Assembly (NCBI RefSeq): GCF_029873635.1
Contig: NC_080418.1
Span: 13,433,562-13,497,561 of the forward strand
Source: Malania oleifera
Taxonomy: Eukaryota > Streptophyta > Magnoliopsida > Santalales > Ximeniaceae
Direction: 5' to 3'
Length of the DNA stretch: 64,000 bases
Below, piece after piece: positions 1 through 64,000 of this stretch; position 1 is the first letter of the stretch; the number at the start of each line of letters is the position of its first letter. The notes below the pieces were generated by a model. That model saw only the letters and a list, made by a program, of their open reading frames with translations, had not been told where the DNA came from and did not search any database. Both the position numbers and the translations under genes were made by a program.

Positions 1-587
1 GGTTGAAGCATATCATTTATACAACGATTGTATCATTACATACATACTGAGCTTTAAGTTTCATCATATGGATATGTGTTAGGATTTCAATTGTACTCAC
101 TAACTTTGTTATAAGCGGTTGTTTTGCAAATTTGACATTATATATTGTAATCACTGTTAGGGTTGTGTACCGGGTGAGGTGGAAGTTGTGCCTCTTGTAA
201 GCAACGGGTGTAAGGGAAGCTCCGTCCTGGTTAAAGGAGCAAGGATTTAGTGGAATCCTTGAGTGGGTTGCTCAAGGCAAGGACGTAGGCCGGGTTGGCT
301 GAACCTCGCAAAAATTGTGTTTGCCTTCCCTCTTCCTTTACTCCTTTTATTTTTCACATCGCATTTCTATATCTATCTTGCACGTGTATGTTGAATAACC
401 CCACACGCAATTGATAATTAATTGGGTGAAAAGAATTCATTGGTATAATAATTTAAATCAGTCTTAAACCCCTACAATCAATTTATTAAATTTAGAAATA
501 GGGATTAAGTGGTAAATAATCTGAAAGATTTTGAAAATACCCAATTCACCCCCCCACCCCCCTCTTGGGATTACACCTAAATTAACA
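1..587 (+). mobile_element. 3' part of a copia-type LTR, cut by the window edge
   Basis: This stretch matches base for base, with scattered differences, the last third of the solo LTR that ends at 45688: the same start near 45103, the same 'aaggagcaaggatttagtgg' block and the same C-rich run followed by 'cttgggattacacc'. It ends in ...TTAACA, a usual CA terminus. Beyond it (588 on) sequence of an unrelated minus-strand gypsy LTR begins abruptly, so this LTR was probably inserted into that older LTR. The left half and left target duplication lie outside the window. Family: Ty1/copia by LTR style (tentative; SIRE-like); no coding part is attached. Confidence 0.75.
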
Positions 588-2469
588 AACTCTCAGTAAG
601 ACAAAATATGCTATTATCTGTGTGTGGCAACTGAGTTTACATAAACAATATATTTTAATCAACTAAATCTGAACTAACAAGTAAGATAAAGTACAATATA
701 ACACACACCTATGTGGCTTAAAATTTCAACTGTTTCTGTACTTTCTATTTAATCATACTTTTAGTAACTGCAAATATATCTGTTGTTTTCTATAAATTTT
801 TATATATATACATAACGATGAAAAACTTCCTTGGATGGTTGTATGTCCTGATTTAACCCCTCATGACAAGGTTGTGCGGTCCGTAGGCGGGACTTGACAC
901 TGGTTGGCCTACCAGGATAAGTCAACTAAAACCTCTGTCGTTAGACCGGCTGCCTCAACCCAGACTATTGGGGTGCCTACAATCTCTCCCAAGGCACGGT
1001 CGACTACTCATAAAATCCACACACTATCTGAGATATGTGGTTGTACTCTGAACTGAAATAGCTATGGTACGGTGCTCTAAAATCTGATCTGGTCCATCAG
1101 GATCTGATACTGTATAATATTAATTTATATATATCTTACTGTTTGACCATGATTTTGTTTCAACTGTAATAACCATAACATTGTAAAAGCATATCTGAAT
1201 AAACTGTAATATCTTATCTGAATAAACTGTAATATGTGAACGTTATGGTTCTGTAATATGAATATCATGGTATTCTAAAAATTCTATAAAATATCTTTCT
1301 ATGTGAATACTCTAAATCATGATTCTGTAAAACATATTTCTGTACATATATACTAAAAATCATGATACTATAAAAGTTGTGCAAATTTTGTACTAAACTG
1401 ACATTTACTCATGCCACACAATTAAATAAATAAAACTCATATACTGAAACTCGTATTTTCCTGATAATAAAGATAATTTATGATCTGAGGAATTATCTTG
1501 AAAACACATAATTTCATACCTTTAAACATCTAGAATTCATATCCCAAAATACATATATTTTACTGGTAGAAATTCCTAAAATTACTAGCATATCATATTT
1601 CCCTTACCTGATTCCTATGAAGCCTGCTAAGCTCTAAATCTACACCTCGATGGCATTCAAAGCTTAAATCCTTGAAATTATATTTTTCCCCAAATCAATC
1701 AACCCAACTCAGAATGATAACTATACTCGCCTTCCTCAGGCTCACATATTTCTTTATCCATAAAATTCTAAACTACTAATTATTTGTCAACTTTACCAGA
1801 GTTCTTGAGTAAACACCCACTGGGCTCCTCAACCCATGCTTGCGGTGTTTGGAAACCCAAACTCTGAAATCACAACACCCAAATTAAATCAACTCAGATT
1901 CCAGTATATTTCCATCTAACACAAAATCTGGGTTCAGAAAACCCTACTAACCATATAAACCCTAAAATAACCTACTTACCCTGATTTTGGGATAGTACCT
2001 AAACTTCTCAAACCAAAATTCTACTCCAGCTAAGTTATAGAGAATCTCCCCGGGATCATCGTGGTAGCTTCTAATCATCTAACCGAGGAAAAATGGGGCC
2101 AAAATCTTAGAGAGAATGTGGAGAGATCGTATGTAGAGAAAGAAAGAGAGAGAACAATAATCTCACTAGGATTTTGTGTATATATATATAAACTGCTGCC
2201 ACATGGCTTCGTCGATGAGACACTTGGATTCATCGATGAACCGAAAAAGGGAGTTCATCGACGAAAGTGACAAGCTCGTCGATGAAACAAAGGGTATGAA
2301 TTCCGCCCTCTCAGTATCTTTTCGTCGACAAGACACTAGGATTCGTCCACGAACCATACAAGGGAGTTCGTCGACGAAACCAGGGCATTCGTCTACAAAC
2401 CATGCCTCGTCCCTTTTGAATTTTCCTTTCTCTCTATTATTTAATTATTATTATTTTATAGATCTCTAC
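588..2469 (-). mobile_element. Truncated minus-strand gypsy (Tekay-like) LTR
   Basis: The segment is collinear with the complete minus-strand LTR at 40369-42330: a 'ctcagtaag' block at 592, the 'ggttgtgcgg' block near 870 (compare 40970), and the palindrome array at 2208-2399 (compare 42067-42251). Both ends are missing: the left is replaced by the copia-type LTR at 587, the right is fused at about 2469 to gag sequence. Many CG dinucleotides have become TG or CA, so it is one of the older copies. AT content is high and no coding capacity is seen inside. Confidence 0.7.
2208..2399. promoter_or_regulatory. Palindrome array (TTCGTCGACGAA type), decayed copy
   Basis: Eight copies of a 12-bp motif derived from TTCGTCGACGAA start at 2208, 2229, 2254, 2275, 2321, 2342, 2367 and 2388. 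The spacings are 21, 25, 21, 46, 21, 25, 21 bp: two identical blocks of four. Spacer sequences between motifs differ between blocks. Several copies carry CG to TG/CA changes (for example TTCATCGATGAA). Position in the LTR corresponds to U3, upstream of the transcription start on the minus strand. Function unknown; an enhancer-like role is inference. Confidence 0.8.
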
Positions 2470-2553
2470 AGCATCCGAATCACCTCCGACCACACTAGAG
2501 GGGCCTTCACCATCATCACCACTGGCATGAGCACTGCTACCCTCAGGGTCCAT
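2470..2553 (-). pseudogene. Amino-terminal stub of gypsy gag
   Basis: Reading leftward from an ATG at 2553 gives about 28 residues beginning MDPEGSSAHA and ending in a DSDAV motif. These match the start of the gag protein at 40071 (MDLGG...SAHA...DSDAV). Immediately after DSDAV the frame runs into LTR sequence. Everything from gag residue about 30 through pol has been deleted so that gag is fused to the 3' LTR. No product is expected. Confidence 0.75.
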
Positions 2554-2743
2554 CCTGAAAAGAAATAAACATAGTTTGAGGACCTTGTCTGCATAACATA
2601 ACTGACATATTTATCTAACTGGAATCTCATATCATCAATTAACCTAATGTCCTTATTCTTAATTTAAGATTCAGTCCCACAATTTAGAAACACATCCCGA
2701 CAATAGTTTACTATGGCTTTCCTGAAATCATCATCCCAGCATT
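2554..2743 (-). mobile_element. 5' leader remnant of the same gypsy element
   Basis: The block matches the leader at 40072-40270 (upstream of the other gag start): a shared 'aatagtttac' and 'tttcctgaaatc' order. It lacks the primer-binding site and its own 5' LTR. Near 2743 it is joined head to head to a plus-strand LTR end, so the right part of the element was lost by rearrangement. Confidence 0.55.
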
Positions 2744-3080
2744 ACAAATATTTCAAGAAACCCCGACAGACGAGTGGAGTGAGCTCCATGATAGAGGAGT
2801 TCGTTGGTATTACCTCAGTTGCAGGGTAAGTACTAGAGGTTGGTGGTTGGATGGATTTTTGAGATATATGTGTATATGTAGAAACAGTGAAACTCTCGTA
2901 TTGTATATAAGTTAAGTACAATATAGTTTCCGCTGCTTAGATGACATGTATGTATAAATAGGTAATTTCTCGTAACTTATGGATCTGGGTTGACTTTGAC
3001 TATGTTCTATGGTATCAGAGTATTAATAGTATGTGGAAAAAAAGAAAAATATATACAGTAGAAAATTTGAGATCGTTACA
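2744..3080 (+). mobile_element. 3' end of a plus-strand gypsy LTR
   Basis: The sequence resembles the last 340 bp of the solo LTR at 19662-21733: 'gaaaccc..agacg' block, a 'gtttccgctg' block near 2926, and a terminal 'gagatcgttaca' compared with 'gaggtcgttata'. It ends in CA at 3080 and is followed after three bases by a tRNA-Met-type primer site. The 5' two thirds, including any palindrome array, are absent. Confidence 0.6.
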
Positions 3081-3083
3081 AAA

Positions 3084-3503
3084 TGGTATCAGAGCAATTA
3101 CCCAGTCGAAAGTGTGATGAAATTCACATCGCCTGGGTTTGGAAATGTAGGTTCGCAACGAGGACGTTGTGTTCTATAAGTGGGGGAGAATGTGATGCTC
3201 CATGGAAGAAATACTTAAAAGGATTAAATGCTACTACCCATATAAACACGGTGCACCTTTCTTTTAGGGAGCCTTCTCATAAGAACTCCACGGTTAAGCA
3301 TGCTTTACTTGGAGTAATCTTGGGATGGGTGACATTTTGGGAAGTTTTCTCAGGAAGTGTGTGAGTGAGGACAAAACACACTGAAAAGGACATGTGTTGG
3401 TTTATGGGGCCTGTCATTAGTCCTATAAGGCCCCTTGTTGTCTGGTCCAAGTGGAGAAGGAGAGACGCAGTGCTCCCTAACAGACCCAGGTTGGGGTGTT
3501 ACA
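3084..3503 (+). mobile_element. Cassandra-type TRIM: primer site, short interior, 3' LTR
   Basis: A primer-binding site TGGTATCAGAGC (3084-3095) is followed by about 80 bp of interior, a purine tract GTGGGGGAGAA (3180-3190) and an LTR of 313 bp beginning TGTGATGCTCC (3191) and ending GGTGTTACA (3503). The LTR carries a 5S-rRNA-like segment, the hallmark of Cassandra terminal-repeat retrotransposons in miniature, which encode no protein and depend on other elements. The expected 5' LTR is missing; a gypsy LTR end sits directly before the primer site. The 3' side abuts a copia fragment. Confidence 0.75.
3250..3350 (+). other. 5S-rRNA-derived segment inside the Cassandra LTR
   Basis: The order 'gtgcacc', 'agaactcc', 'ggttaagcatgctt' (box A-like, 3292-3305), 'ggagtaatct' (intermediate element-like) and 'gggatgggtgac' (box C-like, 3321-3332) follows plant 5S rRNA. 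It has many substitutions and a run of extra bases, so it is not a functional 5S gene. In Cassandra this segment is thought to bring RNA polymerase III signals. Whether these decayed boxes still work cannot be judged here. Confidence 0.75.
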
Positions 3504-3900
3504 ACAAAACTATATTGTTAGACTCAGACTCTGTTGCTGTAACTCCAACTACAAATGTTGTTCCCAACAATGTGTAAATATTACCCGGCACTCTCTTCCC
3601 TTCATCACGGTCAGAACTCCTTTGCTCACCTTTATTACCCCCCCTTCGGACTTATAACTGAATCCATTACAATCCAAGGTGCCTAACGAAACCAGATTCT
3701 TCCTCAACTGTGGTATGTGCCTCACATCACATAATGTCCTCGCCACACCATTGTGCATCTTGATTCTGATATTCCCCATCCCATCCACTTTGCACACAAC
3801 ATCGTTCCCCATTAGAACAGAACTAGAACTTACCATTCTGTATGTAGTAAACCAATCATTGTTGGGCCTCATCAAACTTTACTGAAGAGATCCTAGCCAT
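3504..3900 (-). pseudogene. Copia gag-protease-pre-integrase remnant
   Basis: The frame starts MARISSVKFDEAQQ, the usual start of a copia gag. It then passes straight into NDWFTTYRMV and MGNDVVCKVDGMG, normally found just after the protease active site, and on into the CDVRHIPQLRKNLVSLG motif typical of the pre-integrase (GAG_pre-integrs) region. At least 200 residues of gag and the protease active-site motif are therefore missing. A frameshift or stop near 3550 separates the last residues (GTTFVVGV) from the main frame, and the Cassandra LTR truncates the rest. Not functional. Confidence 0.8.
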
Positions 3901-3926
3901 TGCGAACCAACAAATTTGATACCAAT

Positions 3927-4131
3927 TGTTGGAGTTGAACACGCAGCGAAAGCATGCACAACTCAGACCAATCCAGATCACTTGAATTGAATCGAAACAA
4001 TCGATGCAAACACACAATAGTGAATATACGAATCAAGAAAACATTAATCACACTTACACATGCAATAATTGAAGATCAATAGACAAGAGACACAAGATTA
4101 GCGTGCTTCCATTGCGTGTTCAACTCCAACA
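3927..4131 (-). repeat. Copia 5' LTR with 18-bp terminal inverted repeats
   Basis: The 205-bp segment begins TGTTGGAGTTGAACACGC and ends with the exact reverse complement of those 18 bases. It is adjacent to a correctly oriented primer site. The inverted ends go far beyond the usual TG...CA. An alternative reading as a MITE is less likely because of the adjoining primer site and gag start. Confidence 0.75.
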
Positions 4132-4695
4132 CAAAGTACCAATCTATTCCAAGTTGTTTCTTGGAAAAATTATGTCGTCTACATATACCAAGATAATGGT
4201 AAAATTATTTTCATGGAATCAGACGAACATAGAATAATCTGCTTTAGACTGTTTTAATTTGGCACTAATAAGGGTTGAACAAAGCTTAGCATACCATTGC
4301 CTTGATGCTTGTTTGAGGCCGTATAGGGACTTGTTGAGTTTGGAGATTTTTTTTCTTCCCCTTTCATCCGAAACTAGGAGGAAGGTGCATGCAGACGTCT
4401 TCATCAAGGTCACCATTCAAGAATGCATTATTGACATTGAGTTGATGAAGATGCCGCTTTTGTGTAGCAACAAGGGCAAGAACCGTCCGAATAGTAACCA
4501 TTTTGGCAAATGGAGCAAAGGTTTCATAGTAGTCAGTACCTTCTTTCTAATTGTAGCCTTTGGCAACAAGACTAGCTTTGTAACGTTCCACAGAACCATC
4601 TGGGTTATGTTTGTTTTTGTACACCCATTTGCAACCAATGAGTTTTTTATTGGGTGGAAGAGGAGTCAAAGTCCAAGTATGGTTTACTTCCAAAG
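4132..4695 (-). pseudogene. Copia reverse transcriptase, first half
   Basis: Successive motifs read on the minus strand are NHTWTLTPLPPNKKLIGCKWVYKNK split over LEVNHTWTL and the KWVYK block, then [34 protein letters not shown] and VYVDDII (catalytic aspartates, about 4170-4190). These are the reverse transcriptase (RVT_2) landmarks of copia. There are frameshifts near 4540 and 4410 and stops, and the frame ends at 4132 just after the active site. Residues to the amino-terminal side continue beyond the solo LTR at 6520, which is how the insertion is recognised. Confidence 0.85.
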
Positions 4696-6519
4696 TGTAA
4701 GAACCTGAACCATGATATGTGGGTTTAAATAATAAAGAGAAGGCTAAAATTGGAATTTGAGTAGGCTTCGTCGACAAAACCAAATTTCGTCGACGAAGGC
4801 TTTGTTCTGCTCGTTGACGAAGTTCAGAGGCTCGCGACGAGGAGAAGCCAGGAGATTTTGGGAAATCGGGGATCTCAGGCTCGTCGACGAGGTCACTATC
4901 TCGTCAACGAAGTCGCCATTCGTTGACAATGGCAGCCGGGTCAAAGGGCTATAAATATCCTTTCTCATTGTTTAATCACTAAGAAAACTAAAAATCCTCT
5001 CCCTCTCTCTCTATAACTCATCCTACTCTCTCTCTCTCTCTCTCTCTCTGTAGATTTCTTCGCCGTTCGTCGTTGGAATCGATGATCTAACATTACCACG
5101 AGGGTGAGGGAAGGATTCTATACAAAACCTATGGATCGAAATCCCGTTTCGGAGATTTTCAGGTTTCGGCTTAAAATTGAGGTAAGGCTCAATTTTCTTT
5201 TCTGATCCGGTAGTTTGGTAGAGGACGGAGTCGTGATTATTTTCTGTATTGTGTTTTGTAGGTTTTGAGAACTCGGTTCACTGTTTAGGAGCCATAGAGT
5301 TCGGGATTGATCTTTTGGGGGAAAGGTAAGGGAATACAGTTTATATTGGTTATTTTTTAAATCGGACTCGGTAGAACTGTGGTTCATGGTCTTGTGTGCG
5401 TTTTGGTTACTCATTTGGGGGAAATCTGACGGATAAAATTATGGGTTTTTCATGCTACAGTTTTGGGAAAAAGGGGGTATTGGGTTACATCCCTGGTTTT
5501 GTTGAAAACCATTGGTATATTATGATTTATACTATGTACTAGGGATGGTCGTGCCTTGACTTTGTTTTAAACTGTATATGATTAGAACGCATGATTTTTG
5601 GATTACCAAATGGGTGTGGTAGGTTTGGTTATATGAGCATGCATGAATGTGTTATGTTGAAATGCAATAGTAACTGCGTTCCGAATTATTCCAGGTACTG
5701 AAAGAGTGTCCAGCTCTATATCTGAGGGCATGTGTTTATCGCCTGCCATGTTGTCAAGAGTGTCCAGCTCTATATCCGAGGGCATGAGCCTGTATTGGTT
5801 GATCACCGAAGGGTGTGGATCCACCAGGTTGCGCCGGTACGATGCCATGGGAGTTTGGGACTAGCAATGTGTCGGTGGCGCCGTATTTCGCGGGTTGGCT
5901 ACGGGCTAACGCCATATGTCGCGGACTGGTTACGGGCCGAGGAGTGTGATGACACCGTGTAGATCATGGGTGTGTGTATGCGTGTGTGTGCGTTATGCAC
6001 TATATTGGAACTGTATTGTGAGAATCCTGGAATTGCATTAACTGTGTTTATTTGCTGTCATGATAACACTCGAATGCCACACACTACTATAGTCTGTATT
6101 TTCCTTACTGAGATGTGTCTCACCCCTGCTGTACGTACATTTTTACAGGGTTTTCGAGTAATCGGAACTAGTGTCCTTGAATTGGGTGCGTAGTGCCTGA
6201 TGTACTGCGGGTAGCGCTTGGGTAAGTGCTAGGACTTGTGCTTCGCGGGTTGCCATTTTGGGGTATGTTGGCACCCGGATGTACATTTTGTATGTATGGA
6301 GCCAGGACTCCGCTTTGTTTTGTATAGACTCTGGTATGGTACAGAACATGTATAGAATGACCTTTTTCGTTGTGTATATGATTTGTGTATGGATGCGTAT
6401 AGGGTTCCTGGTAACCCCACTGGGTCGAACCCTCATTCATTATGTTGTCTCGTTGTTATTTGTATGATACAGGGACAGGTTAGGTTACTAATTCACCACT
6501 GGACCCCATTTCTAGGTTC
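4696..6519 (+). mobile_element. Tekay-type solo LTR inside copia pol
   Basis: The segment starts TGTAAGAACC and closely parallels, in the opposite orientation, the LTRs of the full Tekay element at 23964-33371: shared start, palindrome array, 'gggtcaaag' plus TATA zone, and end block 'gacaggttaggttact'. Its last dozen bases (expected GGGGCGTGACA) are missing, so no right target duplication can be read; the left five bases are CAAAG. Copia reading frame resumes at once on both sides, confirming an insertion. It contains a two-copy 52-bp repeat near 5703-5790. Confidence 0.8.
4767..4930. promoter_or_regulatory. Palindrome array and TATA box of the solo LTR
   Basis: Seven motif copies of TTCGTCGACGAA type start at 4767, 4786, 4810, 4831, 4880, 4900 and 4919 (spacings 19, 24, 21, 49, 20, 19). 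A TATAAATA box at 4950-4957 follows 20 bp after the last motif, then a (TC)n tract (5020-5049). This fixes the array as U3, immediately upstream of the core promoter. Confidence 0.8.
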
Positions 6520-7145
6520 TGCATCAATCTCAGCACGCATAGCATCACGCCACTAAGGATCCTGCATGGTCTATATGAAGAACTTGGGCTCTTGTGTATG
6601 GGATATAACAATGGTAAAGGCACAGTGTGTAGTGGAAAGAGACTCATAAGAAATGAAATGTGAGAGGGGACAAGGAACACCTAAGGAGTAGACTAACGCC
6701 AAGCCAGAGGATGGAGTAGGCCGAGACGAGAGTGCTTGTTTGACATGGAAATCCCGCAAGTAGGCAGGGGGCTGCATGGGGTGTGTGGATCGCCGAATTG
6801 GGATGGTGGGAGTGGGAGAATGGGAAGAGTCAAGTATAGGAGAAGGAGGTGTCTAGGTGGAAGGTTTAGAGAGAAGATATAGAGAGTCAATGGGATGAGG
6901 TAAAACATGAGAGGGTGGCTTAGAAATATTTAGGCTAAATGGAAATTGATCCTCGTAGAATACCACATCACGAGTCACAAAGGTGTTATAAGTTGTAAGA
7001 TCATAAAGTCGATAACCTTTTTGTCTGTATGGATATCCAAGGAAGACACAACGGATGGCTCGAGGATCAAATTTTGAAGGATGTCAAAAGTGAGTGGAGG
7101 CATAACAGAGACATCCAAAGACTCGAAGGTGATTTGTATTTAGGT
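6520..7145 (-). pseudogene. Copia integrase end and linker to reverse transcriptase
   Basis: On the minus strand, reading from 7140, the motifs HLRVFGCLCYASTHF, KFDPRAIRCVFLGYP, KGYRLYDL and RDVVFYEDQFPF appear; they are the conserved carboxy-terminal integrase block of copia elements. A serine/proline-rich linker follows, then QDPxWRDAMRAEIDAE, which leads into the reverse transcriptase at 4695. Stop codons interrupt the frame. The right end is the GGGGT target duplication of the next solo LTR. Confidence 0.8.
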
Positions 7146-7150
7146 GGGGT

Positions 7151-7250
7151 TGTAACGACCCCAAAAATAATATACATGTAAGTGTAAATATATATATATA
7201 TATATATATATATTAATGATAAGATTGAGATGAAGCATGCATCCACCCCC

Positions 7251-7306
<56 letters not shown>

Positions 7307-8109
7307 TTTATTATTAAATTATTAATTAATTAATTTCATTTCTTAATCCTTAAGAAATATTTGAAATTACAAAAATACCCTTCCTCCAATTCTCTATAAA
7401 TAGGAAAGTTCTTAATTCATTTTTCATAAGAAATTTCAAAGAAGAGTTGATTGAAAGGTAAGTGGGATTGATTATGTTAGCTTTTTATTAAGTTGTACGT
7501 TAGATATGGTAACGTTATACGATGTTATTTTAATTGCAGATATAAGGGATATATTTGGTGATATCAAGGCAAAGAAGGATGACGATACGTAATGCCCCAA
7601 TCCTCGGGACTTTGGTCCGAGGGCTTGTTGAATTGGGGGGACTTACGAAGTAGGCCTATCAGAAGGGGTAGGGTACAGGATAAGTGCTCAATCTCAGTGA
7701 GTGCTTTGATATGTACCAAATGTTATATATAAGTAAATATGACTCAAAGTATTAAATACTATTTATTATGATACCGTAAAACTCATCTTAGCCTCACACT
7801 GATAATCAAGTCTTTACTTACTGACCATCTCACCCTAATTATTATTATACATTACAGATACCTTGAGGATCATATTGGAAATTAGAGTGGCGCAGCAAAA
7901 GCGTGGATGAGATTAGAAAAAGTTGTTTAGATTAAATATTTAATTCGTTATATTTTAATGATTTGGAATTTTTAAGGATAAATTTTGATTTTGGAGATAT
8001 TGTTGTAATAAAGTGACTAGTACTCTGGTATATATATAATATTTGAGGTTTTTATTTGCTTCTGCTGTAAAACTATTTATAGGAACCCATATGGGTTCGG
8101 GTCACTACA
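7151..8109 (+). mobile_element. Solo LTR with GGGGT target duplications
   Basis: The 959-bp segment begins TGTAACGACCCC and ends GGTCACTACA. It is flanked by GGGGT on both sides (7146-7150 and 8110-8114). Inside are (TA)n at 7190-7212, (TC)n at 7258-7302 and a TATA box in CTATAAATAGG (7393-7403). The copia integrase frame flanks it on both sides. The start and end are gypsy-like. Unlike the other LTRs here it has no palindrome array upstream of its TATA box. Confidence 0.85.
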
Positions 8110-8114
8110 GGGGT

Positions 8115-9016
8115 GTTGTATAGTTTTTCGTAAGGAGATTTTCCACCCAAAATAGGAGAAGATGTTCTATTTATCCAGTAAGTTGTTGTGAGGAGAGCAT
8201 TACCCCAAAAATGTTTAGGCATGTTGGCTTGAAATAGGAGGGCTCGAGAAACATTCAAAAGGTGATGATGTTTACATTCCACTACTCCATTTTGTTGGAG
8301 AGTAGAGACGCAACTAGTTTGATGAATGATTCACTTTTCTGAATAGAAGGAGGAAATATCAAATTCTAGCCCATTATCACTACGGATAATCTTTATAGAG
8401 GTTGAAAAATGATTTTCAATAAGCCGAATGAAAGATTGAGTATAGGACGTGTATCTGATTTATGACGCTTTAAATGTACCCAGGTACATCTAGTGTAGTC
8501 ATCTACAATGGTTAAAAAAAATTAAGCCCTGGTGAGAGATGGAACACGGTAACCTCCCCCCCAAATATTCACATGTATTAAATGGAAAGGTGCAGGAGAC
8601 GAAATTGAACTAGAAGAAAATTAAAAGCGAGTTTGTTTAGCCTGTAGGCAAATAAAACATGGTTCTAAATTTGAACAAATGCCAGAAACATTATTGAAAA
8701 GTAAAGACATAATTTTATTGGATAAATTGCCGAGTTGGCGATGCCAAAGTTGGGAATTTGATGTAGCCACGTAACAACGAGCAGGATTTGTGTTTGTAAG
8801 GTAATCTAAGCCATCCCACTCAGTTTCCAGTCCAATCATCTTCATCGAGCGTAGGTCCTGAATTAGGCACATAAGAGCAAAAAAAATGATTAGATAATGG
8901 AGAGTTTGACATACCACACGAATGGATATGAGATTTAAGTGGAATAAAGGGACACATAGGACATTTTTTAAAATGAGAGAGGGAGAAAAAACAACAGATC
9001 TAATGTGGGTTACCAC
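8115..9016 (-). pseudogene. Copia pre-integrase zinc region and integrase core
   Basis: From 9016 leftward the frame shows LWHRQLGN and CFICLQAKQTRF, the HHCC-type zinc region preceding integrase. The integrase core DNGLEFDI and QNGVVECKH follows; the latter usually ends in ERKH, and two of the three catalytic acidic residues are recognisable. Then come FWGNALLTTTYWINR and GGKSPYEKLY. At least one frameshift near 8620 and one stop near 8325 are present. Catalytically dead. Confidence 0.85.
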
Positions 9017-9037
9017 AGTATAAGATTCATCTGGTAA

Positions 9038-9420
9038 TCACACAATACTACCATGCACATGGATAAAGTAGGCTAAATCAGCGAGAGAACACACCATATG
9101 GTCAGTGGCTCCACTGTCTAGAATCCAAAGAGTTTCAGGAGAAAGACGGGATGGTATTCCTGATAATGATGACTTAGCATTACCTACATGGTGTGCCATA
9201 GAAGGTGTCTGAGTGGCATGGTTGAGCATGACTAGAAGTTGTTGGCATTGATCATTGGTGAAAGGGAAACTGCTAGTCCATGGTTGGTTGTCAACGGAAA
9301 AAACTTGTTGAGACCCGATCCAATCTTGTGGGAGCCAAGTGGGAACCCGTGGATGAAGTAGCAGCGATCAATAGTGTGGCCTTCTTTGTGATAGTGAGTG
9401 CATTTCAGTTTGGCCTTATG
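9038..9420 (-). pseudogene. Copia zinc knuckle and aspartic protease
   Basis: The zinc knuckle of gag is at about 9405-9365: CTHYHKEGHTIDRC. A tyrosine (TAT) stands where the second zinc-binding cysteine (TGT) is expected, a single G to A change. Next comes the protease with LWILDSGATDHM (active-site DSG, about 9130-9100). A frameshift or stop lies between them near 9230. Expected order for copia gag-pol; no function remains likely. Confidence 0.8.
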
Positions 9421-9643
9421 AAAAGGTCTCCCATCTTTTGGAGTGGAAAGGATACCTTTGGCAGTTAATGCAACACCGTCAATGGGTGGAGGAATTTGAA
9501 TGTTCCGTTGACACTCCTCTTAAAGGACCAAGCCATAGATGCGATTGATAGTGGGAAAAGGCATTTATCAACAAAATTTGAGCATGGATGGCAACATAGG
9601 ATTCATTAAGGCACATGAGGAACTTCATGGTTCACTAGTACTG

Positions 9644-10171
9644 TTAGTATTGAACTATATTTCCTTTGAATAGATGAGATTGAAGTGATGCAAGTTCATC
9701 CCATAAGAACTTTAGGTTAGTAAAGTAGGTGGCTATCAGTGTATTGCCTTGGACAAGGTTGTGAATTTCTTGTTCAAGGTGATACATTTGAGGGCCATTG
9801 ACTTGTAAGAAATGGTCCTTCAAATCGACCCAAATATCTCGAACAAGATCACAAAAAATAACACTAGCAGAAATATCTTTTGAAAGATAATTAATCAACC
9901 ATGCTTTTACCATATTGTTGCAGCATAACCACTGGCGGTATTCTGCAATTGAGGATTTTGAAGGCTTGGGAATTGTGTCATCAGTGAAGTTAACCTTGTT
10001 TTTTGTGTTGAGTGCAATGAGCATGGATTGAATCCATGTGGTGTAATTGGTTTCGGTCAATGGATGAGAGAACAGAGTAACACTCGAATTGTCAGAATTG
10101 TGGAGATACAAGGCACGACTTGGATCATCAAAATATGGAGAACTTTGGGTGCTTTTAACATTGGAAGCCAT
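9644..10171 (-). pseudogene. Copia gag, mostly open frame
   Basis: A 175-residue open frame starts MASNVKSTQSSPYFDD and contains SHPLTETNYTTWIQSMLIAL, WLCCNNMVKAWLINYLS, DIWVDLKDHF and YFTNLKFLWDEL. These are the motifs of the plant copia gag (UBN2-like) found in RE1/TNT-type elements. It closes with a stop 5' of the zinc knuckle, so gag is split. About 450 bp of leader separate it from the primer site at 10612-10623. Confidence 0.85.
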
Positions 10172-10611
10172 TGGGAAAGAGGAATTGGAGGATTTTTTTT
10201 TTGTAAATCACGGGCTGGTGACGTGATCTTCTTCTTCAATAGCCTTGAAAAATGGCTGAAAAATGGATTTCAGATGGTGTATTTCACCTGTTCAACAAAA
10301 GGGCCGAGAGAAATAAAAATTTCTAAGCATAGATGTTTAGGGCGGCACCTCTACTTCGAATTACATAAATAAAAGAAGCCCCAATATATGAATGGGAAAA
10401 TGAATGCCAATCAACATGTGACTGTCATGTTGATGGTCAATCGAAAGAAAAAAAAATTAATTTTTCTGAGATGAAGGGGAAAATGAATGCCAATCAGCGT
10501 GTGACAGTCACGTTGATGGTCAATTGAAAGAAGAAAAAAACTTTTATTTTTCTGAGCAAGAATAGAAAAGAATTGAGAAGAGAAAATAAATTTATCCCAA
10601 AGAAATTTCAT

Positions 10612-10901
10612 GCTTTGATACCATGAAGAAATTCAGAATGTGAAATAACATAGAGAAAGAGAAGAAGAGAGGAAGAGAAATGTATATTGTGTATTTCTTG
10701 GTATGAATATTACAATGCATTGTAAGGGTATTTATACACATAGATTTATAAACAAATTGCTTAAATCAAATCTAAATCACTACAAATCAGCTCGTGTCTG
10801 GTGAGTATTCCTTTTGAGTTGTTTTGACCAATTCCAAGCATTATTTCATACATTTATTTACTTCCGATGAATTTGACTTTGTCTGGACAATTTCCTTAAC
10901 A
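10612..10901 (-). repeat. Copia primer-binding site and 278-bp 5' LTR
   Basis: On the minus strand the LTR (10901-10624) starts TGTTAAGGAAATT and ends AATTTCTTCA. Immediately after it is TGGTATCAAAGC (10623-10612), the primer site complementary to initiator tRNA-Met. The TG/CA ends and imperfect inverted termini fit a short copia LTR. The paired 3' LTR is missing from the window. Confidence 0.8.
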
Positions 10902-11106
10902 CCTATGTTCTTACTAAACATCCTAATATGATTTTATCAAATAAATCTATCACAATCCAAATATGCCAAAATAAGGTAATTACTCCATGCAAAATTTATT
11001 AGCAATGTATTTTAGTGCAAGAGCAAATCAAATTCAACACTTCAAGAAATATCTAAATTAATTTACTTTTCTTTCTTTAGTTAAATTGGCCAGATGATGC
11101 ATTACT
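10902..11106. other. Short AT-rich gap between two elements
   Basis: About 205 bp lie between the end of the copia LTR and the start of a gypsy LTR. No frame, repeat or regulatory motif is recognised. It may be original target DNA. Confidence 0.5.
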
Positions 11107-11432
11107 TGTAGAGACCCGAATAATTATCATAATTTAATAATAGGAGGAGGTAAAGAAAGAAGGAATTAAAGAACGAAATTAAACAAGGTCTCGTCGACGA
11201 ACACAAGGGATTCATCGACAAGCACACATGAGGGACTCGTTGACGGGGACATGTCTTGTCAACGAGAAGATACCAAGAAGATATATCGCAGTTCTAAATT
11301 TCGTCAACAAGGAGTAAACATTCATCGACGAATTTCCTTCTTGACCTCGTCAACGAAGTGATGTGACTCATCGACGAAGGCCAGCGTATAAATAAACCTA
11401 AACTTCATTTTTGGCCAAAATTCACGCACAAA

Positions 11433-11477
<45 letters not shown>

Positions 11478-13175
11478 TGACCCATTCTCCTTCTTTCTAA
11501 GTTTTCAGTCCGAATTCTCGCCGGTTCGATGATCTGAAGCCCCCACGACACTCCTGGAAAAATTCTCTTCAAATCTACGGGAGCAGATCGTTGGTGGGGC
11601 TACCTTGGATTTCATCTCAAGTTTAGGGTAAGTCTTTCTATTCAATATTTGACTTTCCTGTAGTTGTAGGAATTGTAGTAGTCAAGAAAATAGTGAAGTT
11701 TTGTTCTAAAAGATGTTGATTTCAGCGTGTTGAACAGGGAACCCTTCGGGTGCAAGACTGGTTTATTTTAGGGGCTTTTCAGGAGTCAAGTAAGGGAATA
11801 AACTAAAGCAGTTATTTTCTATGAAAATTATTATTACTTATTAGCAAATTAATTTTCAGAAAGCATGTATTATATGTATGAGTATGTTGGTAGAAAATGC
11901 ATATTTGGGAAAATACTGCTGTTATATAGGAAATATGGTTTTAGAATGGAAGTTATGGTTTTATTCAGCATTGTATAGTATGAATATTATTTTACTCAAA
12001 TTGTATTATGTTAATCAAGTTTATAGGAAAAGCATATTTGCAGTTATTTTAGTATGATACAGTACATTATGATTTCAGAATACGTGATAAATAATACTTT
12101 TATTCAGATAAGTATGTATGATATGTTCGACGCAAGGCCATGATTGATAGACAGCGCAAAGCCGTGGATTATGTATGTTTTTGGCGCAAGGCCGTAATTA
12201 TGAATGTTTCGGTGCAAAGCCGCAGATATGAATGTAATCGGCGCAAGACCGCATTTACTTATCAGAATATGCTATCAATCTATTTATGTTATATAGTATA
12301 TTATCATGTATTATATGTTATCAGAACTCGAATGATAGTTCAGATCAGTTATAGAAGCACGGTACCATAGCTATATATGAAAGTTCAGTTCCATTCAGAC
12401 TTGTGCTAACTGCCCTTGTTAGTAGAGGGGGTGGGAGATGGATAGTTGATGTGGCTTTTAGTGTAGAGTTGTAGACGTCCACCTGGCAGTCCAGATCAAG
12501 GTGTAGCTAACCATTGTACTTACAGACATTTTTGACTCGGCAGTGGTTGGCCAGCCATTGTTAGGTCCCGCCTTTGGGTTACACAATCCGTCATAGGGGG
12601 TAATACATGACATCAGCTAGCTATTCATCTCGGGTAAATTTCAAAATTACTAGTTATATCAGACGATTTATGAATTGTATGATTTAGTAGAATTATGAAC
12701 TTATATGTTTATTCAGCTATGTTATTAACAGTGTTTTCAAGTATGGGACATGTACTATATATCTATTATAACATTAAATATTCATGTTGCCATACAGTTG
12801 TATTTAGTTTATTTCCCTTACTGAGAGGTGTCTCACCTCCAACTTAAATCATTTCAGGGAACCCAAATAGACTGGCAGACCGAGGTCGCCGTTGAGGCAG
12901 AGTTATCACCCCATTAGGAGGGTGAATCTTTTGAGTTAGGATCAATAGATTTTTGTTGAAAGATCCTAGATGTATCTTTTGATGTTTTGGATATTATATA
13001 TGTGTATACATACATTATTATGGTGGATTGTAGTTAACTCTAGTATTATGCATTTTATGGTTTGGAGATTGTAATTTTATTTTTACTTCTACTTAGGTTT
13101 CCGCTATGTATGACATGAGTATCCCCGCTACCCACGAGTTCGAGTTGATTTTATGGTTATTAAATAGGTATCAGG
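11107..13175 (+). mobile_element. Tekay-like LTR, 3' end truncated
   Basis: The segment starts TGTAGAGACCCG and is collinear with the solo LTR 19662-21733: palindrome array, TATA (GTATAAATAA, 11386-11395), (TC)n at 11437-11473, a 'gcgcaaggccg' tandem zone (12125-12260), the 'cggcagtggttggccagcc' block (12539) and a 'gtttccgct' block (13098). Similarity stops near 13175, about 60 bp before the expected end, so the terminus and right target duplication are lost. Long stretches match a single LTR, so it is a solo LTR or the remnant of a larger element. Confidence 0.75.
11190..11378. promoter_or_regulatory. Palindrome array upstream of LTR TATA box
   Basis: Eight motif copies start at 11190, 11211, 11236, 11255, 11300, 11321, 11346 and 11367. 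The spacings are 21, 25, 19, 45, 21, 25, 21 bp, the two-block layout seen in the sister LTRs. Sequences range from CTCGTCGACGAA (intact core) to CTCGTTGACGGG. The TATA box follows 8 bp after the last motif. Confidence 0.8.
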
Positions 13176-13799
13176 GTGTTAATGTAATTAATTATATAGT
13201 AAATGAAGTTGGTCATTACATTACTTGTACAAATTGCCTTACTAGAGATTTGATTATGCTTTATAGGTTTATGTTCTTCAAGATCTTGCATGGAGTAAAA
13301 AATAAACTAAAATTTAGTTATTCCATTATTATATTATTCTAAAGATCAATCTACATGCCGATTATTAAATCAAATCAACCAAATATTGCATATCCTTTTA
13401 TACTAATTAATCATTGTAATCCTCTATGAAACTCAATACTTTTGCATGTATTTATGTAAATTTGTACTTTTCTACTATTAGAAAGGAGATTCTCTATTAT
13501 TATCATTGGTTTGGTTTAGTCTATTTTTGGAAAAATTCAATACCTATATTGATTTTATCAATTCAGGATTTTTGTGAATCGCGTCGAACCGAATTGAGTT
13601 GTGTCTAAAATCGAACCAAACCAAATATTCAGTTCAGTTTGGTTTTGTTGGTTGATTTGGGCCTATTGATGGTCCTTAGTTATGCTTGTTGAAAAAATTA
13701 AACAAATCAAACAATCAATTGAGTGAAGAAATGAAGACCGAATTGGTCAGGGTTTTATTTTTGTAATTTTTTACTTTTTAATTTTTTTAAGTTTAGTAA

Positions 13800-13838
<39 letters not shown>
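13176..13838. other. AT-rich non-coding sequence with (TA)n tract
   Basis: No gene or recognisable element. There are scattered 'ttcggttt'/'aaccgaa'-like words between 13580 and 13660 and a (TA)n run at 13802-13838, into which the next LTR is inserted. The same type of sequence resumes after 48827, as expected for one target site split by the nest. Confidence 0.6.
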
Positions 13839-13842
<4 letters not shown>

Positions 13843-15019
13843 AGCCCTAGTGGCTAAGGTTCCTCACTCTAGTTTGTTTTGATGATAACAACCCATTAGT
13901 GGTTCTTTAGTTTACTAATATCTTTCCTCAAGTAAGTGCAGATAACCAGGTGAACTCTAAAGCAAGCATAAGAATTAGATGAATCGTAATAAAGTTATAA
14001 GCAAAGACATACACAAGGAGTACTCGAAGGCACAACTAATTGAAGTCCACATTTTAGGACAATATGTACTTGGTTGTGTGTGAGGTAGGAATCCCTTGTA
14101 ACTCTTACGGCATTGTCACCATGTCCTGGACCCGCCAAACACTGGCACAGGTGCGGCTAGGAACTGGGAAAAATATATGTGAATTTTGAAAAATAATATT
14201 TTCGTGAAAAAAAACAAGGTGTATGGAGTCACCACTAACCTTTTGGAGTGTAGTTAGAATACTTGATTACTACCCAATTAAGGGTAGAATCGATCTGCGC
14301 TACCAGAGTTAGGTTTAGGAGTTCAGTTACGCGAGGGGAAGGTATTAGCACCGCCTATGCGTCCGCTCTTACGAACGGTACCAAATTAATCAAAAATTAT
14401 CCCAAAATAAATTCAATAAGCCTTTGCAAATCACTCACTTTAAAAAATCAAAGAAAATGCATAAAACAGATACTATATGATCCCCTTAGAACCGAGGCAT
14501 ATCGTATTCCGAAGAGCTTATGCCTCCCTTTGAAATCATCAGGACTAGAAAATCGAGAATATAGTTAGGAAAATACGCTCCCGAGATTTTTGAAATTTTT
14601 ATAGAATTTTTTTTTAAGTATGGAAAATAATATTCCGAGAGGTTTTGGAATTTATTCGGAATGGAAACGATTTTCTCGGCCTTAAAACATTTTTTCTGAT
14701 TTTTTGGATTTTTGGTGATTTTTCCATATTTTCCTGAATTTTAAAATAACAAAAAGACAATTGAGCAAAAATAATGAAAATCAAGTCAAAATATTTTTAG
14801 AATTTTCACATGAACTTTCTGAATTTTTTTGTGATTTTTCTAAAATTTTTATGAATTTTTATGGATTTTCAAAAGTTTAAATATAAAATAAAAGGCTAAA
14901 TCGGTTTCATCCCAGTTCAGAGGACCCAATCGGTTCAAGGAGAAAACCGGTCAAAGAAGATTGGTCGACCTGTTTAAGGTCTGATCAAGACCAAGTCAAC
15001 ACGTGGTGCCTACAGGGCG

Positions 15020-15485
15020 CACAAGTTAGCATGTGTTTTAGTGTGTGCATGGAATGTGTGTAAATGTGTGTGCATGGGTGTGTTGCATGTATGCTTAGAG
15101 TTTTGTACGTGCACGGGCGTGTGGTTGTGTGTGCATGAGTGTGTGTTGCATGCATGTATGGGTGTGTACGTGTGTGCATGGGTGTGTGGCATGCATGCTT
15201 AGGTGGGTTGGTGTGTGTGCTTTATTGTGTAATGGTGTGTGTGTTGTATTGCGTGTAATAGTGTGTGTGCAGGTGGGCGTGTCAGTGTGTGTGCAGGTGT
15301 GTGTGTGTGTTAGTGGTGTGTGTTTTATTATGTGCAATAGTGTGTGCAGGTGGTTGTATCAGCGTGTGTGGCAGTAGGTGTTAGGGTGCGTGAAACGGTG
15401 TGTGCAGTGTTTATGAGTGAGTGTAAATTAGTGTGTGTTAGGTGTGTATTTATGTGCATAAAACAGTGTGTGTTTTGCGTGTATT
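15020..15485. repeat. GT-rich degenerate microsatellite in Ogre LTR
   Basis: About 465 bp are dominated by 'gtgtgtgtgc', 'gtgcatggg' and 'gtgtgttag' words. Open frames here are low-complexity artefacts (CVCVCV or THTHTH). The same zone in the sister LTR is 42331-42610 and 42905-43240. Confidence 0.8.
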
Positions 15486-16249
15486 GTTGCCAGTGGTGGC
15501 GAACGCTTCTAGTGGTTTGCTGTTGTGCCGTCGGCGTTGGAGATGTTGACGAAGCCAGAGGAGAGGTTCGCCGACACGGTGGCTAAAAGGTTCTGCATAT
15601 GAACTCCGGCGAGAGCGTGGAGAATCTGCCAGCGGCCGTATTCGACAAAGATGTCGTGAAGAAGCTGGGTGACGCCGTGAGAGATGGGTGACACCGGAAG
15701 GGTGGCCGCGTGAGTTGGGGGACTGCGTGGAGTGATGGGTGACGCCGTGAGAGATGGGTGACGTCGCGAGGATAGCTAGAGTGGTTGGGTGGCCGTGAGG
15801 TGGCTGGGTGATCGTGAGGCGAGGGTGAGGCTAGGTTGTTCCTGCTGCTAGGGAAGTGAGGTGGTTGTAGTAGTGACAAAGCAGGAGGGTGGTGGTCTGC
15901 GAGAGAGAGATCAGGGAGAGGAGATGAGGGATCTATGCGCAGAGAAGGAGGGGGCAAGGAGACAGTGGACAGAATCTGTAGAATGAACAGTGATCCTCTC
16001 CCCCCCACGCCTGCGCACACAGCCTTCATAGGCTTTTGGTTTTTATTTTTATTGGCCAACGCATGTACCCGCAAGAAAAATAGGATGCACAAAAATGGGA
16101 TGCGCCCATTACTTGAGGTGTACAAACTTTTTTTTTAATACATACCACACATTTGCCCTATAGTTTTTTATGTATTATTATTTTTTTTTGTTTTTTTATT
16201 TGTCCAATGTTATTCCCCCTAAAATAAAAATTAAAACTTAATCTCCAGA

Positions 16250-16790
16250 CATTGACGAACTCGGACTTGACTACTTAAAAAAACGGGACTTAATTAAAAA
16301 TACCGAGACTCGATTAAAAATACTAGAACTTGATTTAAAATACTGGGACACAATTAAAAATACTGGGACTCGATTTAAAGTACCAGGACTCGACTTAAGA
16401 CACCGGGACTCGACTTAAAATACCAAGACTCGACTTAAGACACCGAGACTCGACTTAAGATACCGGGACTCGACTTAAAAAAATCAGGACTTGATTGGAA
16501 AACATATCAGGACTTAGTAAAAAACACCAGGACTTTTTAAAAACACTAGGACTCATTTAACACATACCGAGACTCGGTAAAAATACCGGGACTCGGAAAA
16601 AACACTAGGACTAACCTTAAGACATTAGGACTCATCGAACACATACCAAGACTCAGTAAAAACACCAGGGCTCGGCAAAAACACCGAGACTCAACTTAAG
16701 ACATCGGGACTCATCAAACACATACCGGGACTCTATAAAAATACCAGGACTCGGTAAAAATAATGCGACTCAACTTAAGACACCGGGATT
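16250..16790. repeat. 20-bp tandem array in Ogre LTR (U3 side)
   Basis: About 27 units of the form 'accgggactcgacttaaga'. Between 16381 and 16480 the register is exactly 20 bp for five units in a row; elsewhere units with extra or missing bases occur. On the minus strand the array lies 100-650 bp inside the LTR start, that is in U3. The other LTR carries the same array at 46445-46985. Confidence 0.85.
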
Positions 16791-17149
16791 CAATCAGGTT
16801 TCTCAAAAAGGGTCCTCCGATTTTCGGGGCTCTAAGTCGGCTTTTATTGTGACGGGTCCTCTTGGGGAGGCTTGGTTAAAATTGGGGTTTTGATAGCTGC
16901 CCCTCTTTGTAAGTTTCGTTGTTTCAATGTAACGGTTGGAACTCTCCTACGTTATTTAAAGCAACAAGTCTGTAAAGATAAAAGACACCTATTTTAACTA
17001 GGTTGCAGCTTTGATCAATCGGGTATTGTTTTTGCCAATTCGGGGGTGGGGAGATGACAAACAAGGTTAAATGAGAAGGTTGCATTTATTTTGGCGAAGT
17101 TAGTAGTTAACAATTTTTTTTTGTTAGAACTTAACGGGAGTTAACAGGT

Positions 17150-19540
17150 AATGGGTAGCACGGAATCACAATGGGTCAATAAGGTGGGACTGTGATGGGT
17201 CAATAAGAGTGGATTGCGAAGGGCCAATAAGGTGGGACCGCGATGGGTCAATAAGAGCAGACTGCGAAGGGTCAACAAAAGTGGACCGCGATGGGTCAAT
17301 AAGAGTGGGACCGCGATTGGTCAATAAGAGTGGAACCGCGATGGGTCAATAAGAATAGGACTGCGAAGGGTCAATAAGAGTGGGATCACGAAAGGTCAAT
17401 AAGGTAGGTCCGCGATGGCTCAATAAGAGTGAGACCGTGAAGGGTCAATAAGATGGGACCGCGATGGGTCAATAAGAGTGGAACCGCGAAGGGTTAATTA
17501 GGTGGGACCGCGACGGGTCAATAAGAGCAGACCGCGAAGGGTCAATAAGAGTGGGACCGCGATGGGTCAATAAGGTGGGACCGTGATGGGTCAATAAGAG
17601 TGGAGCCGCGAAGGGTCAATAAGGTGGGACCGCGATGGGTCAATAAAAGTGGGACCACGAAGGGTCAATAAAGTGAGACCTCGATGGGTTAATAATAGCG
17701 GACCGCGAATGGTCAATAAGAGTGGGATCGCGATAGGTCAATAAAGTGGGACCGCGATGGGTCAATAAGAGTGGGACCGCGATGGGTCAATAAGAGTGGG
17801 ACCGCGAAGGGTTAATAAGGTGGGATCACAATGGGTCAATAAAAGCGAACCGCGAAGGGTCCATAAGAGTGAGACTGCGAAGGGTTAATATAAGCGGGAC
17901 CGTGAAGGGTCAATAAGGTGGGACCGCAATTGGTCAATAAGAGTAGGACCGCGATGGCTTAATAAGGTGGGACCGCGATGGGTTAATAAGAGCTGATCGC
18001 GAAGGGTCAATAAGAGTGGAACCGCGATGGGTCAATAAAAGTGGGACCGCGATAGGTCAATAAGAGTGGGACCGCGATGGGTCAATAAGAGTGGAACAAT
18101 GAAGGGTCAATAAGAATGGGACCTCGAAGGGTCAATAAAAGTGAGACCGCGAAGGGTCAATAAGGTAGGATCGCGATGGTTCAATAAGAGTGGGACCGTG
18201 AAGGGTCAATAAGGTGAGACCTCAATGGGTTAATAATAGCGGACCGCGAAGGGTCAATAAGAGTGGGACCGCGATAGGTCAATAAGGTGGGACCGCGATG
18301 GGTCAATAAGAGTGGGATCGCGAAGGGTTAATAAGGTGGGATCACAATGGGTCAATAAGAGCGAACCGCGAAGGGTCCATAAGAGTAAGACTACGAAGGG
18401 TCAATATGAGCGAGACCGTGAAGGGTCAATAAGATGGGACCAAGATAGGTTAATAAGAGCTGATCGCGAAGGGTCAATAAGAGTGGAACCGCGATGGGTC
18501 AATAAAAGTGGGACCGCGATAGGTCAATAAGTGTGGGACCGCAATGGGTCAATAAAAGTGGAACAATGAAGGGTCAATAAGAATGGGACCGCGAAGGGTC
18601 AATAAAAGTGAGACCGCGAAGGGTCAATAAGGTGGGATCGCGATGGTTCAATAAGAGTGGGACAGTGAATGGTCAATAAGGTGGGACCACGATGGGTTAA
18701 TAAGAGTGAATCGCGAAGTGTCAATAAGGTGAGACCGCGATGGGTCAATAAAAGTGGAACCGCGAAGGGTCAATAAGGTGGGACCGCGATGGGTTAATAA
18801 GAGCGGACCACGAAGGGTCAATAAAAGTGAGACTACGAAGGGTCAATATGAGCGAGACCGTGAAGGGTCAATAAGATGGGACCGCGATAGGTTAATAAGA
18901 GCTGATCGCGAAGGGTCAATAAGAGTGGGACCGCGATGGGTCAATAAGAGTGGGACCGCGATAGGTCAATAAGAGTGGGACCGCGATGGGTCAATAAGAG
19001 TGGAACAATGAAGGGTCAATAAGAATGGGACCGCAAAGGGTCAATAAAAGTGAGACCGCGAAGGGTCAATAAGGTGGGATCGCGATGGTTTAATAAGAGT
19101 GGGACCGTGAATGGTCAATAAGGTGGGACCGCGATGGGTCAATAAGAGCGAATCGCGAAGTGTCAATAAGGTGGGACCGCGATGGGTTAATAAGAGCGGA
19201 CCACGAAGGGTCAATAAAAGTGGGTTCGCAATGGGTATTTAAGAGTGGACCGCAAAGGGTCAATAAAAGTGGGATCGTCATGGGTCAATAAGGTGGGATC
19301 GTGATGGGTCAATAAGAGCAGACCGCGAAGGGTCAATAAGAGTGGGACCACAAAGGGTCAAAAGGAGTGGGAGCACAAATGGTCAATAAGGTGGAACCGC
19401 GATGGGTCAATAAGAGTGGGACCATGAATGGTCAATAAGGTGGGACCGCGATGGGTCAATAAAAGCGGACCGCGAAGGGTCAATAAGAGAGGGATCGCGA
19501 TGGGTCAATAAGAGCGAACCGCGAAGGGTTAATAAGAATT
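17150..19540. repeat. 24-25 bp minisatellite array, about 2.4 kb
   Basis: The array has roughly 95-100 head-to-tail units of 'gggaccgcgatgggtcaa' plus 'taagagt' (25 bp) or 'taaggt' (24 bp). Alternating variants 'gatgggtcaa' and 'gaagggtcaa' and C to T changes at CG sites are common. Long-range repeats exist: the block starting near 18312 recurs near 18754 (offset 442 bp). It lies between gag and the 3' LTR of the Ogre-like element, where Ogre/Tat elements are known to carry variable tandem repeats. Confidence 0.95.
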
Positions 19541-19721
19541 AATAAGATAATCAAAACAATTTGGATGAAACTACTCGCATGAAGAGATATTCAATAAGGC
19601 TTTGAGGTGATCCAGCGCCTCGGTTTCATCGTGAACAATACAATTTTTGGATGTGAGGGCTTGTGATGACCCGAATAATAATCATGTAATTTAAATAAAG
19701 AGGAAGGAAAATTCTCAGGGC

Positions 19722-19866
19722 CTTGTCGACGAACACAGGGGATTCGTGGACGAGAAGATACCGAGAGAGGGTTTTGGGGAAGACTGAAATTCATCAACGA
19801 AGGTGCAGGTTCGTCGACGAACTTTCTACAGGACGCGTCGACGAGGTGACGTGTCTCGTCGACGAA
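19722..19866. promoter_or_regulatory. Palindrome array, first block partly lost
   Basis: Motifs start at 19722, 19743, 19790, 19810, 19834 and 19855 (spacings 21, 47, 20, 24, 21). The downstream block of four is complete and keeps the family spacing; the upstream block has lost two copies. The last motif (CTCGTCGACGAA) ends 7 bp before the TATA zone. Confidence 0.8.
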
Positions 19867-20584
19867 TCCAGTCCTATAAATATCAAAAAACTCGAATTTA
19901 AACATCCAAATTAAGGAAAATCTCACTCTCTCTCTCCATTCGGTTTCTCTCCCTTCTCTCTTCGATCCCAGCTCCACCGCTCGCCGGATCGATGATCTGA
20001 AGTCACTACGATGCTTCTGTAGAAGTTCTCTCCATATCTGCCGGAGCGAATCGTCAGTGGAGCTGAGTTGAAATTTGTCCCTAAGTTGAGGTAAGGCTTT
20101 TTATGACAAATTTGGTCTTACCATAGTTGTAGGAAATTTTATTTATGAAGAAATACTGATGTTTAATTTTGGGGGTTGTCCTTTTTAGGGCATTGATCAG
20201 GAAACCCTATGGGTGTTAGACCGAGATTTTTAGGGGCTTTCTCAGTAGCCAAGTAAGGGAATAAACTAAAGCAGTTATTTTTCCCGCAAATTACTATTAT
20301 TTATTAGCAAATTAATATTCTAAAAAATATGTACGATATTTGAATATTATGGAATAAATGCATATTTGGGAAAATACCGCTGTTGTACGGAAATTATAAT
20401 TTTAGAATGAAATGTATGATTTACTCAGCTTTGTGTGGCATGAATGTTATGTTCATGAAAAGTATTATGATATGGAAGATTTTACGAGTAAAGCATGTTT
20501 TCAAGTATTATGAAAAGATACAGTATGTTATGATGATTTTGACAAATACATGATAATTGATTTATTTTCAGAATGTATATACCT

Positions 20585-20840
20585 GAAATGATTCTGGCGC
20601 GAGGCCGTGTATATATATGAAATGATTTCGGCGCGAGGCCGTATATACCTGAAATGATTCTGGTGCGAGGTCGTGTATATATATGAAATGATTTTGGTGC
20701 GAGGCCCTATATACCTGAAATGATTCTGGCGCGAGGCCGTGTATATATGAAATGATTTCGGCGTGAGACCGTATTTATGAAATGTTCGGCACGAGGCCGT
20801 ATTTATGAAATGATTTCGCGCGAGGCCGTATTTATGAAAT
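20585..20840. repeat. Tandem 'gcgcgaggccgt' repeat inside the solo LTR
   Basis: Eight or so units of about 25-35 bp centred on 'tcggcgcgaggccgta', some with 'tatatatgaaatga' linkers. The corresponding part of other LTRs of this family has different copy numbers (12125-12260, 41265-41310 in opposite orientation), so this is a variable tandem repeat downstream of the promoter. Confidence 0.8.
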
Positions 20841-21800
20841 TATGAAAGATGCTATATTATCATGTATTATATCTTATCAGAACCCGAATGTTAATTTAGT
20901 TCAGTTCAGGAGCACGGTACCGTAACTTATAGATCAGATATCTATGATTAGATTGGTGCTAACCACCCTACGAGGGGATGGGAGATGGATAGTTAATGGC
21001 TTTCAGTAGAGTGTGGACGTCCACCTGGCAGTCCGGACGAGGGTGTGGCGGGCCCATCGTACTTACAGACATTTTTGACTTAGCAGTGGTCGGCCAGCCA
21101 TTGTCGGGTCCCGCCTTCGGGCTGCACAACCCGTCATGGGGGATAACACATGACATCAGTTAGCTATTCATTCTGGGTATGTTTTTAGTATTATCAGTTA
21201 TAACAGACATTTTATGTACGATATGATTTACTAGCAAATATGAAAGTATATGATTATTTAATACGATATGATGAAAGTTTACAGAAATATGAAATGTATT
21301 GTATATGTATAATTGCCTTAAATGTTCATGTTGCCACACAACTGTATTTAGTTTACTTTCCCTTACTGAGAAGTGTCTCACCCCCGAACATTAAATGATT
21401 TTTAGGAAACCCAGAAAGACGGGCAGAGCGTGATCGCGGTTGAGTTTATCGAGTTACCCCATTAGAGGGGTAAGTCTTTTACTAGGATCGAGAGATTTTT
21501 TGTTGTATGATCCTAGGATTATTTTGGCATTTTTGGAGATTGTATATAAACACAGTATTATGGAATTATAGTAGACTCTGGTATTATGTATATTACGGTT
21601 TGAGAATGTGATTTATATTTACTGTTGCATAAGTTTCCGCTGTGAATGACGGTGTCCCCGTTACCCACGTGTTTAGGTTGACTTTTCTATTTATTATGTT
21701 TCATTTTATATTAAGATTTTTGAGGTCGTTATAGGGCCGATGCCCTAATTTCAAGGTAGATGACTCAATTTGGATTAGGGGGATGGTTACTCTATATGGG

Positions 21801-22110
21801 GATGATCAATTGAGTATGAGATCTCAAGATCTTTTGGGAAATGTCCTCAAGTATAGGGTTTCAAGACCTAAAGAATTACTTTGCTGAGGATGATCAATCG
21901 GGTGCAAGATCTCGAGACTTTTTGGAAAATAAACTCATATGCAGGGTTCTAAGTCTTGAAGAATTGCTCCACTGAGGATGATCAATCGGGTGCAAGATCC
22001 TAAGACTCTTTGAAAAATAAGTTTATGTGTAGGTTCTAAGTCCTGAAAAATTGCTCCACTGGGAATGATCAATTGGGTGCCAGATCCCGAGATCTTTCCC
22101 TGAGCCAGTT
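21801..22110. repeat. 87-88 bp tandem repeat, about 3.5 copies
   Basis: The word 'gatgatcaat' recurs at 21801, 21889, 21977 and (as 'gaatgatcaat') 22063. Each unit continues with 'gggtgcaagatc', a 'gagact' block and 'gaagaattgctcc'. It lies in the Ogre-like interior between gag and the 3' LTR, next to stretches containing 'aactgccccagttt' (22380 and 22485; compare 33937). Confidence 0.85.
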
Positions 22111-22922
22111 TTCCCCTGTTATTGACATTAAACATGAATTGCTTCTTGACAAGGGATGCGGACAATATGATTGAATGATGCTACATGATGCATGTTGCTA
22201 CTTATGGTGCCAAAATACAAGGATAGGTATGCATGTTGCATGACATGATGCGTTTGCATTTCTATTTTCTTTTTTTATGCAATGCATGAAATGCATGGTG
22301 ATGCATGAACTTTCTTTATTTCCAACGCGCCTCTAATCAACAACCCAATCTCTGATCTTGGGCGTACTTTTAACACGAGAACTGCCCCAGTTTCATTCAT
22401 CTATTCACTGGTCATGACCCTGTTTTCAACTTCTATTTTGTCATGAAAGCTCCCGAATTTGCTCTAATGGAACTCGAAAACTGCCCCAGTTTCGGTCATC
22501 GCACATTGATCTTGGTTATGTTTTCATCTTGTGCTTTGATATGAAGGCATCTGTTGACCTTATAGGTCACACCCGATTTTGATAATAACAAATACTCAAG
22601 TATTTGATGGCTCTCAAGTATATGTGCAGGTTTATATTAGCGGATCAAGTAATGGCACATGAAAGCAAAGCATGAAGACCTTGAAGACAATTTTTATGAT
22701 TGTAATTCATTTTATGTAATGAGGGTTTGTAATAGTAATTAGGAGAATAGGTCTGTAATAAATATCTACATATTGTGCATATATGATATATGGTAAGTTC
22801 AGTAAAACCTTAGTGAGACTTTAGGTCCCAACACTTATGCACAATTAAGTCCCCATTCACATTCACAATCAAGGGATCAACTTGAAATGAAATTGAATAG
22901 AATAGGCAATATTTGTAAGAGG

Positions 22923-23268
22923 TCGGGCGACCGAACCCCAGGTGTTCAAAACACCTTGGTCGCCCGAACAGCTGAGAAGTTAGTGGTTTGACCTGACTTC
23001 GGGTGACCGAATCAGAAATGAACTTACCGTCCACGGGCGACTGAACCCTTTAAAAGGAAACTTTTTTACCAACTCGGGCCATCGAAGATTTTAGTTCAAA
23101 ATAGGCCTCGGGTGACCAAACACTTAAGTTCGGTTAACCGAACTTAACTTCAGGCACCCGAAACTTTTGTTCAGCCAACCAAACCGAGACTCGGGCTACC
23201 GAACCTTTTAAAATGTCTTTTAGAATTGAGTCTATTCGGACGACCGAACCAAAGTTCATCCACTCGAA
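22923..23268. promoter_or_regulatory. Motif array (TTCGG-NNNN-CCGAA type) in copia-type LTR
   Basis: About 12 copies of a 14-bp imperfect palindrome of the form TTCGGgyGACCGAA occur in this 345-bp zone, for example 'ttcgggtgaccgaa' (22998), 'ttcggttaaccgaa' (23129) and 'ttcggacgaccgaa' (23235). Neighbouring starts are mostly 20-22 bp apart (23129, 23149, 23170, 23190; 23235, 23255) or 34-45 bp apart further upstream. The TATA box lies about 115 bp downstream. Function unknown. Confidence 0.75.
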
Positions 23269-24581
23269 TCATCTCAAGTTACTTAATATTTTATTGTGGT
23301 TAAAAGGGTTAATTTCTCTAAATTAATTTAAAACAAATCTAATAATGCCCTACATGTCCTAAACAGTCATAATTTGGCCTTGGTCTATATATATGAGCTC
23401 ATTTGTGAGGATTAGCAATTAATTAGAAAAAATCATTAACAAAAATACTCTCTATTTTCAAAATCCCATTTTGCTCAAATACTCTCATTCCTTCATTCCC
23501 TTGATACATTTTAGTATTGTGAGAGTATATTGATTGTGTTAGTGCTTGTTAAATATTACTAATACTCCCATTGCCTTGATTGTTTATTGATATTGATCTT
23601 GGGGGAGTTTAGTTAAGTTTATCCCACAGATTTGAACATTATAAATCTTGTGTTGGGAGAAACTAACAAGCTTAAGGATCTTTACATTGTCATTGCAAGA
23701 TTCCTATAGCTTTGATTTTCTTGTGCAAAATATTTTTCTACAAGCTACAATATTTTCAAACTACTCATGTGTTCATTTCATTAAAGGAAATCTTTTAAGT
23801 TAGTTTGAATATCTTATTAGCATCTTTGAAACCCTGATTTGTTATTGAAATTTGATATAACTTGTTTCAAAGATATACCTTGTTTAGAACACTCTTGAAC
23901 ATTCTTGTGATCACATCTTGTTGAGTGTTGTTTGCACAAATATTCACATCACTGGGCTTACATTGTCACGCCCCGAACCCTGAAATGGGACCTAGGGGTG
24001 AATTAAGTAACCTAACCTGTCTCTGTATCAATATAAACATACATGATACCATATACAAGAGGGTCCGACCCCATGGGGTAACGGATGCCCTATATACATA
24101 CATACAATACGTGTCCATACTCATCAATATACGCAGTGAAATACGGTCTTTCTTTACATCAAATTGTACCATACCAGAATCTATACCATATAGGGTTAAA
24201 CATACCTACAAATACTATACATACCACGGGTGTCTACAAAATCTATCAGGACAACCCGGTTACAAAATTCATACCTATCAGGTACTAACAATAGCTAAAC
24301 ACACCCCTCGCTTCTGGATGCTAGGATGCTAGTTTCGGCTACCCAAAAGACTTGAAAAACATTTGTATATATATTCGGGGTGAGACACCTCTTAGTAAGG
24401 GAGGAAATGGGTTATATCAGTGTGTGGCATACCAGTATCATTTTCATACTTCATAACACATACATACGATACAGTTTGAAACACATACGTACAGTTTCAA
24501 AACAAGTTCCATACATTCCCATACAATTCCATACAGTTCCAGTATTTTCACAAAACCAATCCAGTTCATATGATACTCAAA

Positions 24582-24612
<31 letters not shown>

Positions 24613-24902
24613 GGTCAGTATCGTCACACAACTCACAACTGCACAAGTCACCTAGTCTCACAGCGGTTACGTTCCAACACATTAAACTACGAAGGTTTCC
24701 AACTCAGGCCCAATAGTGAATCCATTGCTACACATGCAACTACACAAGGTCACCTGGTCTAACCCCGATTACATTACCATGTGCAAACTACGCTACGTCA
24801 ACCTAGGCCCACTGTGGTCCGTTGCTACATTCGGTGACCAACCGAATCATACTGGTGATATTTCGCACCCCGGATATAGAGCCGGCCACTCTTGCCCACA
24901 GT

Positions 24903-25010
24903 AGTTAACCATTACAGGGCACAACGTACGGTAGTTAGCCGCCACTAGCCGTTACGGTGTACGGTAGTTAGTCGCCCCTAGCCGTTACGGCGTACGATAG
25001 TTAGCAGCCC
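24903..25010. repeat. 33-bp tandem repeat in Tekay LTR
   Basis: Units of the form 'gtagttagccgcc' plus 'ctagccgttacggcgtacg' recur three to four times with substitutions. The 5' LTR carries the same zone (32244-32350) with a small deletion in one unit. It lies in the same general LTR region as the 'gcgcgaggccgt' repeat of the related LTRs. Confidence 0.8.
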
Positions 25011-25813
25011 CTAGCCATTTTTCACAAAACCTGGAATCACTTTGGAACTCACGTCCCTATACATTTCAGCGTACGGTAATAAGCCGCCACATAGCTGTTT
25101 TTCACAAATATCTGGAACAACATACAAATATACACACATACCACACTTATTTGGTTTATGGCAAATCATATCGTTTACAATTTCAAGTATACAGTTTATG
25201 CAAATATGGATTACGGTCACCTCAATAATACAGTGTAAATAACATAAACGGTTTTCCAATCAAATAAGAGATGATACCCGAAATCCCCAATTTTCCTAAA
25301 AACTGCAACCCGAAAATCCCGTGTTTTCACCCGATAGATTTCCCCAAATAAGTAGTCAAAACATACATACGATCGTAGCCTATAGGCCTACCGATCCTGA
25401 TTTCGAAGATGAACTGATATAAACAGAATCCCCTTACCTCAACTTGAAACTAAACCACGAACTCTACGGCCCTCAAAACTACGAACCGAGACTCCGAAAT
25501 CTACAAATCACAATACTAAACATGCTTACGATCCATACTACTATACATATACAAAATCAGAAATGAAAACCGAACCTTATCTCGATTTTGGCCTGAAACC
25601 CAAAAACGCTCGAACCGAGATTCCGATCCACAGAAGTTGTAGAGAATCCCTCCACGATCCTCGTGGTAACCTCAGATTTCCAATTCTATCAACGACCGGC
25701 AAGGAAATCTAGAGAGAGAGAGTAGAGAGAGTTTAGAGAGAGAGAGAGAGAGAGAGAGACTTAGTGAAGAAGAAACCAAATATCCCCTTTTTAAGCCTTT
25801 GACCCGCCCGGTT

Positions 25814-25983
25814 TTCGTCGACGAAAAGTACCTTCGTTGACGAAAAATCAAGAATTTCGTCGTGGATGTCAGTAGCCTTTGCGACGAAGTCTGATATTTA
25901 GAATTTTCCACACCTCTCGGCTTCTCTTCTTCGATGAACCTCTGAATTTCGTCGACAAAAAGTCTACTGCCTTCGTCGACGAA
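25814..25983. promoter_or_regulatory. Palindrome array in the 3' LTR
   Basis: Motif copies start near 25814, 25833, 25856, 25877, 25927, 25948 and 25972 (spacings 19, 23, 21, 50, 21, 24). Two are exact TTCGTCGACGAA. On the minus strand they lie 40-210 bp inside the LTR start, in U3. The final unit present in the other LTR is missing. Confidence 0.8.
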
Positions 25984-26021
25984 ATCTGCAGAAATCTCTT
26001 TATATTTTTCGAGTTCTTACA

Positions 26022-26035
26022 ATCTCCCCTCCTTA
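26022..26035 (-). other. Polypurine tract of the Tekay element
   Basis: On the minus strand AAGGAGGGGAGAT lies directly before the 3' LTR start (TGTAAG). It is the expected primer for plus-strand DNA synthesis and is intact here. The 'aaatttcgaggatgaaattt' context just upstream is typical of this chromovirus group. Confidence 0.9.
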
Positions 26036-26164
26036 CAAAAATTTCATCCTCGAAATTTGAAATCTCTCATTACAACACATTCATACTACTACATACATAC
26101 TCACTCTAAAGCGAAACCAAACTGTCATGACAGACACATAAGTACCAAGCTGTAAATTACATAC

Positions 26165-26380
26165 ATACTGATACCAAGCAGTCACCATCCATACATACAT
26201 TCTCTAGAGGACACAATGGCCATTTATACGCAGCCCCGTTACAATACGTACATACACACTCTAGAGAATACGGCGGCCATGATACCCAGCTGTTACGATA
26301 CATACATACTCTACGAATACGGCGGCCATTTATACGCAGCCCCGTTACAATACATATATACATTCCCTCACTTATGGTGG
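26165..26380. repeat. 53-bp tandem repeat in Tekay 3' untranslated region
   Basis: The word 'ggccatttatacgcagcccc' recurs at 26218 and 26324 (offset 106 bp), with a diverged unit ('ggccatgatacccagctgtt') midway. 'ctctagagaatac' linkers and 'catacatac' words lie between them. It sits between the chromodomain and the purine tract and is non-coding. Confidence 0.75.
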
Positions 26381-26529
26381 AGGAAAATACCGTGGTCACA
26401 TACATACACGGGCTCAGGAGCTCACAATACTACAGGACTCTCCCTGATACTAACCACTGAATACAATACGATGATAGAGGATTACATACATACATACTCA
26501 TACTACCCTGCTATCAAAATACTACTCAT

Positions 26530-26908
26530 ACAGCTGTGGATACTTCCGGCGTATCTCCATTTCTAGTTCCCAAGAAGCCTCCTCTACCTCGTGGTTTCGC
26601 CACAATACCTTCACTAATGGTATCTCTTTGGTACGGAGCTTCTAAACTTTACGATCCAGAACTTGAATAGGTATCTCCTCATATGCTAAAGTATCCCCAA
26701 TTTCCAACTCATCGTAACTGATAACATGAGATGGATCCAACACGTACCTTCTCAGCATAGATATGTGAAACACATCGTGGACCCTCGAAAGTGCTGGAGG
26801 TAATGCTACTCTATAGGCTACAGGACCCACTCTCTCAAGTACCTCGATTGGTCCAATATACCTCGGGCTCAACTTGCCCTTCCTGCTGAATCTCATCACT
26901 CCCTTCAT
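26530..26908 (-). pseudogene. Tekay integrase tail and chromodomain
   Basis: The frame opens [20 protein letters not shown], the conserved chromovirus integrase tail (usually KLSPRFIGPFEIL). It continues through [13 protein letters not shown], then [12 protein letters not shown]. One TAG stop at about 26642 follows. Beyond the stop the same frame reads KLRTKEIPLVKVLWRNHEVEEASWELEMEIRRKYPQL in two halves, with the aromatic and acidic residues of the Tekay-type chromodomain. The domain is thought to steer integration to marked chromatin; here it is cut off by the stop (probably CAG to TAG). Confidence 0.85.
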
Positions 26909-26917
26909 CAGAGCGAT

Positions 26918-27949
26918 TCACAGAAATACCTTACCTCCCACTTCGAACTCTAACTCCCGGTGGCGAACATCCGCATAACTCTTCTGCCGACTCTGAGCTG
27001 ATCTAATCCTCTCCCGGATCAAACCCACCTTCTCAAATGCCTGCTGCACAAGTTCAGGTCCTAAAACCTGACGTTCACCCACCTCATCCCAATACAAAGG
27101 AGACCGACACCTTCGACCATACAAAGCCTCAAACGGTGCCATCCCCATACTAGCCTGGAAGCTGTTGTTATAGGCAAACTCCACTAGTGGCAGAAACTGA
27201 ATCCAACTACCATCGAAGTCTAATACACAAGCCCGTAACATATCCTCCAAGATCTGTATCGTCCTCTCCGACTGTCCATCAGTCTGGGGGTGGAACACTG
27301 TACTGAAAGTAAGCTTCATCCCCAATGACTCCTGCAAGCTCTTCCAAAATTGAGAAGTAAACCTCGCATCCCGATCTAAAACAATGGACACCGGAACTCC
27401 ATGCATTCTCACAATCTCATGCACATACAACTCTGCTAGCCTACTCAAAGAGTAGTTAACCTTCATCGGTATGAAGTGAGCAGATTTTGTCAACCTGTCC
27501 ACAATTACCCAAATAGCATTCTGCCTGTGAAGCGCTGTCGGTAATCCGGTAACAAAGTCCATGGAAATATGTTCCCATTTCCATACTAGAATAGGCAAAG
27601 GCTGCAACGGCCCTACCGGCCTCTGATGTTCAGCTTTCACCTGCTGACACGTCAGACACTGCTCCACAAACCGAGCAATATCCCTCTTCATACCACTCCA
27701 CCAGAAGGACTTGCACAAATCCCGATACATCTTTGTACTACCCGGATGTATCGTATACAAAAAACGATGCGCTTCCTCCAGAATCATCCTTCTAATCTCA
27801 TCGTCACTTGGAACACATAACTTGGTCCCAAACTTCAACACACCTATATCAGAGATGTTAAAATCCGCAGCCAAACCCTGCCGTACTTTCGCCTCAATCT
27901 CTGCTAACTCTCCATCACTGGCCTGCGCAGCTTTAATACGCTCAAACAA
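26918..27949 (-). pseudogene. Tekay integrase (343-residue open frame)
   Basis: The HHCC zinc region is EEAHRFLYTIHPG...KSFWWSGMKRDI...CLTCQQVK (residues about 78-125). The catalytic core has MDFVTGLP, VDRLTKSAHFIP, DRDARFTSQFW and the HPQTDGQSERTIQ-to-EDMLR stretch, giving the D, D and E of the DDE triad. A GMAPFEALYGRRCRSPL block follows. The frame is open for 1032 bp, the best-preserved part of the element. Upstream it is separated from RNase H by a stop at about 27955, and downstream from the tail by a stop near 26915, so no full polyprotein can be made. Confidence 0.9.
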
Positions 27950-27955
27950 AGTCGG

Positions 27956-28490
27956 TTAGATTACCAAGCTGGCAATGAAAGCCTGATGATCACCAGACAT
28001 CAACTCTACGCTAAGGCTTTCCAAATCTCGTATGATATGATGCTGAGCTACAACTGTAGATACTGCTGCATGTTCTGACTTCCAACTCAACGCATCTACT
28101 ACCACATTAGCCTTTCCTGGGTGATAGCTGATCGTACAATCGTAGTCCTTAATCAATTCTAGCCTCCGCCTTTGCCTCATATTCTGCTCTTTCTACATGA
28201 AGAAATACCTAAGGCTCTTATGATCAGTGAAGATCTCACACTGTACACCATACAGGTAGTGTCGCCGGATCTTTAAGGCATAAACAACAGCATCTAACTC
28301 TAAGTCATGTGTAGGGTAATTCTTCTCATACTCCTTAAGTTGCCGAGAAGCATAAGCTACCACCTTACCCTATTGCATAAGCACACATCCCAAACCTTTC
28401 AGAGACGCGTCACTATAAATCACAAAGTCCCCATCCCCCGAAGGAATGGTCAACATCGGAGCAGTAACCAGCCGGTGCTTCAACTCGAGA
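27956..28490 (-). pseudogene. Tekay RNase H
   Basis: In the same frame as the reverse transcriptase: LTIPSGDGDFVIYSDASLKGLGCVL split around the first catalytic aspartate, [27 protein letters not shown] (second acidic residue), [10 protein letters not shown] (third aspartate) and ELIKDYDCTISYHPGKANVVVDALS (final block, usually ADALS). Stops occur near 28493, 28370 and 28195. All catalytic residues are still readable. Non-functional because of the stops. Confidence 0.85.
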
Positions 28491-28495
28491 AAACA

Positions 28496-29487
28496 CTACT
28501 CGCAATTACTAGTCCAGTCATACCTCACCCCCTTCTTAGTCAACCGTGTCAGAGGTCCAGACAATTTAGAAAATCCCTCCACGAACCGACGATAGTAACC
28601 CGCCAGTCCGATAAAACTCCGAACCTCCTGCACACTCTTTGGTCTAGCCCAGTTGACCACAGCTTCAATCTTGCCAGGATCAACAGAGATACCGCCCTCA
28701 GACACCAAATGGCCTAAGAACGCGACTTGATTTAGCCAAAACTCACACTTCTTCAGCTTAGCGTATAGCTTCTTCTCTCGCAACCTCTGTAGCACTAACC
28801 TCAAATGGTACTCATGCTCTTCCAAACTCTTCGAATATACCAGAATGTCATCAATGAATACCACTACGAATCGATCTAGGTACTCATGGAAAACCCTGTT
28901 CATTAGATCCATGAACACTGTCGGCGCATTGGTCAACCCGAATGGCATAACCAAGAATTCATAGTGGCCATATCTGGTTCGAAAAGCAGTCTTTGCTACA
29001 TCCCCAGATCTAACCTTCACCTGATGATACCCTGACCGTAGGTCAATCTTCGAAAAGACCTGTGTTCCCTGCAGCTGGTCAAATAGATCATCTATACGAG
29101 GTAAAGGGTAACGGTTCTTCATTGTCACTTTGTTAATCTCACGGTAATCAATGCACATCCACATCGACTCGTCCTTCTTCTTTACAAATAGTACTGGAGC
29201 TCCCCAAGGCAAAACACTGGGTAGAATGAATCCCCTATCCAGCAATTCCTGCAACTGCTCCTTTAACTCCCAAAATTTTGCTCAAGCCATCTGGTATGGA
29301 GTTTAGAGATTGGTGCCTTGCCAGGCAGCAACTCAATCGCAAAATCCACCTCACAATCCGGAGGTAAATCGGGTAAATCATCTGGAAACACATCTAGGAA
29401 CTCGTTGACTACCCGAATGTCCTCGAGTCTCAACTCATTTCGCGGTGGTTCCTGCACACAAGGTAAGTACCCCTGACATCCGTCCAA
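28496..29487 (-). pseudogene. Tekay reverse transcriptase with upstream linker
   Basis: The linker (29487-29263) reads VVNEFLDVFPDDLPDLPPDCEV and IELLPGKAPISK, then is frameshifted near 29270. The reverse transcriptase frame (29254-28496) shows [57 protein letters not shown] and [10 protein letters not shown] (catalytic YxDD position is FIDD), then [11 protein letters not shown]. Domain length is as expected. One substitution from the usual consensus is ESMWMC (usually GSMRLC). Confidence 0.9.
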
Positions 29488-29520
29488 GAGTAACCTCCTC
29501 GCCTATAATGCCGATAAGAT

Positions 29521-30153
29521 CTATGGCGTCGGACGCACACACGATCCCAAAAACTCATACTCCTGTTTCCCAAGAGGTCTGAACACTACTACCCTCTTCC
29601 AACAGTCAATTACTGCATAACTGGAGAACAACCAATCCATTCCCAGTATGACGTCAAAACCTGACATGTCGTATACCACAAGGTTTGCTGGTAACAGTCT
29701 CTCCTGAATCACAACTGGGTAGTTTTCTAACATCTTACTACAAACCGATTCACTCCTAGTTAGCGTAATCACAGACAACAACTCATTCATCACACAAGTT
29801 TTTGCCTCGCACAATTTCACAAAACTAGCAGATATAAACGAATGGGTTGCCCCCGAATCAAATAAAACAACAGCTTTATTCAAAAGCAATAACATGGTAC
29901 CTGTCACCACGTTCCCAGCGTGTTCCGCATCTGCTGGAGTAAGCAAATATACTCTTGCCGGAGCCGTTGCCAGAGCCGTGGTTGCCTGATAATTTCCCCG
30001 AGGCACCTGATTACTCCCACGGTTCTGGCTTTGTGCAGGCATAATCCTTCTCTGTTCCGGACAATACTTCGCCATGTGGCCCGGCTGGCCACAGTTGAAG
30101 CAAACACCCCTATATGGCTGACACTCGCCTTCGTGCCATTTATGGCACTTCAC
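29521..30153 (-). pseudogene. Tekay gag end: zinc knuckle and aspartic protease
   Basis: A 210-residue open frame. The zinc knuckle CFNCGQPGHMAKYC (CX2CX4HX4C, about residues 18-31) is intact. The protease has VVLFDSGATHSFIS (active-site DSG) and the FDVILGMDWL hinge block. It is in a different frame from gag's first part, the same frame as the linker that follows, and ends in a stop at 29521. Confidence 0.9.
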
Positions 30154-30246
30154 GCACGGTGCGAAGGATGGATCCCCCTGAGAACTCAGCCACTCAGTGT
30201 TCTGCCGATACCCGAAACCATAGCTCTTCTTCTTCTTCCACGATCC

Positions 30247-30985
30247 CTACCGAGAACCACTCTGAGGACCAGAAGATACTGGCCTCTTCCCCTGTATCTG
30301 AACTACCTCATCTCCTCGAAGGTCGGTCTCAACTATGGTGGCTTTATCCACTAGAACAGAAAACTCACGGATCTGCAACATCCCCACAAGACGACGAATG
30401 TCTTTCCTCAGACCCTTCTCGAACCTCCGAGTCGTGCTCATTAGGAACTATGTATGGTGCAAATCGAGATAACTCGATGTATCTGGAAGCATATCTTTGC
30501 ATCGACAAAGTCCCCTACGTCAGGCCTGAAAACCCATCAGCCTTCACATTCCGAGTGGAGACCTGAAAGTATCTCTCGAAGAATACCTCCTTGAAGCGGC
30601 CCCACGTCATAGCAAATGAACCAGCTCTCTGCCTCTCAAGCAGACTCACCACTGTCCACCATCGCCCTGCCTCCCCAGCCAGCTGGAAGGTAGCGTACAA
30701 GACCTTCTGCTTCTCAGTGCAGTGGAGGACTCCCAAAATCCTCTCGGTCTTCTCAATCAAATCTTTCGCCACAATCGGATCCGGTCCTCCCGTAAATGTC
30801 AGAGGGTGCATGCGTGTGAACCTCTCAATGGTACACCCTGCATCAGTAGGAGAGCTCTCACGTCTCCTAACACTCCGCCCAATTTCTCGGATCACTTGTC
30901 TCGCCATACTACAAGACACAGAAGAAGACTCATCACTTGCTGTCTCCTTGGAGCCACTTTCCAAGTTATTATCCTTGGGCTCCAT
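30247..30985 (-). pseudogene. Tekay gag, frameshifted
   Basis: The start ATG is at 30985 (MEPKDNNLESG). Key motifs are FTRMHPLTFTGGPDPIVAKD, VLHCTEKQKVLYATFQLAGE, RWWTVVSLLERQR and RFKEVFFERYF, the retrotransposon gag domain. Near 30515 the frame closes. It resumes one base out of phase (30441-30247: ERRFEKGLRKDI-like block, then VDKATIVETDL), so there is a single frameshift between about 30515 and 30441, plus a stop near 30245. Upstream of the ATG an open stretch continues to 31039 but lacks gag similarity. Confidence 0.85.
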
Positions 30986-31294
30986 ACTGAAAACAGAATA
31001 GGATTCGGTTAGAATCCCTACAACACATACAGTTAACACAATGATCTATACTAATTGTGTTAACTACTTCCTGCCAGGTCCAGGTCTGTCCTATCACACC
31101 GACACGAAAGTCATCAATGATCTGCCCTGTTTTTACTGGAATCGTCATCTTAGGAAAAACATGGAATACCGTCGACAATTCCCGGTCTAGCAACCAAACA
31201 ACCCCAACCAATTCTACCCATATCCACATCCTATACCCTGGTATGTACACATCAATACTCCTAACCAAGTCTACAAGACCTAATAACTTGGTTA

Positions 31295-31307
31295 GCTCTG
31301 ATACCAA
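31295..31307 (-). other. Primer-binding site of the Tekay element
   Basis: On the minus strand TTGGTATCAGAGC begins two bases after the 5' LTR end (GTGACA). It is complementary to the 3' end of initiator tRNA-Met, as usual for this lineage. Confidence 0.9.
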
Positions 31308-31309
31308 GC

Positions 31310-33063
31310 TGTCACGCCCCGAATCCTGAAAAGGGACCTAGGGGTGAATTCAGTAACCTAACCTGTCTCTGTATCAATATAAACATACATGATACCATAT
31401 ACAAGAGGGTCCGACCCCATGGGGTAACGGATGCCCTATATACATACATACAATACGTGTCCATACTCATCAATATACGCAGCGAAATAAGGTCTTTCTT
31501 TACATCAAACTGTACCATACCAGAATCTATACCATACAGGGTTAAACATACCTACAAATACTATACATACCACGGGTGTCTACAAAATCCATCAGGACTA
31601 CCCGATTACAAAATTTGTACCTATCAGGTACTAACAGTAGCTAAACACACCCCCCGCTTCCGGATGCTAGGATGCTAGTTTCGACTACCCAAAGGACTTG
31701 AAAAACATTTGTATATATATTCGGGGTGAGACACCTCTCAGTAAGGGAGAAAACGGGTTATATCAATGTGTGGCATACTAGTGTCATTTTCATACTTCAT
31801 AACACATACATACGATACAGTTTGAAACACATACGAACAGTTTCAAAACAAGTTCCATACATTCCCATACAATTCCATACAGTTCCAGTATTTTCACAAA
31901 ACCATTCCAGTTCATACGATACTCAAATACATACATACATACATACATACATACAGTCAGTGTCGTCACACTACTCACAACTGCACAAGTAACCTAGTCT
32001 CACAGTGGTTACGTTCCAACACATTAAACTACAAAGGTTTCTGACTCAGGCCCAATAGTGAATCCATTGCTACACATGCAACTACACAAGGTCACCTGGT
32101 CTAACCCCGATTACGTTACCATGTGCAAACTACGCTGCTTCAACCTAGGCCCATTGTGGTCCGTTGCTACATTCGGTGACCAACCGAATCATACTGGTGA
32201 TATTTCGCACCCCGGATATAGAGTCGGCCACTCTTGCCCATGGTAGTTAACCGTTACAAGGCACAACGTACGGTAGTTAGCCCTAGCTGTTACAGTGTAC
32301 GGTAGTTACCCGCCCCTAGCCGTTACGGCGTATGGTAGTTAGCCGCCCCTAGCCATTTTTCACAAAACCTGGAATCACTTTGGAACTCACGTCCCTATAC
32401 ATTTCAGCGTACGGTAATAAGCCGCCACATAGCTGTTTTTCACAAATATCTGGAACAACATACAAACATACACACATACCACACTTATTTGGTTTATGGC
32501 AAATCATATCGTTTACAATTTCAAGTATATAGTTTATGCAAATATGGATTACGGTCACCTCAATAATACAGTGTAAATAACATAAACGGTTTTCCAATCA
32601 AATAAGAGATGATACCCGAAATCCCCAATTTTCCCGAAAACTATAACCCGAAAATCCCGTGTTTTCACCCGATAGATTTCCCCAAATAAGTAGTCAAAAC
32701 ATACATACGATCGTAGCTTACAGGCCTACCAAACCTAATTTCGAAGATGAATTGATATAAACAGAATCCCCTTACCTCAACCCGAAACCAAACCACGAAC
32801 TCTACGGCCCTCAAAACTATGAACTAAGACTCCGAAATCTACAAATCACAATACTAAACATGCTTACGATCCATACTACTATACATATACCGAATCAGAA
32901 ATGAAAACCGAACCTTACCTCGATTTTGGCCCAAAACACGAAAACGCTCGAAACGAGATTTCGATCCACAGAAGTTGTAGAGAATCCTTCCACGATCCTC
33001 GTGGTAACCTCAGATTTCCGATTCTATCAATGTCTGGCAAGGAAATCCAAAGAGAGAGAGTTT

Positions 33064-33094
<31 letters not shown>

Positions 33095-33371
33095 GTGAAG
33101 AAGAAACCAAATATCCCCTTTTTAAGCCTTTGACCCACCCGATTTTTGTCAATGAAAAGTACCTTCATCGACGAAAAATCAAGAATTTCGTCGCGGATGT
33201 CGGCAGCCTCATCGACGAAGTTTGATATTTAGAATTTTCCAGACCTGTCGGCTTCTCTTCATCGACGAACCTCTGAATTTCGTTGAGGAAAAGTCTACTG
33301 CCTTCGTCGATGAAATCTGGCTTCGTCAACGAAATCTGCAGAAATCCCTTTATATTTTTCGGGTTCTTACA
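31310..33371 (-). repeat. 5' LTR of the Tekay element
   Basis: 2062 bp; on the minus strand TGTAAGAACCCG to GGGGCGTGACA. The palindrome array occupies 33144-33333 with eight copies, one more than the 3' LTR: an extra 'cttcgtcaacgaaatctgg'-type unit at 33311-33333. A (GA)n tract lies at 33061-33090 and the 33-bp tandem zone at 32244-32350. Confidence 0.95.
33144..33333. promoter_or_regulatory. Palindrome array in the 5' LTR, eight units
   Basis: Units run from 'ttttgtcaatga' at 33144 to 'cttcgtcaacga' ending at 33333. The central gap of about 50 bp separates two groups of four. Comparison with the 3' LTR shows the same order except for one extra distal unit here. CG to CA/TG changes hit different copies in the two LTRs, showing independent decay since insertion. 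Confidence 0.8.
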
Positions 33372-33884
33372 TACATATTCTATACTATTGATGTGCATGT
33401 GATTGATTACATTTGGTACATATCTGCTTAATTGAAAAGCATAATCACTGTACCGGTCATATTGTGAAAATACTGTTGTATTCCAGACGTGGCCTGAGGG
33501 GGCGATAATCCAGCCTAGTAAGGATTGGTTGTAAAGGTTGAGGTTAGCCCTGTGCTAATTGACTTGGTTGTTTAGGTGCTGCTCCACCCGTTAAGTGAGC
33601 TTATAATGGTAATCCTTGTGCTTGTTAGTTAAGGCGGGGGCGTAGCTAGTTTGCCGAACCTCGATAACATTTTTAGGTGTCATCTTTATTTACAGCTTTC
33701 TCATGCATGCTTGGTTAATCTAATTGTGCAATTTAATTTATGTTGTATATTTAAATTGAATTAATTTATCTGCACTAGATTGACCTTAAGGTTGTGTAAT
33801 ACTGTTGTTAGGGGATTTACCTAAGGCATTAATTTCGAAAATACCAATTCACCCCCCCCTCTTGGGATTACGGTAAAACTAACA

Positions 33885-35894
33885 ACATCAGAATCAATTT
33901 AGACAAAACTCAACCCAAAATTTGCCCCAGTTACCATCGTTTGTCGCTAATCTTGGCTTCAAATTTGGCTTTGACATGAAGGCACCTAAATTAGCTTCAC
34001 TGGAACTCAACATGGAGTTTGCCTCATTTAGGTGCATCTGTAACTATTCCTGACCATTTTACCCGCCTTTCACAAGGATCCTCTTTTGGAAAATGTGTCG
34101 ATGATTAAGTCCTTTTGACTATCCGTCCTCCTTTTGGATCTTTTAAAGAATGGAAAAGGGAATTTTTCTTTTTTCTTTTTCTCTCTCTCCCTTTGTTTGT
34201 CTTTTTGTTTCTTTGTTTTTTGTTTTGTTTTGTTTTGTTTGTTTTTTGTTTTTCTTTAATGATGAATGATCATGCGTTTAGGACATCAATTTGCTGAATC
34301 AAAAGTTCATACACACAAAATAGATGTTTTACTGTGTTTACATGCTATTTCAAAGGAAAATTTTCATACCAGTATTCGAGAACCATATAACGTTGACGTC
34401 AATAACTGATTTTCTCCTCTTGCTGACTGCCCTAGTTTTATCAAAGGAAACTTCTCCTCTTCTATCTTATTTGGTTTTGAAACCAATGGAACTCTCTTTC
34501 TTAACGACCGCCTTTAGTTTAGTCAAGTTCAACCCATGTTTGGATTTCAAGATGGTCTTTAAGACTTGGGACAAAATATAGGTTTAAGGATACTAGTTTT
34601 TAGAAGAAAGGGGAAACCAAGGCTCAAAAATCCCATCCCCTGATAACGTTTGCCCCAGTTTGGGGTTTCTACAAGGTATTGACCGAACTTGTCACTTGAA
34701 CAAACTGTCTATGTACCTTTCCAAGATCAGGTCATTACGTAGTTCAGACTCAACATTGAGTCTGACAATTCATTTGAGACAACAACATGAACCAATCTGA
34801 TCAGGGCTTTCATTTGGACTGTAATGCAGGCTTAAGATACAAGTCGGAGAAGAAAGGGGTACAATAAGGCTTAACTTTTTATAAAGGGTAGTCTTTGGTC
34901 AAATATCACATTTGAAGCATGTCCTTTTCTTTTCTTTATTCTTTCTTTTTTACCTTTTTTTATTTTGCTACACTTTTACCTTTTTTCTTTTTATGAAGAG
35001 CTTTGAGCATCATTTTCATCGAGACTTACTTGGGATTAATCCTTTCGAAACTGCTCTAGTGTGGGGTGTGATCCTTTGATGGGCTAATCAAGAATTGAAT
35101 TTTTTTCAGGCTTAAGAGGGCTAGCAAGGGATTTATCCTTCTTTTCAATTTCATTCGGATAGCGGAAAAATGGTCTGCCGTCAGTTTGCTAGCCAGTTGT
35201 TGTCTCGCATGATTTGCCAAACCCTTGAAACCCCTAACCCGGTTAAACTTTTGAAAAATGACTTTTGAAGAAAATGACTTACATTCAAGCTCAAACGGGT
35301 TAGCAAATGGTAAATCCACTTTTGGGTTCATTTTAGGAGGGCTGGTCAGCCAAAGATGGCCATCTATCATTTGATCAAAACACGATTAGCGGACCGACAT
35401 AAGATTCATGGAATAACACATGTATTTTGCTAAATTCCTTCAGGATTTTCAAAACACTTCTTCACAGCATTGGGATTTATATGGTGAAGAAAATTGTTTC
35501 ATCTTCCTTTACTTCTGCCTCTTAGCTTGAATTTTCATAACTAACATCTGTTTGTAGCTCATGAATACTAGTATGGTTATTTTTCCTATCCTCACATGAA
35601 ACATGAGTAAACAAATTTTGCAATTAAACTCATGATGCAAATGATATACGAAAATGCATAACTTCATTTCACTGACAGGAACAAAATCCTCTGATATGGA
35701 AATGTCACAGGATTACAAAGAGAAAATGAAAATGGAAATAAAGAGGACAAAAGCATCATATGAAGTGGATGAGATTGTCAAAATTCTGCCAATTTGTATT
35801 TCTGTTCTGGTGGCAAAAAGGCAAGATGGTTCATTCAGGCTACATCTGATGCACTACTCTGCCTGACCCTAGTTCCCAGTCTTCTCACAACATG
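33885..35894. other. Non-coding interior of the Ogre-like element
   Basis: Continues the sequence interrupted at 22551: 'tttgccccagtt' at 33937 pairs with 'aactgccccagttt' at 22485. A pyrimidine-rich zone (34150-34260) and further 'tgccccagtt' words (34650) occur. No convincing open frame. This would be the region downstream of gag on the minus strand, where reverse transcriptase and integrase would lie in a complete element; none is recognisable. Confidence 0.6.
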
Positions 35895-36815
35895 CTAACC
35901 CCTTCCTTCCTCATGATTGGGGAGGGGACCAACCCGGATCCCTGGTTGCTTGCCTTCAAACACTATCCATCCTGCATCTTTTAGTGATTGAACTTTATAT
36001 TTGAAGACCCAACAGTAGTTGATGGTGTGACTGGGAGAATTAGCGTGGTACTCACAATGGGCCTCTAGATCATTCCACTGTAGGGGAGGGTTAGTTACAG
36101 GAATCCTGGGAGTAGCAAATATCATTCCTCTTTCCAACAACTAAGGAAACAACTCGGCATAGGCTATAGGGATAGGATCCACCATTCAGAAGTTTCTAAG
36201 GAAGCTCCCCACATGCGTCTGTAGATTCGGCTAGGCCGACATGGTCATGTCTTTCCTTCGATGAGAGCACTTGCTTGTCTTCTCCTCCATGCTCTTTGAA
36301 GTTAAAGCTACATTACGGTTGTAATGAGTGATAAAAGCACGAGTTAAATCCTTCCATGCATGATTTTTTACTTGGCTATACCAACTTAAGGCTTCCCCAA
36401 ACAAACTCTATTTAAAATAGTAGGTAAGCAAATCATCGTTGTCGGTATGTGCCGCCATCTTCTAGAAATACATCCCTAGGTGAGCTAAAGGGCATTCAGA
36501 ACCACTAAACTTCTCAAAGTCTGGGATGTTGATCTTCAAGGGGAGAATAGAGTTTGACACCAATCTAGGGTTACCAATGGTTGATGAATCATAAACGCTT
36601 GCTCCCTCCAAAGCTAGCAGCTGCTTTTTATCTATTCCTCTTATGACTCATTCTTGGGATGGGAGCTTGTCCTTTGCTTGCTTCTACAACTACTTTTTCC
36701 TCTCTAGTATCAACATTAATGACTGTTAGTGCATGGACATCTCTCTTTGGCTGGGAATCGGAATCCTTGGTTGTTAGGACAAATGTGAGCAAGTTGGGGC
36801 CCAAGCCGACCAAAG
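35895..36815 (-). pseudogene. Ogre/Tat gag remnant
   Basis: Reading leftward: a degenerate amino-terminal part (36815-36628, MVGLGPNLLTFVL), then KINIPDFEKFSGSECP, LGMYF-stop-KMAAHTDNDDLLTYYFK, SLFGEALSWYSQVKNHAWKD and FITHYNRNVALTSKSM (36540-36290). Last is CEYHANSPSHTINYCWVFKYKVQSLKDAGWI in two overlapping blocks (36060-35960), the CxYH...GH..xxC zinc-like motif of Ogre/Tat gag followed by its KxxVQxLxDxGxI helix. At least four in-frame stops. The identification rests on the order of these motifs, as remembered for the family. Confidence 0.75.
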
Positions 36816-38058
36816 ATCTACCAATTGTGATGATGGATGCTCACTAGTAACCGATTTTGGAGATTGTACAGTTTTGCTCAAAGAGGCAACATTCTCCATT
36901 AACTTATCCATCTGATTCTTAATCTCATGAACATCTCAATGATTATCTTTTTGACTTTGTTTGAGAGCCCTTACACAACCTTCCAACTGTTAGACCATAA
37001 CTTTTGCCTTTCTTCTGGTAGTGTAAGGGTGGGTAGAAGTGGGCTCAATGTTGAAATTCTGGATTTTACTTTGACCTGATAGGGAGTTGGAACATGATTA
37101 CCGGCCCATTGGAAATGAAATATTATGCATGGATGCATGCAATGCAACCTAAATAATCATTTGGCCAAGGTTTCGGAAAGACCCCATTCATTAATGATCT
37201 CAGGAATAATCTGTTTTCCCCTTGGTAGGGTACTTTGTGAAATAAAATTTGACTTCTTCATAAATGAATTAGGTTTTTTCCGAAATATTGGTCAAGTGAT
37301 ATGAATGCCTAACGTGGATGCAGAACATACAATACAACACAAAGCATTTACTGAACATATGCGAACAAACATGGACCATAACCTATGGAGAAGGATGTGG
37401 CTCCTGTCCCAACCCTGGGGTAAGTATATACAGGATTTTCCGAGGCTCTATCTAAGGTGAAGGATTTGGGATGCAACATGTGTGGGTAGGCTCTAATCCA
37501 TATAAACAATAGGTCCCCAATATGAAACTTCATCCTCCCTCACAGAGGTCCGGATAAAGTTCAAACTGAGCAGAATGGTTCACGCGCCCCCAAGGACCAT
37601 ATCCCATGAGGGCTAATGGTACTGTGCTCCTTTCTATTCCTAAAGGGTGAAGCTCAGATAAAAGGCTGGTGAAAGTGTGTGAATTTACAAGCTTAGTCTA
37701 ATCCCACTATCCCCATATTTATTCACGTGCTTGTTTGAACACAATATTCACAATTAAACACATGCTTAACAAAACAGCAGAGGAAACAAAGCATTATGCT
37801 TATTCAAGATATTCACAACTAATCACATGCTTAGCTAAAGCAATTAGAACTAATCACATGCTTATTCAAGTACCAAAGCAAGTAAAGCATTTACAATTAA
37901 TCTTATACACAAAATTATTCACTTATAGGCAACCAAGTTATCAATTCGTACAAAAATGAAAGGGAGTGCTCTCAAAGCCTTATCAAATTTGAATTTCGGG
38001 ATAATTTTCAACTAATTACTGGCTCAACTCTCAAGTGACCTCAGCGGAGTCGCTAAGC
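36816..38058 (-). other. Ogre leader and primer-site zone
   Basis: Between gag and the 5' LTR there is about 1.2 kb without coding signal. 38041-38058 read on the minus strand is GCTTAGCGACTCCGCTGA, the position and style of the primer site that follows Ogre/Tat 5' LTRs (usually TTGGCGACTCYGCTGG). The match to a tRNA was not verified. Confidence 0.55.
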
Positions 38059-38616
38059 TGTTGCGACGTCCCGAACTCGCCAAACACTGGCACGGGTGCG
38101 GTTGCGAACTAGGAAAAATATATGTGAATTTTGAAAAAGAATATTTTTCATGGAAAAACAAGGTGTATGAAGTCGCCACTAACCTTTTGGAGTGTGGTTA
38201 GAACACTTGATTAATACCCAATTAAGGGTAGAATCGGTCTGCGCTACCAGCGTTGGGCTCGGGAGTTCGATTACGCGAGGAGAAGGTATTAGCACCCCTT
38301 ACGCGCTCGTTTTTACGAACGGTAGCTAATTAATCAAAAATTATCCCAAAATAAATTCAATAAGCCTTTGAAAATCACTCCCTTTCAAAAATCAAAGAAA
38401 ATGCACAAGACAGATAGTGTATAGGTATCCCCTTAAAACCGGGGCATATCGTACTTTGAAGAGTTCATGCCTCCCTTTGAAATCATCGGGACTAGAAAAT
38501 CGAGAAAATAGTTAGGAAAATATGCTCCCGGTATTTTTGAAATTTTTATAGAATTTTCTAAGTATGGAAAATAATATTTCAGGAGGCTTTGGAATTTATT
38601 CAAGATAGGATTGCAC

Positions 38617-40071
38617 TCATGACCCTGTAAATCTAAATTCTGGTTTTCCTGGAGGTCTAAATATCACCTCCCTTGCACGACAATTTATAATAGCAAAATT
38701 AGCTGCTAGCCAATCCATGTCAAAGATAATGTCAAACCCGTGCATATCTAGCATCACCAAATCGGCAGATAAAATTCTCCCCTGAACATCAATTGGGCAA
38801 CCACGGAGCATCCTACTACATCTCACTGCTGACCTAGTAGGTGTTGCCACTAACAGTTCAACATCTAATGATTGCGTTTCCGCCCCATATAATTTAACAC
38901 ATCCCTAGGACACAAACGAGTGTGTGGCACCAGAATCAAAAAGTGCAATAACTTTTAATGAAAACATACTAACAGTACCTATCACCACGTCGCCGGCCGC
39001 CTCGGCATCGCCCGATGTCAAAGCAAAAACCCTAGCTGGGGTCATATTCCTCTGTTGGCCTCCACGTGGTGCCTGGTAACCTCCTCGTGCAGGTCTAGGA
39101 GCAGGAGCAGCTCCAATCTGTGTCGGACACTCCCTCATCATATGTCCTGGCTCCCCGCACCTGTAGCAGACGCCTCACCCGGCATGACACTCTCCTGGGT
39201 GCCTCTTCCCACAAGTCGGGCAAACTGGAGATGATTGTGCACCCTAAAAACCGCGATTCCCGGTCTCCTGTCTTCGGTCCCTATAGTAGCCACCTCTCTT
39301 CCACAAACCACGTCCAATCCCCTGCTGGGAACCAGAAGGTGTGGATCTCTTCTTCTACCTCTGCTCCTTAGCCTCCAATCGCTCACCAATCTCTGCTATA
39401 GTGACTCTATCCACTAACTCAGCAAAATCCTACAGCTTCAATATCGATACCTGCTTATAAATTTCTCTCCTCAAGCCTCTTTCAAACTTTCGTACCTTCT
39501 TTACCTCATCTGGAATGACATACGGGGCGAAGCGGGATAGCTCGATGAACCTCACTGCGTACTGCTGTACTAACAGCTGTCCCTACTTCAGATTCAGGAA
39601 CTCCTCAATCTTAGCCTCCCTGGACGAGGCTGGAAAATACCTATCAAAGAATATTCCTTTAAACCGCTCTCACGTCATCTCCACGGGTATAGTCCTCTGC
39701 TGCTCTAAAAGTTTTACCGCTGACCACCATCTCTCGACCTCTCCAGTCAGTCTATAGGTGGCAAACAACACTTTCTGCTCCTCTGAACACTGCAGCACTG
39801 CAAATATTTTCTCTATGTCCTGCACCCAGTTTTCAGCAACTGCAAGATCTATCCCTCCTAAGAAAGCCAGAAGACTCATCTTAATAAACTTCTCAATCGA
39901 ACTACTGTGGCCTGCCGATGGACCACCCGGTTCCTTTGAACTCCTAGCAATTTTTACCATAACCTGTTGTGCTACGCTGCGTAAAACGGCATCTGAATCA
40001 CTACCCGTAGCGCTTGAGGGTCCAGCACCCTCACTCCCAATAGCGTGGGCACTATTGCCACCAAGGTCCAT
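38617..40071 (-). pseudogene. Gag-protease of the truncated Tekay relative
   Basis: The start is [17 protein letters not shown] (40071). The gag domain shows [34 protein letters not shown] and [13 protein letters not shown] up to about 39670. It continues in broken frames through RFIELSRFAPYVIPDE, a zinc knuckle CYRCGEPGHMMREC (about 39165-39125) and protease LFDSGATHSFVS (about 38930), then FDIIFDMDWLAANFA (usual FDVILGMDWL, so two substitutions) and VIFRPPGKPEFRF. Several stops and frameshifts. Relative to the full Tekay element it belongs to a sister lineage. Confidence 0.85.
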
Positions 40072-42066
40072 CCTGAAAATAAATAACTTAACTCAAAACC
40101 TCCTTTTCTATACATATCACTCAACTCATATAATATATCCTCCTAATCTTAATTCAAGGTTCAATTCTGCAACCTAGATACCCAACCCGGCGATAGTTTA
40201 CAATGAATTTCCTGAAATCGTCACCCCAGGAAAATCACACAAACCACCACGAAAGTCCTGCATTTAGACTACAAAACCAGACCTCAAATCCCATTATCCT
40301 ATACTCTGGTTATTACTGCTGCACTCTAGAGTTTACAAAACCTAATATCCTAGACTCTGATACCAAATGTAGCGACCTCAATTTTCTTAACATAATATGT
40401 CCCATAATAGATAAAATGGCCAACCTGAACCCGTGGGTTACGGGGACACCTGTCAATCACAGCGAAAACCTAAGCAACAACAATCATAAAATTGAAACCA
40501 TCCATTCATCAAGCATAATACTAGAGTTTACTACAACATCATAATACTGTATTTTTATACATCCTCATAAACATAAAAATAACTCTAAGGTCAAACACAA
40601 AATAATTCTGATCCTAGTACAAAAATCTTACCCTCCTAACGGGGTAATATCCCTAACTCAACAGCGGCCACAACCCGCCGGTCACACAGGGTCTCTTGAA
40701 AAAATAATTAATGTTAGGGGTGAGATACATCTCAGTAAGGGAAAATAAACTAAATACAATTGTACAACAACATGAACATTTAATGCAATTATACATATAC
40801 AGTACATTTCATATTTTCATAAACGTGGATCATATTATACTGAATAATCACATGCTTTCATATTTTCTAGTAAGTCGTATCATACATAAAACATCTGTTA
40901 TACTGATAATACTGAAAACATACCCATAATGAATAGCTAGCTAATGTCATGTATTACCCCCTATGACGGGTTGTGCAGCCCGAAAGCGGAACCCGATAAT
41001 GGCTGGCCGACCACTGCCGAATCAAATATGTCTATAAGTATGATGAGCCCGCCACACCGTGGTCCGGACTATTAATTGGACGTCCACACTCTACTGAAAG
41101 CCACATCGACTATTCATCTCCTACCCCCTCATAGGGTGGTTAGCACGAATTTGAACATAGATATCTGATCTATATAGTTTTGGTACCGAGCTCCTGAACT
41201 AAACTAAACTAACATTCGGGTTCTGATAACATATAGTACATGATTATATAGCATTTTTCATAATTACGGCCTCGTGCCGAGCATATCATAATTACGGCCT
41301 CGTGCCGATATCATACATAAATACGTCATTCTAAAAATAATCATTTTATCATGCATTTATAAGAATCATAATGTACTGTATACCTTCATAACCTCTCAAA
41401 TCATACTGCATTTACATCATTATCATATCAAAATATTTCTCCACGTAAAATAATATTCATGCCACACATTTGTTGTATTAAAACTATTCATTGCACTTGA
41501 AAATCATGATTTCTGGCATTTCATACGTATATACTCGTTCCAACATAATAACAGTATTTTTCCCAAAAGTGTATTAATTCCATAATATGCTAATATCATA
41601 CATATTTTCAAGAAATCAATTTACTCATAAATAATAGAAATTTGCGTGAAAAGTAACTGCTTTAGTTTATTCCCTTACCTGGCTACTAAGAAAAGCCCGT
41701 ATAAACTCTAATCTCACACCCGTAGGGTTTCCTGATCAATACCTTGAAACTAAAAACTTTCAATATTAAACTTCAGTATTTCGATGTGTACATCATTTCC
41801 TATAACTACCGTAAAGTCAAATTTGGCATAAAAAGTCTTACCTCAACCCAGGGATGATTTCCAACTTACTTTTACCAACGATCCGCTCCGGCAGATTTGG
41901 AGAGAACTTCCCCATGAGTGTCGTGGTGACTTTGGATTGTTGAACTGGTGTAAATCCGGCCCAAAATCGATGAGAGAGAGAAAGAGAACCGAAGAAGAGA
42001 GAGAGAGGGTGAAGGTTGCTTAATAATGAAGTTAAAAATTCGGATTTTTCTATTTATAGAACTGGA

Positions 42067-42251
42067 TTCGTCGACGAGCCATGTCATTCGTCGACGAATT
42101 CTTCAATAATTTCGTCGACGAAATTCAGTCCTCGTCGACGAAATGCAGTAGGCTCAAAACTTTCTCGGTATTTCTTCGTCGACGAAATTCAATCTTCGTC
42201 GATGAATTTTCTTAAGCCCTCGTCGACGAATCCCCTGTATTCGTCGACGAA
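42067..42251. promoter_or_regulatory. Best-preserved palindrome array
   Basis: Eight copies at 42067, 42087, 42111, 42131, 42175, 42195, 42219 and 42240 (spacings 20, 24, 20, 44, 20, 24, 21). Four are exact TTCGTCGACGAA, three differ only at one outer base, one has a single CG to TG change. Spacer sequences between equivalent motifs of the two blocks are unrelated. On the minus strand the array lies 80-265 bp inside the LTR start; a TATA-like 'tctataaatag' follows at about 42058-42048. Confidence 0.85.
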
Positions 42252-43453
42252 GTCGACTTCCTTCCTCTGTTACCATTTCCATTTCCCTTCTTCTTATTAT
42301 TTAAATCCCATTATTATCCGGGTTGTTACATAGGTGGGTTGGTGTGTGTGCTTTTTGTGTAGTAGTGTGTGTGCAGGTGTGTGTGTGTGTGTTAGTGGTG
42401 TGTGTTTTATTATGTGTAATAGTGTGTGTGCAGGTGGGTGTATCAATGTGTGTGGCAGTAGGTGTTAGGGTGCGTGAAACGGTGTGCGCAGTGTGTGTGA
42501 GTGAGTGTAAATTAGTGTGTGTTAGGTGTGTATTTATGTGCATAAAATAGTGTGTTTTGTGTGTATTTGAGTGCGTGAAACAGTGTGTTTTGTGTTGCAG
42601 GTAGCATGTGAGTTAATGTGTGTGTGGGGGTGGAGTACGGTAATATTAGATATCAAAATAAAAATAAGTACCTACAATTAACCAACAAACATAACAAAAC
42701 TTAAACATTAGCATTTAATACTAAAATAAATATATCAACAATTTAAACCTTACAACGACAAGCACAACACACATTCAACTGAAGCATTTAATATGGAATA
42801 TAACAACAATAAAAACCCTACAATATGAATATTAACAAAAAATAATACAATAATAACAACAAAAACCTAAACATGAATATTGGCCACAATAATAATAAAG
42901 GGAAAGTCAGTAGGTGTGTGTTGAGCATGCCGGAAGTGTTTAGTGTGTGTGTGTATGTTACTGTGTGGGTGAGTGGTGTGTGTGTTACTGTGTGGGTGAG
43001 TGCTGTGTGTGCACTGTGTGGGTGAGTGCGGTGCGTACACTATGCGTGCAGTGTGTGTAGCAATGTGTAGGTGCGTGCTGTAATGTGTGTGTAGGAGTGT
43101 GCACAGGTGTGTGTAATAGTGTGTGTAATAGTGTGTGTAGTGTGTGTTTTGCTGTAATGTGTATTGTGTGTGTTTCGTTGTGTGTATTTTACTGTGTGTT
43201 AGTGTGTGTTTTGCAGGGTGTAAAAACTGTGTGCAGTGTGTGTGTTTTTTTTTTTAAGATTTTGCAGCAGGGAGCTTACTGCGGGGTTGCCATGTTCAGA
43301 CAGCCGGAGGTCATGATTGCCAGAGATGATTTGCTGCAGGGGGAGGACTGGAGCTGCGAGTGGTCTGCAGGCAATGCCAGAGGAGAGGTTTGCTAATGGA
43401 CAGCTAGGGCTGGTGAGATGCTGTTGCGATAGATGACCGGAGACGGTGGTGCG

Positions 43454-44872
43454 TGTTGACTTTATGAGTTCAATCCTGTTTTGATAATGAAAAATCACTT
43501 GGTATTTGTCATTGAGATTGTGAACATGAACAATATTTAGCATGCACGGAAGGCTAGCAAGTCATGGAAGCCATGAAGATTAAAGAATATACATCTTGAC
43601 ACAATCCATGGAACTAAAAGAGTTGAAGAATGAAGATGCAAGCGACAAGTTCAAGATCGTCATGGGAATGAGTATTTAGAACTAATGTATTTACTTATTT
43701 CATATGATTTAATTTGAGGCTCAAAATATACCCTAGACTGACCTTAAGACTTATGTATCCTATGAACATCATTAGGGGATATTTATGGACTTGGAGATAT
43801 TTTTAAAACCTCGAAAAATATTTTATAAAAGAGCAAAGAAAAAGAGCAAAGCAGATTTTTGAAACTAAAAAAGAAAAATCCAGAAAATGAACAGTTCAGA
43901 AGACCGAACTCCACGTTTAGTTGTCTAAAGATTTAACTTCAAAAAACCGAAGTTAAGCTTAGTCGTCTGAAGAATTTCTTCAGAAAACCGAAGATTAAGT
44001 TCAGTCGTCTGAAGAATTAATGGTGAAACATAGAACTGGCAAAAGCACATCAGAAAACTGAACTCAAACTTTAGTCGTCTGAACCCGACACTTCAGAAGA
44101 CTGAACCCCAACTTTAGTCGTTTAACCCTATGTCCAAGTTAATTTTCAAAGCTCTAAGGAACTTCAATCGTCGGAGCCTTAACCTTTAGTCTTTTGAACT
44201 TACGGGAAGATTAAAAATTTTGATTTTTAATGAGAGAACATGAGAGTTATTTTTTGATCCAACGATTAAGATTCATTCTAAGAGCAAGGTTACCTATATA
44301 ATCAACATCTAAACCCTAGTGCCCTACGAGAGAAAGAAGAGAAAGAATTTTTAGCATACGATTAAGCATATTGTATGATTAGCACAACTTGGGAGAATAC
44401 ATTGCTGAGTTCTTGATTGGGATTTCAAATCTTATACTTCAAATCCAAGCTAAAGTTACATTGATCTTCAAAAGAGTTTCTTGTGATTGTTGTGCAATCA
44501 ACTTGGTAATGAGGTTTGGTAAATCGATTTGCTTGTTAATAGTTATTCTCATAGAGTTTTTCATCAAAATTGATTTGCTTGTTAATATTTATTCTCAAAA
44601 AACTATTCATCTCAAAATCCATTATTGAATATTTGTTGAGAGGTTGATCTTGAGTGTGCATATATTAAATTGTTTTGATACGATCACTACTTGAGAAAAG
44701 CTTTAGCCATTGTTTAAATATTTTTTATTCAAGTGAGTTTTCATTTAAAGACTTGATATTTTTTATATTACAAAACTGCTTGATTGAATATCCTTAGCGT
44801 TTATAACTATATATATTATTGAGGGATATTTTATGAAAAATATTATATTAGGTTTTAATCTTTGGAAATCAT

Positions 44873-44908
<36 letters not shown>

Positions 44909-45688
44909 CATGTTACAAAGATCATATTGTGGTTGAATATTTGGAAGAAAGCTTATTGATTTTGATCGTTATAATATTCAAGACAAATCTTTTGATAAGT
45001 TCACATTTGATATTTGTGCATTTAGCAAGTTGAACTAGAACCCTAATTTCTCCAAAGCTTTTACTTATATCATTACTTGGGAGATTTGATAAAAGGGAAA
45101 TTGGTTGAAGCATATCATTCATACAACGATTGTATTGTTACATACATACTGAGCTTCAAGTTTCATCATATGGATATGTGTTAGGTTTCAACTGTACTCA
45201 CTAGCTTTGTTAGAAGCTAATCTTGAGTTGTTTTGCAGATTTGACATTATATATTGTAATCACAGTTCAGGTTGTGAATCGAGCAAGGAGGAAGTTGTGC
45301 CTCTTGTAAGCAGCGGATGTAAGGAAAGCTCCGTCCTGGTTAAAGGAGCAGGGATTTAGTGGAATCCTTGAGTGGGTTGCTCAAGGCGAGGACGTAGGGC
45401 GGGTTGGCTGAATTTCGTAAAAATTGTGTTTGCCTTCTCTCTTCCTTTACTCTTTTTATTTTCCGCAATGCATTTCAATATCTATCTTGCAAGTGTATGT
45501 TGAATAACCCCACACACACTTGATAATTAATTGGGTGAAAAGAATTCATTGGTTTAATAATTTAAATCAGTCTTAAACCCCTACAATCAATTTATTAAAT
45601 TTAGAAATAGGGATTAAGTGGTAAATAATCTGAAAGATTTTGAAAATACCCAAGTCACCCCCCTCTTGGGATTACACCTAAATTAATT
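43454..45688 (+). mobile_element. Copia-type solo LTR with GTGCG target duplications
   Basis: The 2235-bp segment begins TGTTGACTTTATG. GTGCG precedes (43449-43453) and follows (45689-45693). The end reads AATTAATT where the sister copy at 587 reads ATTAACA, so the terminal CA has been altered. TATA box CTATATAATC at 44294-44303. (AT)n at 44877-44904. The last 590 bp correspond to 1-587. It is inserted in the Ogre 5' LTR between the GT-rich zone and 'ggttgttgccggtgg'. Confidence 0.85.
43895..44198. promoter_or_regulatory. Alternating motif array (TTCAGACGACTGAA type)
   Basis: Twelve 14-bp motifs start at 43895, 43916, 43938, 43958, 43979, 44000, 44049, 44070, 44092, 44113, 44163 and 44185. 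Spacings are 21, 22, 20, 21, 21, 49, 21, 22, 21, 50, 22. Consecutive copies mostly alternate between a 'ttcagaagaccgaa' form and a 'tttagtcgtctgaa' form, that is the two strands of one asymmetric palindrome. The TATA box is 96 bp after the last copy. Confidence 0.85.
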
Positions 45689-46444
45689 GTGCGGTTGTTG
45701 CCGGTGGTGGCGAACGCTTCTAGTGGTTATCTGTGGTGTCGTCAACATTGGAGATGTTGACCAAGCCGGAGGAGAGGTTCACCGACACGGTGGCTAAGAG
45801 GTTCTGCGTATGAACCCTGGCAAAAGCGTAGAGAATCTGTCAGTGGCCGTATGCGACAAAGATGTCGTGAAGAAGTTGGGTGACGCTGTGAGAGATGGGT
45901 GACACTGGGAGGGTGGCCACGTGAGTTGGGGGGCTGCGTGGAGTGATGGGTGACGTCGTGAGAGATGGGTGACGTCGCGAGGGTAGCTAGAGTGGTTGAG
46001 TGGCTGTGAGGTGGCTAGGTGATCGTGAGGCGAGGGTGAGGTTGGGTCATTCCTGCTGCTGGGGAAGTGAGGTGGTTGTAGCAGTGACAGAGCAGGAGGG
46101 TGGTGGTCTGTGAGAGAGAGATTAGGGAGAAGAGATGAGGGATCTGTGCGCAGAGCGAGAGGGGGCAAGGAGACAGAGAACAGAATCTGTAGAATGAACA
46201 TTGATCCTCCCCCCCACCCTGCGCACACAACGTTTATAGGCTTATGGTTTTGTTTTTTATTGGCTAATGCATGTACCCGCGAGAAAAATGGGATGCACGC
46301 TTTACTTGAGGTGTACAAACTTTTTTTTTTTTAATACATACCACACATTTGCCCTATAGTTTTTTATGTATTATTATTTTATTTGTTTTTTTGTTTGTCC
46401 AATGTTATTCCCCCAAAAATAAAAATTAAAACTTAGTCTTCGAA

Positions 46445-46985
46445 CATTGACGGACCCGAACTTGACTACTTAAAAAAAAATGGGACTCAATTAAAATTCA
46501 CCGGGACTGAATTAAAAATACTGAGACTTGATTAAAAATATCGAAACTCGATTTACAATATCGGGACACAATTAAAAATACTGGGACTCGATTTAAAATA
46601 CCGGGACTTGACTTTAAATACCAAGACTCGACTTAAGACACCGGGAATCGACTTAAGATATCGGGACTCGACTTAAAAAAATCGGGACTTGATTGGAAAA
46701 CATACCGGGACTCAGTAAAAAACACCGGGATTCAGTGAAAACATCGGGACTCATTTAACACGTACCGAAACTCGATAAAAATACCGAGACTCGGCAAAAA
46801 CACCATGACTAACCTTAAGACACCGGGACTCATCGAACACATACTTGGACTCGGTAAAAACACTAGGGCTCGACAAAAATATCGGGACTCAACTTAAGAC
46901 ATCGAGACTCATCGAACACATACCGGGACTCTGTAAAAATACCGGGACTCGATATAAATACCTACTAAACTTAAGACACCGATAT
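46445..46985. repeat. 20-bp tandem array in Ogre 5' LTR
   Basis: Same array as at 16250-16790 ('accgggactcgacttaaga' units), here with more exact CGGGAC words. On the minus strand it begins about 105 bp inside the LTR. Confidence 0.85.
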
Positions 46986-47361
46986 TCAATTGGGTTTCTC
47001 AAAAAGGGTCCTCCGATTTCCGGGGCTCAAAGTCAGCTTTTATTGTGACGGGTCCTCTTGGGGAGGCCTAGTTAAAATTGGGGTGTCGACAGACATGCTA
47101 TTGGCAAGAATACTCAGCAAGAGATTGAGCAATTGCTTACGCATGCTAGTTCATAGGATTATGAGACTTAATTAGTATTCAAAAATATCTTTGCAAGATA
47201 TTCTCAACTAAACAAACTTTTATAAGGACAAGTTTTTAACCAGTTAGTATTTTAACATTTTACAAACTTGGTCCTTATTTTAGTTAAACATGGTCAAGCA
47301 CCCAAATAAATGTTTTAAAACAAGTGCTTAGATGGTTTTCTGAAAAAAGGGTTGGCTACAG

Positions 47362-47552
47362 AAAACTGGCGATGGTTTGAAGTGTGCCATGAAAATCGGC
47401 GACGGTTTGAGTGGAGACTACTGTCCTCACAGAAAACCGGTGACGATTTGGAGAGTGCATAAGAAAATTGACGACGATTTGAGTCGAGACCACTGTCTTT
47501 ACAGAAAATCGTCGACGGTTTCTAGAATGATTAGGAAAATCATCAACAGTTT
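47362..47552. promoter_or_regulatory. 17-bp motif array with 31/41-bp alternation
   Basis: Six copies of a near-palindrome of the form AAAAYCGtcGACGGTTT start at 47362, 47392, 47433, 47464, 47505 and 47536: spacings 30, 41, 31, 41, 31. The best copy is 'aaaatcgtcgacggttt' (47505). The TATA box (47660-47667) lies 108 bp downstream. It belongs to the right piece of the solo LTR 13839-48822. Confidence 0.85.
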
Positions 47553-47896
47553 CTGGCAGAGACAAAATGCATTAAATGAGTCTAAAATGGCCTGTTATCA
47601 TTTTGTCTTGGCTCAATAAATGCCCAATGGCTACCAAACGATTAGTTCGTCCCCTTGGCTATAAATACAACCCTTCAACATTTATTTAAAACATTGATTG
47701 AGCATTTATTGTTAATGAAGTTAGTTGAAGCATTCATTCTCATTTCCACTTGCTCAAAACTCTCTTGCTACTCATTTTTGTCTACATATCACTTGCTGAA
47801 AGAGAGTAGTGTGAGGTTTATACTTGTATCATCAACTCAAGTAGGAGCATTCTACATTGTATCTACTTGCTTTCAAATTATTGGGAGGTTCTTTGT

Positions 47897-48452
47897 AGGG
47901 GTGAGCAAACGGTTGGTTCAATTAAATTCGGGTAATTAACAAAAAATTCGGTTAAATAATACTATTAACCGAACCGACTGAATTGACGAAGGACACCGAA
48001 CCGACCCCGACCGAATTGCCCATTTGGGTAATTTGATTAACTGATTTTAACCGAAATCATTTAAAATTAATTCCTAGAAATATAATACAATTATAAATTT
48101 TTTTTTAAAACCAAATCCATCTTAATTAAATACCTTATTTATTAATTTTATTAATGAAAATAATATTTTACCATAGAACAAAGAATCCAAATAGGTTAAT
48201 TAAACTCCTTAATGCACTTGCATAAGCAAAATTTATATTCACAAATTATATTTAAAATCTAATTAATTAGTAATTCGGTTAGTCGGTTAACCGAAATCTT
48301 TTTTACCCTTAACCGAACCGAAACCAATTAACCGAAATTTTGCAGAATTATAACCGAACCGACCGAACTGGGATTTTTACCTGAACTGAACCGACCAATT
48401 TCGGCCGGTCAATTCGGTTAATTTGGTTTTCACCAAATTATGCTCACCCTTA
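47897..48452. mobile_element. MITE with 9-bp target duplication (Mutator type)
   Basis: The 556-bp segment is flanked by GTTCTTTGT on both sides (47888-47896, 48453-48461). Its ends are inverted: AGGGGTGAGCA at the left, TGCTCACCCTTA at the right. Inside, 'attcggttaa' and 'ttaaccgaa' words form a large foldback. There is no coding capacity. The 9-bp duplication points to Mutator-like transposase mobilisation. It is inserted in the solo LTR downstream of its promoter. Confidence 0.8.
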
Positions 48453-48822
48453 GTTCTTTGTGAGCCATTAAAATGTGCTTCTTGGTGAAGACCACGGTAG
48501 AACTCTTGGTGAGCAGTTGGATTGTAAAGGTTTCTCCGCCAGTGAAGGAGGGTTGCTTAGTGGATCTGGGGAATCCTTGAGTCGGTCTTAAGGCGTGGAC
48601 ATAGGCTTGGTGTCAAACCACGTTAATATCACCGTGTTAAGCTTTTCTTATCCTTCATTTTTCATATTGCTTGCTTGTTATTATTTGCCTTGAAAATAAA
48701 CTGTGATATAATACTCTTGTATCTTACCAAGATAATTTTGTGATTGTAGAAAATTTTCATATCCGTGAAAAGTGTGTAGAACGTCTATTCACCCTCCTTT
48801 TAGACGCGCACTCGGGTCGACA

Positions 48823-49600
48823 TATATGTATACTTAGTTCAGTTCGGTTTGGTTCAATCGATTTTTTAAAGGTCAAACCAAAATTGAACCGATAGATTCA
48901 GTTCTTCATTTTTCTAAATCAAATCGAATCGATTCACCTGTAAAATCACTAGTTTTGGTCCAGTTAGGATGGTGTGATCGATTTTTTCCATTTCAATCGA
49001 TTTTATTACAACCTAAGATTCCCCCTATGGCAAACTACCTAAAACACACGTACAACAATCAATAAATTTTCTTAAATACCCCTATAACTACCAATAACTA
49101 CCAAAAACTATAAAAAACTTTCAAAATAATCTTATAAGCACCCACAATTACCTAAAGTGTTCCAAAGTTATGAAAGCCCACACTAGTAGGCAATAAAACT
49201 TATTAGAGTGATTTGCATTTAAACATCATTGAGATATTGTATAAACAATGCACATAGATATTATGTACAAATTTATATACCTATATAATTAAACTTAATA
49301 TCATACAAAAAATTAAACTCATATAAATTATAAATTTACTATAATTTATATTTAAATTAAGATTGTAATAGGTGCTCCATCAGACCATCACTAGTAATTT
49401 GCTCCATTTCTAGCAATTCAAATTTTTTTTTAACATCACAGAATTCACGTAATTGTCCTATTATTACTTAATAAATATTTAAAATATTGGCGTCATATTT
49501 ATGCGTAGAGAGATAGGGTATAAAACAAATTTTGTTTATTTATATATTTATTTTTTGTTGGGATTTTGGGACGACCTTTATCGGACGGTTAGGTTTTGCT
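48823..49600. other. AT-rich intergenic sequence
   Basis: Starts with the TATAT target duplication and 'ttcagttcggtttgg' words like those left of 13839. Beyond 49020 it has AT-rich sequence with no recognisable gene or repeat. Confidence 0.5.
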
Positions 49601-49604
49601 GGGT

Positions 49605-49910
49605 GTAGAGGTATATATTTGAACATTTTAGGGTTTTTTCTTCCATCATTTGATTCATTTCCATTCGGCCGAGGAACGCAGTTGTGATTTCCTCTTTCTC
49701 TGGATTCAGTCTTTTGTTCTCAGTTTCATCTGCTGCAGGTGACGGTTTCCTTTTACGATGGCAATCTCTTTTGTGGTTTTCTTTGAATTTTCACCACCAA
49801 TCTGCTCATTGATTTGTGTACTGCCAGGTTCCCCGGTCTTCTCTCTCGTTATCCATCAATCCTTTGCAGTTGAACGTGAGTTTGGGCTCGTTCTCTTTTT
49901 TGGTATTTTG
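49605..49910 (+). promoter_or_regulatory. Possible promoter and 5' leader of the DCD gene
   Basis: A TATA-like 'gtatatattt' (49611-49620) is followed by a C/T-rich, less AT-biased stretch typical of plant leaders ('cttccatcat', 'cattcggccgagg'). Candidate splice donors follow at 49739 (ctgcag/gtgacg) and 49876 (gaac/gtgag). The nearest fitting acceptor before the DCD start codon is at 55183-55184 (tatcttatag). The link to the DCD exon is inference; an independent non-coding transcript is possible. Confidence 0.4.
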
Positions 49911-50544
49911 ATTATTATGCTATTTGATTGACGAATTATTCGTGGGATGCTGTGATTATCTGTGAGGTTTATTTTATCGATTGATATTAAAATTGACATT
50001 AGGGTTTGTGGGTAATGGAAGAGTTTAGCTTCATTCTGCTTTTATTTTCACGATTCCTGTTCGTTGTTTCTTTGATATTCTACGAACCTTCATTTGCTTA
50101 GGGTTTTGCTGTTGAATCTGCTCGTCAGGGCCTCTTTTTGTATGTTGCATAAAATGTGGTGTTTTCATAATAGTACGTACTACAAGTCTACAAGCATACG
50201 CAGACTTGGCTCTCTGCGTGTCTGTTTGAGTGCATCTGTGGCCTTTTTTACTTTTTTCTTTTTGGGGTTTTGGGGGGGGGGGGGGAGGGGAGAGGAGGTT
50301 GTTAATGTTATAATGTTTTTGGAAAGATTAATTTGCTGCTTGGGAGCATAGATTTCGGACCTTAGATTTAGATTTGGATAAATTTTAATGCAATTTTATA
50401 TTACATCTCATCCAAATCCAATGCAAATACAAATCCAAGCCTCTCCAAACATAAGGTTAAGGCAGAATGCCCAAAGACGAGTCTGAGTGTGCCATGGTTG
50501 AAAGATTGGAATACATGTTCAGTGTTTTTTGTTAATTTAGATGA

Positions 50545-51590
50545 ACATCTTTGATCTGTAATTTCCATTATGCGGATGTTAATTCTGAAAAAAAGCATAG
50601 AGAATGCCCTAAATTTGTTCTACGTTTATCTGGGCTGCAATCTCCTAGATCTATTATTTTCACTTCTGGGATCCCTGAGACTGCAGAGCAGGAAAGTATT
50701 CAGATTCTAGGTGTTTCTGTAGGAGCTCTACCTTTGAGATATCTTGGTTACCCATTGGCTGCAAGAAGGGTCAGTAAGAAAGATTGTTAGAAGCTTGTAG
50801 AAAAGATTTCTTTTAGGATTTGCAGCCGGATTTTTAAGCATTTTTTTATACTTAAGGGTCACAGAAGTTAAATCTTTGCTGAATTTCTCTCTAAACCTTG
50901 TCCGCAAGGTGTCAAGGACTCAATTCTTTGGCAGATTTCACCTTCAGGTTCTTTTACATTCAACTCAGCCTGGGACTTCTGGGCTCTGAGGGAAAAGAAT
51001 CCTTCATGACATGGTATTTTACTGTCTGGTTTAAACCAATGCTCAGAGATGTGCTTTAATCTGCTGGCTAGCTTCTTGGAATAGACGTGACCCTTGATAG
51101 ACTGCTTGCCTGGACATGGGTTAACTTTGTTGCATGCTTGTCCTGCCTAGAAGGCTCAGTGAGTTTATTAGAGACATTTATCAGAAGGTTACTGCGGCAC
51201 TTAATTTCCCTAGGTTGTTTTCTTGCTGTGGTGAAGAGTTTCTCTCAATTTCCTAAGTAACAGTCCATTAGTGGTCATTTGCTAGTTAGCCTGGGCTGTC
51301 TCTCTCTACCCTGTTTGGAAAGCTAGAAATCAGTTTTGTTATAGAACTCATCTTTTGTTCTTGATGCCCTTTTAGGTTGATGCTCTTATTTTAGGAGGTC
51401 CAGCAAAATCTAGAAATGCAGTTTTGTTTCAAAAACTCTTTTTTTGCTCTTTTTGATGTTAGGGGTCTGAAGCCTTTGTTTTAGGAGAGGTGTAGCTTAT
51501 TTTAAACGGGAAGGATCTGTTAGCCTTTTCTTTGTTGTTATGTTTTTCCCTATGAGCTAATGTATCTTTTCTTACCTCCTGAAAAAATTG
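50545..51590 (+). mobile_element. L1-type LINE remnant (end of reverse transcriptase)
   Basis: Broken frames read FTSGIPETAEQESIQILGV, LPLRYLGYPLAARRVSKKD, then KISFRICSRIFK, VKDSILWQISPSGSFTF and NSAWDFWALREK. These are the post-palm part of plant L1 reverse transcriptase ('LG...LPVRYLGVPL' and the 'W..S.SG.FSVKSAW' motif ahead of the zinc-binding zf-RVT region). Many stops. Likely inside the leader intron of the DCD gene. Confidence 0.75.
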
Positions 51591-52594
51591 AACAACTTTC
51601 TTTCAATCTTAGGATTCTCCCCACTTGGACACACAGCATGTGGCACTTGCCTTCTTTTAGGCTCCCTTATGTACAAAGTTTGGTTTTCATTACCCAAAGA
51701 AAATTTGACTTGCGACGCATGTGCATGCACTTCTTAATAGACAGAGGTTCTTCTTTGGTCTCAATACATGAAAATAGATGTACCTGTTTGCTGTTAACAT
51801 TAAGAATTTAAGATAAAATATAATTTTTATTGTTAAAAGAAATTCTATGCGACATTCAGAAAACTGTGTAGGGGAATTAGAACTCGAATGGGTCTTCATT
51901 CTTTTAGAAAATCAAAGAAAAACACCAAGGGAGGGTGAAATTTGGAGCTCAAAAAAGCTGTAAATGAATGGTTATTGGGAGTTATTCTTCTTCGAACTTT
52001 AATTCGAGCAATTCAATCATATTTTATCTCAGTGACTTAGTCTCCATTGCTGCTAATAACAAGTCATTTCTCATGGTGATCGGTTTTGGCCTTCCATTAG
52101 TTATTATTAGTTTCTAGTGATGGATTTGTTTTCTTTTTTTTTAGGGCTTAGATCATGTAGTTCGGTGGTTACATTCTATAACGCCACAACTTTATTTAAC
52201 TTTTAATTTGAAATAATGGTACAATTATTTTGACTCAATACTCAAAATTGACTTAGGTTTGAGCCTTTGCACTTTTCTAATAATGCCAGTTTTGGTTATC
52301 AAAAACTATGCGTTTAGTTTAGGAAGGAACTTGATTTAGGTACCAAGAATCGACGAGTTCTTTAAATAAATTAAATATTCAATTTTAGACGCAAGAGTAA
52401 TAATACAAAGTTTTGATGGTGTGGTAAAAAGGTGATTTTATTTTATGTAATGATCATATGGTAAAAATGTGCTCTTCTTAGTCCCTACATTTCTCATCAT
52501 TTTTGCCATTTAGTGTTAGACTAAAGCATAAAAAATGTTGACATGGATAATGATAAGATACTTAATTTGTTCCGCTATGTCCTTCTCTCTTTGA

Positions 52595-53235
52595 AGTTGT
52601 GTTCGGAAGGCCAAGATTCCATCCAAAGTCATGGCTTTTCAAGATCCCTTCCAAGGTCAAGGCTTTTGTTTGGTTAGTATTCTTAATAGTTTTAACACCA
52701 AGAACTTGCCAAATTGTTACACATAGGAGGCTACAACCGTTGCACAAGGTTTTATGTCCTGATGCATGTTCATGTGCTTTAGTGTTGGGTAACAATCGTT
52801 ACCCAACAATAATCTTTTCTTGCATTATGTAGTGACTTGGAGCTTTTGAAGTAAGTTATTTGGTCTGTTCAGTTGTTATTGGGTGTGCCCAAGCTTGTTG
52901 AAGACTTTCATTCACTTCTTTTAGAGGCTTTGGGAGGCATATGAATGCTAGTAGATCGTGGGCTTGTGTGGTCTTACGAGGTGTTTGGGGTATATGATTG
53001 TAGAGGAATGGTCATATTTTTTAGGTTCTTTGTTTGTTCTTTCACTTTGATTGTGTTTTTTGGCTACCTTTGCAAGCTTATGTTGATTTGGGTTTGTTCT
53101 TGTAGTTTTCTATTTTCTTCTGTCTGTATGTAATCTTCTTTTGTTTTTATTAGGAGGACATCACATCACCCTATCCTACTCATATTTTTTCTTTCTTCTG
53201 ATATAATTTCTTTTCTCCCCCTATAATAATAATAA
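52595..53235 (+). mobile_element. Second L1-type LINE 3' end
   Basis: Frames contain IPSKVKAFVWLVFLIVL (52640-52690), LQPLHKVLCPDACSCALV and later W-rich broken pieces to about 53130. They match the zf-RVT segment (usually KVKAFVWLVxxxRLNTNDLLQ...P...CxLC) and tail of plant L1 elements. It ends near 53235 in 'ataataataaaaag', a plausible tail. Its relationship to the upstream remnant is unclear: it overlaps it in function, so it is a separate insertion. Confidence 0.65.
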
Positions 53236-53635
53236 AAAGTAAAGACACTATTGTTGGTGTTGTTACAAACATGGGCATGGGAGGAAATCAAGTTTGATGT
53301 GGGACTGTGACACGCATCCAATTCATTTTCTCATTTATCAAATCTTAATGTGGTTTTTTCCGATTGTCCTTGTTTTGTTTTTTTTTTAAATCTTAATCCG
53401 TAGTTCCTTTCACTCTCTTAAACCTTGATCCTTTTTTCTTCTCTATTTTTGTCAAAAATTTTATGTTCTTTTTCCTTGTTATTAAAATGTTAGGCATTTT
53501 GTAAAGTAACTTTGTCAAGGTTAACTCATGGAGAGTAACAAAAAGCATCAACTCTTGCGATGTGGTGTTAGTTGTATGAATTGCTATTCCCATATTGCTT
53601 TTTTCTCGATAAAATTTATGCGTGCAATTTAAGAT

Positions 53636-53735
53636 GGCACGGTATTGGTTCAGTGGTAATGTACTCATCACACCCTCCTTTTAGGCAGGGTTCTAATCTC
53701 ACCATTCCTTCCCCTAGTTAACTATATCCCAAAAA
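53636..53735 (+). mobile_element. tRNA-derived SINE head (candidate)
   Basis: A box A-like 'tggttcagtggt' (53647-53658) and a box B-like 'gggttctaatct' (53687-53698) are spaced about 40 bp apart, as in tRNA-derived SINE promoters. The 3' body and tail are not evident and no target duplication was found. It cannot fold as a tRNA gene. Pol III activity is speculative. Confidence 0.45.
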
Positions 53736-53739
53736 AGTG

Positions 53740-55184
53740 TTTAATTAAATAACATTATGTTCTTATATACTAAAATTTTTATTTGTTGAACTTCGAAAAA
53801 TGCTTGAGATCCTTAAAATGCTAGACTGACACCTTGTTTTTTTAGATTCAAATGTTAATTTTCTAATTGATAGAATCTTTCTATAGTCTCGAAAACCTTT
53901 TAATGATTCAAGATAATATACTAGCTTTGACAACATGCCATAGGGAACCCAAAATGTGCATATCCTCAACGCCCCTGCTTGCAAACAATGTTTGGAAAAT
54001 GCTCTTGAGACTTGCCTTAAGATGAGGCATGCTTCAAATACCTCAAACAGGTCAATTCAATGTGGATGGAGGCTTACACATTTGCACAAAAGGCACGTCC
54101 TCACTAATTGAGGCTTATGCATTTTGGGGGTGTGAATCTTGAGTCAGATTTGGTTAGACAATTTTTACCACATTTTTATATAGAACCCTTGAATCTTAAT
54201 CTTTCTAAGGAAAACTTTTAGTTGCATGTGAAAGTAGTTTGAACTTTACTCTTGAACCCTTTTCTAAGAAAAATTGGTAGTTGCATGTTAGATTGTGGAA
54301 ATAATTTGGACTTTGTAGTGTTGTAACTATCTCGGGCAGTTTATGTAGTGAATTCAAGTTAGTATTTTCTTAATGTCCAAAAAGTAATTTACAAATTATT
54401 TTTTATTTTTTTAAATTTATTTGTAATTTTCTTAATTATTTTTTTATTTTGTAAACATGTAATTGTTTACATATTTTTATCTAAAAAAATAAAATTGTCA
54501 AAAGGATGAAGCCTCAATTTAAGCTTTTGCACCTAGCCTTATAAGAGTAAAAAAATGCCTTTGCCTCTAAGAGTATTACTTGTAACAAGGACTTAAGATT
54601 ATTTTTTTGTTCTTTGGAGGTAGAGGTCTTGTAGTTTCTCAAGTTTCACAAACCTCATTGAACATTTATTTATTAGTGCTAATAAACTTTTTTTTTTTTT
54701 TAAATTTTCACCATCAATATAGAAATAAAAAGTGTGCTGCTTCTCAACTTGTTTTCGATTCAAAATGATAATTTTGCCTTTTTTTGATTTATTAAAAAGC
54801 GATGAAGTTGCACCTATTTGAATTTTTTTTTTATAAAATTTTGGAACTTTTTCTTTTGGAGAGGGGGAGGGGGTTGAGACACTTTAAGCCCTTGAGCAAC
54901 ATTTGACATGGAATGGCAAGGTATGTGGTAGTATCAATGAACAAAAAAGAGTTCTATTTTTGTATAAAAAATGTTGAGATGGTACCTACATATGCCATAA
55001 AATCATATCTCTCCCTTTTATTCTGTACTCTATCATTTTGGGGGTAGGGGAATTAGCTAAAGACTAGGTTCCCATTACACTTATTTCAAGCTACTAGCAA
55101 GACTTTAAAGACACAATGCCACAATTTGACTGTGGTTCTTGTGGTTGCAATATCTCTTACACCTTCTTGGTTTATATCTTATAG
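53740..55184. other. Presumed leader intron, no further feature
   Basis: AT-rich with runs of T and no open frame of interest. A polypyrimidine stretch and 'tatcttatag' at 55171-55184 give a good splice acceptor 28 bp before the DCD start codon. Confidence 0.4.
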
Positions 55185-55212
55185 GCCTTTCTTTGTGATC
55201 ACCTAAGTGACC

Positions 55213-55773
55213 ATGGCAAATAAAGGCAAGGATGAGGGCTCTAAATCAATACTTGAAAAGAATGATTCAGGTAATAATGTTGAAACTAAGGCAACTATAT
55301 CTGAGCTCGTGAACATGAATGTTGAAGACCCCACTACTATTGTCAAGGGTGAAGATAAGGAAGAGAATAAAAAAGAAGAGGTGAATAATGAACAACTTTC
55401 TAGAGAAAATTCCAAGGGAAAGGTTAAGAAGTTGAGGAAAAGGAAAAAGAAGAATACGACATCGGGGAACACGAATACGGTGGTTGCTATTGATGTAAAG
55501 AAGCCTGAGTCTTCAACCAAGAAGGCTAAGAAGAGGGTTGAGGGCTCAGGAATGATATTTATGTGCAGTTCAAAGACAAAGAAAGATTGCTATCGTTATA
55601 AAGTTTTAGGGTTGCCTGCAAGCAAGAAAGACGTGGTATCAAAGGTTTATAAAGGCATGCGGCTTTTTTTGTTTGATATTGATTTGAGGTTGATGTATGG
55701 AATCTACAAAGCTACAGCGCCGGGAGGCTACAATATTGAGCCAAAGGCTTTCAAGTCGGTTTTCCCATCTCAG
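55213..55773 (+). CDS. DCD-domain protein, first coding exon
   Basis: The start ATG (gaccATGGC) follows a splice acceptor by 28 bp. 187 codons are open to CAG/gttagt, a phase-0 splice donor. Residues 1-68 are acidic and low-complexity; 69-80 (GKVKKLRKRKKK) and 103-108 (KKAKKR) look like a bipartite nuclear signal. From residue 113 comes a DCD (Development and Cell Death) domain: GMIFMCSSKTKKDCYRY, VLGLPASKK, GMRLFLFDIDLRLMYGIYKA and FKSVFPSQ. The domain is usually about 130 residues, so its last third, beginning VRF, must be in the next exon, which was not found in the remaining 8 kb. DCD proteins are plant-specific and linked to stress and cell-death responses. No stop codons; likely a live gene or recent fragment. 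Translation through the donor would end at 55860. Confidence 0.85.
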
Positions 55774-56536
55774 GTTAGTGTTCTTCTAATGAAAATATTA
55801 TTTTTTATGTTCTTTTGTTTAATAAATCGAGATACATGTTTTTTTGTGCAAGTATTATGAGAAGCAAATTCTCGTGTTACTAATTAACTCTTGCACAGAG
55901 AGCATTTGTTTTGTAGTTTATAGTATTTTGTTACATGAGTCTCGTAGTTTTAAACTAGAGGTGTTTGATTGCACCTCTTGATGTCCTTTTAATGCGTTCA
56001 AATTGGTAAGACATCACCCCTAACCCAATGCTGCTCTTAATCGTTAGAAGATCAGTCTACAAATTTATGACTTGATTAATTGATGAGCTCTTAAATCTTT
56101 TCAAATATCAAATAGCTTCAAAGTCTATGTGCTTTTTGACAGGATGTGTGATATTGTAGGCTTATTTGGTGATAGTGGAACACTTAGATCCAATTTTAGA
56201 TGACAAAAACATCTAATTACTTGGTTGCGTGTAGGAACGTTTTATTTTATGTTGCTCAATTTTTATGTTTTTATTTGTGTTATATTTGGCCAACTTCGAA
56301 GTCATGAAAGTTAAATATGTCGAGTTATTTGGGAACATATTTCTACATCTTTGAAACCAAAACATATGCCAAATGTATCTAATGTAGTCAATCTTAAAAG
56401 CCTTTTTGTGTGGGATTGGTTGTATAAGCCTTTTTCTACCCGTAGTGGTTAAAGTTGCAAGGCCCCAGGTACATTGAGGGAACAAAAGGGTGCCTTGAGC
56501 CTAGGTGTGAGGTGAAGGCATGCACCAGAGGACTAA
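55774..56536. other. Presumed intron after the DCD exon
   Basis: Donor gttagt at 55774. AT-rich sequence without frame or repeat that could be recognised. Confidence 0.5.
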
Positions 56537-57671
56537 CCCTCGTTTCGTTTGCATAATGGAATTGAAATAGCGGCCCTTTCTTAGGTTTGCGAAATGAAAT
56601 TGAAGCAGGAAAGGAATTGAGGAAGGAATGGAATCAAGGTAGGAATGGAAATACTTTTGGAATGCATTATTGCATTTAATAATATGGAATAACTAGAAAT
56701 CTAGATTCAATTTCTTTCCAACATTCGATATTCTTCAATGGCTACTATAATGGAATGAACCATAAGTCTTTTTTTTTTTTGTAAAATCGATAATACATAA
56801 TTATTTAATTTTGTATTTTTTATTTATTATTTTATGATAGTAATTTTTATTAGCTCTAATAATATTTTTTTTTATTGTTGTTATTATTATTTTTTGTTTT
56901 TATACTAATTATTATCCCTATAATAATAATAATTTTTTCCCTTTTTATTATTGTTGTTCTTTTTGTTATTATTGTTTTATAGTAATAAATATTATTGCCA
57001 TTGTAATTATTATTTTTTATTTTTATAATAGTTATTGTCCTTAATTTTTCCTTATTTTTATTATTATTATTATTATTATTGTTCTTTATTATTATTTTAA
57101 TAGTAATAAATATTATTGCCATTGTAATTATTATTAATTATTATTTTTATAATAATTATTGTCCTTAAAATAATAATAATTAGTTTTGCAATATTTATTT
57201 TTATTGTTCTTGTTTTTATTATTCTAATAGTAATAAATATTATTATTAGTTATTGTAATTGCTAGGAGTAGCTATTATTTTTTATTATTTTTATAATAAT
57301 CATTATTCTTGAAACAATAATTATTATTTTGGCCCTTTAAATTATTAATATTTTTCTTGTTATTATTATTTTTATAATAAATAATATTATTGTTATTGTA
57401 ATTATTATTAATTGTTATTAATTTATTATAATAGTAATAATAATTAGTCTTATTAGTATTAGTTTGTTGTTTTTAGAATATTTTTAATTATAAAATGAGT
57501 CTGATTCCTTAGAATGAAGATTAAATCTAGCCCATTTGGATTGGAATCACGATTTGCATTCTGATTAGAATATGATTCTACTCTTAATTTAACAAATCAA
57601 ATGCAGGAATGTGATTCCATTCCTAATGTTTGATTCCATTTCAGGCCTAATTTTGCACACCAAACGGGGGT
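56537..57671. mobile_element. Long AT-rich foldback element with TAA flanks
   Basis: The ends are inverted: CCCTCGTTTCGTTTGCATAAT (left) against the reverse complement of ...TTTTGCACACCAAACGGGGGT (right), about 80% alike. TAA occurs on each side (56534-56536, 57672-57674), which would fit PIF/Harbinger-type target duplications. The interior from 56760 to 57480 is TTA/AAT low-complexity with repeated 'aataaatattattgcc' words. No transposase. 'aaacgggg' style ends recur near 58690-58780, so a second related copy may follow. Confidence 0.45.
56760..57480. repeat. (TTA)n-like low-complexity tract
   Basis: Over 700 bp of T/A triplets broken by 'attgccattgtaattatta' blocks at about 56990, 57115 and 57245, about 125 bp apart, hinting at a duplicated unit. 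Open frames here are poly-Asn artefacts. Confidence 0.8.
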
Positions 57672-58118
57672 TAAAGGAATTGAGAGAGGAATTGAATTTA
57701 AGGCAGGAATGAATTTGCTTTTGACATGTTTTTATTGGGTTTTTTAGTAACAAGAAATGACGGTAGAAATCATAGTTTTGATTTCTTTAAAACATTTCGT
57801 ATTCTTCAATGGTGGTTATAATGAATTGAAAAAAATTCATTTTTCGAAAATACCCTACAAATATTATTATTTTTTAGAATTTTCAAATATATGACTTTAA
57901 ATTCAACATTTAGATCATAATATTTGTTTACATTTTTAGTACTAATTAAAAACTTTTTTGTTTTGATTTTATTTGATATTTTTCAAAGTAAACAACAATT
58001 ATAGTAATAATAATAATAAATTACCTTTATTTTTTTGTTATTTAATTGCTTTTATAATAATTATTAATGTAACTATTATTTTATTCTCTTCGTATTATTA
58101 TCTTTGTAATAATTAGTA

Positions 58119-58408
58119 GGGTAAAAGACATTGACCTCTTTTGAGGTTTCAAAAATTTCAAAGATCTCCCCTGAGGGTTCAAGAACTCCATTGACCTCAC
58201 TTGAGGTTTGCTAAAAAATACAAACGTTCCATTGTATTTTTGCAAAAGACAAGTTTTTTTGAATCGAGGTTTGTTCCTTTTTGGCAAACCTCTGGGGAGG
58301 TCTGTGACATTTTTGAAACCTCAAGGGAGGTCTGTCGCATTTTTGAAATCTCAGGGGAGGTCTTTGTTTGTTTACCAAACCTTAGGGGAGGTGAGTGTCT
58401 TTTGCCCT
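58119..58408. mobile_element. 290-bp MITE with 9-bp target duplication
   Basis: The ends are GGGTAAAAGACATTGACCTC and the reverse complement of GAGGTGAGTGTCTTTTGCCC, inverted repeats of 20 bp with three mismatches. TAATTAGTA (58110-58118) and TAATTATTA (58409-58417) flank it, eight of nine bases matching. Inside, 'aggggaggtct' and 'cctcaagggagg' words recur in both orientations, forming a foldback. Mutator-like by duplication length; no coding capacity. Confidence 0.8.
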
Positions 58409-58417
58409 AATTATTAT

Positions 58418-59690
58418 AATAATAATTTACTATTATTGTTTTTGTCGTCATTGTTGGTTGTTATTTTGTTATTTTTACTATCTTTATAATAATAAGTATT
58501 TTTATTTTATTATTATTGTTGTTTTTACTTTTTTCCTTTTTAAGAATGGTATTAATTATTTTGGGGGTTATAATTAGCATTCAAAAAAATGACTCGAGTG
58601 GAATTATGATTCCTACCTGTAAAAGAAGGAGTCACCATTCCATTGAATGGGGGAATTATACAAACCATTTAATGGGATGTAATTCGATCCTCGATTACAC
58701 AAACCAAACATGGGGAATGTGAATCAATATCAAAATTACGATTTCATTCTTACATTGATTCCACAAACCATGTGGGGGCAAAATATCTATTTTGATGGAA
58801 ATTTTTTGAGAGCCTCAATTTATGAATTTTGATAGAAATTTTATTGGAAATTACAATTGAAACTTTGGAAAATAGTAAAATATATGATGGGAATTCGCTT
58901 GTTTCTCTTTAGTTTTAAATTTAAAAAATTGAAGTTATAGCCGATATATTTGAATATTCAGTCAAAACTGTGCAAAAAAGAAATGGAATGTTTTTTCCCC
59001 CCTATTCTAGACTCTCGCAAAATCCTACTGTGGATTAAAATTTTGGCAAAATTACCACAGTTTTAGACCATGCATTTGATTCATCTTTATGGGGTGCACA
59101 TTTAGTAAAATTGTACATAAGATACCTTGGGTGATGAAATCTTGATTTCTAAAACACATTAGCACTTATATTTTAAAAAAAGGAAGACCTAAATGTTCAA
59201 TACTAGATATAAATGCATAGAAAATATTGAACTACCGAGCATAGCTCAACATAGTTCCAAAATACAATAATAAACACATAAAACTACAAAAGTACAAGTT
59301 ACATTAGAATCCAAATCTAAAAGCTATTTGTCGACATTATCAAGTAAGATATTACTTTTCCTCTAGAAGACTAGGATGATAAATTCACACTCCATATTGA
59401 TCTTGTGCAATGGGTGTTCTCACTATAGCATTAACACTCCATGTCAAAGAATCATCTTCTAATACATTCATCATCTTTATCGGCATCTCCACTCATTCCT
59501 CCAATAAACTATTCATTCATATTGTTGATATCTTTTAAGAAAGGTGTGATCAATGGTGATACTAGTGACCTAGCATTGTCACCAAGTGTGGCACATTTTC
59601 CTTTGCTTACCCTATACCAAATTTCCAACCACCTCAGAAGCACATGCACCGAACAAAAGATTGTTTTTTTTTTTGTCCACACACGATGAA
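58418..59690. other. AT-rich sequence, no confirmed feature
   Basis: T-rich and AT-rich sequence. A minus-strand frame at 59694-59509 (61 residues) has a coding-like composition but no recognised family, and its extent is short. Not called as a gene. Confidence 0.4.
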
Positions 59691-59699
59691 TCAAACGCT

Positions 59700-60310
59700 A
59701 CCTAAAGAAGAGAACAAGAAAGGTTTGGAGGACTGGGGGCTGTACTCTAGGGGATCACTTCGATGCTTAAAGTCAGAAAAAATGGAAGGGTATGAAATGA
59801 CAACATAATATGAAAATGAGTTATTGTAAGATACCTTACCTCTTCTCGGAGTGCCCCTTTAATAGTTGTTGTTTTGGCCTTCCTCCCATTAATTCCCCAA
59901 TTAAGGAGGAGGGTTATTAGGGAGTTACGGACTTTTATGTTAGGACTTATATTGGATTTTTGTTGTTGCTGCTAAAATCTAGACCGAGATTTGTTGGATC
60001 TATCACAACCTTGGCCACTTGAAAAAGAGAAAAAGAAAGGCTTGGAGGACTCGGGGTTTATTTTTGGGGATTACTCCATTGCCCGAGTTAGGAAAATGGA
60101 AGGGTATGTATTGAATGGAAACAGTATAAGATTGACAATGTTTGAGATGTGCTTACTTCTTCTCAGAGTGACCAATTTTATAATTGTGTAAGCTTTCCTT
60201 TCATTAATTCCCCCATTTATGAGGAATTTATTAAGGATTTACGGGCCTTTATGTTGGAGGTTATATACTGGATTTATGGGTCTTTATTGGGGGTGTTACA
60301 AGAGTTTATT
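59700..60310. repeat. Diverged tandem duplication of about 290 bp
   Basis: Two copies share the order 'aagaaaggtttggaggactggggg', 'ggggatcactccgatg'-like, 'aaaatggaagggtatg', 'cttctcggagtg', 'cattaattcccc', 'acgg.cttttatgtt' and 'atattggattt': first 59703-59970, second 60015-60280. The second ends in 'gggggtgttaca', an LTR-like terminus. Possibly two LTR fragments of one small element; family not recognised. Confidence 0.55.
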
Positions 60311-61850
60311 ATCCCCTTTAATTCTCCTTCATGCCCATCTAACCTTATTTAATTTTTAGACCAACATTTTATGCTTTATTAGTTGCCCTCCACTCCTAAG
60401 CCCTAGGAATTCTTCCTTCACTTCTTAAAGCTATAATTGGCGTTGGTTGCCTTAATCTGCTGCATAAGGTTGACATTCAAAATTCTCCAACAACAATACA
60501 ACGGACACCGAATCATTCAAATGTTGTTGGGCTAGACCACCTCTCCTTTTGCTATAAAGCTGTAAGAATTGACGAATAACATTGAAAATAAAATGATTTT
60601 GAGAAAATCTTCTAAGTTTTTTAAGAGTTTACCCATGATATTCTAGTGACTTTTATATTGAAATGTGCTCTAATTTTTTTCACAACCAAAAGCTCTACAT
60701 GACTAGGAATTCTTTATAGAAAACTTCCAAGTTTGGAGTTAGCGATCCAAATGAGCTCCACCACTCTATTGTTAATTAATTTAATTCCCAATGAACATCT
60801 ACAACCTAAAAATTAATTTAAGGAGTGAAGATACACATGAATACTAATTTAAACCAAATCAGCTCCCCCCCCCCCCCCCAAAAAGGATCCATCACTATTT
60901 CTTTGTCTTCCAAAGGAGGCTCTCTTTCTCGGTACTTCGATTTTTTTAAGAATCTCAATGGAAGAGAGGTCGATGAGCTTTCCACTTATATCTTTGGACC
61001 AGCTTATTCTAATCAACAAAGGAGATGAATGGGGTTGGGGGAGGATGTGATTCTTCAAGCCTCTTTTCCACTAAGTCTTTCTTCCTTCACTTGAGGTTTC
61101 CTTCTTTGAGCCTTTTCCCTTGGAGCAACATCATTTTGAAGGCAAAGGTTCCTTTCAAGGTTCAGATTTTCATATGTATGGTGACTCTAAACGAGATTAA
61201 CACACAATTTGTCACAAATTAGAAGGCCCTTCCAGGCCGTAGACCCTGACATCTATGTGATGCCATGAGTCCTTTAAAATGAATGCTTGCCCTTTCCTTT
61301 GTTCAAAGGTGGCATCTCGTGGTGCTCTCTTTTCTTGTTTTGATGAAGCTTGGGTGTTTGTAGGCAATGGGCAATTTCCTCTGGGTGAGATGTTGGAGTT
61401 CAAGCAAAAGTAGAAAGGGAGTTGTTCTTTGGCACAATGCCATTTATGCTCTTTCTTGGGGTGTGCCGCTGCCTAACCTTGTTGGAGAGTGGAAAGACTA
61501 TCACTATAATTCTCTGTTTTCTTTCGTCTACTTTGCGTTTACTTTTGCTCTGTTTTGAGTTGTGCCACTATCGAACTTTTAGGGATTGGAAAAGCAATAT
61601 TATTGGAAATTTTGTTTGTTTTCTTTTGTCTACTTTTGTTCTTTGGAGGGCCTTTTGTTCTTCTCCTCATTGTACACTTTTGGATAGTTGTCAATACATT
61701 TTTTCCTTACCCAAAAGAAAAATACTAACTAAAACCAAATTAATTAAAAATGCTAATTTACTAGGGTCTTTTATCTCATAGCTATATTAATTTCATAGAG
61801 GCATCGATCACTATGATATGTTGACAACTCATTGAAAATTTAGGGGTTGG
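60311..61850. other. Non-coding stretch, no confirmed feature
   Basis: Includes a C15 run (60864-60878) and broken frames near 61030-61780 without recognised domains. Words such as 'wshnaiyalswg' in frame near 61420 resemble LINE tail proteins only weakly. Nothing called. Confidence 0.4.
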
Positions 61851-61895
61851 TATCAACAACAACAACAACAACAACAAAACCAAGTCTTAGTCCCA

Positions 61896-63464
61896 CTAAG
61901 TGGGGTCGGCTAAATGAATCCTTTTCCGCCAATTTATGCGATCATGGACCATTTCTTTTGATAGATTTAAAGACATTAAATCCTTACTCACTATCTCCTC
62001 CCAAGTTATTTTAGGTCTACCCCTACCCCTTCTACTGCCCCCCGCAGTAACTAAGTCACTCTTCCTCACAGGTGCACTATAAGGCCTACGTTGCAAGTGT
62101 CCATACCATCTGAGTCGTCCTTCCCTTATCTTATCTTCTATAGGAGCTACACCTAACTTACCACGAATATGTTCATTCCTTAATTTATCTTTTAATGTTA
62201 TACCACTCATCCATCTAAGCATTCTCATCTCGGCAACTTTTACTTTTTGGATATTATGTTTCTTCGTCGCCCAACATTCTGATCCATATAGCATAGCTGG
62301 TCTTATAGCTGTCCTGTAAAACTTTCCTTTCAATTTTAAGGGTATTCTATGATCACATAGAACACTTGAAGAACTTCTCTATTTTACCCAACCTGCTTTA
62401 ACTCTATGCATTATATCATCTTCAATTTCTCCTTCAGCTTGCATAATAGATCCAAGGTATCGAAATCTACAAGTGCTATTTATTTCTTCATCATCAAGTT
62501 TAACTTTGTCTCCAATATTCCTCCTATCATTACTAAAATTACATTTCATATATTCTGTTTTATTTCTACTTATCTTAAAGCCTCTAGATTCCAAAGCTTT
62601 TCTCCATAATTCTAACTCAACCTCTACTCCATCCTTAGTTTCGTCAATTAATACAATATCATTTGCAAATAACATACACCATGGAACCTCCTTTTGAATA
62701 CTTTTAGTCAATTGGTCCATCATTAAAGCAAAAAGATAAGGACTCAAAGTAGATCCTTGATGTACACCTATGGTAATTGGAAATTCTCTAGTTTCTCCAT
62801 CTATAGTCTTTACACTAGTCATTACTCCATCGTACATATCCTTAATGACATCGGTTTACCTACAACATACACCCTTTTTTTCTAAAACCCACCATAGAAC
62901 TTCCCTAGGTATCCTATCATATGCTTTCTCAAGGTCAATAAATATCATATGCAAGTCCCTCTTCTTTTCCCTAGACTTTTCCATTAATCTTCTTAAAAGA
63001 TAAATAGCTTCTGTGGTAGATCTCCCAGGCATAAAACCAAATTGATTTTCTGAGATCTTCATTTCTAACCTTAATCTTTGTTCAACTACTCTTTCCCATA
63101 GTTTCATCGTATGACTCATAAGTTTTATTTCACGATAGTTATTACAATTTTGAATATCTCCTTTATTTTTGTATATAGGTATTAAAGTGCTTTTCCTCCA
63201 TTCATCTGACATTTTCTTAGTTTTTACAATTGTATTAAATAAATTAGTTAACCATATAATTCCGTTATCACTCAAGCATTTCCAAACTTCAATTGGGATG
63301 TTATCTGGTCCCATAGCTTTCCCATTTTTCATCTTTTTTAGTGCAAACTTAACTTCGTTAACTCTAATTTTTAGAATAAATCTTATATTTTTAGTCTTTT
63401 CCTCATTTGACAATTCTAAATTTAAGCCTTCTATTTGGTTTTCGTTAAACAACTTACTAAAGTA
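61896..63464 (-). pseudogene. RTE reverse transcriptase and C-terminal domain
   Basis: Landmarks in order: VKFALKKMKNGKAMGPDNIP, WRKSTLIPIYKNKGD, NYREIKLMSHTMKLWERVV, ENQFGFMPGRSTTEAI, IFIDLEKAYDRIPREVLW (catalytic Asp), GVHQGSTLSPYLFALMMD, MLFANDIVLI (normally FADD, here FAND), CRFRYLGSIMQ, LYGSECWATKKHNIQ, RMLRWMSGIT, LRWYGHLQRRP and RGRGRPKITWEEIV. The three open pieces (63452-62856, 62837-62379, 62333-61896) are in the same phase, split by TAA near 62846 and TAG near 62361; a TGA near 63464 precedes them. Few changes, so a fairly young dead copy. Confidence 0.9.
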
Positions 63465-64000
63465 ACTTCACCATCTTTCTTTAATATCTTTGTCCTTAAC
63501 CAAGACAATATCATCCTCACTTTTTATACATTTTACATTTCCTAAGTCCTTGTTCTTCTTTTCTCTAGCTTTAGCAAGTTTAAATATATCTCTTTCTCCT
63601 TCTTTTGTACCTAATCTATCATACAAACTATTAAATGATCTACATTTAGCTTCACTAACGGCCCCTTTTGCATCTTTTCTTGCCTCCTTATATTTTTCAA
63701 AGTTATCGCTGTTTCTACATTTTTGCCACGTTTTATATCAAATTCTTTTTGTCTTTATGATTTTTTGTACATCTTTATCCCACCACCAACTTTCTTTACC
63801 ATTTGAGAATCTTCCCCTTGATTCGCCTAAAATCTCTTTCGCTATCTTTTTAATAGAGCTAGCTAATCTATTCCAAAGAGTATGTGAATCTATCCCATCC
63901 TCTAAGGTCCAATCCCCATCTTTGATTATTTTATCTTTAAATTTTATTATATTTTCTTCTTATAGGTTCCACCATCTAGTTCTCCTACACTGGTTTATTT
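63465..64000 (-). pseudogene. RTE region between endonuclease and reverse transcriptase
   Basis: The minus-strand frame reads pieces such as ESRGRFSNGKESWWWDKDVQ, KYKEARKDAKGAVSEAK and DRLGTKEGERDIFKLAK, which is the linker upstream of the RTE reverse transcriptase (usually KESWWWNEEVQ...KAK...KK). Stops near 63740 and 63960. It continues past the window edge. Confidence 0.8.

Follow-up and report, generated by a model that had tools for sequence, protein, structure and literature searches.

The closest described counterparts of the sequence array analysed here are the RM boxes of Sireviruses. According to the part of PMC2829016 considered here, both consist of a short palindrome present in multiple copies in the upstream LTR, in a CpG-dense stretch shortly before the TATA box, and in both the flanks of the palindromes have diverged. 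The RM boxes are called Sirevirus-specific in that part of the paper, on the basis of a comparison with classic Ty1/copia elements (PMC2829016). A second counterpart is found in the tandem enhancer boxes of Tnt1-type elements, which resemble the array in being repeated U3 boxes and which are cis-acting and bound by host factors.

The array was noticed in a first-pass annotation of a 64,000-nucleotide stretch of the Malania oleifera genome (hereafter the window), which described repeats of the 12-bp palindrome TTCGTCGACGAA in seven LTRs. With up to two mismatches allowed, the motif occurs 42 times in the window, compared with 1.43 matches expected (100 shuffles, maximum 6), and 41 of the 42 matches fall inside the seven places named, the stray match being located at 62263. 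All seven places were confirmed; as independent insertions they amount to six, because the arrays at 25814 and 33144 reside in the two LTRs of one element with the target duplication ATGTA. The quoted spacings between motif starts were likewise reproduced, namely 21-25-21-46-21-25-21 in array 2208 and 20-24-20-44-20-24-21 in array 42067. The proposed layout of two groups of four motifs is present in four window arrays, and motifs are missing from those at 25814, 19722 and 4767.

The main example, at 42067..42251, comprises eight motifs in two groups of four with the steps given above and zero or one mismatch per motif. In this array 23 of the 24 CpGs in motifs are intact, and TATAAATA is located 8 bp past the last motif in element sense (42051..42058, minus strand). 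Eight motifs are also found at 2208..2399, which represents a third LTR lineage and is followed by a TATA-like run 17 bp past the last motif, at 11190..11378 (family B, TATA box 8 bp after) and at 33144..33333 (family A). The family A array at 4767..4930 lacks one unit, contains one motif with a 1-nt deletion and is followed by a TATA box after 19 bp; the family B array at 19722..19866 has six motifs, without the motif 3-4 block, and a TATA box 8 bp after; and the array at 25814..25983 is one 19-bp unit shorter than that at 33144. Element sense corresponds to the minus strand for arrays 2208, 25814, 33144 and 42067, and to the plus strand for 4767, 11190 and 19722. The full window arrays span 185-192 bp. 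Motif positions 1 and 12 are often C/G rather than T/A (29 of the 102 window cells), and several motif edges carry slot-specific letters, which indicates that the array is not freely homogenised.

The losses at 25814 (19 bp) and 19722 (motif 3-4 block) have their ends inside motifs, as if motif copies had recombined or the template had slipped. The host of array 19722 is probably a solo LTR, flanked by GGGCT and GGGCC; directly before it lies a long tandem array (17162-19539) with dense self-matches and, judged by the offsets, a period of about 24-25 bp. Matching stretches of 87-93% identity, partly GT-rich, are located at 15284-16888 and 42364-47084. Remains of other retroelements, comprising one copia-type piece of gag and two of RT, lie at 9644-10207 and 61896-63467 (both minus strand), and no palindrome array was found at these two places.

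The carrier can be read from the family A element at 23964-33371 (minus strand), which has LTRs of about 2.06 kb. Its 5' LTR (31310..33371) has the duplication ATGTA and the PBS TTGGTATCAGAGC alongside, and a purine tract precedes its 3' LTR (23964..26021). Coding remains at 26525..31045, interrupted by stops, comprise gag, zinc knuckle and protease, RT, RNase H, integrase, SH3 and chromodomain, and the gene order gag-protease-RT-RNase H-integrase is that of Ty3/gypsy chromoviruses. The chromodomain piece of 39 aa, located after a stop codon, matches PF00385 with an E value of 0.0043 and 17.4 bits, under the cut-off of 25.1; it is 63% identical to the corresponding part of P0038, a bearer of PF00385. 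Moreover, chromodomain pieces adjoin integrase and SH3 at two further loci (L007 and L012), the position after the integrase that is expected for chromoviruses. Judged by these predicted domains, the array carrier is a Ty3/gypsy element with a chromodomain.

The LTR harbouring array 42067 was delimited from the sequence as 40367..42330 (minus strand), extending from TGTAACAACC to CGCTACA, and was treated as a 5' LTR. It is followed by the PBS-like TTGGTATCAGAG (40354-40366, minus strand) and, beyond this site, by protease and zinc-knuckle pieces at 38620-39174. In two of six 5-kb stretches flanking other array lineages, related coding sequences were found for gag, protease and RT (RT identity 72% and 77%), and in one of the two also for integrase; the other four of the six stretches fetched gave no match to the coding parts, which weakens the reading given here. 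No relatives of the integrase were found in viral contigs, and four viral and one bacterial pattern matches, all in GC-rich (0.60-0.72) non-plant contigs, were set aside as coincidences. A search for relatives of the array as chance open reading frames among 5.8 billion proteins (two queries, 3 and 33 candidates) yielded none at E 0.01.

In the host genome (G000, 1.494 Gb) the exact 12-mer is present at 37,861 sites, compared with 7 sites for the permuted palindrome TTCGACGTCGAA, which has the same composition and CpG number, and 67 sites for a reversed-sequence control. A sample was drawn from 100 listed exact sites on contig C1, which were grouped by eye into 61 clusters, the first 60 of which were fetched. 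Arrays were present in 60/60 loci, with 496 motif instances, 98 of them exact, and 64 arrays contained at least three motifs; every sampled array holds at least one exact motif, and all stem from one stretch of C1. If an array holds about 1.5 exact motifs, a rough extrapolation gives some 25,000 arrays genome-wide, the sampled stretch being motif-denser than the genome average.

Apart from non-overlap, the list of steps between neighbouring motifs was compiled with no spacing filter under 80 bp. The 64 arrays yielded 432 steps, and 330 of the 334 steps of up to 41 bp measured 19, 20, 21, 24 or 25 bp; the remaining ones comprised two at 22-23 bp, one at 26 bp and one at 15 bp, so that the unfiltered list is nearly empty at 22-23 and 26-41 bp. 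Exact motif pairs counted genome-wide gave 2,059 pairs at gaps of 7-9 bp, 71 at 10-11 bp and 884 at 12-13 bp. The 31 full arrays (27 new ones and the four from the window) follow the order short-long-short, centre, short-long-short, with a step SD of 0.5-0.8 bp and of 1.7 bp for the centre. Variant arrays keep these steps, whether they have an additional pair within a group, three in all (L022, L034, L073), or three groups (L061).

The members of a pair are separated by 20.26±0.69 bp, or 1.93 turns, and only these two share a helix face. The suggestion that all motifs of an array lie on one face was not borne out, the 10.5-bp phase concentration being 0.31 in the 31 full arrays versus 0.30±0.03 at random. 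Among the seven window arrays, 10.5-bp phasing was seen only for 33144 (R 0.77) and 25814 (R 0.74), which represent one insertion. That steps of 21 and 24-25 bp match the sizes of small RNAs was also considered and dropped, because steps of 19 and 20 bp occur too.

In the window, the arrays are located in U3, just inside the LTR start in element sense. A TATA-like box follows 8-19 bp past the array in all seven cases; in the full arrays it follows 7-19 bp past the last motif in 20 of 31, and none was matched by the pattern used in 11 of 31. The position upstream of the TATA zone given in the first-pass annotation was thereby confirmed. As the array begins just inside the LTR start and ends shortly before the TATA box, it fills most of the stretch in between.

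The conservation of motifs and spacers was compared among eight lineages, each represented by one array (28 pairs). Non-CpG core positions of the motif were identical in 870 of 896 between-lineage comparisons (97%). The spacer identity was 0.48 versus 0.42 after shuffling, which is near background yet slightly higher and to that degree weakens the reading given here. When the six short and long spacers were compared in length (168 comparisons), the difference was 0 bp (81), 1 bp (77) or 2 bp (10). Among 157 pairs from the 31 full arrays with downstream DNA aligning at 60-85%, pairs that are not independent of each other, mean identity was 0.72 for the downstream DNA, 0.60 for the spacers and 0.98 for the motif core. 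Per bp, lengths changed at similar rates in the spacers of these pairs (0.052) and in their flanks (0.042). All 456 spacer length changes in full arrays amounted to 1-2 bp, and 36% of 2,675 flank gaps were of at least 3 bp; the full arrays had been picked by step class, a selection that would still permit differences of 3-4 bp. In this genome sample, neither of the two patterns named in the first-pass annotation as refuting its proposal was seen: spacers are less conserved than motifs, and spacings do not scatter freely. This supports the proposal that motifs and spacing are kept and spacers are not.

The related statement that spacer sequences differ was upheld only in part. Within a lineage the spacers are related, and in array 2208 they are common to both groups (identity 0.67 versus 0.44 shuffled, with 0/500 shuffles as high). 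The spacers of families A and B in the window are near the shuffled level (z -1.4 to 2.2), with the one pair at z 2.2 weakening the reading, and within-family pairs are mostly above it. When repetition of spacers between groups, mirror or direct, was examined in the four full window arrays, it was clear only in 2208, in direct orientation; inverted repetition in array 42067 gave P 0.032 among eight tests and is not counted as a result.

Two features of individual spacers qualify that statement as well. In two sampled arrays (L051, L053) several short spacers are near-identical and YACAGGG-like, pointing to a recent modular duplication of the motif pair. The central spacer, which separates motifs 4 and 5 (42143-42174 in the window), opens with another conserved box that commonly reads (A/G)AAATACCGAGAG; among the first 13 columns of this spacer, those from 2 to 13 agree in 65-100% of the 31 full arrays, and the central spacers of full arrays often have CTGAAT at their end. 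The AAATACCGAGAG box may be a site for another protein; as a conserved stretch within a spacer it also counts against our best reading (below).

The two LTRs of an element permit an estimate of how the motifs change after insertion. In the verified LTR pair, 14 of 84 sites differ in motifs, 5 of 86 in spacers and 89 of 1873 in the remaining LTR (Fisher P 0.029 for the motif excess over spacers and 7.5e-5 over the remaining LTR). Three further candidate pairs showed the same tendency, with 43 of 312 motif sites and 25 of 334 spacer sites differing (P 0.010); for motif versus flank divergence in all four pairs P was 0.055, which weakens the reading, the flanks of the three candidate pairs including non-LTR DNA. 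Of the 193 deviations seen at CpG positions in 248 motifs, 178 are transitions of the type C>T or G>A. Because the two LTRs of an element diverge more in motifs than in spacers, the conservation of motifs between lineages does not stem from a low mutation rate. Resident copies lose the motif faster and spreading lineages keep it, a pattern that is expected if working copies need the motif.

These data also bear on the alternative that the array is an inherited repeat without current function, that is, an ancestral duplicated block whose motifs are alike by descent and by exchange between copies. Several observations are in line with it: the array slots are homologous, with edge letters recurring slot by slot, spacers within a lineage are related, array 2208 shows a group duplication, two sampled arrays reuse one short spacer in several slots, and unit losses end in motifs. 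However, the motifs, which change faster than spacers within LTR pairs, resemble each other far more closely across lineages, spacer changes of 1-2 bp are about as frequent as in flanks with no larger ones in full arrays, and hardly any steps in the unfiltered list measure 22-23 or 26-41 bp. The alternative is weakened by these results, and we consider it unlikely.

We regard it as probable that the palindromes form a cis-regulatory array close to the promoter, in the U3 region of a large chromodomain Ty3/gypsy lineage and represent putative sites for a dimeric host protein. The reading starts from what is observed, namely the motif, its layout, the bounded spacing, the place before the TATA box and the faster decay of motifs after insertion. 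From these we infer protein binding, the dimer state and a binding-driven transcription of the element. Each 12-bp palindrome YTCGTCGACGAR would most likely be bound by the host protein as a symmetric dimer. Two motifs 20±1 bp apart, about two helical turns, would form a pair, two pairs linked by a 24-25-bp step a group, and between the two groups the step would be about 46 bp. Selection on transposing copies would keep the motif core and each distance within 1-2 bp and let the spacer sequence drift; after insertion the motifs would decay, chiefly via CpG transitions. Cooperative binding of host-factor dimers would then set the transcription of the LTR, which appears to be the best fit because of the palindrome, the two-turn pairs, the groups and the place right before the TATA box.

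A further-reaching version appears rather doubtful to us. It holds that pairs of two turns, the 24-25-bp step and the step of about 46 bp constitute a fixed combinatorial grammar for a cooperative complex of several host-factor dimers, and that the elements own nearly all sites of this factor. The exact 12-bp sites in the 60 sampled loci are located in arrays, and with the extrapolated number of arrays this suggests that the elements may indeed own nearly all sites. If so, the factor would either be specialised on the elements or be a host factor whose target set was taken over.

A different function, at the level of RNA or single strands, could be served by the copy of U3 with which the element RNA ends on its 3' side: the palindromes would form hairpins there, either to the benefit of the element or as a source for silencing by small RNAs. 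According to the parts of PMC10760457 and PMC5311732 considered here, small-RNA hotspots in the LTRs of maize Sireviruses coincide with clustered palindromic motifs, and silencing through hairpins has been proposed for these elements. Motifs 20 bp apart could give 12-bp stems with loops of 7-9 nt, and folds of the arrays are predicted to be stable, in a calculation without a shuffled control. Against this, the complementarity of neighbouring motifs is not above that in within-LTR shuffles (P 0.13; 24 pairs from the seven window arrays, low power), the seven predicted folds have no common structure by eye, and pairing does not require each motif to be palindromic itself. We judge this explanation to be very unlikely.

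The seven window arrays contain 7.9-13.0 CpGs per 100 bp versus 1.3-4.3 in the next 300 bp, and CpG observed/expected is 2.64 at 42067. That the array is a platform which gathers methylatable CpGs for chromatin or methylation targeting, and not for an activator, would fit this density, the prevalence of C>T and G>A at CpG positions, as expected if methylated, and the span of the full window arrays, which we take to be about one nucleosome repeat, but is equally improbable, as such a platform needs neither fixed spacing nor the T/A at positions 2, 5, 8 and 11, which deviates in only 1.2-1.6%, and as the matched three-CpG palindrome is nearly absent (7 sites).

As for the identity of the putative dimeric host protein, we know of no factor for the full 12-mer, and the first-pass annotation likewise knew of none described. 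This needs qualification for the core GTCGAC: in Arabidopsis, the bZIP factor FD is reported to bind it in the promoter of FT, where FD ChIP enrichment dropped upon mutation of the site (part of PMC13360168 considered here); we treat this as a lead only. The identity with the motif covers the 6-bp core, and the FT promoter has a single site and no array. In the part of the review PMC12116177 considered here, G-box, C-box and ABRE are given as the main sites of FD's bZIP group and GTCGAC goes unmentioned. Under the further-reaching version above, the shared core leaves room for a florigen-pathway bZIP, which would mean expression in shoot meristems. Heat-shock and ACGT-core bZIP sites were discarded, since their half-site arrangement was unsuitable when compared by eye.

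In a limited check of the open-access literature, mostly of titles and abstracts, no description of such an array in Ty3/gypsy elements was found, and the exact 12-mer appeared in two papers, on gene editing in Clostridium and on an artificial microRNA. Measured against the RM boxes, the array likewise has a palindrome in at least eight LTR copies ahead of the TATA box, the published minimum of eight being a count for the whole element with linker copies included (part of PMC2829016 considered here). A Vitis Sirevirus box, CGGTCGACCG, even has the GTCGAC core in common with the Malania motif (same part of PMC2829016). The two differ in superfamily, as Sireviruses are Ty1/copia elements (PMC2829016, in the part considered) and the carrier of the array is Ty3/gypsy by its domain order protease-RT-RNase H-integrase and chromodomain. 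Moreover, 12 of 13 Sirevirus boxes, with Tnd-1 as the exception, show a CGG-CCG signature (same part of PMC2829016), which the motif described here does not. Judged from sequence features, the array has a Sirevirus-like anatomy, and membership fails on superfamily and core signature.

In the part of PMC2829016 considered here, no spacing rule is described for RM boxes, in contrast to the spacing of pairs and groups in the array. The Tnt1-type elements, for which that part of the paper gives two or three boxes in tandem, likewise differ from eight palindromes with two-level spacing. In our best reading, the array differs from the Sirevirus boxes in its superfamily, its motif and its strict spacing grammar. 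Being so frequent and so well delimited, the motif would lend itself as a DNA bait in the search for the factor by which a large transposon group of this genome is driven or silenced. That this architecture recurs in a superfamily unrelated to that of the Sireviruses, together with a measurable spacing rule, suggests that multi-site promoter platforms evolved repeatedly in plant retrotransposons.
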